From positions 62,001 to 126,000 of the forward strand of contig NZ_JAERRB010000004.1 in NCBI RefSeq assembly GCF_016735595.1: a stretch of DNA of 64,000 bases. The letters are read 5' to 3'. Position 1 is the first letter of the stretch. The number at the start of each line of letters is the position of its first letter. Positions 1 to 64,000 of the stretch are shown here, one piece after another. Both the position numbers and the translations under genes were made by a program. The notes beneath the pieces are model-generated. The model had not been told where the DNA came from, searched no databases, and worked only from the letters and a program-made list of their open reading frames with translations. The stretch is from Chryseolinea lacunae (GTDB lineage: Bacteria; Bacteroidota; Bacteroidia; Cytophagales; Cyclobacteriaceae).

Positions 1-442
1 TCTGGATGGCGTTGCCCCAGTCGAGGCTGTAGAACCGTGCTTTGCCCACGAGAATATACGAGTCGTCTACCCACTTGCTGTTGGGGTGACGTTGAATGGA
101 GAGCGAGGCCATCTTGATGGCTTCCTGAATATCTTTGTCGTAGCCCTTGGCGAGCGTTGAGTCGAGTGCGGGATATAGGCGAAGGATGCGGTTGTAGTCA
201 TCGACCATGCTTGACCACACGTCTTTTTCGATCTTCTTGATCTCTTCGCGCGCATAGTAATAACCGTTGTAGTGCGCCGTTGTGTTGTGGTAGGCGAGTG
301 CCGTGATGGTTTTTTGTTCAGACGAGCATGCCGACAACACGATGACGATGAAGCAGAACAGGAGAACGGATATGGTAGACAGGGGGCTTCTCAAGCAAGT
401 GTGATTTGTGGATGGTAAAAACGCAAAAAACCTAAATTCCAT
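1..442 (-). CDS. SprE/PorW-type TPR lipoprotein, N-terminal fragment
   Basis: Open frame on the minus strand that runs off the left edge, so only about 147 N-terminal residues are seen. A hydrophobic stretch ends in a lipobox (VLSAC) followed by Ser-Ser-Glu, so it is a lipoprotein. After it comes NTTAHYNGYYYAREEIKKIE, which I recognise from the Bacteroidetes SprE/PorW family of large TPR lipoproteins needed for type IX secretion and gliding. Later segments (SIQRHPNSKWVDDSYILVGK, then ARFYSLDWGNA) fit the TPR part. The ATG at 442 gives a long 38-residue leader. A TTG at 394 gives a more usual 22-residue signal, so the start is uncertain. It is divergent from the M23 peptidase gene. The family call rests on memory of the motif, not on a search. 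Confidence 0.75.
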   Translation of the reverse strand, partial: MEFRFFAFLPSTNHTCLRSPLSTISVLLFCFIVIVLSACSSEQKTITALAYHNTTAHYNGYYYAREEIKKIEKDVWSSMVDDYNRILRLYPALDSTLAKGYDKDIQEAIKMASLSIQRHPNSKWVDDSYILVGKARFYSLDWGNAIQ

Positions 443-463
443 ATTATAATACCCTGGAATATC

Positions 464-471
464 TAATTTTG
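464..471 (+). promoter_or_regulatory. Bacteroidetes-type -7 box for the M23/bactofilin/atp genes
   Basis: TAATTTTG matches the Bacteroidetes housekeeping -7 consensus TAnnTTTG exactly. Transcription would begin near 478, leaving a leader of about 13 bases before the TTG start at 491. No clear -33 TTG is seen upstream. Confidence 0.5.
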
Positions 472-490
472 TGCAAAAAAGCGGAATATT

Positions 491-1351
491 TTGAAGCCGA
501 AAAAAACATTATCAAACTGGTTGACCACCCGTTATCAGCTCGTCATCCGCAACGAAGAGAACTTCGCTGAAAAGACCAGCATGGGGTTTACGTACTCGAA
601 AGTAATTCTTTTTTCAGTGATTTTATTTACCGGCTTGTTCCTGCTTAGCCTGTTCATGTCGAAGACAATTCTGGCCAAATGGTTTGATCCCAAACACGAG
701 CAGATGGTGCTGAACCGCCAGTTGCTGGAGCTTGCGCAGAAGGTCGATTCGCTGGGCTTGGAAGTGGAGCGAAAGGATCAGTTCATTGCCAACTTTCAGC
801 GTGTGCTCAGTGGCGACACAGCCAACTTTGAAGATCCGGCGCAGGCCTTGCGTGGCGATCAACCGCCTGTGGCGAAACCTACCGACTTAAAAGCCACGTC
901 TACCGATTCAGTGTTCCGCAAAGACTTCGAACAATCGGACATGTCGCTCATCGCGCTCAACTCGAAATACAAGGAATTGCAGGAGACATTTTTCTACTCG
1001 CCCATCACGGGATTTATCTCCGATCAATACGATGTGAAGAAGGGTCACCTCGGGGTTGACATTGTGGCGAAGGCCAACGAGCCCATCAAGTGTATTGCCG
1101 ATGGCACGGTGGTTTTTTCATCGTGGACGCAGGATTCCGGCTATGTAATAATCGTTCAACACCGGGGCAATTTGCTGAGCACCTACAAGCACAATGCTCA
1201 ACTCTTGAAAAAAGTTGGTACTTTTGTCAACGGAGGTGAAATCATATCTATTGTTGGCAATAGCGGAGAGTTAACCAATGGGCCCCACCTTCACTTCGAA
1301 TTGTGGTACAACGGCAACTCTCTCAACCCTGAAGAATTTGTAACTTTTTAA
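491..1351 (+). CDS. M23 (LytM) family metallopeptidase, membrane-anchored
   Basis: 286 residues. One transmembrane helix (about residues 38-60) is followed by a coiled-coil-like stretch (about 70-105) and a C-terminal LytM domain (about 165-286). Zinc ligands are visible: His186 and Asp190 in GHLGVD, and His268 in PHLHFE, with His234 as a likely catalytic partner. It should cleave, or guide cleavage of, peptidoglycan cross-links in the periplasm. The start is TTG, placed by frame and by the promoter 20 bases upstream. The bactofilin gene follows after 11 bases; M23-bactofilin pairs are common and link a cytoplasmic scaffold to wall remodelling. The active site looks complete. Confidence 0.92.
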   Translation: MKPKKTLSNWLTTRYQLVIRNEENFAEKTSMGFTYSKVILFSVILFTGLFLLSLFMSKTILAKWFDPKHEQMVLNRQLLELAQKVDSLGLEVERKDQFIANFQRVLSGDTANFEDPAQALRGDQPPVAKPTDLKATSTDSVFRKDFEQSDMSLIALNSKYKELQETFFYSPITGFISDQYDVKKGHLGVDIVAKANEPIKCIADGTVVFSSWTQDSGYVIIVQHRGNLLSTYKHNAQLLKKVGTFVNGGEIISIVGNSGELTNGPHLHFELWYNGNSLNPEEFVTF

Positions 1352-1362
1352 ACCAGAATGTC

Positions 1363-1794
1363 ATGCTAACTTCTAAAGAACAAAAACGCGCAGCCGAAGA
1401 GATTAGCAACTCAAGCAACAACATCGGCAAAGGAACTTTCCTGGAAGGCAACATCGAGACCTTTGGCAACATACGCATCGAAGGAAAGATCACCGGCAAC
1501 GTGAAATCAAAAGCGAAAGTGGCACTGGGCGCTTCGTCGCAGGTTCAGGGCAACATCATTGCTCAAAATGCCGACATCGAAGGCGAAGTGAAAGGAAAAA
1601 TCGAAGTCACCGAATTGCTGGTATTGAAAGCCACTGCGGTTATCAATGGCGACATTGTGACCGGCAAAATGGTGGTTGAGCCGGGTGCCGTTTTCAATGG
1701 CTCGTGCAAGATGGGTGCGGTGATCAAGGACATTAAAATCGGCGAAAATGGGCTTAACCGAGCCATCCCCCAAGAAGAAGTTAAAAACGTATAA
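1363..1794 (+). CDS. Bactofilin (polymer-forming cytoskeletal protein)
   Basis: 143 residues with the bactofilin beta-helix core: short repeats built on Gly-Asn-Ile/Val (EGNIETFGNIRIEGKITGNV, VQGNIIAQNADIEGEV, VINGDIVTGKMVVEPGAVFN). Bactofilins self-assemble into filaments without nucleotide and act as scaffolds at the inner membrane. Here the partner is very likely the M23 peptidase encoded just upstream. The last 47 bases overlap the start of atpZ in another frame, so it is probably translated with the ATP synthase assembly gene. Confidence 0.93.
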   Translation: MLTSKEQKRAAEEISNSSNNIGKGTFLEGNIETFGNIRIEGKITGNVKSKAKVALGASSQVQGNIIAQNADIEGEVKGKIEVTELLVLKATAVINGDIVTGKMVVEPGAVFNGSCKMGAVIKDIKIGENGLNRAIPQEEVKNV

Positions 1795-1984
1795 TAGCTA
1801 TCTGAAATATAGCAGCCTGGGCATTCAACTGCTTGTGGTGATGGGTGTGTTTGGGTGGCTGGGATATTTGCTGGACCGCTACCTCGCCCTGAAGATTCCC
1901 GTGTTTATGCTGTTGTTTGGATTTCTGGCATTTGGCGGCATGATGTTCCAGGTCTATCGTTCCATTAACCGCGACAATTCTTGA
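1748..1984 (+). CDS. atpZ: AtpZ/AtpI family F0F1-ATP synthase assembly protein
   Basis: 78 residues. A short basic head (SPKKKLKTYNSYLKYSS) leads into two transmembrane helices (about 24-42 and 50-70) with Gly-rich faces and an LDRYL loop, as in the AtpZ/ATPase_gene1 family. These small proteins help assemble the F0 sector or bring Mg2+ to it. The head motif is needed to match the family, so the ATG at 1748 inside the bactofilin gene looks right despite the 47-base overlap. It shares TTGA with the next gene. Confidence 0.82.
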   Translation: MGLTEPSPKKKLKTYNSYLKYSSLGIQLLVVMGVFGWLGYLLDRYLALKIPVFMLLFGFLAFGGMMFQVYRSINRDNS

Positions 1985-2355
1985 TTCGATTCATTCTTGT
2001 TTTGCTGGCTTGTGCCGCCCTGCTGGCGTTTGGCGGGTGGTATGCACACGCACACGGCCATGTTGACAAGCTTCCGTCCTTTTTTTACCAGACGCTGATC
2101 TTCCTGGTGTTCAGCACCGCAATTATTTTCATTTACCTCTACACGCAAAACAAGCCTGATTTTTTCCTGCAACTCTACCTGCTCACCATGGTGGTGAAGT
2201 TCATTGCCTATGGTGCCTATATATTTATCGTGATTCTGGAAGACAAGCCCGGAGCGGTGTTGAATGTTATGTTTTTTATGTGTGTGTATTTCGGATTTAC
2301 GGCCCTGGAGATCGGGTTTTTGTATCGTCGCATTACCAGCGGCGGAAAGCATTGA
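1981..2355 (+). CDS. AtpI-like small membrane protein of the ATP synthase operon
   Basis: 124 residues, mostly four transmembrane helices (about 2-20, 32-53, 63-83 and 91-112), with a His-rich loop after the first helix (YAHAHGHVDK). Size, topology and position directly before atpB fit the AtpI/'ATP synthase subunit I' place in the operon, but I see no diagnostic motif. The TTG start overlaps the atpZ stop (TTGA), which points to translational coupling. The function is inferred from context. Confidence 0.7.
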   Translation: MIRFILVLLACAALLAFGGWYAHAHGHVDKLPSFFYQTLIFLVFSTAIIFIYLYTQNKPDFFLQLYLLTMVVKFIAYGAYIFIVILEDKPGAVLNVMFFMCVYFGFTALEIGFLYRRITSGGKH

Positions 2356-2403
2356 AGAGGGGCAAAATCTTTATAAAAGATTTTTTTCTGGAGCATTAAT
2401 TAA

Positions 2404-2411
2404 TACCTTTG
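2404..2411 (+). promoter_or_regulatory. -7 box upstream of atpB
   Basis: TACCTTTG is a perfect TAnnTTTG match in the 90-base gap before atpB. A T-rich stretch ending in TCTG about 14 bases upstream may be a poor -33 element. It would give atpB and the genes after it their own transcript, apart from the bactofilin operon. Confidence 0.5.
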
Positions 2412-2445
2412 CGCTCGTATTCAAAAACCTTGAAATTAGCCCTGA

Positions 2446-3495
2446 ATGAGCGCATTTTTGAGTCTTCCCAAAAAATTTTCTGTTGCTTTTTTCCTATTGC
2501 TTGTCGGCTTTTCGACGGCTGCTTTTGCGGCTGACGAACCGCAGGTTCATGAGCTCCAGGAAGAGCCCACAGCTGCTGAACACGGGTTTAACGCCAGCGA
2601 AGTGATTCTTCACCACGTGATGGACGACCATGTCTGGCACTTGTGGGATCACGGTGGCACAATTTTCCTGCCCGTGATTGTCTATTCCTCGGAACGCGGA
2701 CTGGAAACTTTCTCGTCGCATCATTTCTATGACGAACACCATAATACTATAGAATACAACGGCTACACGCTCGATCACGGCAATCACATTTTGCTGGGTG
2801 GCAAGCCGGTGCTGGACCTGTCGATTACTAAAAACGTGGCCATGTTGCTCATCAACGCGGCGTTGCTGTTGCTGGTGTTTGTTGCGGTAGCAAAAGGATA
2901 CAAGAAAAACGAGGGAAGAGCCCCCAGCGGCATCCAGTCTTTCATGGAGCCCATCATTGTGTTTGTGCGCGACGAGATTGTGAAGCCGAACATTGGCCGT
3001 CACTACGAGAAGTATCTGCCCTATATGCTCACGCTGTTCTTCTTTATTCTCTTTGGTAACTTCCTCGGGCTGTTGCCAGGTGCAGGAAACCTGACGGGTA
3101 ACATCGCCGTGACCTTGACGCTGGCTACGCTCACGTTCTTGATCACCAACATTAAAGGAAACAAAGACTATTGGGCGCACATTTTCTGGACACCCGGCGT
3201 GCCGCTGCCCCTTCGCCTGATCATTTTGCCAGTTGAAATCGTGGGTATCTTCACAAAGCCCATTTCGCTGACCATCCGTCTTTTTGTGGCCATCACCGCC
3301 GGACACATTGTGTTGTTGAGCTTGATCTGTCTGGCCTTCATCTTCAAGAGTGTGTGGGTAGGAGCAGGATCGACCGTGATGGTTCTCTTCATTAGTTTGA
3401 TTGAATTGCTGGTTGCCGGTATACAAGCGTACGTGTTCACGTTGTTCTCGTCGCTTTACATTGGCATGGCCACAGCAGAACACGAACATCATTAA
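2446..3495 (+). CDS. atpB: F0F1 ATP synthase subunit a
   Basis: 349 residues. The N-terminus has a cleavable-looking signal sequence (ending AAFAADEPQ) and a long His-rich periplasmic stretch, typical of Bacteroidetes subunit a. The membrane core follows from about residue 125. The proton-channel helix is visible as PISLTIRLFVAITAGH, with the essential Arg of the SLTIRLF motif. The C-terminal helix (LIELLVAGIQAYVFTLFSSL) carries the family's Gln/Glu pattern. Subunit a forms the two half-channels that pass protons to the c ring. The gene is followed by a small hairpin and atpE. Confidence 0.97.
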   Translation: MSAFLSLPKKFSVAFFLLLVGFSTAAFAADEPQVHELQEEPTAAEHGFNASEVILHHVMDDHVWHLWDHGGTIFLPVIVYSSERGLETFSSHHFYDEHHNTIEYNGYTLDHGNHILLGGKPVLDLSITKNVAMLLINAALLLLVFVAVAKGYKKNEGRAPSGIQSFMEPIIVFVRDEIVKPNIGRHYEKYLPYMLTLFFFILFGNFLGLLPGAGNLTGNIAVTLTLATLTFLITNIKGNKDYWAHIFWTPGVPLPLRLIILPVEIVGIFTKPISLTIRLFVAITAGHIVLLSLICLAFIFKSVWVGAGSTVMVLFISLIELLVAGIQAYVFTLFSSLYIGMATAEHEHH

Positions 3496-3514
3496 TTATT
3501 GATTATAAAGATAT

Positions 3515-3531
3515 CCCCAACGTGTTTGGGG
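3515..3531 (+). promoter_or_regulatory. Hairpin in the atpB-atpE spacer
   Basis: CCCCAA and TTGGGG pair around a five-base loop, about 28 bases before the atpE start. The downstream tract is T-rich but broken by G and C, so it is a poor terminator. It may mark a 5' end stabilised after processing, or an attenuator, in front of the gene whose product is needed in the highest copy number. Confidence 0.45.
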
Positions 3532-3549
3532 TTTGTTTCACTTAACTAA

Positions 3550-3807
<258 letters not shown>

Positions 3808-3815
3808 AAAAATCA

Positions 3816-3857
3816 AGAAACTTGCCTTAGGCAATTGGCCGGGCAAGTTTCTTTTTA
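3816..3857 (+). terminator. Intrinsic terminator/attenuator between atpE and atpF
   Basis: AGAAACTTGCC (3816-3826) pairs perfectly with GGCAAGTTTCT (3842-3852), and TTTTTA follows. This is a classic rho-independent shape inside the ATP synthase operon. Partial termination here would lower atpFHAG transcripts relative to atpE, as the subunit ratio requires. Confidence 0.8.
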
Positions 3858-3888
3858 GTTGAAACTACATACCCGATATTCATTCTAT

Positions 3889-4383
3889 ATGGAACTTTTA
3901 ACCCCCGGCACTGGCCTCATCATTTGGCAACTCATCGTTTTCGTGCTGTTGTTTTTCCTGCTGTCGAAACTGGCATGGAAACCTATCATGTCGTCGCTGA
4001 AAGACAGAGAGAAATCCATTCAGGATGCTCTTGACACGGCCGAGAATGCACGCCGTGAAATGGCCAAGTTGCAAGCCGACAACGCCAACCTGCTGAAGGA
4101 AGCCCGCGAAGAACGCGACAAGATGTTGCGCGACGCCCGCGAAGCTGCCAACCGCGTGGTGGAAGAAGCACAAGGCATCGCCAAAAAATCGGCCGACAAA
4201 ATCATTGAAGATGCGCGCGCCGCCATCAACATCGAAAAGCAGGCTGCCTTAAAGGACATCCGCATCCAGGTGTCGAACTTCTCGCTCGAAATTGCCGAGA
4301 AGCTCATGAAGAAAAACCTGGCCGACGATGCTTCTCAGAAAGCATTGGTGGAAGCCTACATCAAAGACTTAAAGATCAACTAA
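3889..4383 (+). CDS. atpF: F0F1 ATP synthase subunit b
   Basis: 164 residues from the ATG at 3889. That start gives the usual N-terminus MELLTPGTGLIIWQ; a TTG ten codons earlier lies inside the terminator tail and is unlikely. One transmembrane helix (about 8-27) is followed by a long charged alpha-helical stalk rich in Glu, Lys, Arg and Ala (about 35-150), with the KxxxI..AL pattern of the b dimer. It forms the peripheral stalk holding F1 to subunit a. atpH starts three bases after the stop codon. Confidence 0.96.
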   Translation: MELLTPGTGLIIWQLIVFVLLFFLLSKLAWKPIMSSLKDREKSIQDALDTAENARREMAKLQADNANLLKEAREERDKMLRDAREAANRVVEEAQGIAKKSADKIIEDARAAINIEKQAALKDIRIQVSNFSLEIAEKLMKKNLADDASQKALVEAYIKDLKIN

Positions 4384-4386
4384 GGC

Positions 4387-4947
4387 ATGGCAGACTCACG
4401 CGCAGCATCACGCTATGTAAAGTCTCTGCTGGATTTGGCCGTAGAGAAGAATGCACTGGAAGCCGTGCACAACGACATGCTTCTGTTGTCGAAAATTTGT
4501 GATGAAAACCGGTCGTTCGAGCTGATGCTCCTCAACCCCATCATCAAGCACGACAAGAAACGGGAGATTCTCGAAAAGCTTTTCACCGGAAAGATGAACC
4601 CGTTGACGATCTCGATCCTCGACATTCTGACGCGCAAAAACCGCGAGCCCCTGTTGCCCGCCATTGCCCGCGAGTTTCACACGGCCTATAACGTATACAA
4701 AGGCATTGGCAAAGCCAGTGTTACCACGGCTGTTCCGCTGGATGCGAAACTGCGAGCCGAATTTGAAACCATCGTGAAACAACTGACGGCCAAATCGCAA
4801 ATCGAAATGACCGAGAAAGTCGACAAAGACATGATCGGTGGTTTTGTGTTGAATGTTGGCGACCGCCAGATAGACGCTTCCATCAAGAACAAGTTGAAAG
4901 CGCTGAAAGTGAAGTTTAGTTACAATCCCTATATAAAAGAATTTTAA
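4387..4947 (+). CDS. atpH: F0F1 ATP synthase subunit delta
   Basis: 186 residues. The N-terminus (SRAASRYVKSLLDLAVEKNA) and the helical bundle after it fit the OSCP/delta family. So does the C-terminal part with VDKDMIGGFVLNVGDRQIDA, equivalent to the signature 'D..lIGG..i..gd..iD.Si'. It connects the b stalk to the top of F1. Spacing to atpF and atpA is 3 and 13 bases. Confidence 0.95.
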   Translation: MADSRAASRYVKSLLDLAVEKNALEAVHNDMLLLSKICDENRSFELMLLNPIIKHDKKREILEKLFTGKMNPLTISILDILTRKNREPLLPAIAREFHTAYNVYKGIGKASVTTAVPLDAKLRAEFETIVKQLTAKSQIEMTEKVDKDMIGGFVLNVGDRQIDASIKNKLKALKVKFSYNPYIKEF

Positions 4948-4960
4948 TCTCTAAAGAATC

Positions 4961-6541
4961 ATGGCAGAGATCAGACCAGAAGAAGTATCAGCAATATTAC
5001 GCGAGCAACTCTCACAAGCACGCACCGAAGCCGAACTCGAAGAAGTGGGCACTGTGCTCACCGTGGGCGATGGCGTGGCCCGCATCTACGGACTCACACA
5101 AGCGCAAGCCGGTGAGTTGTTGGAGTTTGAAACCGGCCTGAAGGCCCTGGTGCTCAACCTCGAAGAAGACAACGTGGGCGCCGTATTGCTGGGCGAATCC
5201 AAAGGCATTAAAGAAGGTGACACCGTGAAACGCACCGGCAAAATCGCTTCTGTTGAAGTAGGCGATGGCATGCTGGGCCGCGTGGTGGACACCCTGGGCA
5301 AGCCTATCGACGGCAAAGGTCCGTTGGCAGGCAAGCTCTATGAGATGCCCCTCGAACGCAAAGCTCCTGGTGTTATCTTCCGTCAGCCGGTGAACGAGCC
5401 GCTGCAAACCGGTATCAAAGCCATCGACTCCATGATTCCTGTTGGCCGTGGTCAGCGCGAGTTGATCATTGGCGACCGTCAGACCGGTAAAACGGCTGTG
5501 GCCCTCGACACCATCGTGAACCAGAAAGAGTTCTACGAAAAAGGCGAGCCTGTATTTTGTATCTATGTGGCCATCGGTCAAAAAGCATCTACCGTTGCGG
5601 CCGTAGCCTCTGCGTTGGAGAAAGCTGGTGCCCTTCCTTATACCGTTGTGGTGTCTGCTTCGGCTGCCGATCCTGCTCCTATGCAGTTCTTCGCGCCCTT
5701 CACCGGTGCAGCCATTGGCGAATTCTTCCGCGACACCGGCCGCCCTGCGCTGGTGATCTACGATGACTTGTCGAAACAAGCTGTGGCCTATCGCGAAGTG
5801 TCGCTTCTGTTGAGAAGACCTCCCGGACGTGAAGCTTACCCTGGCGATGTGTTCTACCTTCACTCCCGTTTGCTGGAGCGTGCGGCGAAGATCATCAACA
5901 ACGACGCCATCGCGAGAAACATGAACGATCTGCCCGAGTCCATCAAGCCGCTTGTGAAAGGCGGTGGCTCGTTGACAGCCCTCCCCATCATTGAAACACA
6001 AGCCGGCGACGTGTCGGCCTACATCCCTACGAACGTGATCTCGATCACCGACGGACAGATCTTTTTGGAAACCAACCTCTTCAACTCCGGTATCCGTCCG
6101 GCCATCAACGTAGGTATCTCGGTATCGCGTGTGGGTGGTTCGGCACAGATCAAGTCGATGAAGAAAGTTGCCGGTACGCTGAAGCTTGACCAGGCGCAAT
6201 TCCGCGAACTGGAAGCCTTCGCGAAATTCGGTTCCGACCTCGATGCTGCTACCAAGCTGACTATTGAACGCGGAAGAAGAAACACCGAAATCCTGAAGCA
6301 GGATCAATACGCTCCTGTTCCGGTAGAAGAACAAGTGGCCATCATCACGGCATCGACCCGTGGTTTCATGGACAAAGTGCCTGTTGTGAAAGTGAAGCAG
6401 TTCGAAAAAGAATTTATCGAGCTTCTGCGTGCCCAACACCGCGTGGTGCTGGACAACCTTCGCGCTGGCAAATTTGAAGATGCCGATGTGGCCATCATCA
6501 AAAAAACAGCACAAGACCTTTCTTCAAAATACGCCGCTTAA
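4961..6541 (+). CDS. atpA: F0F1 ATP synthase subunit alpha
   Basis: 526 residues, normal for the family. The nucleotide-binding P-loop GDRQTGKT lies at about 171-178. The signature [17 protein letters not shown], which includes the arginine finger, lies in the C-terminal half. Alpha subunits alternate with beta in the F1 hexamer and hold the non-catalytic sites. The beta and epsilon genes (atpD, atpC) are not in this window, as is usual in Bacteroidetes, where they form a separate unit. Confidence 0.98.
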
Positions 6542-6565
6542 TCTGTAGACAACCGACTAGCAGGT

Positions 6566-7456
6566 ATGCCTAATTTAAAAGAAGTTAAGAACCGGATCAC
6601 CTCCGTGATGAGCACGCAGCAAATCACCAAAGCCATGAAAATGGTGGCGGCGGCGAAGCTTCGTAAGTCACAGGAGCGGATCACACAAATGCGTCCATAC
6701 GCGCAAAAGTTGAACGCCATTCTGAAGAACCTTTCGGAGGCGCAGCTTTCGGGCGACAACGACAACTGGTATAGCCAGGTGCGTGAGGAAAAACGCATTC
6801 TCATTTTGACGGTTAGCTCCGACCGCGGACTTTGCGGCTCGTTCAACACCAACGTCATGAAAGGTGTGATCCGATTGATCCAGGAGAAATATGAAGAGCA
6901 ATCGCGCAAAGGCAACGTGGTGATTTTGCCCATCGGCCGCAAGGCTGCTGAGTTCTTTGGCAAACGCAACATGGAGCTGGTGGGTCAATACTCAAACCTG
7001 TTTTCAACACTCACGTTCGAGCAGGCATCGCTTGTTGGCGAGCATGTGATGAATGCTTTCCGCGAAGGCAAGTTCGACAAGGTTGAATTGGTGTATAACG
7101 AATTTAAAAACGTGGCCACCCAGATCTTGCGCACAGAGCAACTGTTGCCCGTGGTTTCGCCCGAGCCGGTTGTGGGTGCATCGTCGAATCAGGTAGACTA
7201 CATCTATCAGCCCAGCCAGCAAGAGATTGTGGAAGCGTTGATTCCCAACTCGCTGAAAGTGCAAATATTCAAAGCCCTGCTGGACTCTAACGCAGCCGAA
7301 AACGGTGCGCGGATGACGGCCATGGACAAGGCTACTGAAAACGCCGGAGAACTGCTGAAGGAGTTGAAGCTTAGCTACAACCGTTCGCGTCAGGCGGCCA
7401 TCACCAAAGAGATCCTCGAGATCGTGGGTGGTGCCGAAGCGTTGAAGTCGGCTTAA
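6566..7456 (+). CDS. atpG: F0F1 ATP synthase subunit gamma
   Basis: 296 residues. The N-terminal helix MPNLKEVKNRITSVMSTQQI followed by TKAMKMVAAAKL, and the C-terminal helix (ARMTAMDKATENAGELL, then LSYNRSRQAAITKEILEIV), are the two strands of the rotor coiled coil. SSDRGLCGSFN is the family motif between them. It is the last gene of the operon here and a terminator follows. Confidence 0.97.
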   Translation: MPNLKEVKNRITSVMSTQQITKAMKMVAAAKLRKSQERITQMRPYAQKLNAILKNLSEAQLSGDNDNWYSQVREEKRILILTVSSDRGLCGSFNTNVMKGVIRLIQEKYEEQSRKGNVVILPIGRKAAEFFGKRNMELVGQYSNLFSTLTFEQASLVGEHVMNAFREGKFDKVELVYNEFKNVATQILRTEQLLPVVSPEPVVGASSNQVDYIYQPSQQEIVEALIPNSLKVQIFKALLDSNAAENGARMTAMDKATENAGELLKELKLSYNRSRQAAITKEILEIVGGAEALKSA

Positions 7457-7476
7457 GAATTTATAGTTTTAAGGTT

Positions 7477-7484
7477 TACATTTG
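7477..7484 (+). promoter_or_regulatory. -7 box between atpG and the UbiA-like gene
   Basis: TACATTTG is a perfect TAnnTTTG match 37 bases before the next start codon. A transcript starting about 7490 would begin inside the atpG terminator hairpin and so could not form it. Promoter and terminator would overlap without blocking each other. Confidence 0.4.
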
Positions 7485-7486
7485 AA

Positions 7487-7513
7487 GTCTCCCCTTACCG
7501 GGAGACTTTTTTT
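7487..7513 (+). terminator. Intrinsic terminator after atpG
   Basis: GTCTCCC (7487-7493) and GGGAGAC (7500-7506) pair around a six-base loop, followed by seven T residues. The next gene starts directly at the end of the T run. Confidence 0.85.
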
Positions 7514-8329
7514 ATGCATCGTTTTGCGCGGGCCTATCGCTATGTTAATCTGCTTAGCCTGGACATTGTGCTGGGGGCGATGGTGAGCGCCCTTTTTTTT
7601 GGCGCCGTGTTACAGGTTGAAATCCGAGTGTATGGATTGATTGCGTTGGGGCTCACGGTGTGGATCATCTACACGGCCGACCACCTTCGTGACGCACACA
7701 ACATCCGGAAAAGCGCGGCCACACCCCGGCACCGTTTCCATCAACAATATTTCAAAGCATTGCTCATTGCCGCGGCGGTGGCCGTTTTGTTGAATGCCAT
7801 CAACATCATTTTTATTCGCAAACAGGTTTTTGTGTGGGGCATGGTGCTGGCCGTGGGTGTGTCGATCTATTTGTTTGTGCAGCGCTATCTGAAATTTCTG
7901 AAAGAGATTTGCATTGCCTGTCTCTATACGTGTGGCGTATTGTTGCCCTCCATCACGGTGACGCAGGTGGAGTTGACGGGCGCGCATTATCGCCTGATTG
8001 TTCAATTTATGTTGGTGGCACTTTTGAACCTGTTGTTGTTTTCGTGGTTCGATCGCGAAGGCGACGAACAGGATAAACAAAATTCGTTTGTTACCATGTT
8101 TGGCGAGAGCACCACGCGCACCTGTATTATTGTGCTGATTGCGGCTGGCTTCGCGCTGACGTTGGTGTCGTGGTATTTTCAAGAGTTGACGCGTGCCGTG
8201 AACGTTGTGGCCGCGATGGGCACGGTGCTCACCGTGATCTTTGTGTTTCGGAAAACTTTTGCCACACACGATTATTTTCGGTTGGTGGGCGACGCTGTGT
8301 TTCTGCTTCCCTTGCTCTATCTCGCATGA
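7514..8329 (+). CDS. UbiA-like prenyltransferase-fold membrane protein
   Basis: 271 residues with about eight transmembrane helices. Two loops carry acidic motifs at the spacing expected for UbiA-type aromatic prenyltransferases: YTADHLRDAH (about residues 55-64), in place of NDxxDxxxD, and WFDREGDEQDKQNSF (about 180-194), in place of DxxxD with a following T. This suggests Mg2+-diphosphate binding, but both motifs diverge from MenA/UbiA, so the substrate is unknown. The stop overlaps the start of a methyltransferase gene (ATGA), so the two are probably co-translated. Confidence 0.6.
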   Translation: MHRFARAYRYVNLLSLDIVLGAMVSALFFGAVLQVEIRVYGLIALGLTVWIIYTADHLRDAHNIRKSAATPRHRFHQQYFKALLIAAAVAVLLNAINIIFIRKQVFVWGMVLAVGVSIYLFVQRYLKFLKEICIACLYTCGVLLPSITVTQVELTGAHYRLIVQFMLVALLNLLLFSWFDREGDEQDKQNSFVTMFGESTTRTCIIVLIAAGFALTLVSWYFQELTRAVNVVAAMGTVLTVIFVFRKTFATHDYFRLVGDAVFLLPLLYLA

Positions 8330-8958
8330 GCGCCAGGAACTTCGATAGGATCGCGCCACTCTATGATGCCCTGGCACGCCGGATCTATGGTGAGACGATA
8401 CGCGAGGCCCAGGCCTTTTTTCTTCCGTTGATATCGCCGTCGGCGAAGGTGTTGATTTTGGGTGGGGGCACGGGCTGGGTGCTGGCCGAGTTGCTAAAGA
8501 TGCGTCCGGACCTGACGGTTTGTTATGTTGAAGCGTCTTCGGAAATGCTGCGGCTTACGCGCGCGCGGTTTCAGCGGGGAGAGGATGGCGGCGTGTTATA
8601 CATTCACGGTACGGAAGATGCTATTCCGGCTGACGCCAAGTTTGATGTTGTGATCACCGCTTTCTATTTCGATTTGTTTCCGCCCGATGGGCTGCGCGTT
8701 GCTATTGAGAAAATACACCGTGCTATGCAACCGGAGGGATTGTGGCTGGCCTCTGATTTTGTGCGCAACCGCGTGTTGTGGCAGCGTGTGTTGTTGTGGA
8801 GCATGTACCGGTTTTTCCGTTGGCTATGTGGCATCGAGGCTGGGTCGCTTCCGCCTTGGGAAACGTTGATGACGGCCATGGGGATGAAGAAAGATCAGGA
8901 GCAATACTTTTTCAGGCGCTTCATAAAAAGCATTTCGTATCGCACTCCGGGAAGTTGA
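8326..8958 (+). CDS. Class I SAM-dependent methyltransferase
   Basis: 210 residues. The start MSARNFDRIAPLYDALARRI is typical of UbiE-like methyltransferases. Motif I is VLILGGGTGWVLAELL (about 38-53), an acidic residue follows (YVEASSEML), and FDVVITAFYFDLFPP is the post-II region. A Trp/Arg-rich C-terminal helix (WQRVLLWSMYRFFRWL) may bind a membrane or a lipid substrate. I placed the start at 8326, where ATGA overlaps the stop of the UbiA-like gene; the same frame is open further upstream, but that would overlap the neighbour heavily. It may methylate the product of the UbiA-like enzyme, which is inference. Confidence 0.85.
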   Translation: MSARNFDRIAPLYDALARRIYGETIREAQAFFLPLISPSAKVLILGGGTGWVLAELLKMRPDLTVCYVEASSEMLRLTRARFQRGEDGGVLYIHGTEDAIPADAKFDVVITAFYFDLFPPDGLRVAIEKIHRAMQPEGLWLASDFVRNRVLWQRVLLWSMYRFFRWLCGIEAGSLPPWETLMTAMGMKKDQEQYFFRRFIKSISYRTPGS

Positions 8959-8965
8959 AAGCTTT

Positions 8966-9343
8966 TTACTGGAGGATCATCGGCTCCTTGCCCAGTTGCT
9001 GGACCAGTTCGGCCTTTTCTTCCATGAGCCTGATGATGCGGCGCAGGTAGTCGATTTCCTTGCGCGACAGTTCCAGTTGTTTGTTGGCGTCGGTGCTTTC
9101 CGTTTTCAGGAGATTGATTTGTTCGGTCTCCTCCTGGTCTGGGGTGGACACATAGTACTGGAAAAAATTGTGGTTAAGCACCTGCGATATTTTCAGGAGC
9201 AGGCCGGTGTCGACATGCCTTTTTTTGAAAATCCTGTAAACATTCTGGCGCACGGTGCCCAGCTCATCAGCAAAGTCGGTGAGCTTCATGTGGCGGTTGT
9301 CGAATACCTCCTTGATTTTTTCGCCGATTTCAATGGTTGCCAT
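8966..9343 (-). CDS. XRE-family helix-turn-helix regulator with coiled coil
   Basis: 125 residues. The N-terminal half (about 8-65) is a Cro/C1-type HTH (LTDFADELGTVRQNVYRIFK, then GLLLKISQVLNHNFF). The C-terminal half (about 75-118) is a heptad-like helix (LELSRKEIDYLRRIIRLMEE) likely to make it oligomeric. This layout is frequent in Bacteroidetes, and the ligand and targets are unknown. It is divergent from the STAS-like gene across a spacer full of inverted repeats (9372-9464), the likely place where it acts. It converges with the methyltransferase gene 7 bases away. Confidence 0.85.
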   Translation of the reverse strand: MATIEIGEKIKEVFDNRHMKLTDFADELGTVRQNVYRIFKKRHVDTGLLLKISQVLNHNFFQYYVSTPDQEETEQINLLKTESTDANKQLELSRKEIDYLRRIIRLMEEKAELVQQLGKEPMILQ

Positions 9344-9371
9344 GGGGTAAATGGGGTGTTATATAGCAAAA

Positions 9372-9464
9372 TACGTAAAATTTTAGTTTACGGTTTGCCC
9401 CGTTTCGCGCACGGTTTGTAACCAATAATTTTACAGTTTCGGCATTAAGGTGTAAAATTACGTA
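9372..9464. promoter_or_regulatory. Inverted-repeat operator region between XRE and STAS-like genes
   Basis: TAATTTTACA (9426-9435) and TGTAAAATTA (9451-9460) form a perfect 10-base inverted repeat with a 15-base spacer. A third related half-site, TACGTAAAATTTTA, lies at 9372-9385 and mirrors TGTAAAATTACGTA at 9451-9464. In between, ACGGTTTG occurs twice (9390-9397 and 9411-9418) exactly 21 bases, two helical turns, apart. This looks like a compound operator serving both divergent genes. Confidence 0.55.
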
Positions 9465-9473
9465 TGCAAAGCC

Positions 9474-9932
9474 ATGACAATCAGTTTTGCCCCTCTTCTC
9501 ACCCCGTCAGAAAGCATGGTAAGCCCTTACTATAAGGACGAATACGCCACGATTGAGCTGGACGATTCGATTCCCTGCATCAAACTGACACTGAATGGCG
9601 TGCCCCGTTACAGTGAGCACTATCACCTTGTCCAAACCAAACGCCTGGAGCTGATGCACCAGGAAATACGCAACTACCCCAAGCTTCACATGCTCACCGA
9701 CAGCCGCACCGCCGGCCCCGTGCTGGATGAGGATGTGGCCCACTTCAAAGCCCACGTGATGCCCGCCATGGAAAAAGCAGGTGTTCGCTATCTGGCCATT
9801 GTGATGCCCAGCAGCAAATTTACCCAGCTCACCATCCGCGACATGACCGACGAAACCGAAGTGATGACGGTGCAGTATTTTGAGTCGATCCGCGAGGCCC
9901 GCCACTGGCTCCGGAAAATGACGGCGGCCTAG
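9474..9932 (+). CDS. STAS-like (SpoIIAA fold) protein of unknown role
   Basis: 152 residues from the first ATG. A second ATG at 9516 (MVSPYYKDEYATIELDD) is the more conserved-looking beginning, so the true start is open. The pattern resembles Bacteroidetes STAS/SpoIIAA-like hypotheticals: strand ATIELDD, strand CIKLTLNGVPRYSEHY, a helix of Leu/Met/Gln, strand KLHMLTDSRTAGPV with DSR, then helix and strand VRYLAIVMPSS. There is no enzyme motif. Its divergent position to the XRE gene suggests shared control. Confidence 0.6.
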   Translation: MTISFAPLLTPSESMVSPYYKDEYATIELDDSIPCIKLTLNGVPRYSEHYHLVQTKRLELMHQEIRNYPKLHMLTDSRTAGPVLDEDVAHFKAHVMPAMEKAGVRYLAIVMPSSKFTQLTIRDMTDETEVMTVQYFESIREARHWLRKMTAA

Positions 9933-9944
9933 CCACCTCGCTTT

Positions 9945-10589
9945 TTATGAGTTCCGCACAAACAACCAGCGCACAGCCTTATAGCTCCACACCAACGGGT
10001 AGCCGAGGATGCCGGTTTTGTATTTCTTTTCCAAGGTGATGGTGACGGTGGAATAGGCCAGCAAATGATTCTGCCGGTCTAACTTACTTTTGAGCTGATC
10101 GATTTCGCCGTTGAGGCGTTCCAGTTCTTTCTCCACTTTCACAGCCGCCTCTACAGTCTCGGCTTTCTCCAGCAATTGCAGATAACGTTGTCTTGCCTTC
10201 TCGGCATTTTCGAGGCGTATAGTGGCGTCTTCATGGTCTTCGGTGATGTCTTCCCCGGTAATGTTTTTTTGCGTGATCTTCCCGTAGTGCGCCAGCCCGT
10301 CGAGTGCCTCGCGGAGCCGCGCAGACGACACGCGGATAGACGACGTGTTGTCGCCCAACGTGAGGGCATAGCCATCATACTTTTTGGCAAATTCGGGCAG
10401 GGCTTTGTTGAGACTGTCGGGTTCGAGCAGGCGCAGGGTGACGTGTGCGTGGTACGTGATCTGGCGATCGTCGCTGGAAGTTTCTTTCGATCGCGACGAG
10501 GTCATGCTCCGTTGAACGGCCGGCGAGCAAGCCAGCATGACCAGCATTAGCAGCCCGTGCAGGGCGAGTGTTTTCATCCGTGCTTTCAT
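9945..10589 (-). CDS. DUF4349 lipoprotein
   Basis: 214 residues from the ATG at 10589 (MKARMKTLALHGLLMLVMLAC). The leader ends in a LACS lipobox, so it is a lipoprotein. The rest fits DUF4349: a beta-rich first part (QITYHAHVTLRLLEPDS, SIRVSSARLREALDGLAHYG), then ITGEDITEDHEDATIRLENA, a long coiled coil (about 120-175), and a strand LLAYSTVTITLEKK before a C-terminal hydrophobic tail (YPLVWSYKAVRWLF). DUF4349 proteins sit in the envelope and have no known activity. Confidence 0.8.
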   Translation of the reverse strand: MKARMKTLALHGLLMLVMLACSPAVQRSMTSSRSKETSSDDRQITYHAHVTLRLLEPDSLNKALPEFAKKYDGYALTLGDNTSSIRVSSARLREALDGLAHYGKITQKNITGEDITEDHEDATIRLENAEKARQRYLQLLEKAETVEAAVKVEKELERLNGEIDQLKSKLDRQNHLLAYSTVTITLEKKYKTGILGYPLVWSYKAVRWLFVRNS

Positions 10590-10621
10590 GGTGTTGGGGT
10601 TTAGGATATTGCGGTTGAGAA

Positions 10622-10662
10622 ACAAAAATCAAACCAACCGCAGTGGTAGAACCTGCGGTTGG
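10622..10662 (-). terminator. Terminator of the serine hydrolase gene
   Basis: CCAACCGCAG (10634-10643) and CTGCGGTTGG (10653-10662) pair perfectly around nine bases. Read on the minus strand, the stem is followed by TTTGATTTTTG, as expected for a rho-independent terminator after the gene that ends at 10701. Confidence 0.7.
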
Positions 10663-10700
10663 CGTGTTGCAGTATCCAGAACCTCCAGTTTTTTTTCGCT

Positions 10701-12221
10701 TCAGGGTTTGGCCGGACGCGAAAATTCAAAGCCATCGAAATTCACATTCGAGATTGTGCCGGTGGCGTCGGTCGAAAAAACGATGACGGCATTGCCGTAC
10801 CAATGACGATTGTAGAGACCGCGGAAAGTATCGTAGTGCCAGTGTTCTGCCGTGACCTTGAGCGAATGATTGACGTCGACCACGAGCGTGTTGCCCTGGC
10901 GTGTCACCTCACACTCGCCGTAGAGCGGATCGGTATACTTGCCGGCAAAGGCGTCGAGGTCTTGCGACGGATGTGTGTTCGCTACGCGTTTGCTTTCGAA
11001 GTCGCGTGTTGCCTTGTCTTGTTCCTCGCGCAACGGAGCATAAAGTGTCGTGAATTCGGCGCTCCAGTCGCGGGTGCCACCGAGGGCAAAATGGTCAAAC
11101 GCTTTGTAGACGAGGGCGTGTCGCGCTTCGGCATGGTCGAGGTTTCCAAAAATGTAGATGCCGAGGTTTTCGTCGGGGAGTTGTGCAGCCAGCGCGGTGG
11201 CGCCGTCGAGACTGCCGGTGTGGAAATTCATTTTTCTTCCTTTATAGTCCTGCTGAAACCAACCCAGGCCATAGGTGGTCCAATGGGGTTTGGTGAGTTG
11301 CTGACTGGGATAGAATTCGCCTTCAGGCACAATCACCTGAGGCTTGAACATTTCGGTCCACGATTGGGGCGACAACAACCGGCCTCCGTTGTATTTGCTG
11401 CTGTCGAGCATCACTTGCATCCACTTCGCCATGTCGCTGGCGCACGACCACACGGCACCTGCGGGCGCGATCTGGTCGGCATCGGAATGATCGATCAGGG
11501 TAACCTCGCCATTGATGCTCCAGTGTGCGGCGGTTTTGTTTTTGTCGGTGGCGAGTTTCGACAGCGGTACGGTGCGTGTCATGCCGAGCGGTTTAAAAAT
11601 TCTTTCCGTGATCACCTGATCCCAGGTTTGGCCTGTGGTTTTTTCAATCACTTTTCCGGCGGCGAGGTAGAATATGTTTTGATAGATGAAGCTTGACCGC
11701 ATGGAGTAGGACGGTTTGACGTCGCGCATTTTTTTGAGCACCTCGTTGCTGTTGATGTCCATGATGCCCCAGAGAAAATCGGCATTGCCCACGCCGGTGT
11801 CGTGCACGAGCAAATCGCGGAGGGTGATCTCGCGGGTCATGTAAGGATCGTAGAGTTTGAATTCGGGAAGGTGCTTCTCCACGGGATCGTTCCAGTTCAG
11901 TTTACCTTCGTCCACGAGCATGGCCATGAGGGCGGCGGTCATGGCTTTGGTGGTGGATGCGCACGCGAACAGCGTTTGTGCATCGACGGGTTCGGGGCTG
12001 CCGAGGGTGCGCACGCCATAGCCTTTGGCGAGCACCACGTTTCCGTCTTTCACCACGGCAACCGACAAACCGGGGATGCCCCAGTCGCGTTGTGTTTTTT
12101 GAATGTAGGCATCAAAGGCTGCCACTTTTTTGACGAGCGCGGCATCGTTTTTTTTCTGGGCAACGGTGGGAACAGCTGCGAGCAGGATCGCAGTCATAAT
12201 AATAATTGTGCGAAGGTTCAT
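10701..12221 (-). CDS. Serine hydrolase, class C beta-lactamase/DD-peptidase fold, DUF3471
   Basis: 506 residues from the ATG at 12221, which gives a clean signal peptide ending VPTVAQ; longer frames upstream overlap the neighbour. The catalytic nucleophile motif SxxK is STTK in FACASTTKAMTAALMAML. YQN (in FIYQNIFYLAAG) is the YxN element, and HTG (MNFHTGSLDG) takes the KTG place. The last hundred or so residues (FAGKYTDPLYGECEV, then LVVDVNHSLKVTAEHW) look like the DUF3471 tail. It is secreted to the periplasm and hydrolyses an unknown ester or peptide. The upstream YdeI-type gene ends 16 bases before it, so they share an operon. Confidence 0.88.
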   Translation of the reverse strand: MNLRTIIIMTAILLAAVPTVAQKKNDAALVKKVAAFDAYIQKTQRDWGIPGLSVAVVKDGNVVLAKGYGVRTLGSPEPVDAQTLFACASTTKAMTAALMAMLVDEGKLNWNDPVEKHLPEFKLYDPYMTREITLRDLLVHDTGVGNADFLWGIMDINSNEVLKKMRDVKPSYSMRSSFIYQNIFYLAAGKVIEKTTGQTWDQVITERIFKPLGMTRTVPLSKLATDKNKTAAHWSINGEVTLIDHSDADQIAPAGAVWSCASDMAKWMQVMLDSSKYNGGRLLSPQSWTEMFKPQVIVPEGEFYPSQQLTKPHWTTYGLGWFQQDYKGRKMNFHTGSLDGATALAAQLPDENLGIYIFGNLDHAEARHALVYKAFDHFALGGTRDWSAEFTTLYAPLREEQDKATRDFESKRVANTHPSQDLDAFAGKYTDPLYGECEVTRQGNTLVVDVNHSLKVTAEHWHYDTFRGLYNRHWYGNAVIVFSTDATGTISNVNFDGFEFSRPAKP

Positions 12222-12237
12222 GTGGTTTTGGGATAGG

Positions 12238-13113
12238 TTATTTTTCGGATGGATTTTTTTTACCCGCGTGCAACCGGGCAACGGTTTCGGAAAGGCGTTT
12301 TGTTCGCGTCTCCTTTTTTTTGGCAGACGTGATCCACACCACATATTCTTTCCGGTTGGTATAGGACAAGGTGTCGAAGAATGTTTTGGCAGCGCTGTTT
12401 TGACCAAAGGCATCTTGCAGATCTTTGGGGATGGCAACGGTGCGTTCGGCCGTGTCGGGTGCTAGTGTCACTTTCACGGTGTCGCCTGCTTTTTTGCCGA
12501 TGGCGTCGCAGATGTCTTTGCGCACAATGATGATGTGCCGGCCTTTGCCCATAGGCGACAGCACACCCCGATAGGGATGGCCGTCAAAGGTGACGTTCAC
12601 TTTCACCAGGCCGCCGGTGCCATAGAGCTCTTTCACGTCGAAGGGCACCGTCACATAGGCGCCGTTGATGTCGCCGGGTTTTTCCAGTGTGGCTGTGAAC
12701 TGTTGCTGGGCCGATGGCTTGGGTTGACGTGTTGACACTGGAATTTTGGTTTTCAACCGGAAACGCAACGCCGACCACGTGTCGTCCACAGCCACAACGC
12801 TCACAGGTTCATAGCCTGCGCCCGTCAGCATGTCCCAGCCACGGTCGCGTGTGAGGTCTGTTTTGAGGCCGCTGCTTTTTTTGGGGTAAGATATCCACAG
12901 CAGGCCGTCTGGTGCGAGTGCCTTCAGCGCTTTTGGGACGAGGGCATCGAGTTCGCGCTTTGTTTTCACAAAGGCCATCACAAAGTCACACACCATGCCA
13001 GCTTGTGCTTTTGTGCGCAAGCCTTCCGCGGCGTTGTGTTTTGGTGGGGCGTTCAAGACCAGGCTAGTGTGACTGGATTTGATTTTAAGTTTGGCTGCGA
13101 GCGTTTTGTTCAT
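12238..13113 (-). CDS. YdeI/OmpD-associated family protein with DUF3052-like and DUF1905 parts
   Basis: 291 residues, three parts. Residues 1-125 (GLLWISYPKKSSGLKTDLTR, then GWDMLTGAGYEPVSVVAVDD) resemble DUF3052. Residues 140-220 (FTATLEKPGDINGAYVTVPF, then GVLSPMGKGRHIIIVRKDIC and AIGKKAGDTVKVTL) are DUF1905. The C-terminal helix-rich part (VAIPKDLQDAFGQNSAAKTF, then KEYVVWITSAKKKETR) is the YdeI/bacteriocin-protection domain. No enzymatic function is known to me. It is the first gene of the operon with the serine hydrolase. Confidence 0.82.
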   Translation of the reverse strand: MNKTLAAKLKIKSSHTSLVLNAPPKHNAAEGLRTKAQAGMVCDFVMAFVKTKRELDALVPKALKALAPDGLLWISYPKKSSGLKTDLTRDRGWDMLTGAGYEPVSVVAVDDTWSALRFRLKTKIPVSTRQPKPSAQQQFTATLEKPGDINGAYVTVPFDVKELYGTGGLVKVNVTFDGHPYRGVLSPMGKGRHIIIVRKDICDAIGKKAGDTVKVTLAPDTAERTVAIPKDLQDAFGQNSAAKTFFDTLSYTNRKEYVVWITSAKKKETRTKRLSETVARLHAGKKNPSEK

Positions 13114-13418
13114 GGTGAAAAAATTGTACTGCTTCGGCCGCTTTCTTACGTCAATTCTTACATCGCATTCCTGAGCGGTCGCATACCAAATTTAAGCGCA
13201 AGCGTGAAAAAGCGGTTAAATAATAAACTTCTTCTTTTGAAAAACGCGGAATAAAATTGATATATGACTCGTATGGAACCAACAAACTTCTGAAATCCAG
13301 TTGTGGCTCCTTGTTTTCTTAGGTGTATACTTTATCTTGCGAAGTTTCAGAGAAGACAATCATTCGTAAGGCGGCCCCGACGTATCCCGAAACAAGCTGT
13401 TTTCTTGTACCTAAACCT
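13114..13418. other. 305-base divergent intergenic region
   Basis: It lies between the YdeI-type gene and the PAS kinase and has no gene of its own. It holds one good minus-strand -7 box (13187-13194). The kinase frame stays open upstream to 13323 (GTG), but those residues have no PAS character, so I left them out. No repeat or RNA structure is recognised. Confidence 0.6.
13187..13194 (-). promoter_or_regulatory. -7 box for the YdeI-type/serine hydrolase operon
   Basis: CAAATTTA on the plus strand is TAAATTTG on the minus strand, a perfect TAnnTTTG match. It would start transcription near 13180, about 67 bases before the start codon at 13113. Confidence 0.45.
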
Positions 13419-15245
13419 ATGCAGGACCTTATCAAGCATTTACCGGCAGTCATCTATGAATACACCATTCATCCGGATGGCACGCGGCGCTTTGATTTTA
13501 TCAGTGAAGCCTGCGATACGTTTCTGGGCATTCCGGCCAGCGCCGTGATGAACGACGTGACCCTTATGGATTCCATTGTTCACCCGGAAGACCTAGACAA
13601 CCTGCGCGCCTCCTCGCTGGCGTGCGAACAGGCGGGGCGCGAATGGAACTGGCAAGGACGCATGCATGTGCGCGGGCTGGTGAAGTGGGTAGAGATCCGT
13701 TCCAACTACGAACTTCGAAACGACGGCGTCATTGTTCGCCGCGGCATCATTCAAGACATTACCGAACGAAAAGAAACGGCCCGCGAAAGCGAAGCCCGCT
13801 ATCAGTCGCTGGTGGAGCGTTTGCCCATTGGCGTGGTCATACACAAACAGGGCAGGCTTGTTTTTGCCAACGCCTTTGCCCACTCCATTCTGGGTGGCGA
13901 GAAAAGTGAAAATCTGGTGGGCACCGACCTGCTCACCTTTGTGCACCCCGACTATCAGCAGCGGGTGATCCGTCGCATGAAAGAAGTGGCTGAAGGTATG
14001 CCGGGCGCCATGATCGAACAAAAGTATATTCGCCAGGACGGTCAGACCATCGACGTGGAAACGATGGCCTATCCCTTCAACTTCCGCGGCGAGCAATGTG
14101 TGCAGGTGATCTTCCGCGACATCACCGAACGCAAGCAGACCGAAGCGCGCATCAAGAAAAATGAAACGCTGCTGGCCCAGCTTTTCCAGAACGTGCCCAT
14201 GGCCGTGGTGTTGCTCACCGACTCGGGCAAGGTGGAGCAAGTGAACCGTGGCTTTGAAGAAATGTTTGGCTACTCACTTTCCGAACTGAGAGGCCGCAGC
14301 ATCAACGACTTTATTGTTCCCGAAGAGTTGACGCACGAAGGCGTTGACCTCAACAACCTCATCACTAGCCACCGCATTGTGAGCATCGAAACGGTGCGTC
14401 GCCACCGCCACGGACGCATCGTGAACGTGATCCTCTATGGCATGCCCGTGCTGCTCGACAACGAAACGATCGGCATCTATGGTGTGTATGTAGACATCAC
14501 CGAACGCAAGCGCGTGGAAGAAGAGCTGAAAATCAGAAACGGTGAGCTTGACAATTTTGTGTATAAAGTATCGCACGATCTTCGCGCACCGCTGTCGTCC
14601 ATTCTTGGGCTGGTGAACCTGGCGAAGCTGCCGGGCAACACCGACAACCCGATGGACTACATCGACATCATTGGCACCAAGGTGGAGCACCTCGATCATT
14701 TTATTGGCGATGTGCTGAGCCATTCCAAAAATCTGAAGATGGAAGTGAGTGTGATGAAGGTGGATTTCTCCAAGATCATCAACGAAACCTTTGCCGACCT
14801 GAACTACCTGGAAGGTGCAAAGGAAATCAGACAGATTATAAAAGTAGACGGCATCGACTTCTATAGCGACCCGTGGCGCATCGCCGAAATTTTGCGCAAC
14901 CTCATTTCCAACGCCATCAAATATCGTCAGCTCGACGAGGTGACGCCGGAAATTGGTATTAAGATAAACATTGACCACCTTCGCGCTGAAATTATCTTTG
15001 CCGACAACGGTATCGGAATCAGCGAAGAGAACCTGGAAAGAATTTTTGAAATGTTTTATCGCGCGACAGAACAGTCGGATGGATCGGGAATCGGTTTATA
15101 CATTGTGAAGAACGCCATCGACAAATTGGGTGGCCAGATCACCGTGGCCAGCAGGGTGGGACAAGGCACACGCTTTGCCATTTTGTTGCCCAACCGCATA
15201 AACAGTATGATTGGCAAAATGCCTTCGGTAGGCGTTGAACAATAA
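13419..15245 (+). CDS. PAS-domain sensor histidine kinase (three PAS domains)
   Basis: 608 residues from the ATG at 13419 (MQDLIKHLPAVIYEY, a normal PAS beginning). There are three PAS/PAC units, each closed by DITERK: about 1-118, 125-238 and 248-363. HisKA follows with the phospho-acceptor His386 in KVSHDLRAPLSSI, then HATPase_c with the N box NLISNAIKYR, the G1 box DNGIGI and the G2 box GSGIGLYIV. No transmembrane segment or receiver domain is seen, so it is a cytoplasmic hybrid-free kinase whose regulator lies elsewhere. TAATG overlaps the stop with the start of the next gene, so they are co-translated. Confidence 0.93.
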   Translation: MQDLIKHLPAVIYEYTIHPDGTRRFDFISEACDTFLGIPASAVMNDVTLMDSIVHPEDLDNLRASSLACEQAGREWNWQGRMHVRGLVKWVEIRSNYELRNDGVIVRRGIIQDITERKETARESEARYQSLVERLPIGVVIHKQGRLVFANAFAHSILGGEKSENLVGTDLLTFVHPDYQQRVIRRMKEVAEGMPGAMIEQKYIRQDGQTIDVETMAYPFNFRGEQCVQVIFRDITERKQTEARIKKNETLLAQLFQNVPMAVVLLTDSGKVEQVNRGFEEMFGYSLSELRGRSINDFIVPEELTHEGVDLNNLITSHRIVSIETVRRHRHGRIVNVILYGMPVLLDNETIGIYGVYVDITERKRVEEELKIRNGELDNFVYKVSHDLRAPLSSILGLVNLAKLPGNTDNPMDYIDIIGTKVEHLDHFIGDVLSHSKNLKMEVSVMKVDFSKIINETFADLNYLEGAKEIRQIIKVDGIDFYSDPWRIAEILRNLISNAIKYRQLDEVTPEIGIKINIDHLRAEIIFADNGIGISEENLERIFEMFYRATEQSDGSGIGLYIVKNAIDKLGGQITVASRVGQGTRFAILLPNRINSMIGKMPSVGVEQ

Positions 15246-16414
15246 TGAAGATTTACGAAGTTACTACACCCCAGCAGGTACGTGAGTTTCTCATGCTTCC
15301 CGTGAAGCTTTACGCAAACGAGAAAAACTGGATCCGTCCGTTGGACAAGGACATCGAATCGGTGTTCGATGAGGAGAAAAACAAAGCGTTTCGTCACGGC
15401 GAATGCATCCGCTGGATATTGGTGAACGACAAACAGGAAACCATCGGGCGCGTGGCGGCTTTCATCAACCAGAAGACGGTGAAGAAAGGCAACGACCAGC
15501 CTACGGGCGGAATGGGTTTTTTTGAATGCGTGAACAACAAAGACGCGGCCTTCATGCTGTTTAACCAATGCCGGCACTGGCTGCAAGGCAAAGGGATGGA
15601 AGCGATGGATGGCCCCGTGAACTTTGGCAGCCGCGACCGTTGGTGGGGTTTGCTCCTCGAAGGGTTTGACCGCGAGCCCAACTATCAATGCAATTATAAT
15701 TTTCCCTACTACAAGGATTTTTTTGAAGAATACGGATTCAAAGTATACTTCTACCAGCTCACCTTTTACCGCGCCATACACGAACCCGTCATCGAACGTC
15801 TGCGCGAGAAGGCGGCCATCACGGCGGCCGATCCTGACTACGACTTTCGTTATATCGGCAAAGAAGAACTTCCGAAGTTGCCGGAATACATTCACCAGGT
15901 CTATAATCGGGCGTGGGCAAACCGTTCGGAAAACCCCGAGCTCAGCATCGGACAGGCACGCCTGCTGGTGCAACAAATGAAGCCCATCCTGGACCGGCGG
16001 TTACTCTACTTTGGATTTTATAAGGGTGAACCCGTCAGCTTCTTTTTGTCGCTGCCCGAGATCAACCAGATTTTTAAATATGTGAATGGCAAGCTGAACT
16101 GGATCGGCAAACTGAAGTTTCTCTACCACACCGTGATGAAGACCAACCGCAAGGCCTTCGGCATTTTGTTTGGCGTAGTGCCCGAACACCAGGGCAAAGG
16201 CCTTGATGGTGCCATGATTATGAATTCGCGCGAGGTATTGCAGGACCAGTACAAGCGCTACGATGAATATGAAATGAACTGGATCGGCGACTTCAACCCG
16301 AAAATGATTCTTGTCGTTGAACAGGTCGGCGGCACCGTGTGTAAAAAACATGCCACCTACCGAAAACTTTTTGACGAGACAAAGCCTTTTAAGCGTGCGC
16401 CCATCCTGGGATAG
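15245..16414 (+). CDS. GNAT-like acyltransferase-fold protein
   Basis: 389 residues with no signal peptide. The C-terminal part contains a GNAT-type acetyl-CoA pyrophosphate loop look-alike (VVPEHQGKGLDGAMI, about residues 313-327). The rest (WIRPLDKDIESVFDEEKN, GRVAAFINQ, GPVNFGSRDRWWGLL) matches a Bacteroidetes family often named GNAT acetyltransferase or left hypothetical. The two-lobed length suggests a tandem GNAT fold. The substrate is unknown. It is translationally coupled to the PAS kinase and 6 bases from hemH. Confidence 0.65.
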   Translation: MKIYEVTTPQQVREFLMLPVKLYANEKNWIRPLDKDIESVFDEEKNKAFRHGECIRWILVNDKQETIGRVAAFINQKTVKKGNDQPTGGMGFFECVNNKDAAFMLFNQCRHWLQGKGMEAMDGPVNFGSRDRWWGLLLEGFDREPNYQCNYNFPYYKDFFEEYGFKVYFYQLTFYRAIHEPVIERLREKAAITAADPDYDFRYIGKEELPKLPEYIHQVYNRAWANRSENPELSIGQARLLVQQMKPILDRRLLYFGFYKGEPVSFFLSLPEINQIFKYVNGKLNWIGKLKFLYHTVMKTNRKAFGILFGVVPEHQGKGLDGAMIMNSREVLQDQYKRYDEYEMNWIGDFNPKMILVVEQVGGTVCKKHATYRKLFDETKPFKRAPILG

Positions 16415-16420
16415 AAGTGT

Positions 16421-17431
16421 ATGAAAAGCAAAACCGGAGTTTTACTAATAAACCTAGGCACGCCCGACAGTCCGTCGGTGAGCCACGTGCGATCGTATCT
16501 TTCTCAATTTCTGAACGACCCGCGGGTGATCGACATTCCGTGGCTTGCGCGAAAAATGTTGGTGAACCTCATCATCGTTCCCTTCCGCGCACCCAAGTCG
16601 GCCAAGATCTATCAAAAGCTGTGGACCGAAAAAGGGTCGCCCTTGCTCTACATCAGCGAGCAGGCAAAAGACCTGTTGCAAAAAGAACTGGGTGGCGATT
16701 ATGATGTGCACCTGGCTATGCGCTATAAAAATCCTTCCATCGCTTCGGTGTTGGAAACCATGCGCAAGAACAACTATCAAAAGATTGTAGTGCTGCCTAT
16801 GTTTCCGCATTATGCTTCAGCTTCTACAGGTTCGGCATTGGAGGAAGTGATGCGTGTGATGCAAAGCTGGTGGGTGATTCCCGAATTGAAAGTGATCAGT
16901 CAATACTACGACCATCCCAAATTCATTGAAGCATTTGTGGCGCGCGGACGTCAGTATAACCTGGCGGACTACGATCACGTGTTGTTCTCCTACCACGGCT
17001 TGCCCGAACGGCAGGTCGACAAAGTGTATAACGAAGAACTTTGCTCCGATCACGACTGCGAACACGAGATCACCGAAGAAAACAAATATTGCTACAAGGC
17101 CACATGCTATGCCACCACGCGCTTGCTGGCGGCACAGCTCAACATACCCGAATCAAAATACACCGTCTGCTTCCAGTCGCGTCTGGATAAAAAATGGCTG
17201 ATGCCGTTTTCCGACAAAGTGGTGGAAGATTGCGGGCGCAAGGGCATGAAAAAAATTCTTGTGTTCTCGCCGGCGTTCACTGCCGATTGCCTGGAGACCA
17301 TTATCGAGATCGGCGAAGAGTATCAGGAAATTTTTAAGGAGCACGGTGGCGAGAAAGTTCAGCTGGTGGAAAGCCTCAACGAACACCCCATGTGGATTGC
17401 CTGTTTGAAAGATCTTGTGCTGGCACCTTAG
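16421..17431 (+). CDS. hemH: Ferrochelatase
   Basis: 336 residues. It inserts Fe2+ into protoporphyrin (or coproporphyrin) as the last metal step of heme synthesis. The family start GVLLINLGTPDSP is present, as are the catalytic His192 in FSYHGLPERQ and the conserved Glu in CLETIIEIGEE. An internal segment carries Cys208, Cys213, Cys224 and Cys229 (CSDHDC...CYKATC), a spacing that could hold an iron-sulfur cluster as in some other bacterial ferrochelatases. The stop overlaps the stop of the convergent LytTR gene by four bases. Confidence 0.96.
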   Translation: MKSKTGVLLINLGTPDSPSVSHVRSYLSQFLNDPRVIDIPWLARKMLVNLIIVPFRAPKSAKIYQKLWTEKGSPLLYISEQAKDLLQKELGGDYDVHLAMRYKNPSIASVLETMRKNNYQKIVVLPMFPHYASASTGSALEEVMRVMQSWWVIPELKVISQYYDHPKFIEAFVARGRQYNLADYDHVLFSYHGLPERQVDKVYNEELCSDHDCEHEITEENKYCYKATCYATTRLLAAQLNIPESKYTVCFQSRLDKKWLMPFSDKVVEDCGRKGMKKILVFSPAFTADCLETIIEIGEEYQEIFKEHGGEKVQLVESLNEHPMWIACLKDLVLAP

Positions 17432-18168
17432 AGCGTAGCGTCGCTCACCCCAATCTTGCTCAATCGTTTCATGATGTCCTGCCGGTAGAGCGGGCCTACG
17501 GGCAGTTCGGTTTTGCCCATGAACACGGCGTGGTGGCTGTAGGAATCTATTTTTTTTAACGCGACAATAAACGAGCGGTGGATGCGCACGAAGTCCTGCT
17601 CGGGCAACATTTCTTCCAGCGCGGTTGTGGTTTGTTTGGTGATGACCTGGCGCGTGGTCACAATCTTCACATAGTCTTTCAGGCTTTCGATGTATTGAAT
17701 TTCGTCGACCATGATCTTCACCATTTTGCGATCGGCGCGCACATAGAGGAACCGGTCGTCTTCTGAATGCAGGGGGTCTTTGCGGGGCGCGGGTGGTGCT
17801 GTGCGCTGTTCCAGGTCAAGCACTTTGTGCACGGCGCGAAGAAAGCGTTCAAGCGAATAAGGTTTCAGCAGATAGTCTACGGCGCCCAGTTCAAAACCTT
17901 CCACGGCATAGTCGCGGTGGGCGGTGGTGAAGATGACGCGGGGTGGGTTGGTGAGCGTTTTCAGAAACTCGGTGCCGAGCAGTCGCGGCATCTGGATGTC
18001 GAGAAACAACAAGTCGATAGGGTGCTGGCGCAAAAATTCAAACGCAGCGAGTGCATGATGGCATTCGCCCACCACTTCCAGCGTCGGCATGGTGTCGATG
18101 TAAGTGCGCAGAATCTCCAGGGCCGGGGGTTCGTCGTCAACAAGCAGGCAACGGAATTTGGTGCTCAC
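17428..18168 (-). CDS. LytTR-family response regulator
   Basis: 246 residues. The receiver domain (about 5-120) has the acidic pocket DDE at 11-13, phospho-acceptor Asp57 in LLFLDIQMP, and the KPY motif near 105. The LytTR DNA-binding domain (about 140-240) shows the usual IQYIESLKDYVKI, TTTALEEMLPEQDFVRIHRS and SFIV elements. Its start overlaps the stop of the partner kinase by four bases, so they are a cognate pair. Targets are not shown by the sequence. Confidence 0.95.
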   Translation of the reverse strand: MSTKFRCLLVDDEPPALEILRTYIDTMPTLEVVGECHHALAAFEFLRQHPIDLLFLDIQMPRLLGTEFLKTLTNPPRVIFTTAHRDYAVEGFELGAVDYLLKPYSLERFLRAVHKVLDLEQRTAPPAPRKDPLHSEDDRFLYVRADRKMVKIMVDEIQYIESLKDYVKIVTTRQVITKQTTTALEEMLPEQDFVRIHRSFIVALKKIDSYSHHAVFMGKTELPVGPLYRQDIMKRLSKIGVSDATL

Positions 18169-19262
18169 GGGTAGGGTACTTTAATTTTGTCGAGGTCCAA
18201 TGTCAGCGAAACGATGAAAAGGTCCGCGTCTTCCGTGATACGCAGTTCGTGACCCTTGGGATACAACAATTCAAGTCTTTTCTTCACATTGAGCAAACCC
18301 ACGTGTGCCGAATGGGTGCCTACTCCTTTTGTTTCGGCTTTGCCGTTGATGAGTTTGAATTTCAGTTGTGATTGTTGTACCGACAAGTCGAGGCTGATCC
18401 ACGCTTGCTCGATCATTTCGTTGGCGCCGTGTTTGAAACTGTTTTCCACAAAGGGCAACAGCAGCAACGGGGCGATGTGTGGCTGGTGAATATCGCCGTG
18501 CACATTCACGGTGATGTCGAGGCGATTGCCAAAGCGATTTTTTTCAAGATCGATGTAGTCGTGGAGCACCTGAATTTCTTTGTTCAGGGCAATGGTGTCG
18601 CCGCGGCAGTCGGTGAGCATATAGCGCATGAGCTGCGACAATTTTAAAATGGCTTCGGGTGTGTGATCCGATTTTTTCAATGCCATCGAATAGATGCTGT
18701 TCAACGTGTTGAACATAAAATGCGGATGAAGCTGTCCCTGCAGTAATTCGAGTTCGGCGCGCAATTTTTCCTTCTCTAGTTTTTCGGTTTCGATGCGCTT
18801 CACATAGAAATGTTTCACCAGCTTGATGGCCACGGCAAATCCCCCCACGGTCATGGTGCCACGCAAGCCGCCCATGAATGAATAGAACACCGTGGTGTGC
18901 CGTATGGGAAAGTGCATCCACGTGCGAAACGCAGTGACCACAAAATGGTTGAGGCCCACCGAAATGACGGCGGCCATCACAATGAGCACAAGCGTGACCA
19001 CAAACGCGCTCCAATAGCGATCGCGCTGGATCAGGTTGGGCAGAACGCCATAGATGATGCCATAGCTGAGAAAGATGTGCGCCGGCAAAAAGATAAACGA
19101 CTCGGTGAACGAAATCCTGAATGCGAGCAACGGGTCCACCACGAAATAGAAACCATAGAGCATGCCGAAGAATGCCCAGCACACCACCCAAAAGAGCACA
19201 TGCCGCGCCACCCGGTAGGAGGGAACGTCGGAAAGAACAAGCTTCGAAACGAATGAGTCCAT
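18165..19262 (-). CDS. LytS-like sensor histidine kinase (His_kinase family)
   Basis: 365 residues. Four transmembrane helices (about 20-145) contain no obvious sensor loop. The dimerisation/phospho-acceptor region has the typical GQLHPHFMFNTLNSI (about 185-199), whose first His is the phospho-site. HATPase follows with LLLPFVENSFKHG and a GVGTHSAHVGLLNVKKRL ATP lid. It donates phosphate to the LytTR regulator encoded immediately downstream. No clear promoter is seen in the 190 bases upstream. Confidence 0.94.
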   Translation of the reverse strand: MDSFVSKLVLSDVPSYRVARHVLFWVVCWAFFGMLYGFYFVVDPLLAFRISFTESFIFLPAHIFLSYGIIYGVLPNLIQRDRYWSAFVVTLVLIVMAAVISVGLNHFVVTAFRTWMHFPIRHTTVFYSFMGGLRGTMTVGGFAVAIKLVKHFYVKRIETEKLEKEKLRAELELLQGQLHPHFMFNTLNSIYSMALKKSDHTPEAILKLSQLMRYMLTDCRGDTIALNKEIQVLHDYIDLEKNRFGNRLDITVNVHGDIHQPHIAPLLLLPFVENSFKHGANEMIEQAWISLDLSVQQSQLKFKLINGKAETKGVGTHSAHVGLLNVKKRLELLYPKGHELRITEDADLFIVSLTLDLDKIKVPYP

Positions 19263-19452
19263 CGGTTAAACTTACTCCAAACCCTGCGAAAGGTTTGCTG
19301 AAAAAAATGTTTGTAGACGAAAGTGCCGCTATCGTAGACCAAACGTGTTGATCGCCGCAGGGACACTATCAGTCCGGGGAATGCCCTTGTGAAGCGAAAT
19401 GCCGAACACAAGTGGATAGAGTTTGCGTATTTTCTTAAAAATCCTCAACACT

Positions 19453-19755
19453 ATGAAACGCATCGTTCTGTTATCCGCCCTTGTGCTGCTGTCGCTGACA
19501 GCGGCCGTGAGCCAATCGCTTCCGGCGTCATCGCCCGCCTACTGGGTGGTGGAAACCAATGCCAAAGAAACAAACTACTCCATCGTTCGATTCTATACCG
19601 TCGACAACCTGTTGGTGCATGAAGTGAAGATCGATGGTGTATACATCAATATTAACCGGCCGCGTCATAAAAAACGATTAGACCAGTTGCTGAGAAGCTA
19701 CAACGACCGAACCGTAGCTTCTCTGCGAAGACTCAAGTCGAAACATTCGATTTGA
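19453..19755 (+). CDS. Small secreted protein, unknown
   Basis: 100 residues from the ATG at 19453. The signal peptide is MKRIVLLSALVLLSLTAAVS. The mature part of about 80 residues is WVVETNAKETNYSIVRFYTV, then LLVHEVKIDGVYININ, then a basic tail (RPRHKKRLDQLLRSY, SLRRLKSKHSI). It looks like a beta-hairpin protein with a cationic C-terminus. Such short exported proteins are frequent in Cytophagales and uncharacterised. It has its own terminator. A loose promoter-like TAGAGTTTG (one base too long) lies at 19417-19425. Confidence 0.65.
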   Translation: MKRIVLLSALVLLSLTAAVSQSLPASSPAYWVVETNAKETNYSIVRFYTVDNLLVHEVKIDGVYININRPRHKKRLDQLLRSYNDRTVASLRRLKSKHSI

Positions 19756-19772
19756 TTTAGATTAAAAGAGCA

Positions 19773-19806
19773 GCCTGGTCATGAGAATGGCCAGGCATTT
19801 TTTTTT
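19773..19806 (+). terminator. Terminator after the small secreted protein gene
   Basis: GCCTGGTCAT (19773-19782) and ATGGCCAGGC (19787-19796) pair with one wobble around GAGA, followed by A and then nine T residues. AAAAG in front of the stem would provide a T run on the other strand, so it may also serve the convergent gene that ends at 19805. Confidence 0.8.
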
Positions 19807-21094
19807 AGGATGCGGCAATTTTTAAAACTGCTTCCACAAAACGATCGAGGTCTTTTGTGGTGGTATACACATGCGGGGTGACACGCACGCCACTCACGTT
19901 CTCCCATTTAATAGATACGGTGTGAATCTGAAATTCGCCCATCAGCCGGTTTGCCACCGTTTCAGGTTCAAGGCCGTCAACGGAGAAGTTGCCCAACGCG
20001 CACGAGAATTCCGGCTTTAGCGAGATGTTGAGTTTCACACGCGGGTTCTTTGTCACTTTTTCGGCCCAATAAGTTTTTAGATAGTGTAAGCGTTCTGCCT
20101 TTCGCTTCGAGCCGATGGCGTTGTGAAAGTCGATGGCTTGCCCAATGGCCTGCTCGGGAGCAAACGACCGCGTGCCCAGGGTTTCAAATTTCCGGATGTC
20201 GCCGCTCTGGGGTTTGTCGTTGGGAAACAATGGCCACAAGCCTGCGATGTTTTCTTTGCGCACATAGAGCATGCCCGTGCCAAATGGCGCGCACAGCCAT
20301 TTGTGGAGGCTGGTGCCAAAATAGTCGGGATTAAAATCGGTGATCTTGAAATCCATGTGCGCGAAGGTGTGGGCGCCGTCTACAATGGAAATGATGTTTC
20401 GCCTGCGCGCTTCTTCACAAAGTTTTTTCACGGGCATGATCTGGCCCGTCCAGTTGATCATGTGCGTGATGTGCCACACTTTTGTTTTGGGTGTGGTGGC
20501 ATCGGCAAACGCTTTCACGATGTCGTCTTCTTTTTCGATGGGCAGGTTCAGGCTGAGCCATTTAATCTTGATGCCCTCGCGCAGCTCTTTTTGTTTCCAG
20601 GCGTGGATCATGTTGGGGTAGTCCATTTTGGTCATCACCACTTCGTCGCCTTTGGAAAGGCTTAGCCCCCACGTGACGGTGGCCAGTGCTTCGGTGGCAT
20701 TGCGGTTGATGGCCAGTTCTTCGCCCGAAGTTCCGGCAAGGTCGGCGAGTTTTCTTCTGAGGGGCTCGCGGCCTTTGTCGAGTATCTGCCACATGAAGTA
20801 GGTTGGCGCTTCGTTGCTAAGGTGATAGTAGCGGTCTACTGCATCCTGTACCACCTTGGGTTGAGGGCTCACGCCGCCGTTGTTGAGGTTGAGCATGTTG
20901 GGCGAAACGGTGTAGGCCTGCGCCATGCGGTCCCACAATTCTTCTTCGAGCGCTGCGGCTTGTGGCGTGAATTTGTTGAGTTGAACAAGGGCATCTGAAA
21001 CCTCTTCGGCCCGGGCCTGAACGGCGATGGGTGAGAGGGCAAGGGCACCGGCGGCACCCAACGTCTTTTGAAAGAATGAACGGCGCGTTGACAT
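19805..21094 (-). CDS. Class V aminotransferase-fold PLP enzyme with Tat signal
   Basis: 429 residues. The N-terminus MSTRRSFFQKTLGAAGALAL has a twin-arginine motif and a cut site after QARA, so it is exported folded with its cofactor. The fold is class V (cysteine desulfurase/isopenicillin-N-epimerase-like): NRNATEALATVTWG binds PLP phosphate, SIVDGAHTFAH supplies the ring-contact Asp, and the Schiff-base Lys is in SLHKWLCAPFGTGML. The usual IscS/SufS substrate Cys region is not seen, so desulfurase activity is unlikely. The substrate is unknown. Confidence 0.88.
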   Translation of the reverse strand: MSTRRSFFQKTLGAAGALALSPIAVQARAEEVSDALVQLNKFTPQAAALEEELWDRMAQAYTVSPNMLNLNNGGVSPQPKVVQDAVDRYYHLSNEAPTYFMWQILDKGREPLRRKLADLAGTSGEELAINRNATEALATVTWGLSLSKGDEVVMTKMDYPNMIHAWKQKELREGIKIKWLSLNLPIEKEDDIVKAFADATTPKTKVWHITHMINWTGQIMPVKKLCEEARRRNIISIVDGAHTFAHMDFKITDFNPDYFGTSLHKWLCAPFGTGMLYVRKENIAGLWPLFPNDKPQSGDIRKFETLGTRSFAPEQAIGQAIDFHNAIGSKRKAERLHYLKTYWAEKVTKNPRVKLNISLKPEFSCALGNFSVDGLEPETVANRLMGEFQIHTVSIKWENVSGVRVTPHVYTTTKDLDRFVEAVLKIAAS

Positions 21095-21149
21095 GAGCGG
21101 AGGGGTTTAGGAAACTGAAAATACAAATTTTTCAGTGCCCGTGGAAACC

Positions 21150-21548
21150 CTATTCCTCCATCATGTCTTTCAATTCAATTTCGAGCGCGCGTGTGCTGAT
21201 GTATATTTCATTTAGCGACAGCGCCAACGATAGCAGAAGAAACAACAGGCTGAGGCCGAAGATGGAATAGGCCATCACATGATTTTCGAGGTAGAAGAAA
21301 AGCATGGACAACACGCAGAGAAAAAAACTGGAGATGCCGGCACCTTGCATGTGTTTGGTGAGCATGAGCCGCTTGTTCAGATTTTTGATTTGTGCTTTGA
21401 TGATTTCGTGATCTTCCTGCACCTGTTTGTATTTGGTGTGGAGGCTGCGGATCAACGTGGCCAGCGCCAGAAAACGGTTGGTGTAGGCCAGCATCAACAG
21501 AGTGATGGCGGGAAAGAGCAGGGCCGGTGTGTTGATGGACATTTCCAT
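21150..21548 (-). CDS. DUF2721 membrane protein
   Basis: 132 residues. The first helix (about 8-28) is followed by a basic/acidic coiled stretch (LIRSLHTKYKQVQED, IIKAQIKNLNKRL), then two helices (about 75-95 and 98-118), and a Glu-rich end. The arrangement 'PAI.LLmlaytNRfl.la..iR.L' is that of DUF2721. The function is unknown. It lies 18 bases downstream of the MFS exporter gene and is probably in its operon. Confidence 0.8.
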   Translation of the reverse strand: MEMSINTPALLFPAITLLMLAYTNRFLALATLIRSLHTKYKQVQEDHEIIKAQIKNLNKRLMLTKHMQGAGISSFFLCVLSMLFFYLENHVMAYSIFGLSLLFLLLSLALSLNEIYISTRALEIELKDMMEE

Positions 21549-21566
21549 GCGCGAATGTTTTTTGTT

Positions 21567-22805
21567 TTACTGAACCTTTTGCAAACGACGAAGCGATTTG
21601 GCAAACACGGCGATGGTGCCTACCGAAATCAAAGTCATGCATCCTCCGAAAATCACAGAGGGCACTACCCGAAGCAAACGCGCAGCCAGACCCGACTCGA
21701 ACATGCCGATCTCGTTTGACGAGCCGATGAAAATGTGATTCACGGCCGACACTCTGCCTTTCATGTTTTCGGGCGTTAGCGTTTGCAGCAACGTGCCGCG
21801 AATGATCACGCTCACACAATCGAACATACCACTCATCATGAGCAGGAACAACGAGATGAGAAAGTTGGTAGACAGCGCAAACAAAATCATGCACACGCCA
21901 AAGCCCGCCACGCAACACAACAATATCTTGCCGGTGTTTTTACGGATGGGATTGTGAGTGATGTAGAATGCCATGAGCAAAGCCCCGACCGAAGGCGCTG
22001 CCCGTAACAAGCCCAGCCCTTGTGGACCAACGGCGAGAATTTCTTTTGCAAAGATGGGGAGCAACGCCACCGCGCCACCAAACAACACGGCAAACAAATC
22101 GAGCGAGATGGCACCGAGTATGATCTGGTGATTGAACACAAAACGAAGCCCCGCGCTGATTTTGTCGAAGATGCCTTGTTCTTCGCTTTCGGGCGGAAGG
22201 GGTTTGCTGGACACGCCGATGGCCAGCGACAACCCGGCCAGCATGAGCAACGCATCGGCGCCGTATGAAAACTGCACGCCCTTCCAGGCATAGAGAAGAC
22301 CTCCGATGGCCGGTCCGCCAATGGCGGCGGTTTCCCACAGCGTGCTGTTCCAGGTGATGGCGTTGCTATACAACTCGCGTGGTACCAACTGTGGCATGAA
22401 GGCAAAGAGCGCCGGCGTGATGAAGCCGCGTGCAATGCCGCTGACAAAGATGACGGAGTAGATGGGCAGCGCGCCATAGCTCAACCAAAACTTGCCCGGC
22501 TCCAACGTGAAGAACAACAGGGCCAGCGAACAAAAGAGCAACGTGACCAGGCACGTCACAATGATCTTCTTCCGGTTCACGATGTCGGCGAGGTGCCCTG
22601 CATACAATGACACACTGATCGATGGAATGGCTTCAGCCAAACCGATGAGTCCCAGCGACAGCGGATCGTGCGTGATGTCGTAGACTTGCCAGGCCACCAC
22701 CACGCCCTGGATCTGAATGGCCAGGGTCACAAAAAAACGCGTGAGGATGAAGAGCCGGAAGTCCGGAATTTTCAGGGCCGCATAAGGGCCGGTGGGAATG
22801 CTCAT
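21567..22805 (-). CDS. MFS transporter (MFS_3/EntS-like exporter)
   Basis: 412 residues with about twelve transmembrane helices. The start (ALKIPDFRLFILTRFFVTLA, then VVAWQVYDITHDPLSLGLIG) and the motif-A equivalent GHLADIVNRKK belong to the MFS_3 group, which includes the enterobactin exporter EntS. It likely exports a small hydrophobic compound. The stop of the upstream NadR-like kinase gene lies 3 bases away. No siderophore genes are near, so the substrate is open. Confidence 0.88.
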   Translation of the reverse strand: MSIPTGPYAALKIPDFRLFILTRFFVTLAIQIQGVVVAWQVYDITHDPLSLGLIGLAEAIPSISVSLYAGHLADIVNRKKIIVTCLVTLLFCSLALLFFTLEPGKFWLSYGALPIYSVIFVSGIARGFITPALFAFMPQLVPRELYSNAITWNSTLWETAAIGGPAIGGLLYAWKGVQFSYGADALLMLAGLSLAIGVSSKPLPPESEEQGIFDKISAGLRFVFNHQIILGAISLDLFAVLFGGAVALLPIFAKEILAVGPQGLGLLRAAPSVGALLMAFYITHNPIRKNTGKILLCCVAGFGVCMILFALSTNFLISLFLLMMSGMFDCVSVIIRGTLLQTLTPENMKGRVSAVNHIFIGSSNEIGMFESGLAARLLRVVPSVIFGGCMTLISVGTIAVFAKSLRRLQKVQ

Positions 22806-22808
22806 GGG

Positions 22809-23345
22809 CTACGAAAGAATTTTTTGCGTGGCGTCTACCGCGAGCTTGCGGCGTTGCTCGCGCTCGCCTTTGATTTCTATGAAAGGCACCGGTTGGTTTT
22901 TCAGTTCGGTGCGGTAGCGCTGATACAGTTCTTCGCGCATCGTGGGATGTTCGCGCTGCGGATCGTCTACCCAGGGCACGTCCACATAGGTGAGCAAGTA
23001 GAGGTCGTAGTGACGTGTGGCAATTTGTTTTAGAATTTCTTCGGCACAGGTTCCGAACTTCACTTCGCTCCACACCTTGATGACGTAGAGGTTGGTGTCG
23101 CAAAACAGGATGCCTTTGCTGTCGCGGGCATATTCATCTTCCACCCTAAGCTGACCATGGGCAATGGCCAGCAGGTCGTGTTCTTCATAGGGCCGCACCA
23201 GGTGGTCGATATAGCCACGTGCATATTCGGGTACCCACTCGGTCTTGAAATGGCTGGCCAGAAACTGAGACAGGTCAGACTTGCCCGTGCACTCCGGGCC
23301 AATCACCGCGACTTTTTTAACCGTTGGCAGGGCATTTGAATTCAT
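22809..23345 (-). CDS. NadR-like ribosylnicotinamide kinase (AAA_28 ATPase)
   Basis: 178 residues. The Walker A is GPECTGKSDLSQFL (about 15-28), EYARGYI follows, and FCDTNLYVIKVWSE is the Walker B-like strand. YDLYLLTYVDVPWVDDPQRE matches the NadR kinase domain, as does the Arg/Gln-rich lid. Known members phosphorylate nicotinamide riboside for NAD salvage. The nucleotidyltransferase domain of NadR is absent, as usual in Bacteroidetes. It is the first gene of the operon with the MFS exporter and divergent from the amine oxidase. Confidence 0.85.
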   Translation of the reverse strand: MNSNALPTVKKVAVIGPECTGKSDLSQFLASHFKTEWVPEYARGYIDHLVRPYEEHDLLAIAHGQLRVEDEYARDSKGILFCDTNLYVIKVWSEVKFGTCAEEILKQIATRHYDLYLLTYVDVPWVDDPQREHPTMREELYQRYRTELKNQPVPFIEIKGEREQRRKLAVDATQKILS

Positions 23346-23412
23346 AGACCGAAAATCGTTTATATTTCTGTAAAATTAGCCCGATCCTTAACTTTCCAAA
23401 AAAATTGTATTC

Positions 23413-24876
23413 GTGAAGCGAAGAAAAGCGATTCAGCAACTGGGGCTTGGTTTGACGGCAGGATTGATTCTGCCGGGCTACTTGAGTTCCTGCAAAAAAG
23501 ACGACGACCCACAACCCGGCACGGGCCCTTCGGTGGGCATCATCGGTGGCGGCGCCGCCGGTTTGTACGCTGCCGATATACTAAAGGCCAAGGGCTACAC
23601 CGTGGTGATCTATGAAGCCTCCAGCCGTCTTGGTGGACGTGTGCGTTCACTGAAGTCGTTCGACAAACCATCGACTGCGCTCTACCTCAACTCGCCAAGC
23701 GAACTCAGCAGCGACTATCCCAACGAGCTGGGTGCCGACGTGGTGCTGGGATCGGATTCTGTCTGGGGAAAGATTATCAGCGATCTAAAAATTGCCGCAG
23801 GCAATCTCTCTACCGGAACCACCGACAATTATCTTTTGGGAGGAACACTGACCAACGCGGCCACGGCACAAGCCGATGCGGACTTTGTGGCCGCACAGAA
23901 TTTTTTCAATACACTCTCCACCTACTCCGGAGGCAACGTGTCGGTTCAGCAGGCAATCGAAGCTGCGGGACTGAGCCACCGGACGCACAGCATTTTGAAT
24001 GCGTGGATCGGAAACAAATACGGAACCACCAACGATCGCCTCAGCGTAACGGCACTGGCAGAGGGCCTGGCCCTGCGCACGCGCAACCAAACCCTGCAAA
24101 CCCTCACCGACAACCCCATGCAGGATGCCCTGCTGTCGCGCTTTACCAAGGTGACAACGGATGCCCTGGTGAACGCCGTGGTGAAAGAGATAAACTACAC
24201 CAGCGACAAGGTTACCGTTAGCGGACAAAACGTGGTGACGGGAGAACCGTTCTCGGCCGAGTTCGACAAAGTGATTGTGACGGTGCCTGTGTCGGTATTG
24301 AAAGCCGGCAACATTGTTTTCACGCCCAGTCTGCCCAGCGAAAAATCGACGGCCCTCTCGCGCTTCGACATGGACGCGACGGTGCGCGTGTTGCTCGACT
24401 TCAAAATAAATTTTTGGGGTAACACCTCCAGCTTTTTGTATGGAGGAGCACAAAGCCCTGAATATTTTAACAATGGCGCGCTGCGGAGCGAATTAACCAA
24501 AACGCTGGCGGTCACCGTGGGTGGTGCAAAAGGAGCAGAGCTCTCGGCTTTGGGCAAAGACGCGTTGCCGGTGTTGATGGCCGAGCTCGACGCGATCTAC
24601 GCCGGCAAGGCCACGCTCAACGCGCGAAAGGATTTGAACGACAACCACATTGCCGTAATACACGATTGGACGAAGGAGCCTTACATTAAAGGTGGCGCGG
24701 CCTATCTGAAACCTGGCGGAACACAACAAGACCGCGTGGCCCTGGCTAAGTCGCTTAGCGACCGCGTGTTTTTTGCCGGCGAAGCCACCGATGTGAATGG
24801 AGAATTCGGAAACCTGAATGGCGCACTGCTGTCGGGCGAACGGGCCGCGCAGGAGGTTATCGCTAAATTGGGTTGA
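23413..24876 (+). CDS. FAD-dependent flavin amine oxidase, lipoprotein-like
   Basis: 487 residues, GTG start. The leader MKRRKAIQQLGLGLTAGLIL ends in LSSC, a lipobox, with twin Arg near the front, so it may be a Tat-exported lipoprotein. The Rossmann motif is GIIGGGAAGLYAAD (about 43-56), with YEASSRLGGRV as the second FAD contact. The C-terminal signature is FFAGEATDVNGEFGNLNGALLSG. These define the monoamine/polyamine-oxidase family (NAD_binding_8 plus amino-oxidase). The substrate is unknown; the enzyme would act in the periplasm. Confidence 0.88.
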   Translation: MKRRKAIQQLGLGLTAGLILPGYLSSCKKDDDPQPGTGPSVGIIGGGAAGLYAADILKAKGYTVVIYEASSRLGGRVRSLKSFDKPSTALYLNSPSELSSDYPNELGADVVLGSDSVWGKIISDLKIAAGNLSTGTTDNYLLGGTLTNAATAQADADFVAAQNFFNTLSTYSGGNVSVQQAIEAAGLSHRTHSILNAWIGNKYGTTNDRLSVTALAEGLALRTRNQTLQTLTDNPMQDALLSRFTKVTTDALVNAVVKEINYTSDKVTVSGQNVVTGEPFSAEFDKVIVTVPVSVLKAGNIVFTPSLPSEKSTALSRFDMDATVRVLLDFKINFWGNTSSFLYGGAQSPEYFNNGALRSELTKTLAVTVGGAKGAELSALGKDALPVLMAELDAIYAGKATLNARKDLNDNHIAVIHDWTKEPYIKGGAAYLKPGGTQQDRVALAKSLSDRVFFAGEATDVNGEFGNLNGALLSGERAAQEVIAKLG

Positions 24877-24926
24877 TCAGTTTCTTCGGGAAAATCTTTT
24901 GCCTTCTTTTTTTGATGCACTGCCTT

Positions 24927-25331
24927 TTAGTTGTCAGCGTCTTCGGCAAACAATTCGCCAAGCCGGTGTGTGGGCATGGGCTTGCTCAATAAGGTCTTCA
25001 CATATTTATGGTCATGGGCCCGGCGGATGTCGCGCGGGTCGAGCGTGGACGACAGCATGATAATGCTGGTCTTGTGTTTCACATCGTCGCCCATTTTGTC
25101 GTAGGCCTCCAGGAACTGGAAGCCGTCCATCTCGGGCATCTGAATGTCGAGCAGAATGATGAGGCATTCCGCCAGCGTGGAGTCCGATTGCCGAAGCCAT
25201 TGCAGGGCTTCGTCGCCGGTGCTCACCTGGCTCACATCGTCGATCGCAAGTTTCTTTTTCAGCAACATGCGGGTCACCATCTGGTCAACCTCGTTATCGT
25301 CTACGATGAGAAATTTACATTTTGCTTTCAT
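24927..25331 (-). CDS. Single-domain response regulator
   Basis: 134 residues, receiver domain only. The acidic pair is Asp11-Asp12, phospho-acceptor Asp62 lies in ILLDIQMPEMDGFQF, the conserved Ser is in IIMLSSTLDPRD, and Lys in LLSKPM. With no output domain it would work through protein contacts. It lies 65 bases downstream of the histidine kinase gene on the same strand, so the kinase is its likely donor. Confidence 0.93.
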   Translation of the reverse strand: MKAKCKFLIVDDNEVDQMVTRMLLKKKLAIDDVSQVSTGDEALQWLRQSDSTLAECLIILLDIQMPEMDGFQFLEAYDKMGDDVKHKTSIIMLSSTLDPRDIRRAHDHKYVKTLLSKPMPTHRLGELFAEDADN

Positions 25332-25396
25332 GTTGTTTCAGCGAAGTTCGGTAGTCAAAGTCACAAAAAACATTTTTCTGCCTCACAGAGTCACCA

Positions 25397-26860
25397 TTAT
25401 CCAGGCGTGGATAAAGATACGACCTGGCGCTTAGGAATTTGAATAATAAATTTTGTTCCTACATTTTTTTCGGACTCCACGGCAATAGACCCTCCCAGCT
25501 TTTGCACGGCTTCTTTCACGATATACAACCCCAGGCCTGTGCCTTTGTTATTGTTTTGGGTAACAAAAAACATATCAAAAATCTTTTTCTGGTCTTCCGG
25601 CCGGATGCCCACACCGTTGTCTTCTATGCTGATGATGTTGTGGTCTTCGGTGGGATAGGTCTTCACCTTCAGGAAACAGCAATCTTTGGCCGCATCGCTG
25701 TATTTGATGGCGTTCGAAACGAGGTTGTTGAAGAGGATGCTGAGCCGCAGCGGATCCGAGAAAACCTTGTCGAGCGAATATTCGCGGTGCACATCGATGC
25801 GGTCGGCACCTTTCATGAACCGGTGCTGGTTCAGGGCGTTGTCGATCACCTCCACCAGGCTCACTTCCTGCATCTGCAAACTGACCCGTTTGTTTCGCGA
25901 AAAGTTGATGATGTCGTTGATGAAGTGGTCCTGTTTCTCGAGGCTCAGCTGCATGAGCTTCAGATATTCCTTCAGTTGCTCGGGATCGTCTTCTATCTGT
26001 GCAATTTCGATGAGGCCCTTCAGCGACATGAGCGGTGCGCGGATGTCGTGCGATGCGCTGTAAACAAAATTGTCGAGCTCGCGATTGGTGTTGGTCAGGT
26101 CAAGGTTTTTTAGTTCAAGTTCGGTTTGTGATTTCAGGATGCGGCCGATCATGGAAGCGGCATAGCCAAGGGCACACCCAAGTATGAGCAGGGTGAAGAA
26201 AATATTGGCGACAAAAAGATAATGATTGATGTCGCGCGCCGCCGCACCGAGCACACTGGAGAACGTGCGTTCTTTCAGGGTCAGTTCCGACGAGATGTCG
26301 TTGATGCGGCGAATGAGTTCGCGTTGATCGTTGCTGCTCCACTGGCCCGATGTGAGGCGATGGTGCGCTTCTTCGCCTAGGCGATATTCTTTCTCGATTG
26401 CCTGGTCGGCTTCTTTCCAGGCCTGGATGGCCTGGGCCATGAAGGAAACGTTTTTGAAATGGCGAAAGAGCCAGATGAGGTTGTCGATGTCGTCGGGGTG
26501 ATTGCGTCCGGCAAGAAAACCCTGGCGAATGACGTCGATGTCGCCGTTGTGAGTGAGTGCCACCCGGGCAAGACTGTCGCCAATAGGCACGCCCAGCTCT
26601 TCCTTGAATTTTGCCCAGTCGCTGTCATCATGCGTGTTCACATACGAGATGAGGTGACGTGCCGCGCCCTTTTCGCCTTTCGAATATTGTGATTCTCCGT
26701 TGGCATAGGCGCGAACAGACGATAGAATTTTTATGGTGAAATAGTTGGTGACGGTTAGCAACGCCAGAGACACAACAATGGTGACCAACAAAGCAAAGAA
26801 GTTGCGTTGGGTGAGTGCTACGAGTTTTTCACGGAGTAAAGCAAAACGGCGTACAATCAT
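25397..26860 (-). CDS. Membrane sensor histidine kinase
   Basis: 487 residues. Two transmembrane helices (about 21-46 and 213-238) enclose a helical periplasmic sensor of about 165 residues, which resembles four-helix-bundle sensors. HisKA follows with phospho-acceptor His271 in YSASHDIRAPLMSLKG, then HATPase_c with NNLVSNAIKYSD, EDNGVGI and GTGLGLYIVKEA. Its output is probably the stand-alone receiver encoded just downstream. Confidence 0.93.
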   Translation of the reverse strand: MIVRRFALLREKLVALTQRNFFALLVTIVVSLALLTVTNYFTIKILSSVRAYANGESQYSKGEKGAARHLISYVNTHDDSDWAKFKEELGVPIGDSLARVALTHNGDIDVIRQGFLAGRNHPDDIDNLIWLFRHFKNVSFMAQAIQAWKEADQAIEKEYRLGEEAHHRLTSGQWSSNDQRELIRRINDISSELTLKERTFSSVLGAAARDINHYLFVANIFFTLLILGCALGYAASMIGRILKSQTELELKNLDLTNTNRELDNFVYSASHDIRAPLMSLKGLIEIAQIEDDPEQLKEYLKLMQLSLEKQDHFINDIINFSRNKRVSLQMQEVSLVEVIDNALNQHRFMKGADRIDVHREYSLDKVFSDPLRLSILFNNLVSNAIKYSDAAKDCCFLKVKTYPTEDHNIISIEDNGVGIRPEDQKKIFDMFFVTQNNNKGTGLGLYIVKEAVQKLGGSIAVESEKNVGTKFIIQIPKRQVVSLSTPG

Positions 26861-26960
26861 GGCGGAGGATCTTAAAGCAACGGCAACTGGAAAATGTGTT
26901 TACTCTAAGGTACTCTAAAATCGGAACCGCCGCCAGCAAAAGCAGGGAAAGGATGGACGC

Positions 26961-27749
26961 TTATCGCAGCACGATTTCGTGGAATAAAATCCAGCACCCC
27001 ATAGCCAGCACAAACCAGCCAAAGGCCGTGCGCAGCTTTTCGCTCCGTACGTGCCGCGACAACCGGTTGCCGGCCAGCACACCCAACACCGCAAGACCGG
27101 TGAGCAGCAATAGAAAGGGCCAGTCCATAGCATAGTTCAACACGTCGCCCAAAAAGCCGGTGAGCGAGTTGATGGCGATGATAAAAAGAGAGGTGCCCAC
27201 GGCTGTCTTGAACGAAAGGCCGGTCAGTAGAACCAGGGCGGGAATGATGAGAAACCCACCGCCGGCGCCCACCAGCCCGGTGAGGAACCCGATGAGGGTG
27301 CCTTCCAGAATGACGAGGAACGTGCGGAATTTATCGCGATCGTTTTGGATTTCCTGGCGCCCGCGAATCATGGAAATGGAGGCCAGCACCATGAGCACGG
27401 CAAACATGCCCAGCAACAGAAATCGTTTGGTGATGACCACCGCGTCGCCCTGCCACAGCACATCGGATATGGCCGGCACAATCCACCGGCGTGTGCTGAA
27501 GATGGCGATGATGGAGGGGATGCCGAACAGAAATCCCGTTCGGATGTTGATGAGGTGATCTTTGTATTTGGGTATGGCTCCCACCAGGCTGGTGGCCCCG
27601 ACAATGAAAAGCGAATAGGCCGACGCCAGCACGGCATCGACGTGGAAAAGATAGACGAGAATCGGAATCGAAAGAATGGATCCACCTCCGCCCAAGAGGC
27701 CCAGCACAAGACCGATCAGAATCGCCGCCGCATACCCAACAATTTCCAT
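26961..27749 (-). CDS. TauE/SafE family sulfite/organosulfonate exporter
   Basis: 262 residues from the ATG at 27749, which starts directly with the first helix; six residues upstream add nothing. About eight helices form two repeats, each with the Gly-rich loop of the family (GLVLGLLGGGGSILSIPILV near the start, GFLTGLVGAGGGFLIIPALV in the second half). Members export sulfite, sulfoacetate and similar anions, but many have no assigned substrate. No sulfur-metabolism genes are adjacent. Confidence 0.88.
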   Translation of the reverse strand: MEIVGYAAAILIGLVLGLLGGGGSILSIPILVYLFHVDAVLASAYSLFIVGATSLVGAIPKYKDHLINIRTGFLFGIPSIIAIFSTRRWIVPAISDVLWQGDAVVITKRFLLLGMFAVLMVLASISMIRGRQEIQNDRDKFRTFLVILEGTLIGFLTGLVGAGGGFLIIPALVLLTGLSFKTAVGTSLFIIAINSLTGFLGDVLNYAMDWPFLLLLTGLAVLGVLAGNRLSRHVRSEKLRTAFGWFVLAMGCWILFHEIVLR

Positions 27750-27863
27750 GTATCCACAAGGCGACAACGCGTTTTGGTGGAAAGGTGTGTCGCCATCACA
27801 AAGGGACTATTTTTTGGGCGAAAATGAAATTAACCGACTATTTCCATAGAGTTTGAAACCAGC

Positions 27864-28547
27864 CTAGAGCCGGTTATACTCCACAATAAACACATCGGGA
27901 AACTTGGGACGAAGCTCTTCGCGGAACTGCTCGGCTTTTTCGCGCGACGAAAACTGGCCGAGAATGAGGCCGTAGTATTTCACGCCGTTGATGACCTTTA
28001 CCTGCACGGTCACTTCTTTTTTGTAGGAATTTTTGAGGTTGTCGGAAAGACGCATCAGGTTTACCAGTTCCTGGTAGGTTCCGATCTGCACACCAAAGCC
28101 TTTGGGTTCGAGCCGGGAGATTTTGAAGTCGTAGAATTCTTTTTCTTCCACCGACACCTGGTCGATGGGTTGGCCTGGGTCGCTCGTTTTGCCATCGCCA
28201 GGGTCAATCACTTCCAGCGATACGTCGGCGAGGCCTTTGTTGGTGAAGCCCAGCTGTTCGGCGGCGGCGCGCGACAGGTCGATGATGCGGCCCTCCACGT
28301 AGGGGCCGCGGTCGTTGATGGTTACTTCAACCGTTTGATTGTTGCCTAAATTGGTGATGCGCACCTTGGTGCCGAAGGGCAGGGTTTTGTGGGCACCCGT
28401 AAATTTGTTGCGCCGGTATTTTTCGCCGCTGGCCATGCGGGCGCCTTCAAATTTGTCGGCATAGAACGATGCTTTTCCGGTTTGAACCTGTGCGAAAGAA
28501 ACGGCGGCAAAAAAAAGCAACACGGTCGTAAAAAATATTCTCGTCAT
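27864..28547 (-). CDS. rlpA: RlpA-like septal ring lytic transglycosylase with SPOR domain
   Basis: 227 residues from the ATG at 28547, giving a signal peptide ending VSFAQ. The double-psi beta-barrel (about 25-115) contains ASFYADKFEGARMASGEKY and the catalytic-type Asp in VTINDRGPYVEGRIIDLSRA. The C-terminal SPOR domain (about 150-227; FGVQIGTYQELVNL, YYGLILGQFSSREKAEQF) binds denuded glycan strands at septa. Such enzymes cleave peptidoglycan lacking stem peptides during division. Confidence 0.92.
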   Translation of the reverse strand: MTRIFFTTVLLFFAAVSFAQVQTGKASFYADKFEGARMASGEKYRRNKFTGAHKTLPFGTKVRITNLGNNQTVEVTINDRGPYVEGRIIDLSRAAAEQLGFTNKGLADVSLEVIDPGDGKTSDPGQPIDQVSVEEKEFYDFKISRLEPKGFGVQIGTYQELVNLMRLSDNLKNSYKKEVTVQVKVINGVKYYGLILGQFSSREKAEQFREELRPKFPDVFIVEYNRL

Positions 28548-28680
28548 GCAAAAGGGGTTAAGCCGATTAAAAAATACGTTGACGGCCCCAATTTCGGCAT
28601 AAAATCCCGGGTGCAACGCAGCGTTAAAGAAATATTCCCGGCATTTGTGATTGCGGTGCAAATAAATGATCTGAACTCGT

Positions 28681-28688
28681 TACCTTTG
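28681..28688 (+). promoter_or_regulatory. -7 box of guaB
   Basis: TACCTTTG matches TAnnTTTG. Transcription would start near 28695, only a few bases before the first in-frame ATG (28700) but about 26 bases before the second (28721). This supports the second ATG as the true start. No convincing -33 element is seen. Confidence 0.55.
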
Positions 28689-28720
28689 CCCGGCAAATAA
28701 TGAATCGTAAATTATTTGCC

Positions 28721-30193
28721 ATGCCACTCGATACATCCAAATTCCTCTTTGAAGCACTGACTTACGACGACGTGCTCCTGGTTCCCGCCTACTCTGAAGT
28801 ACTTCCCCGCGACACAAACACTTCAAGCAAGCTAACCCCCAACATTTCGCTAAACATTCCCCTGGTATCGGCCGCCATGGACACCGTGACAGAAGCCGAA
28901 CTTGCCATTGCCATTGCCATGGAAGGCGGGCTGGGTTTCATCCACAAAAACATGAAGATCGAGCTGCAGGCCGAACAGGTCCGCAAAGTGAAACGCTCCC
29001 AAAGCGGTCTCATTCTCGATCCCGTAACCCTCGACATCCACTCGACCGTGCGCGATGCCGAAAACATCATGCGCGACTACAAGATCGGTGGCATTCCCAT
29101 TGTGGACAACGGCGGCAAGCTGGTGGGCATTATCACCAACCGCGATCTTCGTTTCCAGAAAGACATGAACGTGCCGGTGGAAAAGATCATGACCAAAGAC
29201 AACCTGATCACCGCGTCCGAAGGCATCACCCTCGAACAGGCCGAAGGCACCCTGAAGAAATATAAAATCGAAAAGCTGCCCATCGTGAACAAGAAGGGCA
29301 AGCTGATCGGCCTCATCACCTTTAAAGACATTCAGAAAAAGAAAAACAAACCCACGGCCTGCCAGGATAAATTTGGCAGACTTCGCGTGGGTGCAGCCGT
29401 GGGGGTAACACCCGATGTGCTCGACCGCATCGATGCCCTCAAGGCCGCCGGTGTGGACGTGATCAGCATCGACACGGCGCACGGTCACTCCAAAGGTGTG
29501 ATGGAAGCCGCCAAGCGTGTGAAGAAAAAATATCCCGAGCTCGAACTCATTGTCGGCAACATTGCCACCGGCGAAGCGGCCAAGGCGCTGGCCAAGGTTG
29601 GAGCAGACGCCGTGAAAGTGGGCGTCGGTCCCGGCAGCATTTGCACTACGCGCATCGTGGCCGGTGTAGGGTTGCCCCAATTGTCGGCCGTGTATGAAGC
29701 CGCCAAGGCGTTGAAAGGATCGAACGTGTGTGTGATTGCCGACGGCGGCATTCGCTTCTCGGGCGACATTGTGAAGGCCATTGCGGCCGGTGCCGACAGC
29801 GTGATGATTGGATCGTTGCTGGCCGGAACCGAAGAAGCACCGGGCGAAATGATTATCTACGAAGGACGCAAGTTCAAATCCTACCGCGGCATGGGCTCGC
29901 TCGAGGCCATGGAAGACGGTTCGAAAGACCGCTACTTCCAGGATGTGGAAGACGATGTGAAGAAGCTGGTGCCCGAAGGCATCTCGGGCCGCGTGCCCTA
30001 CAAAGGACTGGTGTCGGAAGTGCTCTATCAACTTACGGGCGGGCTACGCGCTGGTATGGGCTACTGCGGTGCCAAAAACATCGAGAAACTGAAGCTCGCG
30101 AAATTTGTGAAAATCACCGCTGCGGGCGTCACCGAAAGTCACCCTCACGACGTCAGCATCACGCGTGAAGCACCGAACTATAGCCGAAAGTAA
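28721..30193 (+). CDS. guaB: Inosine-5'-monophosphate dehydrogenase
   Basis: 490 residues from the ATG at 28721 ([20 protein letters not shown]), the usual family length and start; an ATG seven codons earlier is possible. It oxidises IMP to XMP with NAD+, the committed step of GMP synthesis. The barrel contains the catalytic Cys loop [20 protein letters not shown] and the phosphate site [14 protein letters not shown] pair is inserted at about 95-215 ([40 protein letters not shown]), and the flap RYFQDV region follows. Its own promoter and terminator make it monocistronic. Confidence 0.97.
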
Positions 30194-30212
30194 GCGCTGA
30201 ACTGAGCATAGA

Positions 30213-30250
30213 AAGAAGGCCACCCGTTTGGGTGGCCTTCTTCATTTTTA
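30213..30250 (+). terminator. Terminator after guaB
   Basis: AAGAAGGCCACCC (30213-30225) pairs perfectly with GGGTGGCCTTCTT (30230-30242) around GTTT, followed by CATTTTTA. It also lies just past the end of the convergent T9SS gene and may serve both strands. Confidence 0.85.
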
Positions 30251-30264
30251 TGAAAATGATTCTC

Positions 30265-33024
30265 TTACCGGATCACCATCTTTTGCACGCGCACGTCAAG
30301 ACCGCTGCTGATGCGCACCAGATAGATGCCGGGCGAAAGCTCGCCACCCGCGTTCAAAGAAAGCGGCGCGTTGGTTTCGATTTTGAAATTCTGAAGCGAA
30401 TAAATTTCCCGCCCCTGGTCGGTGTATATGCGCACGAAAAGCTCGCGCCCGGTTTCCATGCCTTTGAGATCTACAAACACTTCGCCCGAAGAGGGCACAG
30501 GATAGAGGCTGAAAAATTCGCGCTCCGCCATTTTTAGATTCACGGTGGCCACGGCGAAATAGGTTTCCTTTCCATCGATGTCGGTTTGTTTGAGGCGGTA
30601 GTAGGAACGACCGGCATACGGTTCGTTATCCCACAGACTGTAGCGCGACGCTACGGAGGTTGTGCCTTTGCCGTCAACAGTGCCCACGGTGTAGAATGAT
30701 TTTGCATCGCGCGAACGTTCGATGGTGAAGAAAGCATTGTCGGTTTCCGTCGCGGTTTCCCAGGTGAGGTATACCTGATGACCTTCGCCAGCGGCTTTAA
30801 AGAACAGGAGAGAAACGGGCAGTGGAGAGTCGGTGGGATCGCCCGAGCCGATGTGAAAGCTGTTGTTGAGATTGGCTAGCGTCACACCCGTGCGCGTAAC
30901 CTGCGGGTTGGCCGTGGTGCCGCCGTTGGCACCGGCTGTGCCCACGGCACTTGTTTGCAGAATGAGCCGAAGGTCGGACAGGTTGTTGATGACGCCAAAC
31001 CCTGTGCCGCCACCCATGAGGCTGAACACGCCACCCGCAACATCGGTGGTGCTCACGTTCCATTGGGCTTCGTGACGCAGCAGCACTTCATAGGCGCCAT
31101 CCATGAACGACGGCACGATGTAGTTGGTGTAGGGCGAATCGGTATAGGTCAGGGTGATGGTGCCCCCAGTGGTAGGTGCCGACGTGGTCTGGATGTTGAA
31201 GGGCCTGGTGTTGGTGGCGCTGCCCATGGGAAAAAGACCGTTGAAGGCCCCCGCGGGACATTGGCGTGTGAACGTGCCGTTGTAGAGCCAGCCCGACGTG
31301 CGCGACAAAGAGCCAAAGAACACCGGCGAGATGCCCAGCGAAAGCGTGTAGGTGTTCAGGTCTGTGTTTCCTTTTGTGATGGTGATCAGGTTGTCGACCG
31401 TCACGTTTGTGTTCAGGACAAATTGGGGAGACGTGGTGTTGGAGTTGTTCAGTTCGAGGTTGAAGAAGTTTGTGCCCAGCGCGCTGCCCGTGTTGATGAT
31501 ACGTTGTTGTGTGGTGCCCACAAACCTGACCGAGCGCGATTCCTGCTCGAACGGGTCGGGCGCCGTGCTGTAGTTGATCCAGTCGCCGCCCAGGCTCAGG
31601 TCGCTGCCATCGCTCTTCAGCACGGCCGCGTCAGTGATGGTGACACTGCCATGCACCAGAAAATTGCTTGAGAGCGACTTGATGCCGCTATTGGATACCT
31701 GCAGATTATAATATTCGCCACCCGTGGTGTTGAAAATGGTTTGATCGGCCGAGCCGTTATAGTTCACGGTGTTGCCTGTCTGGTCTGCCTGCAACGTGAT
31801 GATGTTTGACGAACCTCCGGCATAGTTCAACACGCTGTTGGCCCCCTGCACAAACGTACCGGTGCCGGTGAGCGACTCGGGCGCGCTGTTGGAAATGGTG
31901 ACGATGCCGTTGTTGGTCAGAATTTTCTGATAGGCAACGGTCACGGTATTGGAAAAGATGAGCGCTGAGGTTCCGTCGATCGACTGGTCGCGTGTGTTGA
32001 ATGAAGCACCGCCGGCCGAAAAATTGCCGTCGTTGGTGATGCCATCTTCGAAGATCATGTTGGCTTCGGCCGTCACCGACGTGGTGTTCCAGTTGCCGGT
32101 GGCCGCCACGGTCACCTTGCCGTTGAAGTTGTCGATGCCGCTGTTTTGCACATCGATGAAATTGCCGTTGATGGTGGTGGTGCCCTGAATGTCCATGTTG
32201 CCTTCGGTAGGCGAATTGAGCACCAGTGTGCCGTCAACCACCAGGTTGCGTGTCACCAGCAGCACACCGGCGGGGTCGGACCCTGAAAAGGTGATGCTGC
32301 CCTGCACAATGAGGTCGCGGCCGATCGTGGACACGTCGTTGGCCACCACCACGGCCGAGGTGCCGGCAATGGTGAGGTCGCCCGGCGAATTGAGACCGCT
32401 GTTCACGTTGGTGAGGCTGTTGGCCGTGAGTGTGCGGCCTGCCGCGAGGCGTATACCCCCGGCGTTGAACGTGCTGCCGTTGGTGAGGCCGCCGTTGAAG
32501 ATCATTTTGTTTTGGGTGGTGATGGCCGTGGTGTTCCAGGCCCCGGCGTTGGTCACCATGCCGGTGAAGATGGTGTTGCCCGTGGTAGACGATTGGAAGA
32601 AGCCATTCACCTGGGTGTCGCCATTCACAATGAGGTTGCCCGTGTTGGAGAACAAAAAGTTTGCGCCGGTGCTGATGGTGAGGTCGCCCACCACCATGAG
32701 CGATGCCGCGGCGCTGGTGGCAAAACTGCCGGAAGAACCGCCGCCCACCACCAGGTTATTCACATTCAGGGGAGGCGTTACATCCAAAAGCAGATCGTGA
32801 TTGTTGCGGATGGTCACGGTTTCGGGTGTGTCGAACTGACCGGGATAGCCCAGTGCGCCGGGCGTGGCCCAGATGGCGCCGTCGAAGCGTTCCCAGTTTG
32901 TGGTAATCGACCAGTCACCGTCTGCAATGGAGCGATAGTCGCCTGAAGTTTGTGCGAAAGAAAAGGTAACAGAAAGAAATACGCACAGGGCCAGGCCTAC
33001 TCCCTGATAAACGGAATGACGCAT
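30265..33024 (-). CDS. Large secreted repeat protein with T9SS type A sorting domain
   Basis: 919 residues from the ATG at 33024, with a signal peptide ending TFSFAQ. The long middle part is beta-rich, low in charge and full of Asn, Gly, Thr and Ser. Similar blocks recur, for example AWNTTAITTQNKMIFNGGLT and NWNTTSVTAEANMIFEDGIT, suggesting a beta-helix. A fibronectin-like region (about 745-835; VYLTWETATETDNAFFTIER) precedes a C-terminal T9SS type A signal (FFSLYPVPSSGEVFVDL ... GIYLVRI). It should be secreted through the type IX system and attached to, or released from, the surface. No catalytic motif is seen. Confidence 0.88.
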   Translation of the reverse strand: MRHSVYQGVGLALCVFLSVTFSFAQTSGDYRSIADGDWSITTNWERFDGAIWATPGALGYPGQFDTPETVTIRNNHDLLLDVTPPLNVNNLVVGGGSSGSFATSAAASLMVVGDLTISTGANFLFSNTGNLIVNGDTQVNGFFQSSTTGNTIFTGMVTNAGAWNTTAITTQNKMIFNGGLTNGSTFNAGGIRLAAGRTLTANSLTNVNSGLNSPGDLTIAGTSAVVVANDVSTIGRDLIVQGSITFSGSDPAGVLLVTRNLVVDGTLVLNSPTEGNMDIQGTTTINGNFIDVQNSGIDNFNGKVTVAATGNWNTTSVTAEANMIFEDGITNDGNFSAGGASFNTRDQSIDGTSALIFSNTVTVAYQKILTNNGIVTISNSAPESLTGTGTFVQGANSVLNYAGGSSNIITLQADQTGNTVNYNGSADQTIFNTTGGEYYNLQVSNSGIKSLSSNFLVHGSVTITDAAVLKSDGSDLSLGGDWINYSTAPDPFEQESRSVRFVGTTQQRIINTGSALGTNFFNLELNNSNTTSPQFVLNTNVTVDNLITITKGNTDLNTYTLSLGISPVFFGSLSRTSGWLYNGTFTRQCPAGAFNGLFPMGSATNTRPFNIQTTSAPTTGGTITLTYTDSPYTNYIVPSFMDGAYEVLLRHEAQWNVSTTDVAGGVFSLMGGGTGFGVINNLSDLRLILQTSAVGTAGANGGTTANPQVTRTGVTLANLNNSFHIGSGDPTDSPLPVSLLFFKAAGEGHQVYLTWETATETDNAFFTIERSRDAKSFYTVGTVDGKGTTSVASRYSLWDNEPYAGRSYYRLKQTDIDGKETYFAVATVNLKMAEREFFSLYPVPSSGEVFVDLKGMETGRELFVRIYTDQGREIYSLQNFKIETNAPLSLNAGGELSPGIYLVRISSGLDVRVQKMVIR

Positions 33025-33066
33025 AATATTTGAATCGGATAGGGTTCTCGTTCGAAAAACAGTGAT

Positions 33067-33074
33067 CAAAGATA
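33067..33074 (-). promoter_or_regulatory. -7 box of the T9SS repeat protein gene
   Basis: CAAAGATA on the plus strand reads TATCTTTG on the minus strand, a perfect TAnnTTTG. Transcription would begin near 33060, about 36 bases ahead of the start at 33024. Confidence 0.5.
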
Positions 33075-33211
33075 GTTTTACAGGAGATCGTTATGTAAGA
33101 TTCATGCAAAAAAAATGGCGAAAAGCAAGAATTCTGGATTGGTGCATTCAAGGTTTACCCTAAATTTCAAGGTTAATCCATAGTTTCTCACTTTATTCCT
33201 ATAATTGTAGG

Positions 33212-33234
33212 CCAATCTCAGGATTGGTTTTTTT
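33212..33234 (+). promoter_or_regulatory. Terminator-like leader hairpin before the RsbU gene
   Basis: CCAATC (33212-33217) and GATTGG (33222-33227) flank a four-base loop, followed by seven T residues. No plus-strand gene lies upstream that would need a terminator. A near-consensus -7 (TATAATTG, 33200-33207) would start transcription close to the first base of the stem. It may be an attenuator or a transcript 5'-end stabiliser, or only the edge of the divergent promoter region. Confidence 0.4.
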
Positions 33235-33252
33235 GTTAAAATCCGGCAGTCT

Positions 33253-35325
33253 GTGCGTTCAAAAGCTATCACCAGGTTATTGTTTACGGTGGGTGTGATT
33301 ACCTGGCTGGCCTTGGTGTTTACAGACATTTCTATCCTGTTCAGCTCGCTCAGCAACATAAAACCCGAGGTGCCCGTGTGGCTTCCCGGGGTGATCCTCA
33401 ACCTTTTCATCCTTTCGCTTTTCTATTATTATAAGCTGAAAATTGAGCGCGACGAGGTGCTGAACTTTGTTGACCTGCTGTGGCGTGTGTTTGCCACCGG
33501 GTTGATCTCGACCGTGATTTCGCTGGCCCTGCGCCTGGTAGAACACCTGCTGGGCAGTCCCAAAATAGATTCGCACTCGGCGTTCAACGTGGTCTTTAAC
33601 GACCTTGTCTACCTCATCAACCTCGGGCTCATGATCGGCTTCCTCATGATGGCCTTCAGTGCCTGGAAGCGACTCATCCTCTATCAAAAATCAAAATGGC
33701 TGTTGCGCCTGTGGGCCTTTTTTGAAGTGGGCCTGCTGGTGACATTGGTCTACAACAGCTTCCGAGTGCCGCAGGTGGAATGGCTCTTTGGCGCCTTGCT
33801 TGGGATTTTTGTGGTGGTAGGTCTTGTGCTGTCGGGCAACATGAAGTGGGTGGCCTTCCTCAACTTCAAACAGAAGTGGACAAGCTTGCTCTTATTGCTG
33901 CTCACCATTTTCTACCTGCTCTACATTTTCTTCACCAACAGCACGCTTTCACAAGGCATCGGCGAAGTTTCGACGTTCTATACCGACTATCACCAGCACG
34001 TGTTCATCATGTCGCTCATTGTGTTTGTGACGGTCTATAGCATCTTCTCGTTCCTGGTGATTTTGTTCAACCTGCCCACCACGTCGGTGTTCGAGCAAAA
34101 GCTGGAAGAGGTGGTGAACTTTCAACGCATCAGCCAGTCCATTCAAACCGAACAAAGCGAAGAGAGTGTCTACAACATCTTGCTGGAAACTTCGGTAAGC
34201 TCGGTGTTTGCCGACGCGGCATGGCTGGAAATCAACAGCAACGCGCATGAACACAAACTCTTCACCTATAAGATAACCGACAAGGAATCGTACGACATCA
34301 TTCATCACCTGAACTCGCACAACATCAAAGGCGTGTTTGATCAGGGAAGCGAAAAAACAAAAAATCTGTCAAAACACCTGGCCACGCTGAAGGGTTCACG
34401 GTTCCGTTCGATCCTGGCATTTCCCATTTATGTAAAAGGCGATAACATTGGCACGCTGGCCTTGTTAAAAGAGCTTCCCGAGGGGTTCAACAAGGAGATG
34501 ACCAAGATCGTGTCGACGTTTTCGAATCAGGCGGGAATTTCTATCGAGAATTTCCGGTTGATGGAGGAAGCGCTTCAAAACGAGCGCTACAAAGAAGAAC
34601 TGAAGATTGCCAAGATGGTGCAGAAGAGCTTGCTGCCCACCTTGCTGGAACAAGACCCCGACTTTGACGTGGCTGCGTTTTCGGAGTCGGCCGATGAAGT
34701 GGGCGGTGACTATTACGACACCCTCCGCATCAACGACCACCTGGTGTCCATCATCATTGCCGACGTTTCGGGGAAGGGCACCACGGCCGCGTTCCACATG
34801 TCGCAAATGAAAGGGATCTTTCACAGCCTGGCACAACGCGACATTGCGCCCGACGAATTTATGGTGCAGGCCAACCAGGCGTTGGTCTACTGTCTCGAAC
34901 GTGGCTCGTTTATTTCGGCCACCTATTTCATTATCAATACCCAAACCAAGAAGATCCGCTATGCCCGCGCCGGCCATTGCCCGGTGTTGTATTATCATGC
35001 CGACCGCCAACTGACGGAGTACTTTAAAGACAAGGGCGTGGCCCTGGGCATGGTGCGCAACAAGAGCTACGCCAGCTTCATTCAGGCCAACGAGTTTGCG
35101 TATAAGCCGGGCGATATCATGGTGCTCTATACCGACGGTGTGACGGAAGCCAAAGATGGCAAAGGCGAGGAGTTTGGCTATGAACGCCTGTTGGCCATGG
35201 TTTGCGAGATCAAAGACCTGGCGCCGGCGCAGATCCAGGACTATATGATTCACAAGCTGTATGAATTTTCGGGCACCGAAAATATTGATGACGACTACAC
35301 GACCATGATTGTAAAATTTAAATAA
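33253..35325 (+). CDS. Membrane SpoIIE/RsbU-type PP2C phosphatase
   Basis: 690 residues, GTG start. About seven transmembrane helices occupy residues 1-275. A GAF-like domain (about 290-440; LLETSVSSVFADAAWLEI, FRSILAFPIYVKGDNIGTLA) and a short coiled coil follow. The SpoIIE phosphatase domain (about 460-690) shows VGGDYYDTLRI, ADVSGKGTTAAFHMSQMKG, ARAGHCPVLYY, VLYTDGVTEAKD and DDDYTTMIV, the metal-binding acidic residues of PP2C. It should dephosphorylate the STAS antagonist encoded next and so switch the partner system in response to a membrane or small-molecule signal. Confidence 0.93.
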   Translation: MRSKAITRLLFTVGVITWLALVFTDISILFSSLSNIKPEVPVWLPGVILNLFILSLFYYYKLKIERDEVLNFVDLLWRVFATGLISTVISLALRLVEHLLGSPKIDSHSAFNVVFNDLVYLINLGLMIGFLMMAFSAWKRLILYQKSKWLLRLWAFFEVGLLVTLVYNSFRVPQVEWLFGALLGIFVVVGLVLSGNMKWVAFLNFKQKWTSLLLLLLTIFYLLYIFFTNSTLSQGIGEVSTFYTDYHQHVFIMSLIVFVTVYSIFSFLVILFNLPTTSVFEQKLEEVVNFQRISQSIQTEQSEESVYNILLETSVSSVFADAAWLEINSNAHEHKLFTYKITDKESYDIIHHLNSHNIKGVFDQGSEKTKNLSKHLATLKGSRFRSILAFPIYVKGDNIGTLALLKELPEGFNKEMTKIVSTFSNQAGISIENFRLMEEALQNERYKEELKIAKMVQKSLLPTLLEQDPDFDVAAFSESADEVGGDYYDTLRINDHLVSIIIADVSGKGTTAAFHMSQMKGIFHSLAQRDIAPDEFMVQANQALVYCLERGSFISATYFIINTQTKKIRYARAGHCPVLYYHADRQLTEYFKDKGVALGMVRNKSYASFIQANEFAYKPGDIMVLYTDGVTEAKDGKGEEFGYERLLAMVCEIKDLAPAQIQDYMIHKLYEFSGTENIDDDYTTMIVKFK

Positions 35326-35402
35326 ATAAAAAGTTCCCGTTTCACTTGAAATAGGGCTTTGCATGGAACTCAACATAAAATATTAAACCACGTTAAAAAC
35401 TT

Positions 35403-35747
35403 ATGATCCACATTAAAAGATTGCAGGAAGATGGTGCCGACGTCATCGCGTTGGTAGGCGAAATAGACGCCAGCTCTTCCATTGAGCTTGATCTGGCAAT
35501 TGCCAAGAGTGTGGGGGAGGGGTTCTCCAAGATCCTGGTCGACTGCAGTGCATTGGAGTATATTTCTTCGGCGGGCCTCGGTGTGTTCATGTCCTACATC
35601 GAAGAATTCAAGGACCGCAACATCAAGATGGTATTATTCGGAATGAGCGATAAGGTTGCCAACACCTTCAGCATCCTGGGGCTTAACGAGCTGCTGCACA
35701 TCGGAAAAGATAAAGTTCAAGCTAAGCAAATTGTCAATGAACTATAA
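35403..35747 (+). CDS. STAS-domain anti-anti-sigma factor (RsbV/SpoIIAA-like)
   Basis: 114 residues, one STAS domain. The phosphorylated serine lies in the signature DCSALEYISSAGLGVFMSYI (about 48-67). In its dephosphorylated form it should bind the RsbW-like kinase encoded by the next gene, whose start overlaps this stop by 11 bases. The upstream gene encodes the matching phosphatase, so substrate, kinase and phosphatase are all present. Confidence 0.93.
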   Translation: MIHIKRLQEDGADVIALVGEIDASSSIELDLAIAKSVGEGFSKILVDCSALEYISSAGLGVFMSYIEEFKDRNIKMVLFGMSDKVANTFSILGLNELLHIGKDKVQAKQIVNEL

Positions 35748-36156
35748 GTTTAAAGTTGGGTGTAGCATCGAGAACCTGAAGGGGGTGCGCGACTTCATTC
35801 GCAGCTCTCTGAAGAATCACAATATTTCCGAATTGGAAATAAGCGAGATTGTGCTGGCCCTGGACGAGATGTGTTCCAACCTCATGATCCATGCACACCA
35901 GTGCAACCCCGACGATCTGTTTGAGCTCATCATCAGTGTAGAAAAGAATCATCCCCTCGTCTTCGAACTCATCGACGACGGAACGGTTTTCGATATAAAC
36001 GAATTCAACACCCCCGCCCTCGACAACATCGTGCACGAAAAGCGCAAGGGAGGGTTAGGCATTCGCCTAGTGAAATCGATCATGGATAAAATAGAATATC
36101 AAAAAACCGGTGGCCGGAATATCTGCCGCCTGGTGAAGACCGTTCACTTTATTTAA
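35737..36156 (+). CDS. RsbW-like anti-sigma/serine kinase (HATPase_c_2)
   Basis: 139 residues from the ATG at 35737; this start keeps the family beginning and overlaps the STAS gene by 11 bases. The GHKL ATPase motifs are LALDEMCSNLMIHAHQ (N box), ELIDDGTVFDI (G1) and KRKGGLGIRLVKSIMD (G2). It should phosphorylate the STAS protein and hold an output partner. No sigma factor gene is adjacent, so its final target is elsewhere or is not a sigma factor. Confidence 0.92.
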   Translation: MNYKFKVGCSIENLKGVRDFIRSSLKNHNISELEISEIVLALDEMCSNLMIHAHQCNPDDLFELIISVEKNHPLVFELIDDGTVFDINEFNTPALDNIVHEKRKGGLGIRLVKSIMDKIEYQKTGGRNICRLVKTVHFI

Positions 36157-36179
36157 ATCACCAATCTTTTTTCAGAGCC

Positions 36180-38147
36180 ATGTTGAAAAGCGCCATCACG
36201 ATGCTGTTCTGCGGCACACTCGTCTCCCTGAGTGTTGCTCAAACCCACAGTCCCGTTGCCAAAGCCAAACCCGTCACGGTGTTCACGGTGAGCGGCAAGC
36301 CTGTTAATGCCGACGAATTCACCTACCTCTACCGGAAAAATCATCCCAACAAAACGCTGGACTATACGCCCGAAAAAATAAATGAATACCTCGCCCTGTT
36401 CATCAACTTCAAGGTGAAAGTGGAGGAAGCCAAACGCCGTGGCATGGACACCACCGCCGCGTTTGTGAAAGAATTTAATTCCTACAAAGAAGAACTACGC
36501 AAGCCCTACCTGCCCGACGCCAAACTCACCGACAGCCTGGTGCGCCTCACCTACGAACGGTCGAAAGAGGAAATCCGGGCATCGCACATCCTCATGAGCC
36601 TCACGCCCGACGCCTCACCGGCCGACACCCTCCGCGCCTACAACAAGGCTGTTGAAGTGCGCAACAAGATTTTGGCGGGAACAGATTTTGGCAACGCAGC
36701 CGCTACCTATTCGCAGGATCCCTCGGCTCAACTGAACCGCGGCGACCTGGGCTACTTCACGGCATTGCAAATGGTGTATCCCTTTGAAACTGCAGCCTAT
36801 CAGTTGAAGACAGGCGAAATGAGCCAGCCTGTCCGCACCCGCTTTGGCTACCATTTGGTGAAAGTGACGGACCGGCGCCCGGCACCCGGCGAAGTGGAAG
36901 TGTCGCACATCATGCTGCGGACCGGCGATGGCAAAGACAACGAGAAAGTGAAGAACACCATCTTTTCGCTCTACGACCAGCTTCAGGCCGGCGTGAAATG
37001 GGAGGAGCTGTGCAAACAATATTCGGAAGACCCCAGCTCGAAAGACAACGGTGGCCGGCTCCGGCCTTTTGGTACGCGAGGCATGGCCGGTGTGCCGGAA
37101 TTTGAAAAAGTGGCGTTCAGCCTCCAGAAACCCGGCGAACTTTCAGACCCGTTTCAAACCCAATACGGCTGGCACATTGTTCGCCTCGAACAAAAACTGC
37201 CGATGCAATCCTATGCCGAAGCGGCACCGGCCCTGAAAAGCAAAGTGGTGCGCGACGATCGGAGCGAAGTTTCCAAAGCCGCGCTGCAGGCCAAACTCCG
37301 CCATCAATACCTCTTCAAAGAAAATGTAGCGGCCAAGGCCCGGGCCATGGGCGCCGCCGACTCGTCGCTTCAAAAAGCCGCCTGGAAAGTGCCGGCCACC
37401 CTGAAAGCGGATAAGGAAATGTTGTTCAGCGTGCAGGGCAAACCCTATGCGGTGAAAGATTTTATGGCCTATGTGCAAAAAAACCAGCACGCCAACCTGC
37501 AGGACCCCCGCAAATATTTCGAAGAACTTTACAACCATTATGCAGAGGCCTGCATCATGCCCTTGGTAGAAGCGGAAATCGCCACTAAAAATCCCGACTA
37601 TGGCTTTTTGCTCCGCGAATACTACGAAGGAATCCTGCTGTTTGAGATCATGGAAAAGGAAGTCTGGAACAAGGCTTCGCAGGATACGGCCGGCCAGCGC
37701 AAGTATTATGACGAGCACCGGGCCAGCTATACGGCCGGCGACCGTGTGAAGGCCGTGTTTTATTCGGGCAATACGGGCGAGTTTATGACGCCCGTGCGGG
37801 AAATTGTGCAGGGAGGCGACGAAAACAAGATCCAGGAGGCGGTGACCTTTCGGAAGTTGAAGACCGAATCGGGCTACTTTAAGAAGGAAGACAAGGCCAT
37901 CTTGGAAAAGATGCCCTGGGCTAAAGGCGTTTATCCCGCGGAAAACAATGGAATATATTACCTTGCGTGGCTAAAGGAGATACTGCCCCCCGGCATTATG
38001 TCGTTTGAAGAAGCAAGGCCGGCCGTGATCTCGGATTACCAGGCCTTTTTGGAGAAAAAATGGCTGGATCAGCTGAAAAAGAAGCATACCGTGAAGGTGA
38101 ATGAGAAAGGAAAAAAATTCATACTGGCAGAACTTCAGGCAAAATAA
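36180..38147 (+). CDS. Periplasmic peptidylprolyl isomerase with two PpiC domains
   Basis: 655 residues. Signal peptide ending LSVAQ. A SurA-like N-terminal helical part (about 35-110) is followed by two parvulin domains: about 118-225 (RASHILMSLTPDASPADT, GYFTALQMVYPFETAAYQLK, VRTRFGYHLVKVTDRRPAP) and about 235-340 (EVSHIMLRTGDGKDNEKVKN, RLRPFGTRGMAGVPEFEKVA, QTQYGWHIVRL). The C-terminal 300 residues are helical and unmatched. Such chaperones handle outer membrane proteins. It is the first of three related genes in a row, 23 bases after the RsbW-like gene. Confidence 0.92.
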   Translation: MLKSAITMLFCGTLVSLSVAQTHSPVAKAKPVTVFTVSGKPVNADEFTYLYRKNHPNKTLDYTPEKINEYLALFINFKVKVEEAKRRGMDTTAAFVKEFNSYKEELRKPYLPDAKLTDSLVRLTYERSKEEIRASHILMSLTPDASPADTLRAYNKAVEVRNKILAGTDFGNAAATYSQDPSAQLNRGDLGYFTALQMVYPFETAAYQLKTGEMSQPVRTRFGYHLVKVTDRRPAPGEVEVSHIMLRTGDGKDNEKVKNTIFSLYDQLQAGVKWEELCKQYSEDPSSKDNGGRLRPFGTRGMAGVPEFEKVAFSLQKPGELSDPFQTQYGWHIVRLEQKLPMQSYAEAAPALKSKVVRDDRSEVSKAALQAKLRHQYLFKENVAAKARAMGAADSSLQKAAWKVPATLKADKEMLFSVQGKPYAVKDFMAYVQKNQHANLQDPRKYFEELYNHYAEACIMPLVEAEIATKNPDYGFLLREYYEGILLFEIMEKEVWNKASQDTAGQRKYYDEHRASYTAGDRVKAVFYSGNTGEFMTPVREIVQGGDENKIQEAVTFRKLKTESGYFKKEDKAILEKMPWAKGVYPAENNGIYYLAWLKEILPPGIMSFEEARPAVISDYQAFLEKKWLDQLKKKHTVKVNEKGKKFILAELQAK

Positions 38148-38160
38148 CCCTACACGGGGC

Positions 38161-39036
38161 ATGAACGGTGCGACCACCGTTTTTGTACTTTTGTGCCTGC
38201 TTTTTTCCGGATGCGACCTTATCAAAATGAAAGGCAGCCACGCCGACGGAGAAGCCGGGCGAACCCCTGTGGCCCGGGCCAACGATTCTTATTTGTATAA
38301 AGACGAGCTTGTGGGCATCACCGCTCCCGGCACGCCTCCCGAAGACAGCACCAAGCTGGTGGAGGCCTACATCAACACCTGGATACGCAAACAACTGCTC
38401 ATCCAGGAGGCGTCGCGCAAAATAGACATCAACGAGGCCCAGGTGGAACGCAAAATTCTGGACTATCGCTACAGCATCATTGCCTACGAATACCAGACCT
38501 ACTACATCAAACAACACCTCGACACGTTGGTGGGGCTCGATGAAATTGAAACGTACTACAAGGCCAACATTGATAACTTTATCCTGAAGCAAAATATCGT
38601 GCAGGGCGTGTTCATCAAAATTCCGAAGAACGCACCGCGCACGGCGAAAATAAAAGAGTTGATTTTCTCAACGCGCGACAAAGACAAACGGGAATTGAAA
38701 TCATACTGCCTGAGCTTTTCATCGGCCTATCACATCTCCGACTCCACCTGGGTGGTGTTCGACGACCTGGTGAAAAATTCTCCGCTGGCAGAGATCCCCA
38801 ACAAAATTCAATTCCTGAAGTCAAACCCGTACTACGAAACATCGGACGATAACTTTTTATACTTCCTGAAAGTGGGGCAGTACAGAATATCCGATAACGT
38901 GTCGCCCATGGAGTTTGTGAAAGACGACATCCAGAACATCCTGGTGAACAAACGCAAAGTGGAGTTGGGAAAAAAACTGGAAGACGAAGTGTTTAAGGAA
39001 GCCCAGGATCAAAAAGAATTTGAGATATTTAATTGA
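38161..39036 (+). CDS. SurA/PpiC-like chaperone lipoprotein
   Basis: 291 residues from the ATG at 38161, which places a lipobox (LLFSGC) at residue 18; a start at 38101 would overlap the upstream gene by 47 bases. The N-terminal helical part (YLYKDELVGI, LVEAYINTWIRKQLLIQEAS) is the SurA_N-like chaperone fold. The isomerase core is degenerate: I do not see the parvulin His/Gly motifs, so it is probably a non-catalytic helper. Its stop is one base from the next start. Confidence 0.8.
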   Translation: MNGATTVFVLLCLLFSGCDLIKMKGSHADGEAGRTPVARANDSYLYKDELVGITAPGTPPEDSTKLVEAYINTWIRKQLLIQEASRKIDINEAQVERKILDYRYSIIAYEYQTYYIKQHLDTLVGLDEIETYYKANIDNFILKQNIVQGVFIKIPKNAPRTAKIKELIFSTRDKDKRELKSYCLSFSSAYHISDSTWVVFDDLVKNSPLAEIPNKIQFLKSNPYYETSDDNFLYFLKVGQYRISDNVSPMEFVKDDIQNILVNKRKVELGKKLEDEVFKEAQDQKEFEIFN

Positions 39037-39037
39037 T

Positions 39038-40399
39038 ATGCAGATTGTACGCAGAGTAAGAATTGCCTTGGTCGTGGTTGCAGCGTTTGCCATGCAACAT
39101 GCCGTGGCGCAGGAAACAGAAGCCAGCAACAGCTTCGTGGTTGACAAAATCATCGCGAAGGTCGACAACTATATTGTGACCAAGTCGGAACTGGAGCGTG
39201 CCTACCAGGAGTATATCACCAACGGTGGTTCGGCTTCGGGCCAGGCCAAGTGTCAATACCTGGCCATGCTGGTGCGCAACAAGTTAATGTTGGCCAAAGC
39301 CGAGATCGACTCGGTGGTGGTGCTCGACGGCGAAGTGGATCTGAACACACAAAACCGGATGGACATGATTGTGTCGCAATCGGGACGTTCGGTGGCCGAC
39401 CTTGAAGAACTCTATGGTAAAACATTGGAGCAGGTGCGCCTCGAACTGCGCGACCAGGTGCGCGAGCAGATGATTGTGAGCAAAATGGAAGAAGAGATGA
39501 CCAAGGGTGTTGCCGTGACGCCTTCGGAAGTGAAACGCTTCTTTGGAAAAATTCCCAAAGACAGTCTTCCCTATTTTTCTGCGTCGGTTGAAGTGGCGCA
39601 GATTGTGCGTGTGGCTAAGGTCAGCGAAGCCCAGAAGAACATCACCAAGGGCGAGCTCATGGAAATCCGCAAGCGCTTGCTGGCGGGAGAAAACTTTGCC
39701 GACCTGGCCCGCAAATATTCAGACGACCCCAGCGTGATTCAGAACGGTGGCGACATGGGTTGGTCGGGTCGTGGCCGCATGGTGCCGGAGTATGAAGCAA
39801 CGGCATTCAAACTGAAGCCCAACGAAATTTCGATGCCCTTCAGTTCGCCCTTCGGCATTCACATCATGCAATTGATTGAACGTCGCGGTAGCGAATACAA
39901 TTCACGCCACATCCTGATCTCGCCAAAACCTTCGGCACAGGATCTTGCAGACGCCACACATTTCCTCGACAGCATTCGCTTGCTTGTGGTGAACGACAGC
40001 ATCATCTTTCAAAAAGCAGCCAAAGAATTTTCGGACGATGTGACCACCAAAGGCAACGGCGGTTTCTTTGCCGACCGCGACGGTGGCATACGCCTGACGG
40101 TGGAAGACCTCGACCCGATTGTGTTCTTCAAGCTTGACTCCATGAAAGTGGGCGAGGTGTCGCAACCCATTGCCTACCGCACCGACGAAGGAAAAGATGC
40201 GGTGAGAATTTTGTTTTACAAAGGTCGCATCCCTCCACACGAAGCATCGCTGGAAGCCGACTGGACAAAAATACAGGCTGCAACGTTGGCCGAAAAGAAA
40301 GACAGGATTTTGCAAAAGTGGTTTCAGAAAGCGCGGACCGATGTGTTTATCAACATCGACCCCGCCTATGACAATTGTGGACTATTAGACGAGCGATAA
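39038..40399 (+). CDS. surA: SurA-like peptidylprolyl isomerase
   Basis: 453 residues from the ATG at 39038; signal peptide ending HAVAQ. The chaperone N-domain begins VVDKIIAKVDNYIVTKSELE, typical of SurA. Two parvulin domains follow: about 175-290 (FADLARKYSDDPSVIQNGGD, GWSGRGRMVPEYEATAFKLK, SSPFGIHIMQLIERRG) and about 295-400 (YNSRHILISPKPSAQDLADA, GGFFADRDGGIRLTVEDL). It escorts outer membrane proteins through the periplasm. TAATG couples it to the MoxR gene. Confidence 0.93.
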   Translation: MQIVRRVRIALVVVAAFAMQHAVAQETEASNSFVVDKIIAKVDNYIVTKSELERAYQEYITNGGSASGQAKCQYLAMLVRNKLMLAKAEIDSVVVLDGEVDLNTQNRMDMIVSQSGRSVADLEELYGKTLEQVRLELRDQVREQMIVSKMEEEMTKGVAVTPSEVKRFFGKIPKDSLPYFSASVEVAQIVRVAKVSEAQKNITKGELMEIRKRLLAGENFADLARKYSDDPSVIQNGGDMGWSGRGRMVPEYEATAFKLKPNEISMPFSSPFGIHIMQLIERRGSEYNSRHILISPKPSAQDLADATHFLDSIRLLVVNDSIIFQKAAKEFSDDVTTKGNGGFFADRDGGIRLTVEDLDPIVFFKLDSMKVGEVSQPIAYRTDEGKDAVRILFYKGRIPPHEASLEADWTKIQAATLAEKKDRILQKWFQKARTDVFINIDPAYDNCGLLDER

Positions 40400-41370
40400 T
40401 GATACAATTTTCTTCTGACGTAGCCGCAGCCGATGCCTTGGCAGCAGCCTATAAGAAATTAAAAGCAGAAATATCCACGATTGTCATCGGACAAGATGAA
40501 GTGGTGCGCCAGGTGCTTACCGGCATTTTCTGTCAGGGGCATTCATTGCTCGTGGGCGTGCCCGGCCTGGCCAAGACCTTGCTCGTGCAAACCATCGCTA
40601 CGTCGCTCGACCTGGAATTTAAGCGTATCCAATTCACGCCCGACCTGATGCCGTCAGACATCATTGGCGCGGAAACCATGGATCGCGAACGCAACTTTAA
40701 ATTTGTGAAGGGTCCTGTGTTTGCCAACATAGTGTTGGCCGACGAAATTAACCGCACCCCGCCCAAGACACAAGCTGCGTTGCTGGAGTCGATGCAGGAA
40801 TATTGTGTGACCATTGCCGGCGTGCGCTACGATTTGCCCCGCCCGTTTTTTGTGTTGGCCACGCAAAACCCGATTGAACAGGAAGGAACATATCCGCTTC
40901 CCGAAGCACAGCTCGACCGTTTCATGTTCAACATCAAGCTCACCTATCCGTCGTTCAAAGACGAAGTGGAGGTGGTGAAAAGCACCACGTCCGACACACC
41001 GAAGAAAATCAGCAAGGTGCTGACCGGCGAAGAAATTGCCTACTTCCAGCACCTCGTGCGCCGCGTGCCCGTGGCCGATAATGTTATAGAATATGCCGTG
41101 GGCCTTGCCAACAAAACCCGCGCAGGTTCGGCAGGTAGCTCGTCCATCGCCAACGACTATCTGGAGTGGGGAGCCGGACCACGTGCCTCGCAGTATCTGG
41201 TGCTGGGTTCGAAATGCAATGCCTTGCTCAATGGAAAATATTCGCCCGACATCGAAGATGTGCAGGCCATTGCCAAGCCCGTGTTGCGCCACCGCATTGT
41301 GCGCAACTTCAAGGCCGAAGCCGAAGGCATCAGTGTGGATGACCTTATCGAAAAATTAATGAACGCTTAA
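40399..41370 (+). CDS. MoxR-family AAA+ ATPase
   Basis: 323 residues from the ATG at 40399. Walker A GVPGLAKT, Walker B IVLADEINRTPPKTQAALLE and the sensor motif FVLATQNPIEQEGTYPLPEA, then QLDRFMF, are complete. MoxR ATPases act as chaperones for metal- or vWA-domain partners, usually encoded downstream, but here a terminator follows and no vWA gene is present. It is coupled to the SurA-like gene by an overlapping TAATG. Confidence 0.94.
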   Translation: MIQFSSDVAAADALAAAYKKLKAEISTIVIGQDEVVRQVLTGIFCQGHSLLVGVPGLAKTLLVQTIATSLDLEFKRIQFTPDLMPSDIIGAETMDRERNFKFVKGPVFANIVLADEINRTPPKTQAALLESMQEYCVTIAGVRYDLPRPFFVLATQNPIEQEGTYPLPEAQLDRFMFNIKLTYPSFKDEVEVVKSTTSDTPKKISKVLTGEEIAYFQHLVRRVPVADNVIEYAVGLANKTRAGSAGSSSIANDYLEWGAGPRASQYLVLGSKCNALLNGKYSPDIEDVQAIAKPVLRHRIVRNFKAEAEGISVDDLIEKLMNA

Positions 41371-41390
41371 GATATTCCTTAAGCGTTCAT
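41359..41390 (+). terminator. Palindrome/terminator at the 3' end of the MoxR gene
   Basis: ATGAACGCTTAAG (41359-41371) and CTTAAGCGTTCAT (41378-41390) are perfect 13-base complements with a six-base loop. The left arm contains the last sense codons and the stop codon. The tail is only moderately T-rich, so it may act as a bidirectional terminator with the convergent M20 gene. Confidence 0.6.
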
Positions 41391-41413
41391 TCAAACTCTT
41401 CTCTTTTAAAACA

Positions 41414-42838
41414 TTAGTTTCTGTAGTTCAACGCAGGCTTGCGATCGCCCACCAGGGCTTCGTAGGTGAAGCTTTCGCCCGTTCTTTTCTTTAACTCTTT
41501 CCACGATTCGGCAATCACCGCTGGCGATTCAAACAAATCCATCGCGGTGAAGGCAATGGCTTTTGCGGCAACGATCATGCCTTTATAGCCAATGGTGGTG
41601 CCACCGGCGGCCACGGCCTGCCAGCTGTGCGCGGCGGTGCCCGGAACCCATGTGGCGGTAGATAGCCCAACCGTTGGAACCACCCAGCTCACATCGCCCA
41701 CATCGGTGGACGCGGGGCCTTCCTGAATTTTGAATGCTTCCACTTCGTTTGTGCTTTCAAGTTTGGGCACGTTCGTGGTGAACGTGCTCTGAATTTTTGT
41801 AGCAAATGATTTTTCTTCGGGTGTGTAGGTATAGCCACCAACCGCGTGGAGGTTTTTGTCCATCACGCGCGCCAGGGTTTCGTTGGGCAGCATGTTGTAG
41901 ACGCCGCCGGTCACTTCCACCTCCATGCGTGTTTCGGTGCCCAGCGCTGCGCCTTGAGCGGCTTTCACAATACGGTCCCAGGTGCTTTTCACATCTTCGC
42001 GTTTCGGGTGACGCACATAATAATAAACTTCCGCGAAAGCGGGCACTACGTTTGGTGCTTCGCCGCCACGGGTGATCACGTAGTGAATGCGGGTTTCCTG
42101 CGACACGTGTTCGCGCATCATGTTCACCATGGCGTCCATGGCTTCAACGGCGTCGAGCGAGGAGCGACCGCGTTCGGGTGAAGCGGCGGCATGCGAGGCC
42201 ACGCCGTAGAATCTGAACTTTCCGTTTTTGTTGGCCAGTGTGCCACCCGTTGATGCCGAGTTGCCATCGCCGGGGTGCCAGTGCAGCACCACGTCAACAT
42301 CTTTGAAGAGGCCATCGCGCACGAGGTATACTTTTCCCGAGCCACCTTCTTCGGCAGGTGTGCCATAGAAGCGAAGTGTTCCTGATTTTTTAGTGGCCTG
42401 CAACCAGTTCTTTATTTCGATAGCGGCCGCGGCCGAAGCTGTGCCGAACAAGTGGTGACCACAGGCATGGCCTGCTGTTTTTCCATCGATGGTTTTCTTT
42501 TCGGGAACGGCGTCTTGTGAGATGCCGGGCAGTGCATCATATTCGCCCAGGATGCCGATCACGGGTTTGCCCGAGCCAAAGGTGGCGATGAAGGCCGTGG
42601 GCATGCCGGCAATGTTGTTTTCTACTTTGAAGCCTGCCTGTGTCAGGGTTTCCTGGAGCAGTGCAGAGCTTTTGGTTTCCTGGTAGCCCACTTCGGCGAA
42701 GTCCCAAATCTTTTTTGCCACGTCGGCATAGGTTTGATACTTGGCGTCGATGGCTTTCGCTACATCGGGTTTTGTTTTTTGGGCAAAGGAAAATAAGGAT
42801 GCGCAGAGCAATCCGGTGGTCAAGGCCGTCTTCATCAT
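41414..42838 (-). CDS. M20 (AbgB-like) amidohydrolase, secreted
   Basis: 474 residues. Signal peptide ending LFSFAQ. The M20 metal site is visible in GEYDALPG (Asp), HACGHHLFG (His), and AEEGGSG (Glu pair), with the later ligand His in PGTAAHSW. A dimerisation domain sits between (FRFYGVASHAAASPERGRSS, the lid His). Relatives such as AbgB hydrolyse aminobenzoyl-glutamate or N-acyl amino acids. An exported form suggests scavenging of acylated amino acids or peptides. Confidence 0.92.
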   Translation of the reverse strand: MMKTALTTGLLCASLFSFAQKTKPDVAKAIDAKYQTYADVAKKIWDFAEVGYQETKSSALLQETLTQAGFKVENNIAGMPTAFIATFGSGKPVIGILGEYDALPGISQDAVPEKKTIDGKTAGHACGHHLFGTASAAAAIEIKNWLQATKKSGTLRFYGTPAEEGGSGKVYLVRDGLFKDVDVVLHWHPGDGNSASTGGTLANKNGKFRFYGVASHAAASPERGRSSLDAVEAMDAMVNMMREHVSQETRIHYVITRGGEAPNVVPAFAEVYYYVRHPKREDVKSTWDRIVKAAQGAALGTETRMEVEVTGGVYNMLPNETLARVMDKNLHAVGGYTYTPEEKSFATKIQSTFTTNVPKLESTNEVEAFKIQEGPASTDVGDVSWVVPTVGLSTATWVPGTAAHSWQAVAAGGTTIGYKGMIVAAKAIAFTAMDLFESPAVIAESWKELKKRTGESFTYEALVGDRKPALNYRN

Positions 42839-42969
42839 AGGTTAATGTTTGACGGAAAATAGCGAATGGAAATTTTAAAGCCTAAGCTTTTCCAACAGCG
42901 GCCCGAACACCGCAGTGCAATGGATTGAGGTGGAGGCTGAGAATGGTGTGAAGAAAATTTTGGGCAGGA

Positions 42970-45501
42970 TCACTCCAGGCCCTTTTCTTTCATTTTGCGG
43001 AACTCGCGCACGCGTCGTGTCATGGCAATGCCGAAGCCTACCATTAGCACGAGTGTGCCCAGCCAAAGCACATTGATGTAGGGCTTCTCCAGGGCTTTGA
43101 TCACCACCCAATCTTTCTGACGGGTGTTGATGCCCAGGGCAAATTCGTTTGTTTCGGGATGGATGTTGAGCAGCGTGAGGCGCAGACCCAGGTCGGCCAC
43201 TTCGTCGGGGATACGGCCCGCCATTTTATCTTTGATCAGGAAGATGGGTTCGGCAAAATAGTCGCCATTCTCTCCGCGAATCTGAATTTTTGCTTTCACG
43301 GCCACGTCTTCCTGGTCGAGCTTTATGCCATTCACTTCAAAAATCCGCTCCACCGATTGAAGCACCGACACATAGTCGTTGGCATAAAATTCCTGCCCGA
43401 TCTTTACCTTCATTTCTTCGAGCTTACTCCACTCTTCCCCCTCCGAAGGTTTCATCACCGACGACACGTGTGTGTATAAATCGGCCGACACGGTTTTGTA
43501 GATGTCGGGCGAAACCAAAAGGCCGCCCATTTCGGGGTTGATCTGCGCGCGCGGATAGAGCGTGTAGGTCTTGTTGTTTTTGCGCAGCTGAATTTCGTAG
43601 AATGTGTTTTCGCCTTTAATGTCGATGGTGTCGTTGGCTTTGTAGGTAATGCCGTCGGCCACAATGTCGCGCTTGGCCACCACCAGGTCGCGGTCGCCGG
43701 TAGGCGTCACATCGCCTTTGCGTATATAGCCTCCGTTATGACGCGGCTCCAGGCGTTCGCCGAGGTATTCGATATCATAGCCCCACATGCCACGGGGTTC
43801 GTTCACAAACAGCAACAGGTTGTCGCGGTTAAAGTCCTGGCTAAATTCTTTGGAGATGAGCATGCCCGTGTTGTTGAGCGACACGATCTTGGAATAGCCC
43901 GCCGAAAACATGATGCCCAGCAGCATCATGCCCACACCGATGTGTGCCACGGCACCACCCGACAGACCCGGGCTTGAACGAAGCACCGAGAACAAAATCT
44001 TGGCGTTGCTCACCAGCGTGAACACGCCTGCCAGGGTGAGCACAATGTAGGCCGGTGTATAAACTTTTCCGATGGTAACAATCAGGGCAAATAAAATGAG
44101 CGTGATCAGCGCCGGTGTGGTCAGTTCTTTCTTTAACCGGTCGGCATCGATCTTCTTCCACCAGAAAAATTGCCCAATGCCCGACAGCAGACCCACCACC
44201 ACAGCAAACCACAACTGAAACTTAGAATAGAATGCAATCTGATCGGCCGGCAAGGCCAGCTTGGAGGTCACACCAAAAAATCCCAGCACCTTGTTCCATA
44301 CCGGAATGGAGGTGGGCATGAGCACCTGAAAGCCCATGAGGCACAGCGTGACCGCGCCAATGAAAATCCAGAATTCGCGCGAATAGACCGAAGCTTCTTT
44401 TTCGGACGATGGAATTTCGCGCCACCGTGCAATGGCCAGGATGATGGCCGCGCCGAGGAAGAAGAAAAGATAGATGAAAAGCTGTCCCGAAAGACCAAGG
44501 TCGGTGAACGAGTGCACCGAAGCATCGCCCAGGATGCCGCTGCGGGTAAGGAACGTTGAATAGAGAATGAGCACAAACACGCCAATGACCAGAATGATGG
44601 AGGCTTTCAACGCGGTTTCGCTATTTCTATAGGTGATCATGGTGTGAATGGCCGCCACCAATACGAGCCACGGAACATAAACCGCGTTTTCTACGGGGTC
44701 CCAATTCCAGTAACCGCCAAAGTTCAGGGTTTCATAGGCCCAGTAGCCACCCATCAAAATGCCAAGCCCGAGAATGGCGCCGCTGAACAACGCCCAGGGT
44801 AGAGCAGGACGAACCCAGTCGCGGTATTTTTTCATCCACAATCCGGCAATGCAGAAAGAGAACGGCACCAGTGTGCTGGCAAACCCCAGGAACAACGTGG
44901 GCGGGTGAATGACCATCCAATAGTTTTGCAGCAGCGGATTGAGGCCGTTGCCGTCTTTGGGAATGAATTCGGGTTGCGCCATGAATATGGGGGCATCGCG
45001 CATGGCGTCGCGCAGCAAAATGAATGGCGAGCTTCCGATCTTGACATCAAGCCCGGGAATGACAACGCCCAGGATCATAGAGGCCAGAAATGCCTGCACC
45101 ACCGCGAACACGGTCATGACCGGCGCTTCCCAATAGGTGTTGGTGCTGATGACGATGATGCCCAGCACAGCATGCCAGAACAACCACAGCATGAAGCTGC
45201 CCTCCTGTCCATTCCAAAAGGTGGAGATGAGGTAGTAGACCGGAAGCTTGCGGTCGGAATAGTTGTAGGCGTAGTGATATTCGAAATAGTGATTGGCAAT
45301 GATCACAAACAGTGTAACACAGATGCCGAGCACGGCCAGCGCGTGCAGGTAGAATCCGGTTTTGCCGTTTTGCAGCCAGAGTGTTTTTTCTTTCAGGTCA
45401 CTTAATGTCGTGGCTTTGAAATAGGCAAAAGCTGCAACGAGCGAGGTGATGAAGGAGGTGATGACAAAAAGGTGGCCCAGGTCACCAATGAAATAATGCA
45501 T
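42970..45501 (-). CDS. ccmF: Cytochrome c-type biogenesis protein CcmF
   Basis: 843 residues with about fourteen transmembrane helices. The heme-handling WWD domain is present (WAYETLNFGGYWNWDPVENA), flanked by conserved His residues (VIHPPTLFLGF, LVAAIHTMITYRNSE). A large periplasmic domain lies near the C-terminus (about 610-800). CcmF is the heme lyase that joins heme to apocytochrome c, taking it from CcmE, whose gene lies 117 bases upstream on the same strand. The C-terminal periplasmic part is longer than in Escherichia coli. Confidence 0.94.
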   Translation of the reverse strand: MHYFIGDLGHLFVITSFITSLVAAFAYFKATTLSDLKEKTLWLQNGKTGFYLHALAVLGICVTLFVIIANHYFEYHYAYNYSDRKLPVYYLISTFWNGQEGSFMLWLFWHAVLGIIVISTNTYWEAPVMTVFAVVQAFLASMILGVVIPGLDVKIGSSPFILLRDAMRDAPIFMAQPEFIPKDGNGLNPLLQNYWMVIHPPTLFLGFASTLVPFSFCIAGLWMKKYRDWVRPALPWALFSGAILGLGILMGGYWAYETLNFGGYWNWDPVENAVYVPWLVLVAAIHTMITYRNSETALKASIILVIGVFVLILYSTFLTRSGILGDASVHSFTDLGLSGQLFIYLFFFLGAAIILAIARWREIPSSEKEASVYSREFWIFIGAVTLCLMGFQVLMPTSIPVWNKVLGFFGVTSKLALPADQIAFYSKFQLWFAVVVGLLSGIGQFFWWKKIDADRLKKELTTPALITLILFALIVTIGKVYTPAYIVLTLAGVFTLVSNAKILFSVLRSSPGLSGGAVAHIGVGMMLLGIMFSAGYSKIVSLNNTGMLISKEFSQDFNRDNLLLFVNEPRGMWGYDIEYLGERLEPRHNGGYIRKGDVTPTGDRDLVVAKRDIVADGITYKANDTIDIKGENTFYEIQLRKNNKTYTLYPRAQINPEMGGLLVSPDIYKTVSADLYTHVSSVMKPSEGEEWSKLEEMKVKIGQEFYANDYVSVLQSVERIFEVNGIKLDQEDVAVKAKIQIRGENGDYFAEPIFLIKDKMAGRIPDEVADLGLRLTLLNIHPETNEFALGINTRQKDWVVIKALEKPYINVLWLGTLVLMVGFGIAMTRRVREFRKMKEKGLE

Positions 45502-45618
45502 GCTGGTGTGGTTAGTAAAAATTCAGTCAGGTGCCAGTAGGGAACCGTCGCGATTCGGGTGTGGGTGCGGAAGGGATCTGGGTGTGTTTTTATGGAGGAT
45601 GCCAGGCGAAGAAAAACC

Positions 45619-46023
45619 TTAGACGTTTATCTTTTGCTCCTGGTATTTAGAGGGACATTTCAGCAGAATCTTGCTGGCGTTGAAGGCGTCGTCGTGGTAG
45701 CTGCCAATGACCACCACTTTTTCGGAACGCAGAAAATCGGCGGGCATGGGTTGGGCGTACTGCACCAGTTGTTCTTTGCCGGTTTCGTCGATCATGATGA
45801 AGGAGAAGGAAACTTTGTCGGCCCCTTCGGTAATGCCCAGCACGTGGCCTTCGTCATCTTTCTTAAGTTCGCCCACCACGTGGATTTCCTTTTTGTTACC
45901 CGCAGTCGACATGCTCAGCGCTTCGTCGAAGCCCACATAGGTGCTGGCGTCGTTCGAGGTGGACACGATGATGCCGATTGCCACGGCAATGATGACGAGA
46001 ATGAGTATGTGTGATTTTTTCAT
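45619..46023 (-). CDS. ccmE: Heme chaperone CcmE, CxxxY variant
   Basis: 134 residues from the ATG at 46023. One N-terminal transmembrane helix is followed by an OB-fold (TYVGFDEALSM, EIHVVGELKKDDEGHVLGIT, KVVVIGSY). In the classical protein a His in HxxxY binds heme covalently. Here the place is taken by Cys123 in CPSKY (Cys123, Tyr127), the CxxxY variant known from Desulfovibrio and some other groups. It passes heme to CcmF. Confidence 0.93.
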   Translation of the reverse strand: MKKSHILILVIIAVAIGIIVSTSNDASTYVGFDEALSMSTAGNKKEIHVVGELKKDDEGHVLGITEGADKVSFSFIMIDETGKEQLVQYAQPMPADFLRSEKVVVIGSYHDDAFNASKILLKCPSKYQEQKINV

Positions 46024-46047
46024 AAGAGCCTCCTTCAAAAGCCGGGG

Positions 46048-46055
46048 CAAAATTA
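46048..46055 (-). promoter_or_regulatory. -7 box of ccmE-ccmF
   Basis: CAAAATTA on the plus strand reads TAATTTTG on the minus strand, a perfect TAnnTTTG match about 25 bases before the ccmE start. This would let ccmEF be transcribed separately from ccmBCD. Confidence 0.5.
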
Positions 46056-46109
46056 GCCACAAACGACTAGAAATTCAGGTAATTTTTTACCTGAAAAACG
46101 GAGGGCTGC

Positions 46110-46355
46110 CTATTTGGTTCGGTGATTTTTGTCAGCCAGCAGGTTTTTCAGCTTTTTCACTTTCCGGTCCATCGTGAACAGGTAGGTGATGAGGCCTGCC
46201 AGCACAATGAGAATGATGGCCACCACCACATAAATTTTGCCCTCGGCCCGCAAACCGTCGGCCATGGGAACGTCTGTCGCACCGGTTTGGGCATAGGCCG
46301 AAAGGCTTGCCAGGGCGAGAATCAGGCTCAGGAGGCTGCTAATGAATTTTTTCAT
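46110..46355 (-). CDS. ccmD: CcmD-family small membrane protein
   Basis: 81 residues. A signal-like first segment ends SAYAQ, and the second helix (GKIYVVVAIILIVLAGLITY, about 40-59) leads into a basic cytoplasmic tail (MDRKVKKLKNLLADKNHRTK), as in Bacteroidetes CcmD. CcmD keeps CcmE linked to CcmA-B-C. It overlaps ccmC by 17 bases. Confidence 0.82.
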   Translation of the reverse strand: MKKFISSLLSLILALASLSAYAQTGATDVPMADGLRAEGKIYVVVAIILIVLAGLITYLFTMDRKVKKLKNLLADKNHRTK

Positions 46356-47016
46356 CTTCTATGTCGTGAATTTTGTCTTCCAGGGTTCGCATTTTCACCC
46401 GCAACGAAACGATCCAGATGCCGATCAATATCCAGCCGATCACGGCCGGGTAGAACACCATGCGCATGCGATTGTCGAGATCATACATGTTGAATCCGGG
46501 GTTGCCGCCGCTGCCCGGGTGGAGGGAGCTGGTGAGGCGGGGGATGATAAAGATCAAAGGAATCATCGCCGCAAAGGCAAAGATGTTATAGACGGCGCTG
46601 AGGCGGGCTTTTTGTTCCTCGTTTTCCACAGAACCTCTCAATATAAAATAGGCCAGATACACCAGCAGGGCAATGGCGGCCCCGTTTTGTTTCGGGTCGC
46701 CGTGCCAGAACGAACCCCAGGCATAGTTTGCCCAAAGCATGCCGGTGAGCATGCCCAGGATGCCAAACACCAGGCCCACGTTGGCATTCTCCACTGCCTT
46801 GCGATCGTTCTCGGCCGTGGGATTTCGCAAATAGACAATGGAGTAATAGACCGAAATAGAAAATAAGGTGACCATACCAAACCACATAGGCACGTGGAAG
46901 TAGAGCGCGCGGATGGTTTCGTTGAGGATGTTCAGCCGCGGCACGTCAAACAAGAGGCCGGCGGTGTGAACGTAGAATAATAAAAAGACTGCAATAATCT
47001 TGAGCCAGTTCTTCAT
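46339..47016 (-). CDS. ccmC: Heme transporter/handling protein CcmC
   Basis: 225 residues from the ATG at 47016 (MKNWLKIIAVFLLFYVHTAG). Six transmembrane helices. The WWD-type heme domain is WANYAWGSFWHGDPKQNGAA, and conserved His residues occur in ALYFHVPMWFG and in SSLHPGSGGNPGF. CcmC loads heme onto CcmE. The frame stays open far upstream of 47016, but only the part from this ATG has CcmC character. Confidence 0.94.
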   Translation of the reverse strand: MKNWLKIIAVFLLFYVHTAGLLFDVPRLNILNETIRALYFHVPMWFGMVTLFSISVYYSIVYLRNPTAENDRKAVENANVGLVFGILGMLTGMLWANYAWGSFWHGDPKQNGAAIALLVYLAYFILRGSVENEEQKARLSAVYNIFAFAAMIPLIFIIPRLTSSLHPGSGGNPGFNMYDLDNRMRMVFYPAVIGWILIGIWIVSLRVKMRTLEDKIHDIEDEKIH

Positions 47017-47087
47017 GGATGATCGTTGGAGACAGAACAAAGGTGCAACGGAATTTGCTGAAAGGAGTTGCCCTCGTTGCTGCGTTT

Positions 47088-47744
47088 TTAGCTGCGCCAA
47101 ATATACGGGAAGAGCAGGTACGACAAGGCGGACAGGATGCAATTTATTGCGAACAGGTTCAGCAACTCGTCCATGCTGGCCGAGCGGTCGAGACCATCGA
47201 GCACATTTTTTGTGATTTTGATGGCCATGAGCAGCAACGCGATGATGACCGGAAAACTCAGCACCGCCATCAGGATGTTGCTGTTGTTTGCCTTCGAGGC
47301 AATGCCGGAAATGAGGCTGAGTGCGGCCGAAAATCCAAATGACGTGAGCACAAGCGTGAACACGAACAGGGCATGGTCTTGAATCGGGTTGCCGATGAAA
47401 AGCGAAAACAGCACATAGCCCGTGAGCGACAACAACAGGCACAACAACGTGTTGTAGATGATTTTGGAAAGGATGATGGCCTGAGGGCTTGCGAGCGCAT
47501 AGTAGTAGATGAAGGTGCCCTTCTTTTCGCCGATAAAACTTTTGGCCACGCTGTTCACCACCGAAAACAAAATGGCAAGCCAATAGAGCGCCGACCACGT
47601 GGCTTCGTTGATGGAATTTTCGCGAAGGCTGAAGGTGAGGTAGCAGATGAAGATGAGGCTGAACAAATAGAGGCCAATGCCCGAGATCACGGCCTTGCGC
47701 CGAAGCTCCAGCAAAAGTTCTTTATGGATCAGTTTGAAGATCAT
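47088..47744 (-). CDS. ccmB: Heme exporter subunit CcmB
   Basis: 218 residues with six transmembrane helices. The start (FKLIHKELLLELRRKAVISG) and the element FIGEKKGTFIYYYALASPQA (about 70-90, after LFSVVNSVAKS) match CcmB, the membrane part of the CcmAB ABC transporter that releases holo-CcmE. The ATPase gene ccmA is not in this cluster. The start overlaps the stop of the Wzz-like gene by four bases, an odd pairing. Confidence 0.92.
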   Translation of the reverse strand: MIFKLIHKELLLELRRKAVISGIGLYLFSLIFICYLTFSLRENSINEATWSALYWLAILFSVVNSVAKSFIGEKKGTFIYYYALASPQAIILSKIIYNTLLCLLLSLTGYVLFSLFIGNPIQDHALFVFTLVLTSFGFSAALSLISGIASKANNSNILMAVLSFPVIIALLLMAIKITKNVLDGLDRSASMDELLNLFAINCILSALSYLLFPYIWRS

Positions 47745-48598
47745 CTTTTGGCCTCGCGCGCAGCTTCTTCCATGCGAAGCAACTTGCGAATGGATTTGAA
47801 TGCAATGAGGATCGACACAAAGATGAGCCCCACAAACGAACCGGCCACAATGGAAACCGAAAGCCGGGGTTTCACGGGATTGTTGAACCGGGTGAAGCCT
47901 TCCAACAGTTGAACGCTGTTCACCAACTCCAGTTTGTCTTTCACTTCCAACCGTTTTATAGTGAGCTCCACCAGTTCCTTGTTGATGGAGGTGAGGTCGA
48001 ACACCACACTGCCTTTGGTGTTGTTGAAGAAATCGCCATCGTAGATCCGTTTTTTCAACCCATCGAGGTCTTTGATTTCCTGGTCGTAGCGTGCAATGGT
48101 TTCCTGATAGCCTGTGCGCTTTTGGTTGACGCGCACTTTCACATAGGCGTTGTTTTCGAAATAGTTGATGAGTCCTTTTTGAAGATCGGGCAGAATGTCC
48201 TGGTTGTAGACTTCTACGGTGATGATGAAATATTTGCGGTCTTCCTCTTTGGCTACTTCCGATTCATTTGAGTAGGGGCTTTCAATTCTGACCACCCCTA
48301 CGTTGCTGGCCGTCTCGGCCGAAATGCCGAGCAGCGATGTGAGGGCCTTCGTGTTGCCTTCGGCTAGGTAGTGGTTGATGTTGTCGATGAGCTTTTTGCT
48401 GTAAGACTCCGTCATGATCTCGGAGCTCACGATCATCTTGTTTTCATATACCTTAACGGAAGAGAAATAGTGCATGGAGCCTAGCGCGGTGCCCAGAACA
48501 AAGAAGATGAGAATCATCCAAAAATTGTCGCGGATGATTCGGACTGCCCTGAGGACTAAATCAAGCAGGTCGATCTCATCATTTCTACCGTTCGCCAT
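47741..48598 (-). CDS. Wzz/chain-length determinant-like protein
   Basis: 285 residues. An N-terminal cytoplasmic stretch (EIDLLDLVLRAVRIIRDNFW) enters helix 1 (about 28-48). A long periplasmic helical domain follows (about 50-245), then helix 2 (about 250-270). The end after helix 2 is short, without a tyrosine kinase. This is the Wzz/GumC-type layout that sets polysaccharide chain length. It is divergent from the sugar epimerase that opens the polysaccharide locus, but it shares an operon with ccmBCD. Confidence 0.82.
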   Translation of the reverse strand: MANGRNDEIDLLDLVLRAVRIIRDNFWMILIFFVLGTALGSMHYFSSVKVYENKMIVSSEIMTESYSKKLIDNINHYLAEGNTKALTSLLGISAETASNVGVVRIESPYSNESEVAKEEDRKYFIITVEVYNQDILPDLQKGLINYFENNAYVKVRVNQKRTGYQETIARYDQEIKDLDGLKKRIYDGDFFNNTKGSVVFDLTSINKELVELTIKRLEVKDKLELVNSVQLLEGFTRFNNPVKPRLSVSIVAGSFVGLIFVSILIAFKSIRKLLRMEEAAREAKR

Positions 48599-48657
48599 TC
48601 CCGTGCTGGTTAAATTCCGCGAAAATTAGAAAATATTACAAATTCCCCCTAATCTGT

Positions 48658-48665
48658 TAATTTTG
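48658..48665 (+). promoter_or_regulatory. -7 box of the polysaccharide sugar operon
   Basis: TAATTTTG is a perfect TAnnTTTG match, placing transcription start near 48672 and the ATG 18 bases later. On the other strand TAATTTTC nearby may serve the divergent Wzz-like gene. Confidence 0.55.
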
Positions 48666-48689
48666 TCGGCTTAATTCAGCAGCGATTCA

Positions 48690-49712
48690 ATGCAATCAAA
48701 CGCAACAGTTCTTGTCACCGGGGCGGCGGGCTTCATCGGCTTCCACCTCACCCAAAAACTCACTAGTCTGGGATTCAAGGTAGTGGGCTATGATAATCTC
48801 AACGATTATTACGACGTCAACCTCAAAAACTCCCGTCTCGACATCCTGCGGAAGCTTCCGGGCTTCACCTTCGAACAGGGCGATCTGGTGGACTATAAGG
48901 CGCTCGACAGCGTGTTTGCCGCCTATAAGTTTGACTATGTGGTGAACCTGGCGGCGCAAGCCGGCGTGCGCTACTCGCTCACCAACCCGCATGCCTACCT
49001 GAAGAGCAACCTTCACGGATTTCTGAATGTGTTGGAAACGTGTCGTCATCACAAGGTGAAACACCTGGTCTATGCCTCGTCGAGCTCGGTTTATGGCGCA
49101 AACAAAAAGATGCCCTTTTCGGTGCATCACAATGTTGACCACCCCATATCGCTCTATGCGGCCTCCAAAAAATCGAACGAACTGATGGCGCATACCTATT
49201 CGGCGCTCTTCAATCTGCCCACCACGGGCCTTCGCTTCTTCACGGTCTATGGCCCCTATGGCCGACCCGACATGGCGTTGTTCATTTTCACCAAGGCCAT
49301 TCTCGAAGGCCGACCCATCGACGTGTATAACAATGGCAAAATGATGCGCGACTTCACCTATGTAGACGACATCGTGGAGAGCATATCCCGTCTCGTGCCC
49401 AAACCGGCCAGACCAAACACCGACTGGAACGGTATGGCGCCTGACCCTGCCACCAGCTTTGCGCCTTATCATATCTTCAACATCGGCAACAACCAACCCG
49501 TTGAACTGATGCGCTTCATTGAAGTGATCGAAGAAAAACTCGGCATCAAGGCCATCAAAAACATGATGCCCCTGCAGGAAGGCGATGTGCCCCAAACGTA
49601 TGCCGACGTGGAAGACCTGATGCGCGAAGTAGACTTCAAACCATCGACGACGATCGAGTCGGGCATTGGCCGGTTTATCGATTGGTATAAATCCTATTAT
49701 CAGAAAAAATAA
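48690..49712 (+). CDS. UDP-glucuronate 4-epimerase-like SDR enzyme
   Basis: 340 residues. Extended SDR: the NAD motif is [11 protein letters not shown] (about 10-20), the catalytic set is SSSSVYG with YAASKKSNE, and [11 protein letters not shown] is the signature of UDP-glucuronate/galacturonate epimerases. [19 protein letters not shown] also fits. It interconverts UDP-GlcA and UDP-GalA (or the N-acetyl forms). It is the first gene of a long run that includes the matching dehydrogenase 12 bases downstream. Confidence 0.9.
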
Positions 49713-49724
49713 AGCACAGACCTT

Positions 49725-50975
49725 GTGGAAAAAATAAGCATCATTGGACTTGGGTATGTAGGCCTCCCGTTGGCCGTGGAGTTTGGAAAGATATTGCCTG
49801 TTGTAGGCTTTGATATCAACACCGAACGAATTGAAGAGCTTAAGCGCGGTCATGACCGCACCAAGGAAGTTGAACCGGCAGAATTGAAGCAGTCAACACA
49901 CCTGCAGTTTGCGTCAGACATTGCTGCGCTGAAAGATGTGAGCTACTTCATTGTGACGGTGCCCACACCCATCGACGAATTTAAGACACCCGATCTTCGC
50001 CCGCTGGAAGGCGCCAGCAAGACCGTGGGCAGTGTGTTGAAGAAAGGCGACATTGTTATTTATGAATCCACCGTGTATCCCGGTTGCACCGAAGAAGTTT
50101 GTGTGCCCATCCTGGAGCGCGTGAGCGGTTTGAAATTTAATGTGGATTTTTTCTGCGGCTACTCGCCCGAGCGCATCAACCCCGGCGACAAACTGCACCG
50201 CGTCACCACCATCAAGAAAGTGACCAGCGGCAGCACACCCGAAATTGCCGAGAAGGTGGATCAGCTCTATCGAAAAATTATTACCGCCGGAACGCACAAA
50301 GCGTCGTCGCTCAAAGTGGCCGAAGCGGCCAAGGTGATCGAGAACTCGCAGCGCGACCTGAACATCGCGTTTGTGAACGAGCTTGCCCTCATCTTCGAGC
50401 GCGTGGGCATCGACACACACGAAGTGCTGGAAGCGGCCGGCACCAAGTGGAACTTCCTTCCCTTCAAACCGGGACTGGTGGGCGGCCATTGCATTGGCGT
50501 TGACCCCTATTATCTGACCCACAAAGCCGAAAGCCTGGGCTATCACCCGGAAGTGATCTTGTCGGGACGACGGATCAACGACAACATGAGCATCTACATC
50601 GCCAACACGGTCATTAAGCTGATGGCGCAAAACGAGCAACCCATTCACAAAGGCGACGTGCTGGTGTTGGGCATCACCTTCAAAGAAAACTGTCCCGACA
50701 TCCGCAATAGCAAAGTGATTGACGTAGTGCGCGAGCTGCAAAGCTTTGGCACCACGGTGGATATATACGATCCTCAGGCCGACAGCGCAGAAGTGATGCA
50801 TGAATATGGCGTGCCGCTGGTGGCAAAGCCGAACAAAAAGTATCACGCCGTCGTATTAGCGGTGAGCCACAAAGACTTTACTGATCTCGACTGGTCATCT
50901 TTCACAACAGAGAAAACCGTGATCTATGATGTGAAGGGTACATTGGATAAATCTAAAATCACGGCACGACTCTAA
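49725..50975 (+). CDS. wbpA: UDP-N-acetylglucosamine/galactosamine 6-dehydrogenase (WbpA/TviB-like)
   Basis: 416 residues, GTG start. The NAD site is IIGLGYVGLPLAVEFG. The catalytic Cys256 lies in LVGGHCIGVDPYYL, and the YSPERINPGDKLH motif and GITFKENCPDIRNSKV mark the UDP-sugar dehydrogenase family, in the WbpA/TviB/WecC group rather than Ugd. It oxidises UDP-GlcNAc or UDP-GalNAc to the uronic acid. With the WbpE/D/B-like genes downstream it supplies the first step of the diacetamido uronic acid route. Confidence 0.9.
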   Translation: MEKISIIGLGYVGLPLAVEFGKILPVVGFDINTERIEELKRGHDRTKEVEPAELKQSTHLQFASDIAALKDVSYFIVTVPTPIDEFKTPDLRPLEGASKTVGSVLKKGDIVIYESTVYPGCTEEVCVPILERVSGLKFNVDFFCGYSPERINPGDKLHRVTTIKKVTSGSTPEIAEKVDQLYRKIITAGTHKASSLKVAEAAKVIENSQRDLNIAFVNELALIFERVGIDTHEVLEAAGTKWNFLPFKPGLVGGHCIGVDPYYLTHKAESLGYHPEVILSGRRINDNMSIYIANTVIKLMAQNEQPIHKGDVLVLGITFKENCPDIRNSKVIDVVRELQSFGTTVDIYDPQADSAEVMHEYGVPLVAKPNKKYHAVVLAVSHKDFTDLDWSSFTTEKTVIYDVKGTLDKSKITARL

Positions 50976-50982
50976 AAACCCT

Positions 50983-52011
50983 ATGGCTTTAACAAAAAAA
51001 ATCCTTGTCACCGGCGGCGCAGGCTATATCGGCGCCCACACTGTAGTAGAACTGATCAACGCCGGATACGAACCGGTGATCATAGACGATCTCTCTAAAA
51101 GCGATCGCACCTTGCTGGAAGGCATTGAGAAGATCACCGGCAAAAAGGTGAACTTTCAGAAAGGCGATTGTTGTGACAAGGTTTTTGTTAGGGACGTGTT
51201 TAAAACACAAGGACCTTTTTCGAGTGTGCTGCACTTTGCCGCCTACAAATCGGTGGGTGAGTCGGTGCAGATTCCACTGACCTATTATCAAAACAACATC
51301 GACTCGCTGGTGACCATGCTGGCAGTGATGAAAGAAAACAACGTAACGGATTTTATATTCTCGTCGTCGTGCACAGTATACGGTCAACCCGACCAGATAC
51401 CGGTGAACGAGTCGGCGCCGTTCAAAAGAGCCGAGTCGCCCTACGGCGCCACCAAACAAATGTGCGAGCGCATCCTGGAAGACGCGCACCTCAATGGCTA
51501 CCGTGTCATTTCGCTGCGCTACTTCAATCCAGTGGGTGCGCACCCTTCGGCACAACTGGGCGAGTTGCCCATTGGCGCGCCCAACAACCTGGTGCCCTAT
51601 GTGACACAGACGGCGGCCGGTGTTCGCGAAAAGCTTACGGTGTTTGGCAACGACTACAACACCCCTGACGGTTCGTGTCTCCGCGACTTTATTCACGTGG
51701 TGGACCTGGCCATCGCACACGTGAAGGCGATGGAATATCTTGCAAAACGGCCGGAAGATAAATTGTGTGAGGCCTTCAACGTGGGCACTGGCGTGGGCGT
51801 TTCGGTGCTGCAGCTCATCGACAAGTTTGAGAAAGCAACCGGCGTGAAGTTTGCCTACACCATCGGACCAAGAAGACCTGGCGATGTGGAGAAAGTGTAT
51901 GCCGATCCCGCCAAGGTGAATGCCGCGTTGAACTGGAAGACCAAATATACCCTTGAAGAATCGCTGCTGCACGCATGGCAGTGGGAAAAGAAAATCAGGA
52001 ACATTCAATAA
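50983..52011 (+). CDS. galE: UDP-glucose 4-epimerase
   Basis: 342 residues. NAD motif VTGGAGYIGAHTVVEL; catalytic SSSCTVYG and YGATKQM; RYFNPVGAHPSAQLGE is the GalE signature. It interconverts UDP-Glc/UDP-Gal and often the N-acetyl forms. Its place between the dehydrogenase (7 bases away) and the WbpE-like gene fits a role in hexosamine supply for the surface glycan. Confidence 0.95.
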   Translation: MALTKKILVTGGAGYIGAHTVVELINAGYEPVIIDDLSKSDRTLLEGIEKITGKKVNFQKGDCCDKVFVRDVFKTQGPFSSVLHFAAYKSVGESVQIPLTYYQNNIDSLVTMLAVMKENNVTDFIFSSSCTVYGQPDQIPVNESAPFKRAESPYGATKQMCERILEDAHLNGYRVISLRYFNPVGAHPSAQLGELPIGAPNNLVPYVTQTAAGVREKLTVFGNDYNTPDGSCLRDFIHVVDLAIAHVKAMEYLAKRPEDKLCEAFNVGTGVGVSVLQLIDKFEKATGVKFAYTIGPRRPGDVEKVYADPAKVNAALNWKTKYTLEESLLHAWQWEKKIRNIQ

Positions 52012-52033
52012 ACGTTTTTAAGAAACGTTTTTT
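52010..52033 (+). repeat. Palindromic AAACGTTT pair after galE
   Basis: AAACGTTT, itself a palindrome, occurs at 52010-52017 and 52023-52030 and is followed by TTT. The two copies can pair as a hairpin with a short T tail, giving a weak terminator-like element between galE and the aminotransferase gene. It starts at the last base pair of the galE stop. Confidence 0.45.
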
Positions 52034-52058
52034 ATAAACCGAAATTTATAGTCGCGCC

Positions 52059-53189
52059 GTGGAACAGATAAAAATGGTTGACCTTCAAACGCAATACCTG
52101 CGCATCAAGCCAGAGATTGATGAAGCGATACAACACGTGCTGAACACGACGGCCTTCATTCAGGGCAAAGATGTTTCGGTATTTGCCGACGCGCTGTCAA
52201 CATTCCTGGGAGGTACTCCGGTGGTGCCCTGTGCCAACGGAACCGACGCGTTGCAGATCGCACTGATGGCGCTGAATGCAAAGCCCGGCGACGAAGTGAT
52301 CTTGCCCGTGCACACCTATGTGGCCACCGCCGAAGTGCTGGCGTTGCTGGGCCTGAAGCCGGTGTTTGTGGAAGTGGACGACAACACGTTTAACGTGGAT
52401 GTGAAAGCGCTGGAAGCAAAGGTCACCGCGAAAACATTTGCCATCGTGCCCGTGCATTTGTATGGACAATGTGCCGACATGGAGCCCATTCTCGCACTGG
52501 CCGCCAAACACAAGCTGCATGTTATTGAAGATGCCGCACAAGCCCTGGGCGCTGTCTACACTTTTGCCGACGGCACAAAACGCAAAGCCGGCACCATGGG
52601 CACGATCGGAACCACATCGTTTTTCCCAACAAAAAACCTGGGATGCTTTGGCGACGGCGGTGCCATCTTCACAAACGACAAAGCTCTCGCCGAAAAAATA
52701 AAGATGATTGCCAGCCACGGGCAGAAAGTGAAATACCATCACGAGATCGTGGGCGTGAACAGCCGACTCGACACGCTGCAGGCCGCCATTCTCAATGTGA
52801 AACTGAAGTACCTGCCCGAATACGAGGCCAGTCGGAAAGATGTGGCGAAGTATTACGACGAACACCTGGCGGGCATTTCGCAGCTGAAGCTTCCAGCCCG
52901 CACACAAAACTCAACCCATGTCTTCCATCAATACACCGTGCAGGTGGTGAAGGGCGACCGCGATCATTTCAAGCATTATCTCGAAGAGAAAGGCATTCCC
53001 ACCATGATCTATTATCCGGTGCCGCTGCATTTGCAAAACGCCTACCGGCAACCGGGCATTGGCGAAGGAGCGTTTCCGATAACCGAGCGACTGTCCAGAA
53101 CCGTAATATCACTGCCCATTCACACAGAACTGCCAACGGAACAGCTAGCGTACATCACGTCCACCATCAAAGCCTACTTCGCCGCATGA
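52059..53189 (+). CDS. wbpE: DegT/DnrJ/EryC1 aminotransferase, WbpE-like
   Basis: 376 residues, GTG start. Sugar aminotransferase: [20 protein letters not shown] near the PLP phosphate site, [13 protein letters not shown] with the ring Asp, and the Schiff-base Lys192 in [18 protein letters not shown]. It transfers an amino group, from glutamate in known members, to the 3-keto group of UDP-GlcNAc uronate. ATGA overlaps it with the acetyltransferase gene, so wbpE-D-B are translated together. Confidence 0.88.
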
Positions 53190-53770
53190 CAACCGAAAAA
53201 GATTTTTATGTTCACCCCACCGCGGTGGTCGACGAAGGATGCGTGATCGGCAAGGGCACTAAGGTGTGGCACTTCTCGCACATCATGCCCAATTCAAAAA
53301 TCGGAGAGAATTGCAACATCGGTCAGAATGTGGTGATCTCGCCTGAAGTGGTGTTGGGCAAAAACGTGAAAGTACAGAACAACGTGTCGATCTACACCGG
53401 CGTGACATGCGAAGACGATGTGTTTCTCGGTCCGTCTATGGTGTTCACCAACGTGACCAATCCACGCAGCGCGGTGAATCGCAAAAATCAATATGCCAAA
53501 ACTATTGTGAAGCGTGGTGCCACGATTGGTGCCAACGCCACGGTGGTTTGCGGTCACGACATTGGCGAGTTTGCTTTTATCGGCGCCGGCGCTGTGGTCA
53601 CAAAAAACATTCCGGCCTATGCGCTGGTGATGGGCAACCCCGCGCGGCAAAACGGATGGATGAGTGAGTTTGGTCACAAACTGAATTTTAAAGAAGGTGT
53701 AGCCATCTGTCCCGAGAGCAAAGAACGCTACCGGCTTCAGGATGGCGTAGTTTATAAAATACAACCATGA
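53186..53770 (+). CDS. wbpD: Left-handed beta-helix N-acetyltransferase, WbpD/WlbB-like
   Basis: 194 residues from the ATG at 53186 (ATGA overlap). Hexapeptide repeats run through the protein ([60 protein letters not shown]). FTNVTNPRS and the acetyl-CoA site [16 protein letters not shown] fit the WbpD/WlbB group that acetylates the 3-amino group of the UDP-GlcNAc(3NH2)A intermediate. Confidence 0.9.
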
Positions 53771-54678
53771 AGAATTTTGCATTGATCGGGGCGGCAGGTT
53801 TCATTGCACCTCGTCACCTCAAGGCATTGAAAGAAACGGGCAGCAACCTGGTGGCCGCCCTCGACAAACACGACAACGTGGGCGTGCTGGATTCTTATTT
53901 TCCCAACGCCGATTTTTTCACCGAGTTCGAACGCTTCGATCGCCACCTCGACAAGCTGAAGCGCAAGGGCGAAAAGGTTGACTACATCTCCATTTGCTCG
54001 CCCAACTACCTGCACGATTCGCACATTCGCTTTGCACTGCGTTATGGGGCAAACGCCATTTGTGAAAAGCCATTGGTGTTGAACCCGTGGAACCTCGAAG
54101 CCCTGGCGGAAATTGAAAAAGAAACCGGCAAGCGTGTCAACACAATATTGCAACTGCGCCTGCACCCCAGCATCATCGCCCTGCGCGAGCGCGTGCAGAA
54201 AAGCCCGAAAGACAAAGTATTTGATGTGGATTTGAAATACATGACTTCGCGCGGCAACTGGTATCAGAGCAGCTGGAAAGGCGACACGTCGAAGTCGGGA
54301 GGGATCGCCACCAACATAGGCATCCACTTTTTTGATATGCTGATGTGGATCTTTGGCGAAGTGAAACACAACGCGGTCTATAGCCTCACCCCAACCCAGG
54401 GCTCCGGCTACATCGAACTCGAGAAGGCACGCGTAAACTGGTTTCTCAGCATCGACTACGACGACATTCCGGCTGATGTGAAAGCGCAAGGCAAACGAAC
54501 CTTCCGCACCCTGAGCATGGAAGGCGAAGAAATTGAATTCAGCGACGGCTTCACCGACTTGCACACAAAGAGCTATGCCGAAATTCTGAACGGCAATGCT
54601 TTCGGACTGCAGGATGCCAGGCCCTCCATCGAACTGGCATACGACATTCGAAACAAGGAGCTGACCAAGAAACCCTGA
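53767..54678 (+). CDS. wbpB: Gfo/Idh/MocA oxidoreductase, WbpB/WlbA-like
   Basis: 303 residues, ATGA overlap with wbpD. The Rossmann motif is [36 protein letters not shown] and [15 protein letters not shown] hold the catalytic Lys of the family (EKP). [14 protein letters not shown] and [15 protein letters not shown] match WlbA/WbpB, which oxidises the C3 hydroxyl of UDP-GlcNAc uronate before transamination. Length and motifs are normal. Confidence 0.9.
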
Positions 54679-54735
54679 TCATTTTTAACGTTACTCAACA
54701 CATCACCATAAGAAATTAAACCCTCCCCCTCAAAC

Positions 54736-55602
54736 GTGAAAATATTAGTAACCGGCGGCAACGGACAACTGGGCAGCGAACTGAAAGTTCTTTCGGCCCT
54801 CTATAAAAACTACGACTTCACCTTCATCGATGTGGAGGAAGTAGACCTTACCAAAGAGGATTCCATACGAGCCTACTTTGCCGACAAGCAATTCAACTTT
54901 CTGATCCACTGCGCCGCCTACACCGCGGTAGACAAAGCCGAAGAAGACACAGCGTTGGCCTATGCCATAAACGCCGGGGCGGTGAAGACGCTGGCGGAAA
55001 TTTGTGTGGAGAAAAAAATCAGGATGATCCACATCTCCACTGACTATGTTTTTGACGGCGAGGCAAACCAACCCATCAACGAGTTGGCTAAGCCCAACCC
55101 AGTGTCGGTCTATGGCAAGTCGAAGCTGGATGGCGAGAACCATGTGTTGTCGTTATTGAGCAACGCCTACATCATCCGCACGGCATGGGTATATTCAACC
55201 TTTGGCAAAAATTTCGTGAAAAGCATCCGGAACCTGGCCAGCCAGCGTGAAACGTTGGGCGTGGTGAGCGACCAGATTGGCACGCCAACCTATGCCTACG
55301 ACCTGGCTTCGGCCATTTTGCAGATTGTGGCGGCCGTTCACGAGGGCAGGGCCGACGAGCCCGGCATCTATCATTTCACCAACGAAGGAGTGACCTCGTG
55401 GTATGATTTTGCCTATTTCCTGGTGCAGGAAAGTAAACTAAACTGCAAGGTTCAACCGATTTCGACGGCACAATACAAGACGGCGGCTGTTCGGCCCAAG
55501 TTCAGTCTGCTGGATAAATCTAAAATTAAGGCTACTTTTGCGGTTCAGATTCCGCATTGGTCGGAGAGTTTGAGGATTTGTATCGAAAAATTAACAAACT
55601 AA
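54736..55602 (+). CDS. rfbD: dTDP-4-dehydrorhamnose reductase
   Basis: 288 residues, GTG start. NADPH site VTGGNGQLGSEL; the catalytic elements are STDYVFDG and VYGKSKLDGE; RTAWVYSTFGKNFVKS is the RfbD signature. It makes dTDP-L-rhamnose from the 4-keto sugar. The other rhamnose genes (rfbA, B, C) are not in this window, so either they are elsewhere or the enzyme reduces another 4-keto sugar. Confidence 0.92.
   Translation: MKILVTGGNGQLGSELKVLSALYKNYDFTFIDVEEVDLTKEDSIRAYFADKQFNFLIHCAAYTAVDKAEEDTALAYAINAGAVKTLAEICVEKKIRMIHISTDYVFDGEANQPINELAKPNPVSVYGKSKLDGENHVLSLLSNAYIIRTAWVYSTFGKNFVKSIRNLASQRETLGVVSDQIGTPTYAYDLASAILQIVAAVHEGRADEPGIYHFTNEGVTSWYDFAYFLVQESKLNCKVQPISTAQYKTAAVRPKFSLLDKSKIKATFAVQIPHWSESLRICIEKLTN
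55510..55540 (+). promoter_or_regulatory. Possible internal promoter in the 3' end of rfbD (CTGGATAA-N15-TACTTTTG)
   Basis: TACTTTTG (55533-55540) fits TAnnTTTG, and CTGGATAA (55510-55517) sits at -33 distance. The same arrangement occurs at 61200-61229 and 63522-63553. Because this copy lies in rfbD coding sequence, it could be chance. If real, it drives gtrA and the genes after it. Confidence 0.3.
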
Positions 55603-55650
55603 GAACATGAGCCGGTCCTGGACGCGGGCGGCTCAGCAAGAAAATTAAGG

Positions 55651-56073
55651 ATGGTTAAAAAATTGTTTCAAGGCAGTTTCGTCAGATACCTTATCGTTGG
55701 GATTACTTCCGCTGCCCTCGAAATGTTTTTGCTCATCATGTTCGTGGAGCGGTTTGCCTTGTCCTATCTGGTGGCCAATGTGTTTGCGTTCCTCATCACC
55801 TGCATCATCAACTATTACCTCAGTCGCAAATGGGTTTTCGAGCGCACCGGCGAACGCAAGCGGGTGGAGTTTATGCTCTTCATGTTTTTTGTGACCTGTG
55901 GTTTGCTGATCAGCCAGTTTGTGATGTGGGTGTGCGTGGGCCAATGGCACATCGACTATAGAATTTCGAAAGTGATTGCTACCGGCTTTGTTGTGATCTG
56001 GAATTTCTTTACCCGGAAACATGTTGTCTTCAATCGCCTGGACACCCTGAAGAGCCGGTTCTCAAGACGATAA
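55651..56073 (+). CDS. GtrA-family membrane protein
   Basis: 140 residues with four transmembrane helices (about 8-28, 35-57, 75-97, 107-125). The family features are visible: FQGSFVRYLIVGITSAALEM at the start, TCIINYYLSRKWVFE after helix 2, and FVVIWNFFTRKHVVF at the end. GtrA proteins are thought to flip polyprenyl-phosphate sugars across the inner membrane. The partner synthase is probably the Dpm1-like enzyme at 60266-61045. Confidence 0.9.
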   Translation: MVKKLFQGSFVRYLIVGITSAALEMFLLIMFVERFALSYLVANVFAFLITCIINYYLSRKWVFERTGERKRVEFMLFMFFVTCGLLISQFVMWVCVGQWHIDYRISKVIATGFVVIWNFFTRKHVVFNRLDTLKSRFSRR

Positions 56074-56095
56074 CCATTTAAGTTTTTAATACTGA

Positions 56096-57163
56096 ATGAA
56101 AACAATCCTCATCACCGGGGGCGCAGGCTTCGCAGGATCTTCCATTGCCCTGAACCTGAAACGCAAGTACCCCGCCTACACCATCCTGGCGTTCGACAAC
56201 CTGAAACGCCGTGGTTCGGAACTCAACATTGCACGCCTCACCGCCGAAGGCATCAAGTTCATACACGGCGACATCCGCAGCAAAGAAGACTTTGAGAGTA
56301 TCTCCGAAAAAATCGACCTCATCGTAGAAGCCTCGGCCGAACCTTCTGTGCTGGCCGGCATCAACGGAACACCCGACTATTTGCTGAACACCAACCTGGT
56401 CGGCACCATCAATTGTTTAAATTTTGCAACAAAACATAAATCTGATTTTATCTTTTTGTCCACAAGCCGTGTCTATCCCATTGAAAAAATAGACGCGATT
56501 GCTTTTGAGGAACGCGAAACCCGCTTTGGCATCGCGGCGCAGCAAAAATTGCCGGGCATCGGTCCCAAGGGGCTGTCGGAAGATTTTTCGCTGGAGGGCT
56601 ATCGCTCGCTCTATGGCGCGTCGAAGCTGGCGTCCGAATTATTGATTGCCGAGTACAATCAATTTTATGGACTGAAGACCGTTATTAACCGCTGCGGCGT
56701 GCTCACCGGCCCATGGCAGATGGGCAAAGTAGATCAAGGCGTGATCGTGCTTTGGGTGGCCCGCCACTTTTGGAAAAAAGGCCTGACCTACAACGGCTAC
56801 GGCGGCGAAGGCAAACAAGTGCGCGACATCCTTCACATCGACGACCTGTTCCGCCTGCTCGACATCCAGATGCACGCCATGGACACCTACAGCAACAAGG
56901 TGTTCAACGTGGGTGGAGGAAACGAAGTGAGCTTCTCGCTGAAGGAACTGACGGCCGTCTGCGAAGAAGTGACCGGCAACAAAATTGAGATCGGACAAAT
57001 AAAAGAAAACCGCCAGGCAGACATTCGCATCTATGTGACCGACAACTCCCGCATCACCGCCGCTTCGGGGTGGAAGCCGGAGATCAGCCGGGAGAAGATA
57101 GTGTCGGATGTGTTTGAATGGTTGAAGGCGAATGAGGGGAGTTTGAAGAGTATTTTGGCTTAG
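56096..57163 (+). CDS. NAD-dependent epimerase, CDP-paratose 2-epimerase-like (first)
   Basis: 355 residues. Extended SDR: TGGAGFAGSSIALNL at the NAD site; IVEASAEPSVLAGING is typical of the CDP-paratose/tyvelose epimerase group; catalytic STSRVYP and LYGASKLASELLIAEY. LTGPWQMGKVDQGVIVLWVA is a group-specific substrate loop. The exact sugar is unknown. It is 22 bases from gtrA and 32 bases from a second enzyme of the same class. Confidence 0.8.
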   Translation: MKTILITGGAGFAGSSIALNLKRKYPAYTILAFDNLKRRGSELNIARLTAEGIKFIHGDIRSKEDFESISEKIDLIVEASAEPSVLAGINGTPDYLLNTNLVGTINCLNFATKHKSDFIFLSTSRVYPIEKIDAIAFEERETRFGIAAQQKLPGIGPKGLSEDFSLEGYRSLYGASKLASELLIAEYNQFYGLKTVINRCGVLTGPWQMGKVDQGVIVLWVARHFWKKGLTYNGYGGEGKQVRDILHIDDLFRLLDIQMHAMDTYSNKVFNVGGGNEVSFSLKELTAVCEEVTGNKIEIGQIKENRQADIRIYVTDNSRITAASGWKPEISREKIVSDVFEWLKANEGSLKSILA

Positions 57164-57195
57164 AGTAATAAAGAAATCCATAATATAGCGTACCT

Positions 57196-58257
57196 ATGAA
57201 TATTTCGTTAATCACAGGTTCTTCGGGACTTATTGGGAGTGAGGCCGTGGCTTTTTTTGCAGAGAAATTTGATAAAGTTATCGGGATTGATAATAACCTC
57301 CGTGAGTATTTTTTTGGAAAGGATGGTTCTGTGGAATGGAATAAGAAACGCTTGGAGGAACGGATCAGTAATTTTAAGAACTACGCGGTCGATATTCGAA
57401 ATGTGCCCGATCTGGAAAAAGTGTTTCAGGAATATGGAAAGGATATCAAGCTGGTGCTGCACACAGCGGCACAACCCAGTCATGACTGGGCAGCAAAAGA
57501 GCCATTCACTGATTTTTCAGTGAATGCTAACGGTACATTGAACTTGTTAGAGATGACCCGTGCGCATTGCCCGGAAGCAGTGTTTATTTTCACGAGCACG
57601 AATAAGGTATATGGAGATACACCAAATCGTTTGCCATTGGTAGAGTTGGAACAACGGTGGGAAATAGACACTGCCCATCCGTACTTTGCGCGAGGCATAG
57701 ACGAGCAAATGAGTATCGATCACACCAAGCACTCGTTGTTTGGGGCGTCTAAAGTGGCGGCCGATATTTTAGTGCAAGAGTATGGTCGTTATTTTGGAAT
57801 GAAGACGGGTGTGTTTCGCGGGGGCTGCCTCACAGGTCCTAATCATTCAGGCGCACAACTTCACGGATTCTTGTCGTATTTGATGAAGTGTGTGATCACC
57901 GGAAATCATTACACCGTGTTTGGTTACAAAGGCAAGCAAGTGCGTGATAATATTCATAGCTGGGATTTGGTGAACATGTTCTGGCACTTCTATCAAAACC
58001 CGACGGCTGGGGAAGTATACAACGCCGGCGGCGGTCGTCACTCCAATTGTTCTATGATGGAGGCCATAACACTCTGCGAACAGATTGGAGGCAAGAAATT
58101 AAGTCATAGCTATTCGGAGACAAATCGAGTAGGTGATCACATTTGGTGGATAAGTGACCTCTCGAAATTTAAAAATCACTATCCGGATTGGAAATGGAAA
58201 TACAATCTCACGGATCTTCTCACGGAGATGCATGAAAGTATGTTGCGGCAACACTAG
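57196..58257 (+). CDS. NAD-dependent epimerase, CDP-paratose 2-epimerase-like (second)
   Basis: 353 residues. NAD site [35 protein letters not shown] and [20 protein letters not shown] mark the CDP-paratose epimerase group; catalytic TSTNKVYGD and [16 protein letters not shown]. It resembles the first only in fold and group motifs. The pair could catalyse successive or alternative epimerisations of one nucleotide sugar. From about here on the DNA looks more AT-rich than upstream. Confidence 0.82.
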
Positions 58258-58266
58258 CGAAAAGCC

Positions 58267-60264
58267 ATGACAAAAAAGTTCTCCCAAGTTTTTATTCTCC
58301 TGCTGTCTGTTTTTGTTGTTGCGCTGCATCTTTTTCTTGTTATCAAATACAGTGTCAACGCGCCTGACCTGGATGACTATGACGCTGTTCTGAAATTTGC
58401 GAACGGGTTTGTTCAAGAAAAATCGATCGTTGCAAAGACGCAAAGCATGTTTGCTCAACATAACGAACATCGCATTTTTCTCGATCGTTTTTTTATCGTG
58501 GTGAATCTAGTCACGATAGGGACGATCAATTTCACAGGGTTGGCGCTGATTGGAAATTTATTCATGATCTTGATGTTCCTGCTGTTTGCGCGGATCTTTA
58601 AGGAGTTTGTGTCGACGAATTGGTGGCTTTTTTTTCCGGTTCCGTTGCTGACTTTTAGCCTCGAATCGTTTGAGAATTTTGTGTGGGCCATGGCGTCGAT
58701 GCAAAACGTGGGTGTTGTTCTTTTTGCCGTGGCTTCTCTCTACTTTTTGCTACGGACACGCGAGATTGTTGTTGGTGATTTCGTAATTGCAGCTATACTG
58801 GCATTGCTGGCAACCTATACCAGTGGCAATGGAATGCTGACTTTTATTGTTGCGGCCATAGGCATGGTATCCATGAAGAAACCTTTGAAGTGGATCCTGT
58901 TGTGGGGCGCCATTTCAGTTGTTGGAGTTGTGTCTTATTTCTATGGCTATCACAGTGTTGGTGGTCATCCTGATCCGATTGCCACGATTACGGAGAGACC
59001 GGATCAGTTGATTTCACATTTCTTTGTTTTGCTGGGATGCATTGCCGATGATCTGGCTATTTCAGTTTTTCTTGGTTTTGTTTTTTCAGTGCTTTTCATT
59101 TTTCTTATTTTAAACGGAGTACATCAACGTCGTGCCGTTCTCTTTTTCATCTTGTGTTTCTTCATTCTAAGCTCATGCCTGGTGTCGCTCACCCGTGGAG
59201 GGTTTGGCGTCGGTCAGGCCATGTCCATGCGCTATCGTCTCTATTCTGAGCTGATTGTGTTGTTCTTCTATTTTCTTGTGATCGTGGAAGCAAGACTGGA
59301 TGGGTATCGCAGAATAGTTGTGGGGTTGTTTTTTGCAACAGTGGCGTTTCTCTACATTAGGTCATTTTCTCAGAACATTCCGGAAATGAGAGCGCGTCAT
59401 GATAATTTAGCGCAAGGAGTGGCGCATTTCAATGCGGGAAATCAAATATTCCACCTGTCTTATCCTGATCAGATCCATGCTCATTATGTGCTGACGAAGA
59501 GCCTTGCTCTGGGTATTTACAAATTGCCTTCTATCAATTTATCTGATTTGGAAAGAACTACGGTTGAAGAAACATTGCCGGAGGAGGAGGGACTTGTGCA
59601 GAGCGCATTTGAAATTGACAGCACAAACGGTCAGCTATTTGTCGATAGTGCAAGCACATTCATTGAGGGCCAGAAGGCCTCCGATATTTCGGTCTATGTG
59701 GTTATAAAGAACGAACAGGAGACGCTTATTTTCAGAACGGTAAGATATCTTAAGCAGCGTGAAACATCTGATCGCAGGGATGTTAGTTGGTTTACTCAAC
59801 TCAAAGGTTTGAGTGATGGAAAATATGCGTTGGGTTTTTATGTTAAAACACCGCAGAAAAATGCGTTCGATTTCACAGGCGCAGTATTGACCGTGGCCTC
59901 GGGAAAATTAACTGTTCAACAGGATCCACATCTAAAGTGTAAATTTTCCGTCGACGCTTTTGAAAATGCAAGCGACTCAATTCACGTTAAGGGTTGGGTT
60001 TTTGTTGTGAATGCCGATGCGGCAAAGATTGGAAGGAAAATAATCTTGCGGTCAGGGTCCATTGAAAAAGCGTTTGAGCCAGAAATCTTGGTACGCCCTG
60101 ATGTATCGGCTGCCTACAATGGCAACTATGATTTAAGTGGTTTTGATTTGAGAACCCCAAGAGACAACTTCTCGCCCGGACGGTATGCGCTGTGGTTGGA
60201 GATTTCATATGAGGGGGTGATCAAATTGATAGACACAAAATCTAATTTGGAGATAAAGAAATAG
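58267..60264 (+). CDS. Polytopic GT-C-like membrane protein with soluble C-terminal domains (paralogue A)
   Basis: 665 residues, not recognised as a named family. About ten or eleven transmembrane helices (residues 8-370) are followed by about 290 soluble residues. The first outer loop has an acidic motif (PDLDDYDAVLKFAN), then FAQHNEHRIF. Both lie where GT-C glycosyltransferases keep catalytic acidic and His residues. Other marks are ENFVWAMASMQN, TSGNGMLTF, GHPDP and a GGFGVGQAMSMRYRLYSELI loop. The C-terminal part holds beta-rich units with IHVKGWVFV. It is clearly paralogous to 61424-63433. A role in adding a lipid-linked sugar outside the membrane is inference. Confidence 0.75.
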   Translation: MTKKFSQVFILLLSVFVVALHLFLVIKYSVNAPDLDDYDAVLKFANGFVQEKSIVAKTQSMFAQHNEHRIFLDRFFIVVNLVTIGTINFTGLALIGNLFMILMFLLFARIFKEFVSTNWWLFFPVPLLTFSLESFENFVWAMASMQNVGVVLFAVASLYFLLRTREIVVGDFVIAAILALLATYTSGNGMLTFIVAAIGMVSMKKPLKWILLWGAISVVGVVSYFYGYHSVGGHPDPIATITERPDQLISHFFVLLGCIADDLAISVFLGFVFSVLFIFLILNGVHQRRAVLFFILCFFILSSCLVSLTRGGFGVGQAMSMRYRLYSELIVLFFYFLVIVEARLDGYRRIVVGLFFATVAFLYIRSFSQNIPEMRARHDNLAQGVAHFNAGNQIFHLSYPDQIHAHYVLTKSLALGIYKLPSINLSDLERTTVEETLPEEEGLVQSAFEIDSTNGQLFVDSASTFIEGQKASDISVYVVIKNEQETLIFRTVRYLKQRETSDRRDVSWFTQLKGLSDGKYALGFYVKTPQKNAFDFTGAVLTVASGKLTVQQDPHLKCKFSVDAFENASDSIHVKGWVFVVNADAAKIGRKIILRSGSIEKAFEPEILVRPDVSAAYNGNYDLSGFDLRTPRDNFSPGRYALWLEISYEGVIKLIDTKSNLEIKK

Positions 60265-60265
60265 A

Positions 60266-61045
60266 CTATTCGATGCTCTTGGTCGTCAGCTTTTGTGCCT
60301 GTTTGAGTTGTGTGTCTTTATGAAAATCTTTTCGTGAGAAGAATTTCTCGATCAAACAGTATAGAAGGATGAAGAAATAGCGACTGCCCATTTCCTTTAT
60401 TTTGAGTTTTGACTCACCTGCCTTTCGATTTGTCCACCGGTTGGGGACCACCGCAAAGGTGTATCCACGCACAATGGCTTTTAGTGGGAGCTCGATGGTA
60501 AGGTTAAAATGCGGGGCAAGTAGTGGCTGAATTCCTTGTATCGTTTCTTTTTTGTAAAGCTTAAACGCGTTTGTGGTATCGTTGTAGCTCATCCCCATGG
60601 TTACGCTGATGACCAAGTTTGCCAGGCGGTTGATGGTTCGTTTTAGTAGCGGATATCCGTGTGTGGATCCACCTTTTACAAAACGGCTTCCGAAAACGCA
60701 ATCATAGTTACCTTCTTGCATCTTGTCGTAAAACCGGACCAAATCATGTGGGTCGTCCGAAAGGTCGGCCATCATCACGGCCACGCAGTCGCCAGTGAAG
60801 CGTTCCAGTCCGTAGCGAACCGCGTGACCAAAACCATTAGGCCCAGGGTTAGTATAGATAGTGAGTGTGGAGATGGAGTTTTTCAGGTTTTCCAGAATGA
60901 CCAATGTGTTGTCTTTCGAGTTGTCGTTGGTCACCAAAATCTCGTGATCAATTTGCCTGGCGCGAAGACAATCGTGAAGACTGACGAGCGTTTCGGTGAT
61001 GGAACCCTCCTCGTTATAGGCTGGAATAACAACGCTTAATTTCAT
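60266..61045 (-). CDS. Family 2 glycosyltransferase, Dpm1-type polyprenyl-phosphate sugar synthase
   Basis: 259 residues from the ATG at 61045 (MKLSVVIPAYNEEGSI). GT-A motifs are complete: the NDNSKDNT loop, VAVMMADLSDDPHDLVRFYD with the metal-binding Asp, and VFGSRFVKGGSTHGYPLLKR, typical of dolichol/polyprenyl-phosphate sugar synthases. Only one short hydrophobic stretch (YFFILLYCLIEKFF) occurs near the C-terminus, so it lacks the two-helix tail of GtrB. It sits antisense between the two GT-C-like paralogues, one base from the stop of the first. Confidence 0.9.
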   Translation of the reverse strand: MKLSVVIPAYNEEGSITETLVSLHDCLRARQIDHEILVTNDNSKDNTLVILENLKNSISTLTIYTNPGPNGFGHAVRYGLERFTGDCVAVMMADLSDDPHDLVRFYDKMQEGNYDCVFGSRFVKGGSTHGYPLLKRTINRLANLVISVTMGMSYNDTTNAFKLYKKETIQGIQPLLAPHFNLTIELPLKAIVRGYTFAVVPNRWTNRKAGESKLKIKEMGSRYFFILLYCLIEKFFSRKDFHKDTQLKQAQKLTTKSIE

Positions 61046-61423
61046 TCTTGAGATGTGGAAGTTTAGGGCTGGGTCAGAGCAATCATTCGGTGTAAAAATA
61101 AAGGTAAATATTTGTCGAAATTCAAATTGCATCGAAAATTGAGGTCAAATTTTAAAAAGACATTGCCAGAACACGAACGTCGGCCACCTTCACCGTTCGC
61201 TGGATAATTCGAAATATGCACTATTTTTGAAGACTAAATTTGAACTAGTTCTGGTTTGTGAGAAGACTGAAGCGTCAAAAGGAGGATGAACGATTCGTAG
61301 TGCACCTTCGATAAAATTTCGACCACGAATGCTGACTTGACAACCAACCAAATCTCACGAAGTTGTGTCTATTTGGAGAAATCGAACCTTGTGACTACTA
61401 AATACAATTGAAATGATTGCCCG
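61046..61423. other. 378-base AT-rich intergenic region
   Basis: It lies between the divergent GT2 gene and paralogue B. It carries a plus-strand promoter candidate (61200-61229) and, on the minus strand, a near-consensus TACCTTTA (61106-61099) for the GT2 gene. A short inverted repeat CGAACG/CGTTCG (61174-61179, 61194-61199) is probably chance. No open reading frame or RNA gene is recognised. Confidence 0.5.
61200..61229 (+). promoter_or_regulatory. Promoter candidate CTGGATAA-N14-TATTTTTG
   Basis: TATTTTTG (61222-61229) is a perfect -7 box, with CTGGATAA (61200-61207) at -33 distance. Transcription would start near 61236, leaving an unusually long leader of about 190 bases before paralogue B. 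Confidence 0.45.
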
Positions 61424-63433
61424 ATGAAGAAGATTACCGCTGCTAAAATTGTGTTCCTTGTGTCGATTGCCGTTGTGGCGATACATTTTGTTGTGATCTA
61501 CAAATATGGGCTCAACATACCCGACTGGGACGACTATGGAAGCGTTTTAAGATTTGCCAATAATTTTAGGACCGATCAGAATTTTGCAACGAAATGGATG
61601 AGCTTGTTTTCGCAGCACAATGAACATCGGATCTTTTTTAATCGGATTGTCACATTGTTGAACTTGGCGGTTTGGGGAAAAATCGATTTTAGGTTTTTCA
61701 TTGTCGCAGGAAACTTGTCGCTGTTGGTGGTGTTCTTGCTGTTTGTGAAATGCTTCAAGGAAATCGTGGCTGGGGAATGGTGGTTTTTTTTGCCGGTCCC
61801 CTTCCTTTTGTTTAGCGTTGGGTCCCATGAAAATTTTCTTTGGGCAATGGCTTCGGTTCAGAACATTAGTGTGGTCTTATTTAGCCTGGCAGCTCTGTAC
61901 TTTCTGTTTCGCTCAGAAAAAATGACCGCACGCGATTTTGCTTTTGCCTGTGCGCTGGCACTGCTGGCAACCTTCACGAGCGGAAATGGCATGATAACAT
62001 TCGCAACAGGACTTCTAGGGTTGATCATTAGAAGATACCCCGTCAAGTTTTTATTAATGTGGGGCGTACTGGCAGGTATTGCTATTCTTTTGTACAGCAA
62101 AGGATATGTTGCTGTTGATGGTCATCCTGATCCAATGCAAACAGTTGTCCGTCAACCGGATCAATTGATTTCTCATTTCTTTGTGTTGCTTGGATGCATC
62201 ACGGGCAATCTTTCGCTCTCTGTGTTCCTTGGGTTTCTTCTGACAGTTGTCTTTGTCTATCTGACTGCCGAGAGATATTTCGACAAACAGCCGCTATTGT
62301 TTTTTATGTTAACATTTCTCGTTCTGAGTTCTTGTGTTGTTTCGTTGTCGCGTGCTGGCTTTGGTGTGGAGCAGGCCATGGCCGTGCGTTATCGACTGTA
62401 TTCCGAACTGATAGTGCTGGTCTTATACCTGATGTTGATTCCTGATATTCTACAAAATGCAAAAAAGTACGTTATCGTTGTTGCTGTGATATTGACGTCG
62501 ATAGTGCTTTATGTTGTTGCCTTCAGGAAAAGCATGCCCGACATTCAAACTCGTTTTGACAAGTTAAAGCATGGCGCGGTATACTATAACGAAGAACACT
62601 CTTTAAGCTATTTGTCGCTGCTTAGCCATGCCGATGCCGGCGATATTCTGGCGACAAGCAAGACACTGGGCGTATTTGCAATGCCGTCATTTTTCTATAG
62701 CGATATGCAGTCTGAGCAAATTGATCGTGTGGTGCCTATGCCGACAGATAATATTAAATATAATTTTACATTCAAACCCCGAAAAGACATGTTATTCATC
62801 GACAACGGATGGGCGTTTGTAGAGGGTCGGAACACCGCTTCGATGAAAACATTAGTTGTCTTTAAAAGCGAGACGAAGACCTATGTTTTCAAAACGGTAG
62901 CACATCTCCGAAACGATGTAGCCATTGCGTTCGATCAGGATGTTGCCGATTCGGGCTTTAGTTTGATAAAAGATTGTGGCGGCCTGGATGAAGGAGAATA
63001 TCGGGTGGGCTTCCTGATCGAACACCCGGGTTCCACGGCGTTTGAAAATACTGATATCGTCGCTGTCGTAACGGAGCAAGGTTGTGCGTTCAAAGCTATT
63101 CCCACAGATCAAAGCTTCTATCTCGATGTCGCTGAGGTTAGCCCAGACGGTGTATACATTCGGGGTTGGGTTTTTGTGCCCAACGCCGCGTCGACACTTG
63201 TGACCAAGGATATTATTCTCAAGGGGGCGGCCGGAAATCGATCATTTGTTCCGAGGAATGAATTCAGACGTGATGTCTCAAATTCATATGGCGGAGCATA
63301 TGATTCCAGTGGATTTGTGTTGCATTTACCAAAAGGTGTATTGGCAAGTGGCGACTATACTATAGTGTTGCGTGTTTCTTATGACGGAATCAACACCATC
63401 ATTGATACGGGTAGAAAGATTAGGTCGGAATAA
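61424..63433 (+). CDS. Polytopic GT-C-like membrane protein with soluble C-terminal domains (paralogue B)
   Basis: 669 residues, same layout as 58267-60264. About ten or eleven helices (8-375) carry the same motifs: PDWDDYGSVLRFANNF, FSQHNEHRIFF, ENFLWAMASVQN, TSGNGMITF, GHPDP, RQPDQLISHFFVLLGCI and RAGFGVEQAMAVRYRLYSEL. The soluble part has two beta-rich units; DNGWAFVEGR and VYIRGWVFVPNA occur about 170 residues apart, and DSSGF recurs in both paralogues. By eye the membrane parts are roughly half identical and the tails much less so. This suggests shared catalysis with different acceptors, which is inference. Confidence 0.75.
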   Translation: MKKITAAKIVFLVSIAVVAIHFVVIYKYGLNIPDWDDYGSVLRFANNFRTDQNFATKWMSLFSQHNEHRIFFNRIVTLLNLAVWGKIDFRFFIVAGNLSLLVVFLLFVKCFKEIVAGEWWFFLPVPFLLFSVGSHENFLWAMASVQNISVVLFSLAALYFLFRSEKMTARDFAFACALALLATFTSGNGMITFATGLLGLIIRRYPVKFLLMWGVLAGIAILLYSKGYVAVDGHPDPMQTVVRQPDQLISHFFVLLGCITGNLSLSVFLGFLLTVVFVYLTAERYFDKQPLLFFMLTFLVLSSCVVSLSRAGFGVEQAMAVRYRLYSELIVLVLYLMLIPDILQNAKKYVIVVAVILTSIVLYVVAFRKSMPDIQTRFDKLKHGAVYYNEEHSLSYLSLLSHADAGDILATSKTLGVFAMPSFFYSDMQSEQIDRVVPMPTDNIKYNFTFKPRKDMLFIDNGWAFVEGRNTASMKTLVVFKSETKTYVFKTVAHLRNDVAIAFDQDVADSGFSLIKDCGGLDEGEYRVGFLIEHPGSTAFENTDIVAVVTEQGCAFKAIPTDQSFYLDVAEVSPDGVYIRGWVFVPNAASTLVTKDIILKGAAGNRSFVPRNEFRRDVSNSYGGAYDSSGFVLHLPKGVLASGDYTIVLRVSYDGINTIIDTGRKIRSE

Positions 63434-63521
63434 CCTTGATGTCTGGGATGATGCCGGTCAGCAAGCTAAAAACGAAGGCGATTTGGATCGCAGGACGGCG
63501 GCGGGCAATTCAAAGCATCTA

Positions 63522-63553
63522 CTGGATAAATGCCGAAATAAGCGCTACTTTTG
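63522..63553 (+). promoter_or_regulatory. Promoter candidate CTGGATAA-N16-TACTTTTG
   Basis: TACTTTTG (63546-63553) is a perfect -7 box, with CTGGATAA (63522-63529) at -33 distance. It lies 88 bases before the start of the last glycosyltransferase gene, in the 208-base gap after paralogue B. Nothing else was recognised in that gap. Confidence 0.5.
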
Positions 63554-63641
63554 CAAGCTAAAATCTTGAATATTGATGCATGGAATTTGTCCAAAAATAA
63601 CGCGGTCAAAAGGCCAGGCGTTTCCATAAACTAACTTTTCG

Positions 63642-64000
63642 ATGACGTCATTCACCACGCCTATATTATTGGTACTGTTTAACCGCCCCGGTCAGACCCG
63701 TTTGGTGTTCAACGAGATCAGGAAGTTGAAACCCGCGCGCTTGTTCGTTACCGGCGATGGCCCCCGCGCCCATGTGCCCACCGATGCAGAGCGGTGTGAA
63801 TTGACACGGGCTATCATAAAGGATATTGATTGGGATTGCACCGTGCAGACATTGTTCAGAGAAAAGAACCTTGGCTGTCGAAAAGCAGTGAGCAGCGCCA
63901 TCGATTGGTTTTTCGAGCAGGTAGATGAAGGAATTATCCTCGAAGATGATTGTCTTCCGTCGGCGAGCTTTTTCACTTTTTGCGCTGACATGTTGTCGCG
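63642..64000 (+). CDS. Glycosyltransferase (HlpA-like, GT-A fold), N-terminal fragment
   Basis: The first 119 residues, cut by the window end; the frame is open from the ATG at 63642. The start TPILLVLFNRPGQTR, then LFVTGDGPRAHVP, NLGCRKAVSSAIDWFFEQ and EGIILEDDCLPSASFF are the pattern of the nucleotide-diphospho-sugar transferases once annotated as HlpA-like. The EDDC motif would hold the metal. It probably adds a sugar to the surface glycan of this locus. Confidence 0.85.
   Translation, partial: MTSFTTPILLVLFNRPGQTRLVFNEIRKLKPARLFVTGDGPRAHVPTDAERCELTRAIIKDIDWDCTVQTLFREKNLGCRKAVSSAIDWFFEQVDEGIILEDDCLPSASFFTFCADMLS

Follow-up and report, generated by a model that had tools for sequence, protein, structure and literature searches.

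Gene content of the locus

Positions 55 651–63 433 of the window, by which we mean the whole 64 000-nt stretch of Chryseolinea lacunae DNA that was analysed, hold a tight run of genes that begins with a gene for a 140-aa protein of the GtrA/DPMS-TM family (55651–56073, + strand; PF04138, E value 4.9e-24, 85.2 bits, above the cut-off). Two genes for SDR epimerase-like proteins follow on the + strand, P0005, which is CDP-tyvelose-2-epimerase-like (56096–57163; best PDB match 9rl0, E value 2.6e-45), and P0006 (57196–58257; best PDB match 9rl0, E value 8.3e-38). Next come the 665-aa GT-C-like protein P0001 (58267–60264, + strand), with about 10 hydrophobic helices followed by two predicted beta domains, and a Dpm1-type family 2 glycosyltransferase (GT2), P0004 (ORF 60266–61132, probable gene 60266–61045; PF00535, E value 3e-27), which lies on the − strand and is convergent with P0001. 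The 669-aa paralogue P0002 (61424–63433, + strand) has the same architecture as P0001. The preliminary description had placed a GtrA-type protein, a Dpm1-type GT2 and two large polytopic proteins within 8 kb; all four genes were confirmed, but its list was incomplete, as it did not include the two SDR genes of the same run. The surrounding cluster also encodes Wzx- and Wzy_C-type proteins, the latter at L004 16918–18186 (E value 1.2e-18). There were no Rfam matches in 55000–64000, and promoter and terminator patterns in 60100–61600 were not above chance.

The GtrA-family protein is a putative flippase or membrane anchor of a lipid-sugar synthase; the sole other GtrA copy found in the genome is on C1. 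P0004 is a putative polyprenyl-phosphate sugar synthase, its closest solved relative being dolichol-phosphate mannose synthase (5mlz, E value 1e-21), with ArnC at 1e-13. Its translation probably begins at Met30 (61045), because a 71 % relative in L205 aligns, from its own residue 1, with P0004 from residue 30 onwards. Of the SDR proteins, P0005 retains a YGASK motif, while in P0006 a Phe replaces the Tyr of the YxxxK motif (SLFGASK), a variant present in 20/20 relatives fetched. Relatives of P0006 at E≤1e-60 occur in 23/364 genomes. P0006 was considered as a marker of the system and rejected: none of its 20 fetched neighbourhoods contains a member of the P0001/P0002 family, one (L198) has P0005 at ≥40 % identity and two (L182, L183) have P0004 at ~70 %. 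P0006 is a common polysaccharide gene.

Two paralogues of a family absent from the libraries searched

P0001 and P0002 share 40 % identity over 668 columns (E value 1e-170) and are sisters in the tree (support 100/98). As previously described, the motifs PD.DDY (residues 33–38), QHNEHR (64–69), TSGNG (185–189) and GHPDP (233–237) are common to both, the first-loop acidic motif reading PDLDDY in P0001 (58363–58380, + strand) and PDWDDY in P0002 (61520–61537, + strand). Only part of these shared motifs is conserved family-wide. In an alignment of 26 relatives, we found P33 in 25/26 rows, D36 in 26/26 and D37 in 19/26; N66 in 19/26, E67 in 25/26, H68 in 20/26 and R69 in 24/26; and G189 in 26/26, R310 in 25/26, and R322 and Y323 in 24/26 each. 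Both window copies retain D36, E67, R322 and Y323. The complete GHPDP is confined to the window pair among the ten rows of the A2 alignment, and none of its columns is ≥65 % conserved in the 26-row alignment. Left out of the latter were incomplete or broken copies from G329, G479 and G664, an alternative reading of one G640 gene, a G277 protein with which the family shares no more than the C-terminal module, and the member in G507, which lay beyond the reach of an 11-row profile at E 1e-3 but was found by another search.

The two proteins belong to a family that has no entry in the libraries searched (Pfam, NCBIfam). Neither matched PMT_2 (PF13231), YfhO, GtrII or any other GT-C family in Pfam at E≤1, and Pfam and NCBIfam together returned nothing credible (one NCBIfam line, E value 0.016, whose 15 bits fall short of the cut-off of 81). 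Against PDB sequences, P0001 and the A2 profile likewise gave nothing credible (one chance line, E value 0.8) and no match to solved Emb or Aft chains. The ten A2 members had no match to PMT_2 or another GT-C family in Pfam at E≤0.1; a BcsG match in one of them (E value 7.8e-4) and two PHROGs lines (E values 0.036 and 0.063) were taken as chance. Among six A3 proteins, Pfam returned DUF6311 for the G277 protein, E values of 0.04–0.07 for three others and no PMT_2 at E≤0.1. No relatives appeared in the genome_contigs and viral_contigs scans, nor in tblastn searches of P0001 against plasmids, P0002 against phages and the L037 member against plasmids. Two tandem hypothetical proteins that follow UbiA-GtrA-FAD oxidase-SDR genes on Rhizobium plasmids were not supported as members (whole-sequence E values of 0.06 or worse).

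Remote relationship to GT-C enzymes

The profile of the 26 relatives matched that of 25 PMT_2 proteins, selected from 30 returned loci for an open frame spanning ≥430 aa over the match, with a score of 93.9 % (E value 1.6e-7) across 233 columns in order, mainly transmembrane ones, whereas the MFS and Wzy_C control profiles scored 0.1 and 4.2 %, respectively. With the PMT_2 set cut to a random half, four draws scored 89.3–95.6 %, and random halves of the two control sets ≤3.1 %. The rows from f18 genomes alone scored 7.1 % against PMT_2; a profile without them gave the top control score, 12.2 % to Wzy_C, from 23 columns near the C-terminus. Single PMT_2 sequences reached ≤5.4 % against the family profile, barely above other membrane proteins, a group in which several rows, including the second best (10.4 %), are themselves PMT_2 proteins by Pfam; its top row, the G277 protein, reached 90.1 % because it shares the C-terminal module with the family. 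All 26 rows combine a polytopic core with an acidic first-loop residue, D36 just after helix 1, as expected of GT-C enzymes. Taken as aligned profiles, these comparisons show that the family is remotely homologous to the PMT_2 GT-C enzymes, and the earlier view of both large proteins as GT-C-like is borne out by this match and the low negative controls. An AlphaFold2 model of the whole protein, built from 2 sequences, had a pLDDT of 40.7 and was not used.

The C-terminal module (P0001 residues 430–665, 59554–60261, + strand; P0002 residues 430–669, 62711–63430, + strand) is predicted to form two beta domains of beta-sandwich type. Its P0001 model had a mean pLDDT of 61.9, with block means of 50–89 in the second domain. 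Foldseek returned nothing at E≤0.001 for this model; the top matches were cytokine-receptor and antibody beta sandwiches (E≥2.8e-3) and TarS (2.3e-2), and no assignment was made. The A1 profile matches the end of the DUF6311 protein of G277 (L036 7471–9951; E value 1e-16), which carries the family's two-domain module, but whose N-terminal half is PF19830 and lies outside the family. The idea that the module is widespread was rejected, as it was found in 2/395 genomes.

Neighbourhoods of relatives

The neighbourhoods of family members favour lipid-linked sugar donors. In G759 (family f57, the same class as the window), two SDR genes, a GT2 gene and a member stand in that order on one strand (L205), with 55, 71 and 70.6 % identity to P0005, P0006 and P0004, respectively. 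In G558 (L035), a P0006 relative (76 %) lies ~0.5 kb behind a member and an ArnC-like synthase 4 kb further, and one G438 member adjoins a GtrB-like synthase (E value 1e-72 to sll0501). We found no enrichment of GtrB-type GT2 genes: strong ones (E<1e-50) occur at 5/27 family loci, three of the five being rows of the profile itself, vs 3/20 control loci, which are not neutral because they are P0006 loci and at least three come from genomes with members elsewhere.

A different arrangement, UbiA/HAD-DprE1-DprE2-member, is present in 4/9 f18 genomes, counting G507, where the member was placed by a separate search, and using UbiA/HAD and DprE profiles built from two of these four loci. The G533 DprE1 matches mycobacterial DprE1 (~2e-87), and its UbiA half matches decaprenyl-phosphate phosphoribosyltransferase (2e-24). 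UbiA/HAD or DprE1 was present in none of the 20 P0006-based control loci and was not found in window positions 48001–64000 or 19 kb of L004.

GtrA lies ≤15 kb from a member in 6/15 genomes, and ~3 kb away in the f18 genomes G507 and G368. It was absent within 15 kb of all eight f3 members (G380, G438, G558), lies on contigs other than the member's in G306, G483 and G533, and was not found in G277, G329 and G529. The preliminary description had counted on co-occurrence with GtrA/Dpm1-like genes and had named homologues that never lie near such genes as evidence against it. Homologues do lie near them, and co-occurrence held at some loci (the GT2 of G759, GtrA in the six genomes), but not as an enrichment of GtrB-type genes, and in f3 GtrA is far off. 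No second locus with GtrA, both SDR genes, a GT2 and two members was seen. A P0005 relative in G910 (62.5 %) was rejected as part of such a system, as ~8 to 14 kb containing apparently unrelated genes separate it from the two members there.

A putative periplasmic glycosylation system

Our preferred interpretation, which we hold to be probable, is that 55651–63433 encodes a three-component-type system for periplasmic glycosylation, with two GT-C enzymes, within a Wzx/Wzy-type surface polysaccharide cluster. One or both SDR proteins would supply a nucleotide sugar epimerised at position 2 or altered in another way, which the Dpm1-type GT2, judging by its family, would transfer to polyprenyl phosphate; the GtrA protein would then move the lipid-sugar across the membrane or anchor the synthase. 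By analogy with ArnT and GT136, the two large proteins would transfer the lipid-borne sugar to a periplasmic glycan, with the first-loop Asp36 as candidate catalytic base and Arg322-Tyr323 as possible phosphate/sugar contacts, while the two C-terminal beta domains may hold the acceptor glycan. The weakest step is the role of the duplication; most probably each copy would make its own linkage or act on its own acceptor. The preliminary description had inferred one carrier-lipid sugar feeding two GT-C-like enzymes that act at two places; it is partly supported, in the GT-C-like nature of the enzymes and in the link to lipid-linked sugars.

Pmt1/Pmt2 and EmbA/EmbB are obligate heterodimers, and P0001 and P0002 could likewise form one such dimer making a single linkage. 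Their sister relationship, common architecture, intact motifs and closely placed genes fit this, as does a second tandem sister pair in G640 (support 95/95), but only 3/27 family loci examined (the window, L028 and L206) have two members and the L028 (G380) pair are not sisters; we regard a heterodimer as unlikely. We think it similarly doubtful that the paralogues are GT136-like pentofuranosyl transferases whose donor, a polyprenyl-phosphate pentofuranose, comes from genes located elsewhere in the genome, with the neighbouring Dpm1-type GT2 acting in a different step. The four f18 relatives directly behind UbiA/HAD, DprE1 and DprE2 point that way, and so does the plan of GT136 ORF12, which is predicted to have 11 helices, ends in a binding domain and requires residues D31, E34, H106 and R349 for activity in cells (PMC11127046). 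The stretches of window and L004 searched hold no such donor genes, however, and G759 retains SDR genes and a Dpm1-type GT2 instead.

Two further readings would deny the paralogues a role as lipid-linked sugar transferases. That they are Wzy/WaaL-like polymerases or ligases carrying additional domains would suit polytopic proteins, with loops expected in the periplasm, in a Wzx/Wzy-type cluster, and one profile variant gave 12.2 % to Wzy_C; that score came from the 23 C-terminal columns, the full profile gave 4.2 % to Wzy_C vs 93.9 % to PMT_2, and a separate Wzy_C protein is encoded in the cluster, so we give this reading little credence. That the paralogues lack activity, or function in transport or regulation, would accord with the poor whole-protein model, but constant polar residues are retained in both copies and donor-synthesis genes occur in the neighbourhoods, making it highly improbable.

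Going beyond the glycosylation system itself, we suggest as a tentative possibility that the family works with exchangeable donor modules (a Dpm1-type GT2 with two epimerase-type SDRs; GtrB/ArnC-type synthases; the UbiA/HAD-DprE1-DprE2 arabinofuranose pathway). In the window it would have duplicated and acquired glycan-binding domains in tandem, and the resulting Emb-like pair may add a rare lipid-linked sugar to a single polysaccharide at two positions. If true, a GT-C family that no Pfam or NCBIfam model covers would become nameable and testable in vitro, a single transferase family would be in use with unlike donor pathways, and 'hypothetical' genes beside GtrA, Dpm1-type or DprE1/DprE2 genes would be candidates for periplasmic glycan decoration. 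The sister pair would also be useful for asking why GT-C enzymes occur in twos.

Comparison with known systems

Gtr systems pair a GtrA flippase, the polyprenyl-phosphate sugar synthase GtrB and a variable GT-C enzyme, GtrC. As in the systems of Salmonella and Shigella, a single run in the window combines a member of the GtrA family with a putative synthase of a lipid-linked sugar and with polytopic transferases. Unlike GtrB, which has C-terminal transmembrane helices, P0004 has zero helices above the hydropathy threshold, and the two transferases with C-terminal beta domains, the two SDR genes and the location in a polysaccharide cluster also set the window apart. The family shares with the PMT_2/ArnT-type enzymes (PF13231) the remote homology in order over ~230 columns, but has constant residues of its own, E67, R69 and R322-Y323.

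The mycobacterial arabinan pathway comprises decaprenyl-phosphate phosphoribosyltransferase, DprE1/DprE2, the small exporter Rv3789 and Emb/Aft. Its UbiA/HAD, DprE1 and DprE2 components recur beside four of the nine f18 relatives, and two f18 genomes have the GtrA gene ~3 kb off noted above, but the stretch of the window's cluster that was searched differs in having no UbiA/HAD or DprE1. In plan the family resembles GT136 of Citrobacter youngae O1/O2 (PMC11127046), with acidic residues close to helix 1, an Arg-Tyr late in the sequence and a C-terminal region that may likewise bind carbohydrate, but it differs in its two predicted beta domains. The C. youngae pentofuranose system uses a polyprenyl phosphoribose synthase and a MATE flippase where the window has a Dpm1-type GT2 and GtrA, and that of O2 includes an SDR epimerase (ORF13), as the window includes SDR genes (PMC11127046).

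The glycan gene cluster and its proposed function

The window covers positions 62001–126000 of contig C24 in a 7.9-Mb genome. From 55651 of the window, a tight plus-strand run (gaps of 22, 32 and 9 bases) encodes a GtrA protein (P0003), two SDR epimerase-like proteins (P0005 and P0006) and the first of two large polytopic paralogues (P0001, 58267–60264). P0004, a Dpm1-type GT2, is encoded on the minus strand and converges on P0001, while the second paralogue, P0002 (61424–63433), lies beyond a gap on the plus strand. The complement given in the preliminary description (a GtrA protein, a GT2 and two large polytopic proteins) is all present, the two large proteins being 40 % identical over 668 columns. 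Nucleotide-sugar synthesis genes lie upstream of the run (UDP-sugar dehydrogenase, DegT aminotransferase and Gfo/Idh protein), and glycosyltransferase-like genes (judged by eye), a Wzx-type flippase and an O-antigen ligase/Wzy_C protein lie downstream; we read the whole as a Wzx/Wzy-type surface polysaccharide cluster. At 45.2 %, the G+C content of 55651–63433 is below the 52.0 % of the window's first 48 kb, as is common for exchanged polysaccharide genes.

P0001 and P0002 most likely act in the periplasm, moving a sugar from polyprenyl phosphate onto the polysaccharide. P0005 and P0006 would shape the sugar, P0004 would be the synthase of the polyprenyl-phosphate sugar and the GtrA protein would be a flippase or anchor. 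Homology and neighbourhood apart, we infer all steps of this mechanism.

A family related to GT-C enzymes by profile

P0001 and P0002 returned no Pfam match (E≤1) and nothing from NCBIfam but one line far below threshold, and neither P0001 nor a ten-row profile had a credible match among PDB sequences. Searches of an open-licence literature library turned up no paper naming the family, which does not speak for all print, and one relevant paper that names GT136. A six-frame search of the genome with P0001 recovered only the two paralogues and one chance line (E value 0.65). In overlapping samples, relatives were found in 15/395 genomes of the phylum (two-row profile, E≤0.001) and 12/395 of the class (ten-row profile, E≤1e-5), genome G277 being included in both through its C-terminal module only. 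Nearer home they are rare, with 1/196 genomes of the taxonomic family and 1/6 of the genus, both the window's own.

Of the 26 aligned members, 24–26 retain each of P33, D36, E67, R69, G189, G257, G270, R310, R322 and Y323, while 20 have H68 and 19 have D37; D36 and E67–R69 are located between hydrophobic helices 1 and 2. The shared motifs listed earlier stand in part: D36, E67, R69 and G189 are near-constant, whereas GHPDP is not family-wide.

The proposed GT-C-like nature is supported at the profile level, the structure model being of poor quality and left unused. Compared with 25 PMT_2 proteins (a GT-C family) drawn from ten of the genomes, the 26-row profile scored 93.9 % (E value 1.6e-7, 233 columns in order), against 0.1 % for 30 MFS and 4.2 % for 30 Wzy_C proteins. 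The score was 90.1 % without the window pair (controls 0.1 and 4.5 %), 93.6 % without the rows from taxonomic family f18 (controls 0.8 and 12.2 %) and 89.3–95.6 % against random halves of the PMT_2 set (controls ≤3.1 %). The f18 rows alone scored 7.1 % against PMT_2, and 99.6 % (310 columns) against the other members. The case rests on profiles because single PMT_2 sequences score little better than other membrane proteins. The Viterbi alignment places D36 three columns away from the Asp conserved in the first loop of PMT_2 proteins (20/25) and the late R-Y against their late Tyr (18/25); these correspondences are suggestive only.

Partner genes and neighbourhoods

The GtrA protein matches PF04138 and P0004 matches PF00535. 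The closest solved proteins to P0004, which has no hydrophobic helix above threshold, are dolichol-phosphate mannose synthase 5mlz (1e-21) and ArnC (1e-13). For P0005 and P0006 alike, the closest is CDP-tyvelose 2-epimerase 9rl0, whose catalytic base is described as Tyr164 (PMC13098431), equated here by motif with the YxxxK Tyr. That Tyr is kept in P0005 and is Phe in P0006 (57196–58257) and in 20/20 fetched P0006 relatives (L181–L200). P0006-type proteins form an SDR subfamily near the epimerase and may be either catalysts or partners of another SDR. Relatives of P0004 (70–72 % identity) also cluster with P0006 relatives (~75 %) at L182 (3227–4000) and L183 (742–1485) of genomes G438 and G380, with no family member within the fetched 19 kb.

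In G759, from another family of the class, relatives of P0005 (55 %), P0006 (71 %) and P0004 (71 %) precede a member on one strand, with PMT_2-like, DUF6056 and small EamA-type proteins close by; this order ties the SDR pair and GT2 to the large-protein family across a wide distance. At L035 of G558, a P0006 relative (76 %) follows a member at ~0.5 kb, with an ArnC-like synthase (2e-49) ~4 kb further on, and one G438 member (taxonomic family f3) adjoins a GtrB-like synthase (sll0501, 1e-72) in a cluster with an EamA protein. A PMT_2 gene directly adjoins three members of taxonomic family f3 (L030, L031 and L213) and lies within 7 kb at two more loci (L028 and L033); 2/20 control loci, the neighbourhoods of P0006 relatives, have one. 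DUF6056 proteins share members' clusters at L205 (the G759 locus; 1399–2853; first-loop WYDDYY by eye) and L033 (11007–12443), with PMT_2-like proteins nearby. Just upstream of two members at L028, 5611–7626 encodes a 671-aa protein that appears to join a Rossmann-type N-terminus to a GtrB-like GT2.

Members do occur near GtrA and GT2 genes in part of the genomes. A GT2 accompanies members in G759, G438 and G558, and 6/15 genomes (G000, the window's own, G507, G368, G479, G422 and G348) have GtrA no more than 15 kb from a member; it is distant or on another contig in 6/15 and was not found in 3/15, including G277, which has the module only.

In 4/9 member-holding f18 genomes (G368, G507, G529 and G533), UbiA/HAD, DprE1, DprE2 and a member occur in that order, as found with UbiA/HAD and DprE profiles built from two of the four (G533 and G529); the G507 member was placed by a separate two-row profile search. 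The G533 proteins match mycobacterial DprE1 (~2e-87) and, for the UbiA part, decaprenyl-phosphate phosphoribosyltransferase (2e-24). No UbiA/HAD or DprE1 was found in family loci outside f18 or in the 20 control loci, one of which has a weak DprE2-like SDR. Of the other five f18 loci, the three that were annotated each carry a nucleotidyltransferase gene and one of lipid A acyltransferase type next to the member.

C-terminal module and duplication

From residue 430 to the end, two beta domains are modelled, the first with low confidence. A DUF6311 protein of G277 (L036, 7471–9951) ends with the same module, whose own profile found 2/395 genomes, G000 (both copies) and G277, all three copies being rows of that profile. 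This appears to be a rare module exchanged between two membrane protein families, DUF6311 and that of the window. When its fold was compared, the module had no match at E≤0.001. In GT136 ORF12, a pentofuranosyl transferase of C. youngae, the binding domain is described as binding unmodified polysaccharide and as dispensable for activity (PMC11127046); by analogy and from its position, the module may bind glycan.

P0001 and P0002 are sisters in the tree (100/98), as are the tandem pair of G640 (95/95), while the G380 pair are not; long-branch warnings fall on rows other than these. On this tree, doubling occurred more than once. EmbA/EmbB and Pmt1/Pmt2 work as dimers. According to Kelly et al. 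(PMC11127046), some systems, in Xanthomonas and a Bacillus, have more than one candidate epimerase or GT-C. On three Rhizobium plasmids (L217, 11052–14182; L218, 11068–14201; L220, 10936–14142), genes annotated as UbiA, GtrA, FAD-binding oxidoreductase and SDR stand ahead of a tandem pair of hypothetical proteins, polytopic and 518–539 aa long, which look alike by eye and which the profile does not place in the family; the oxidoreductase and SDR would be DprE1/DprE2-like by position.
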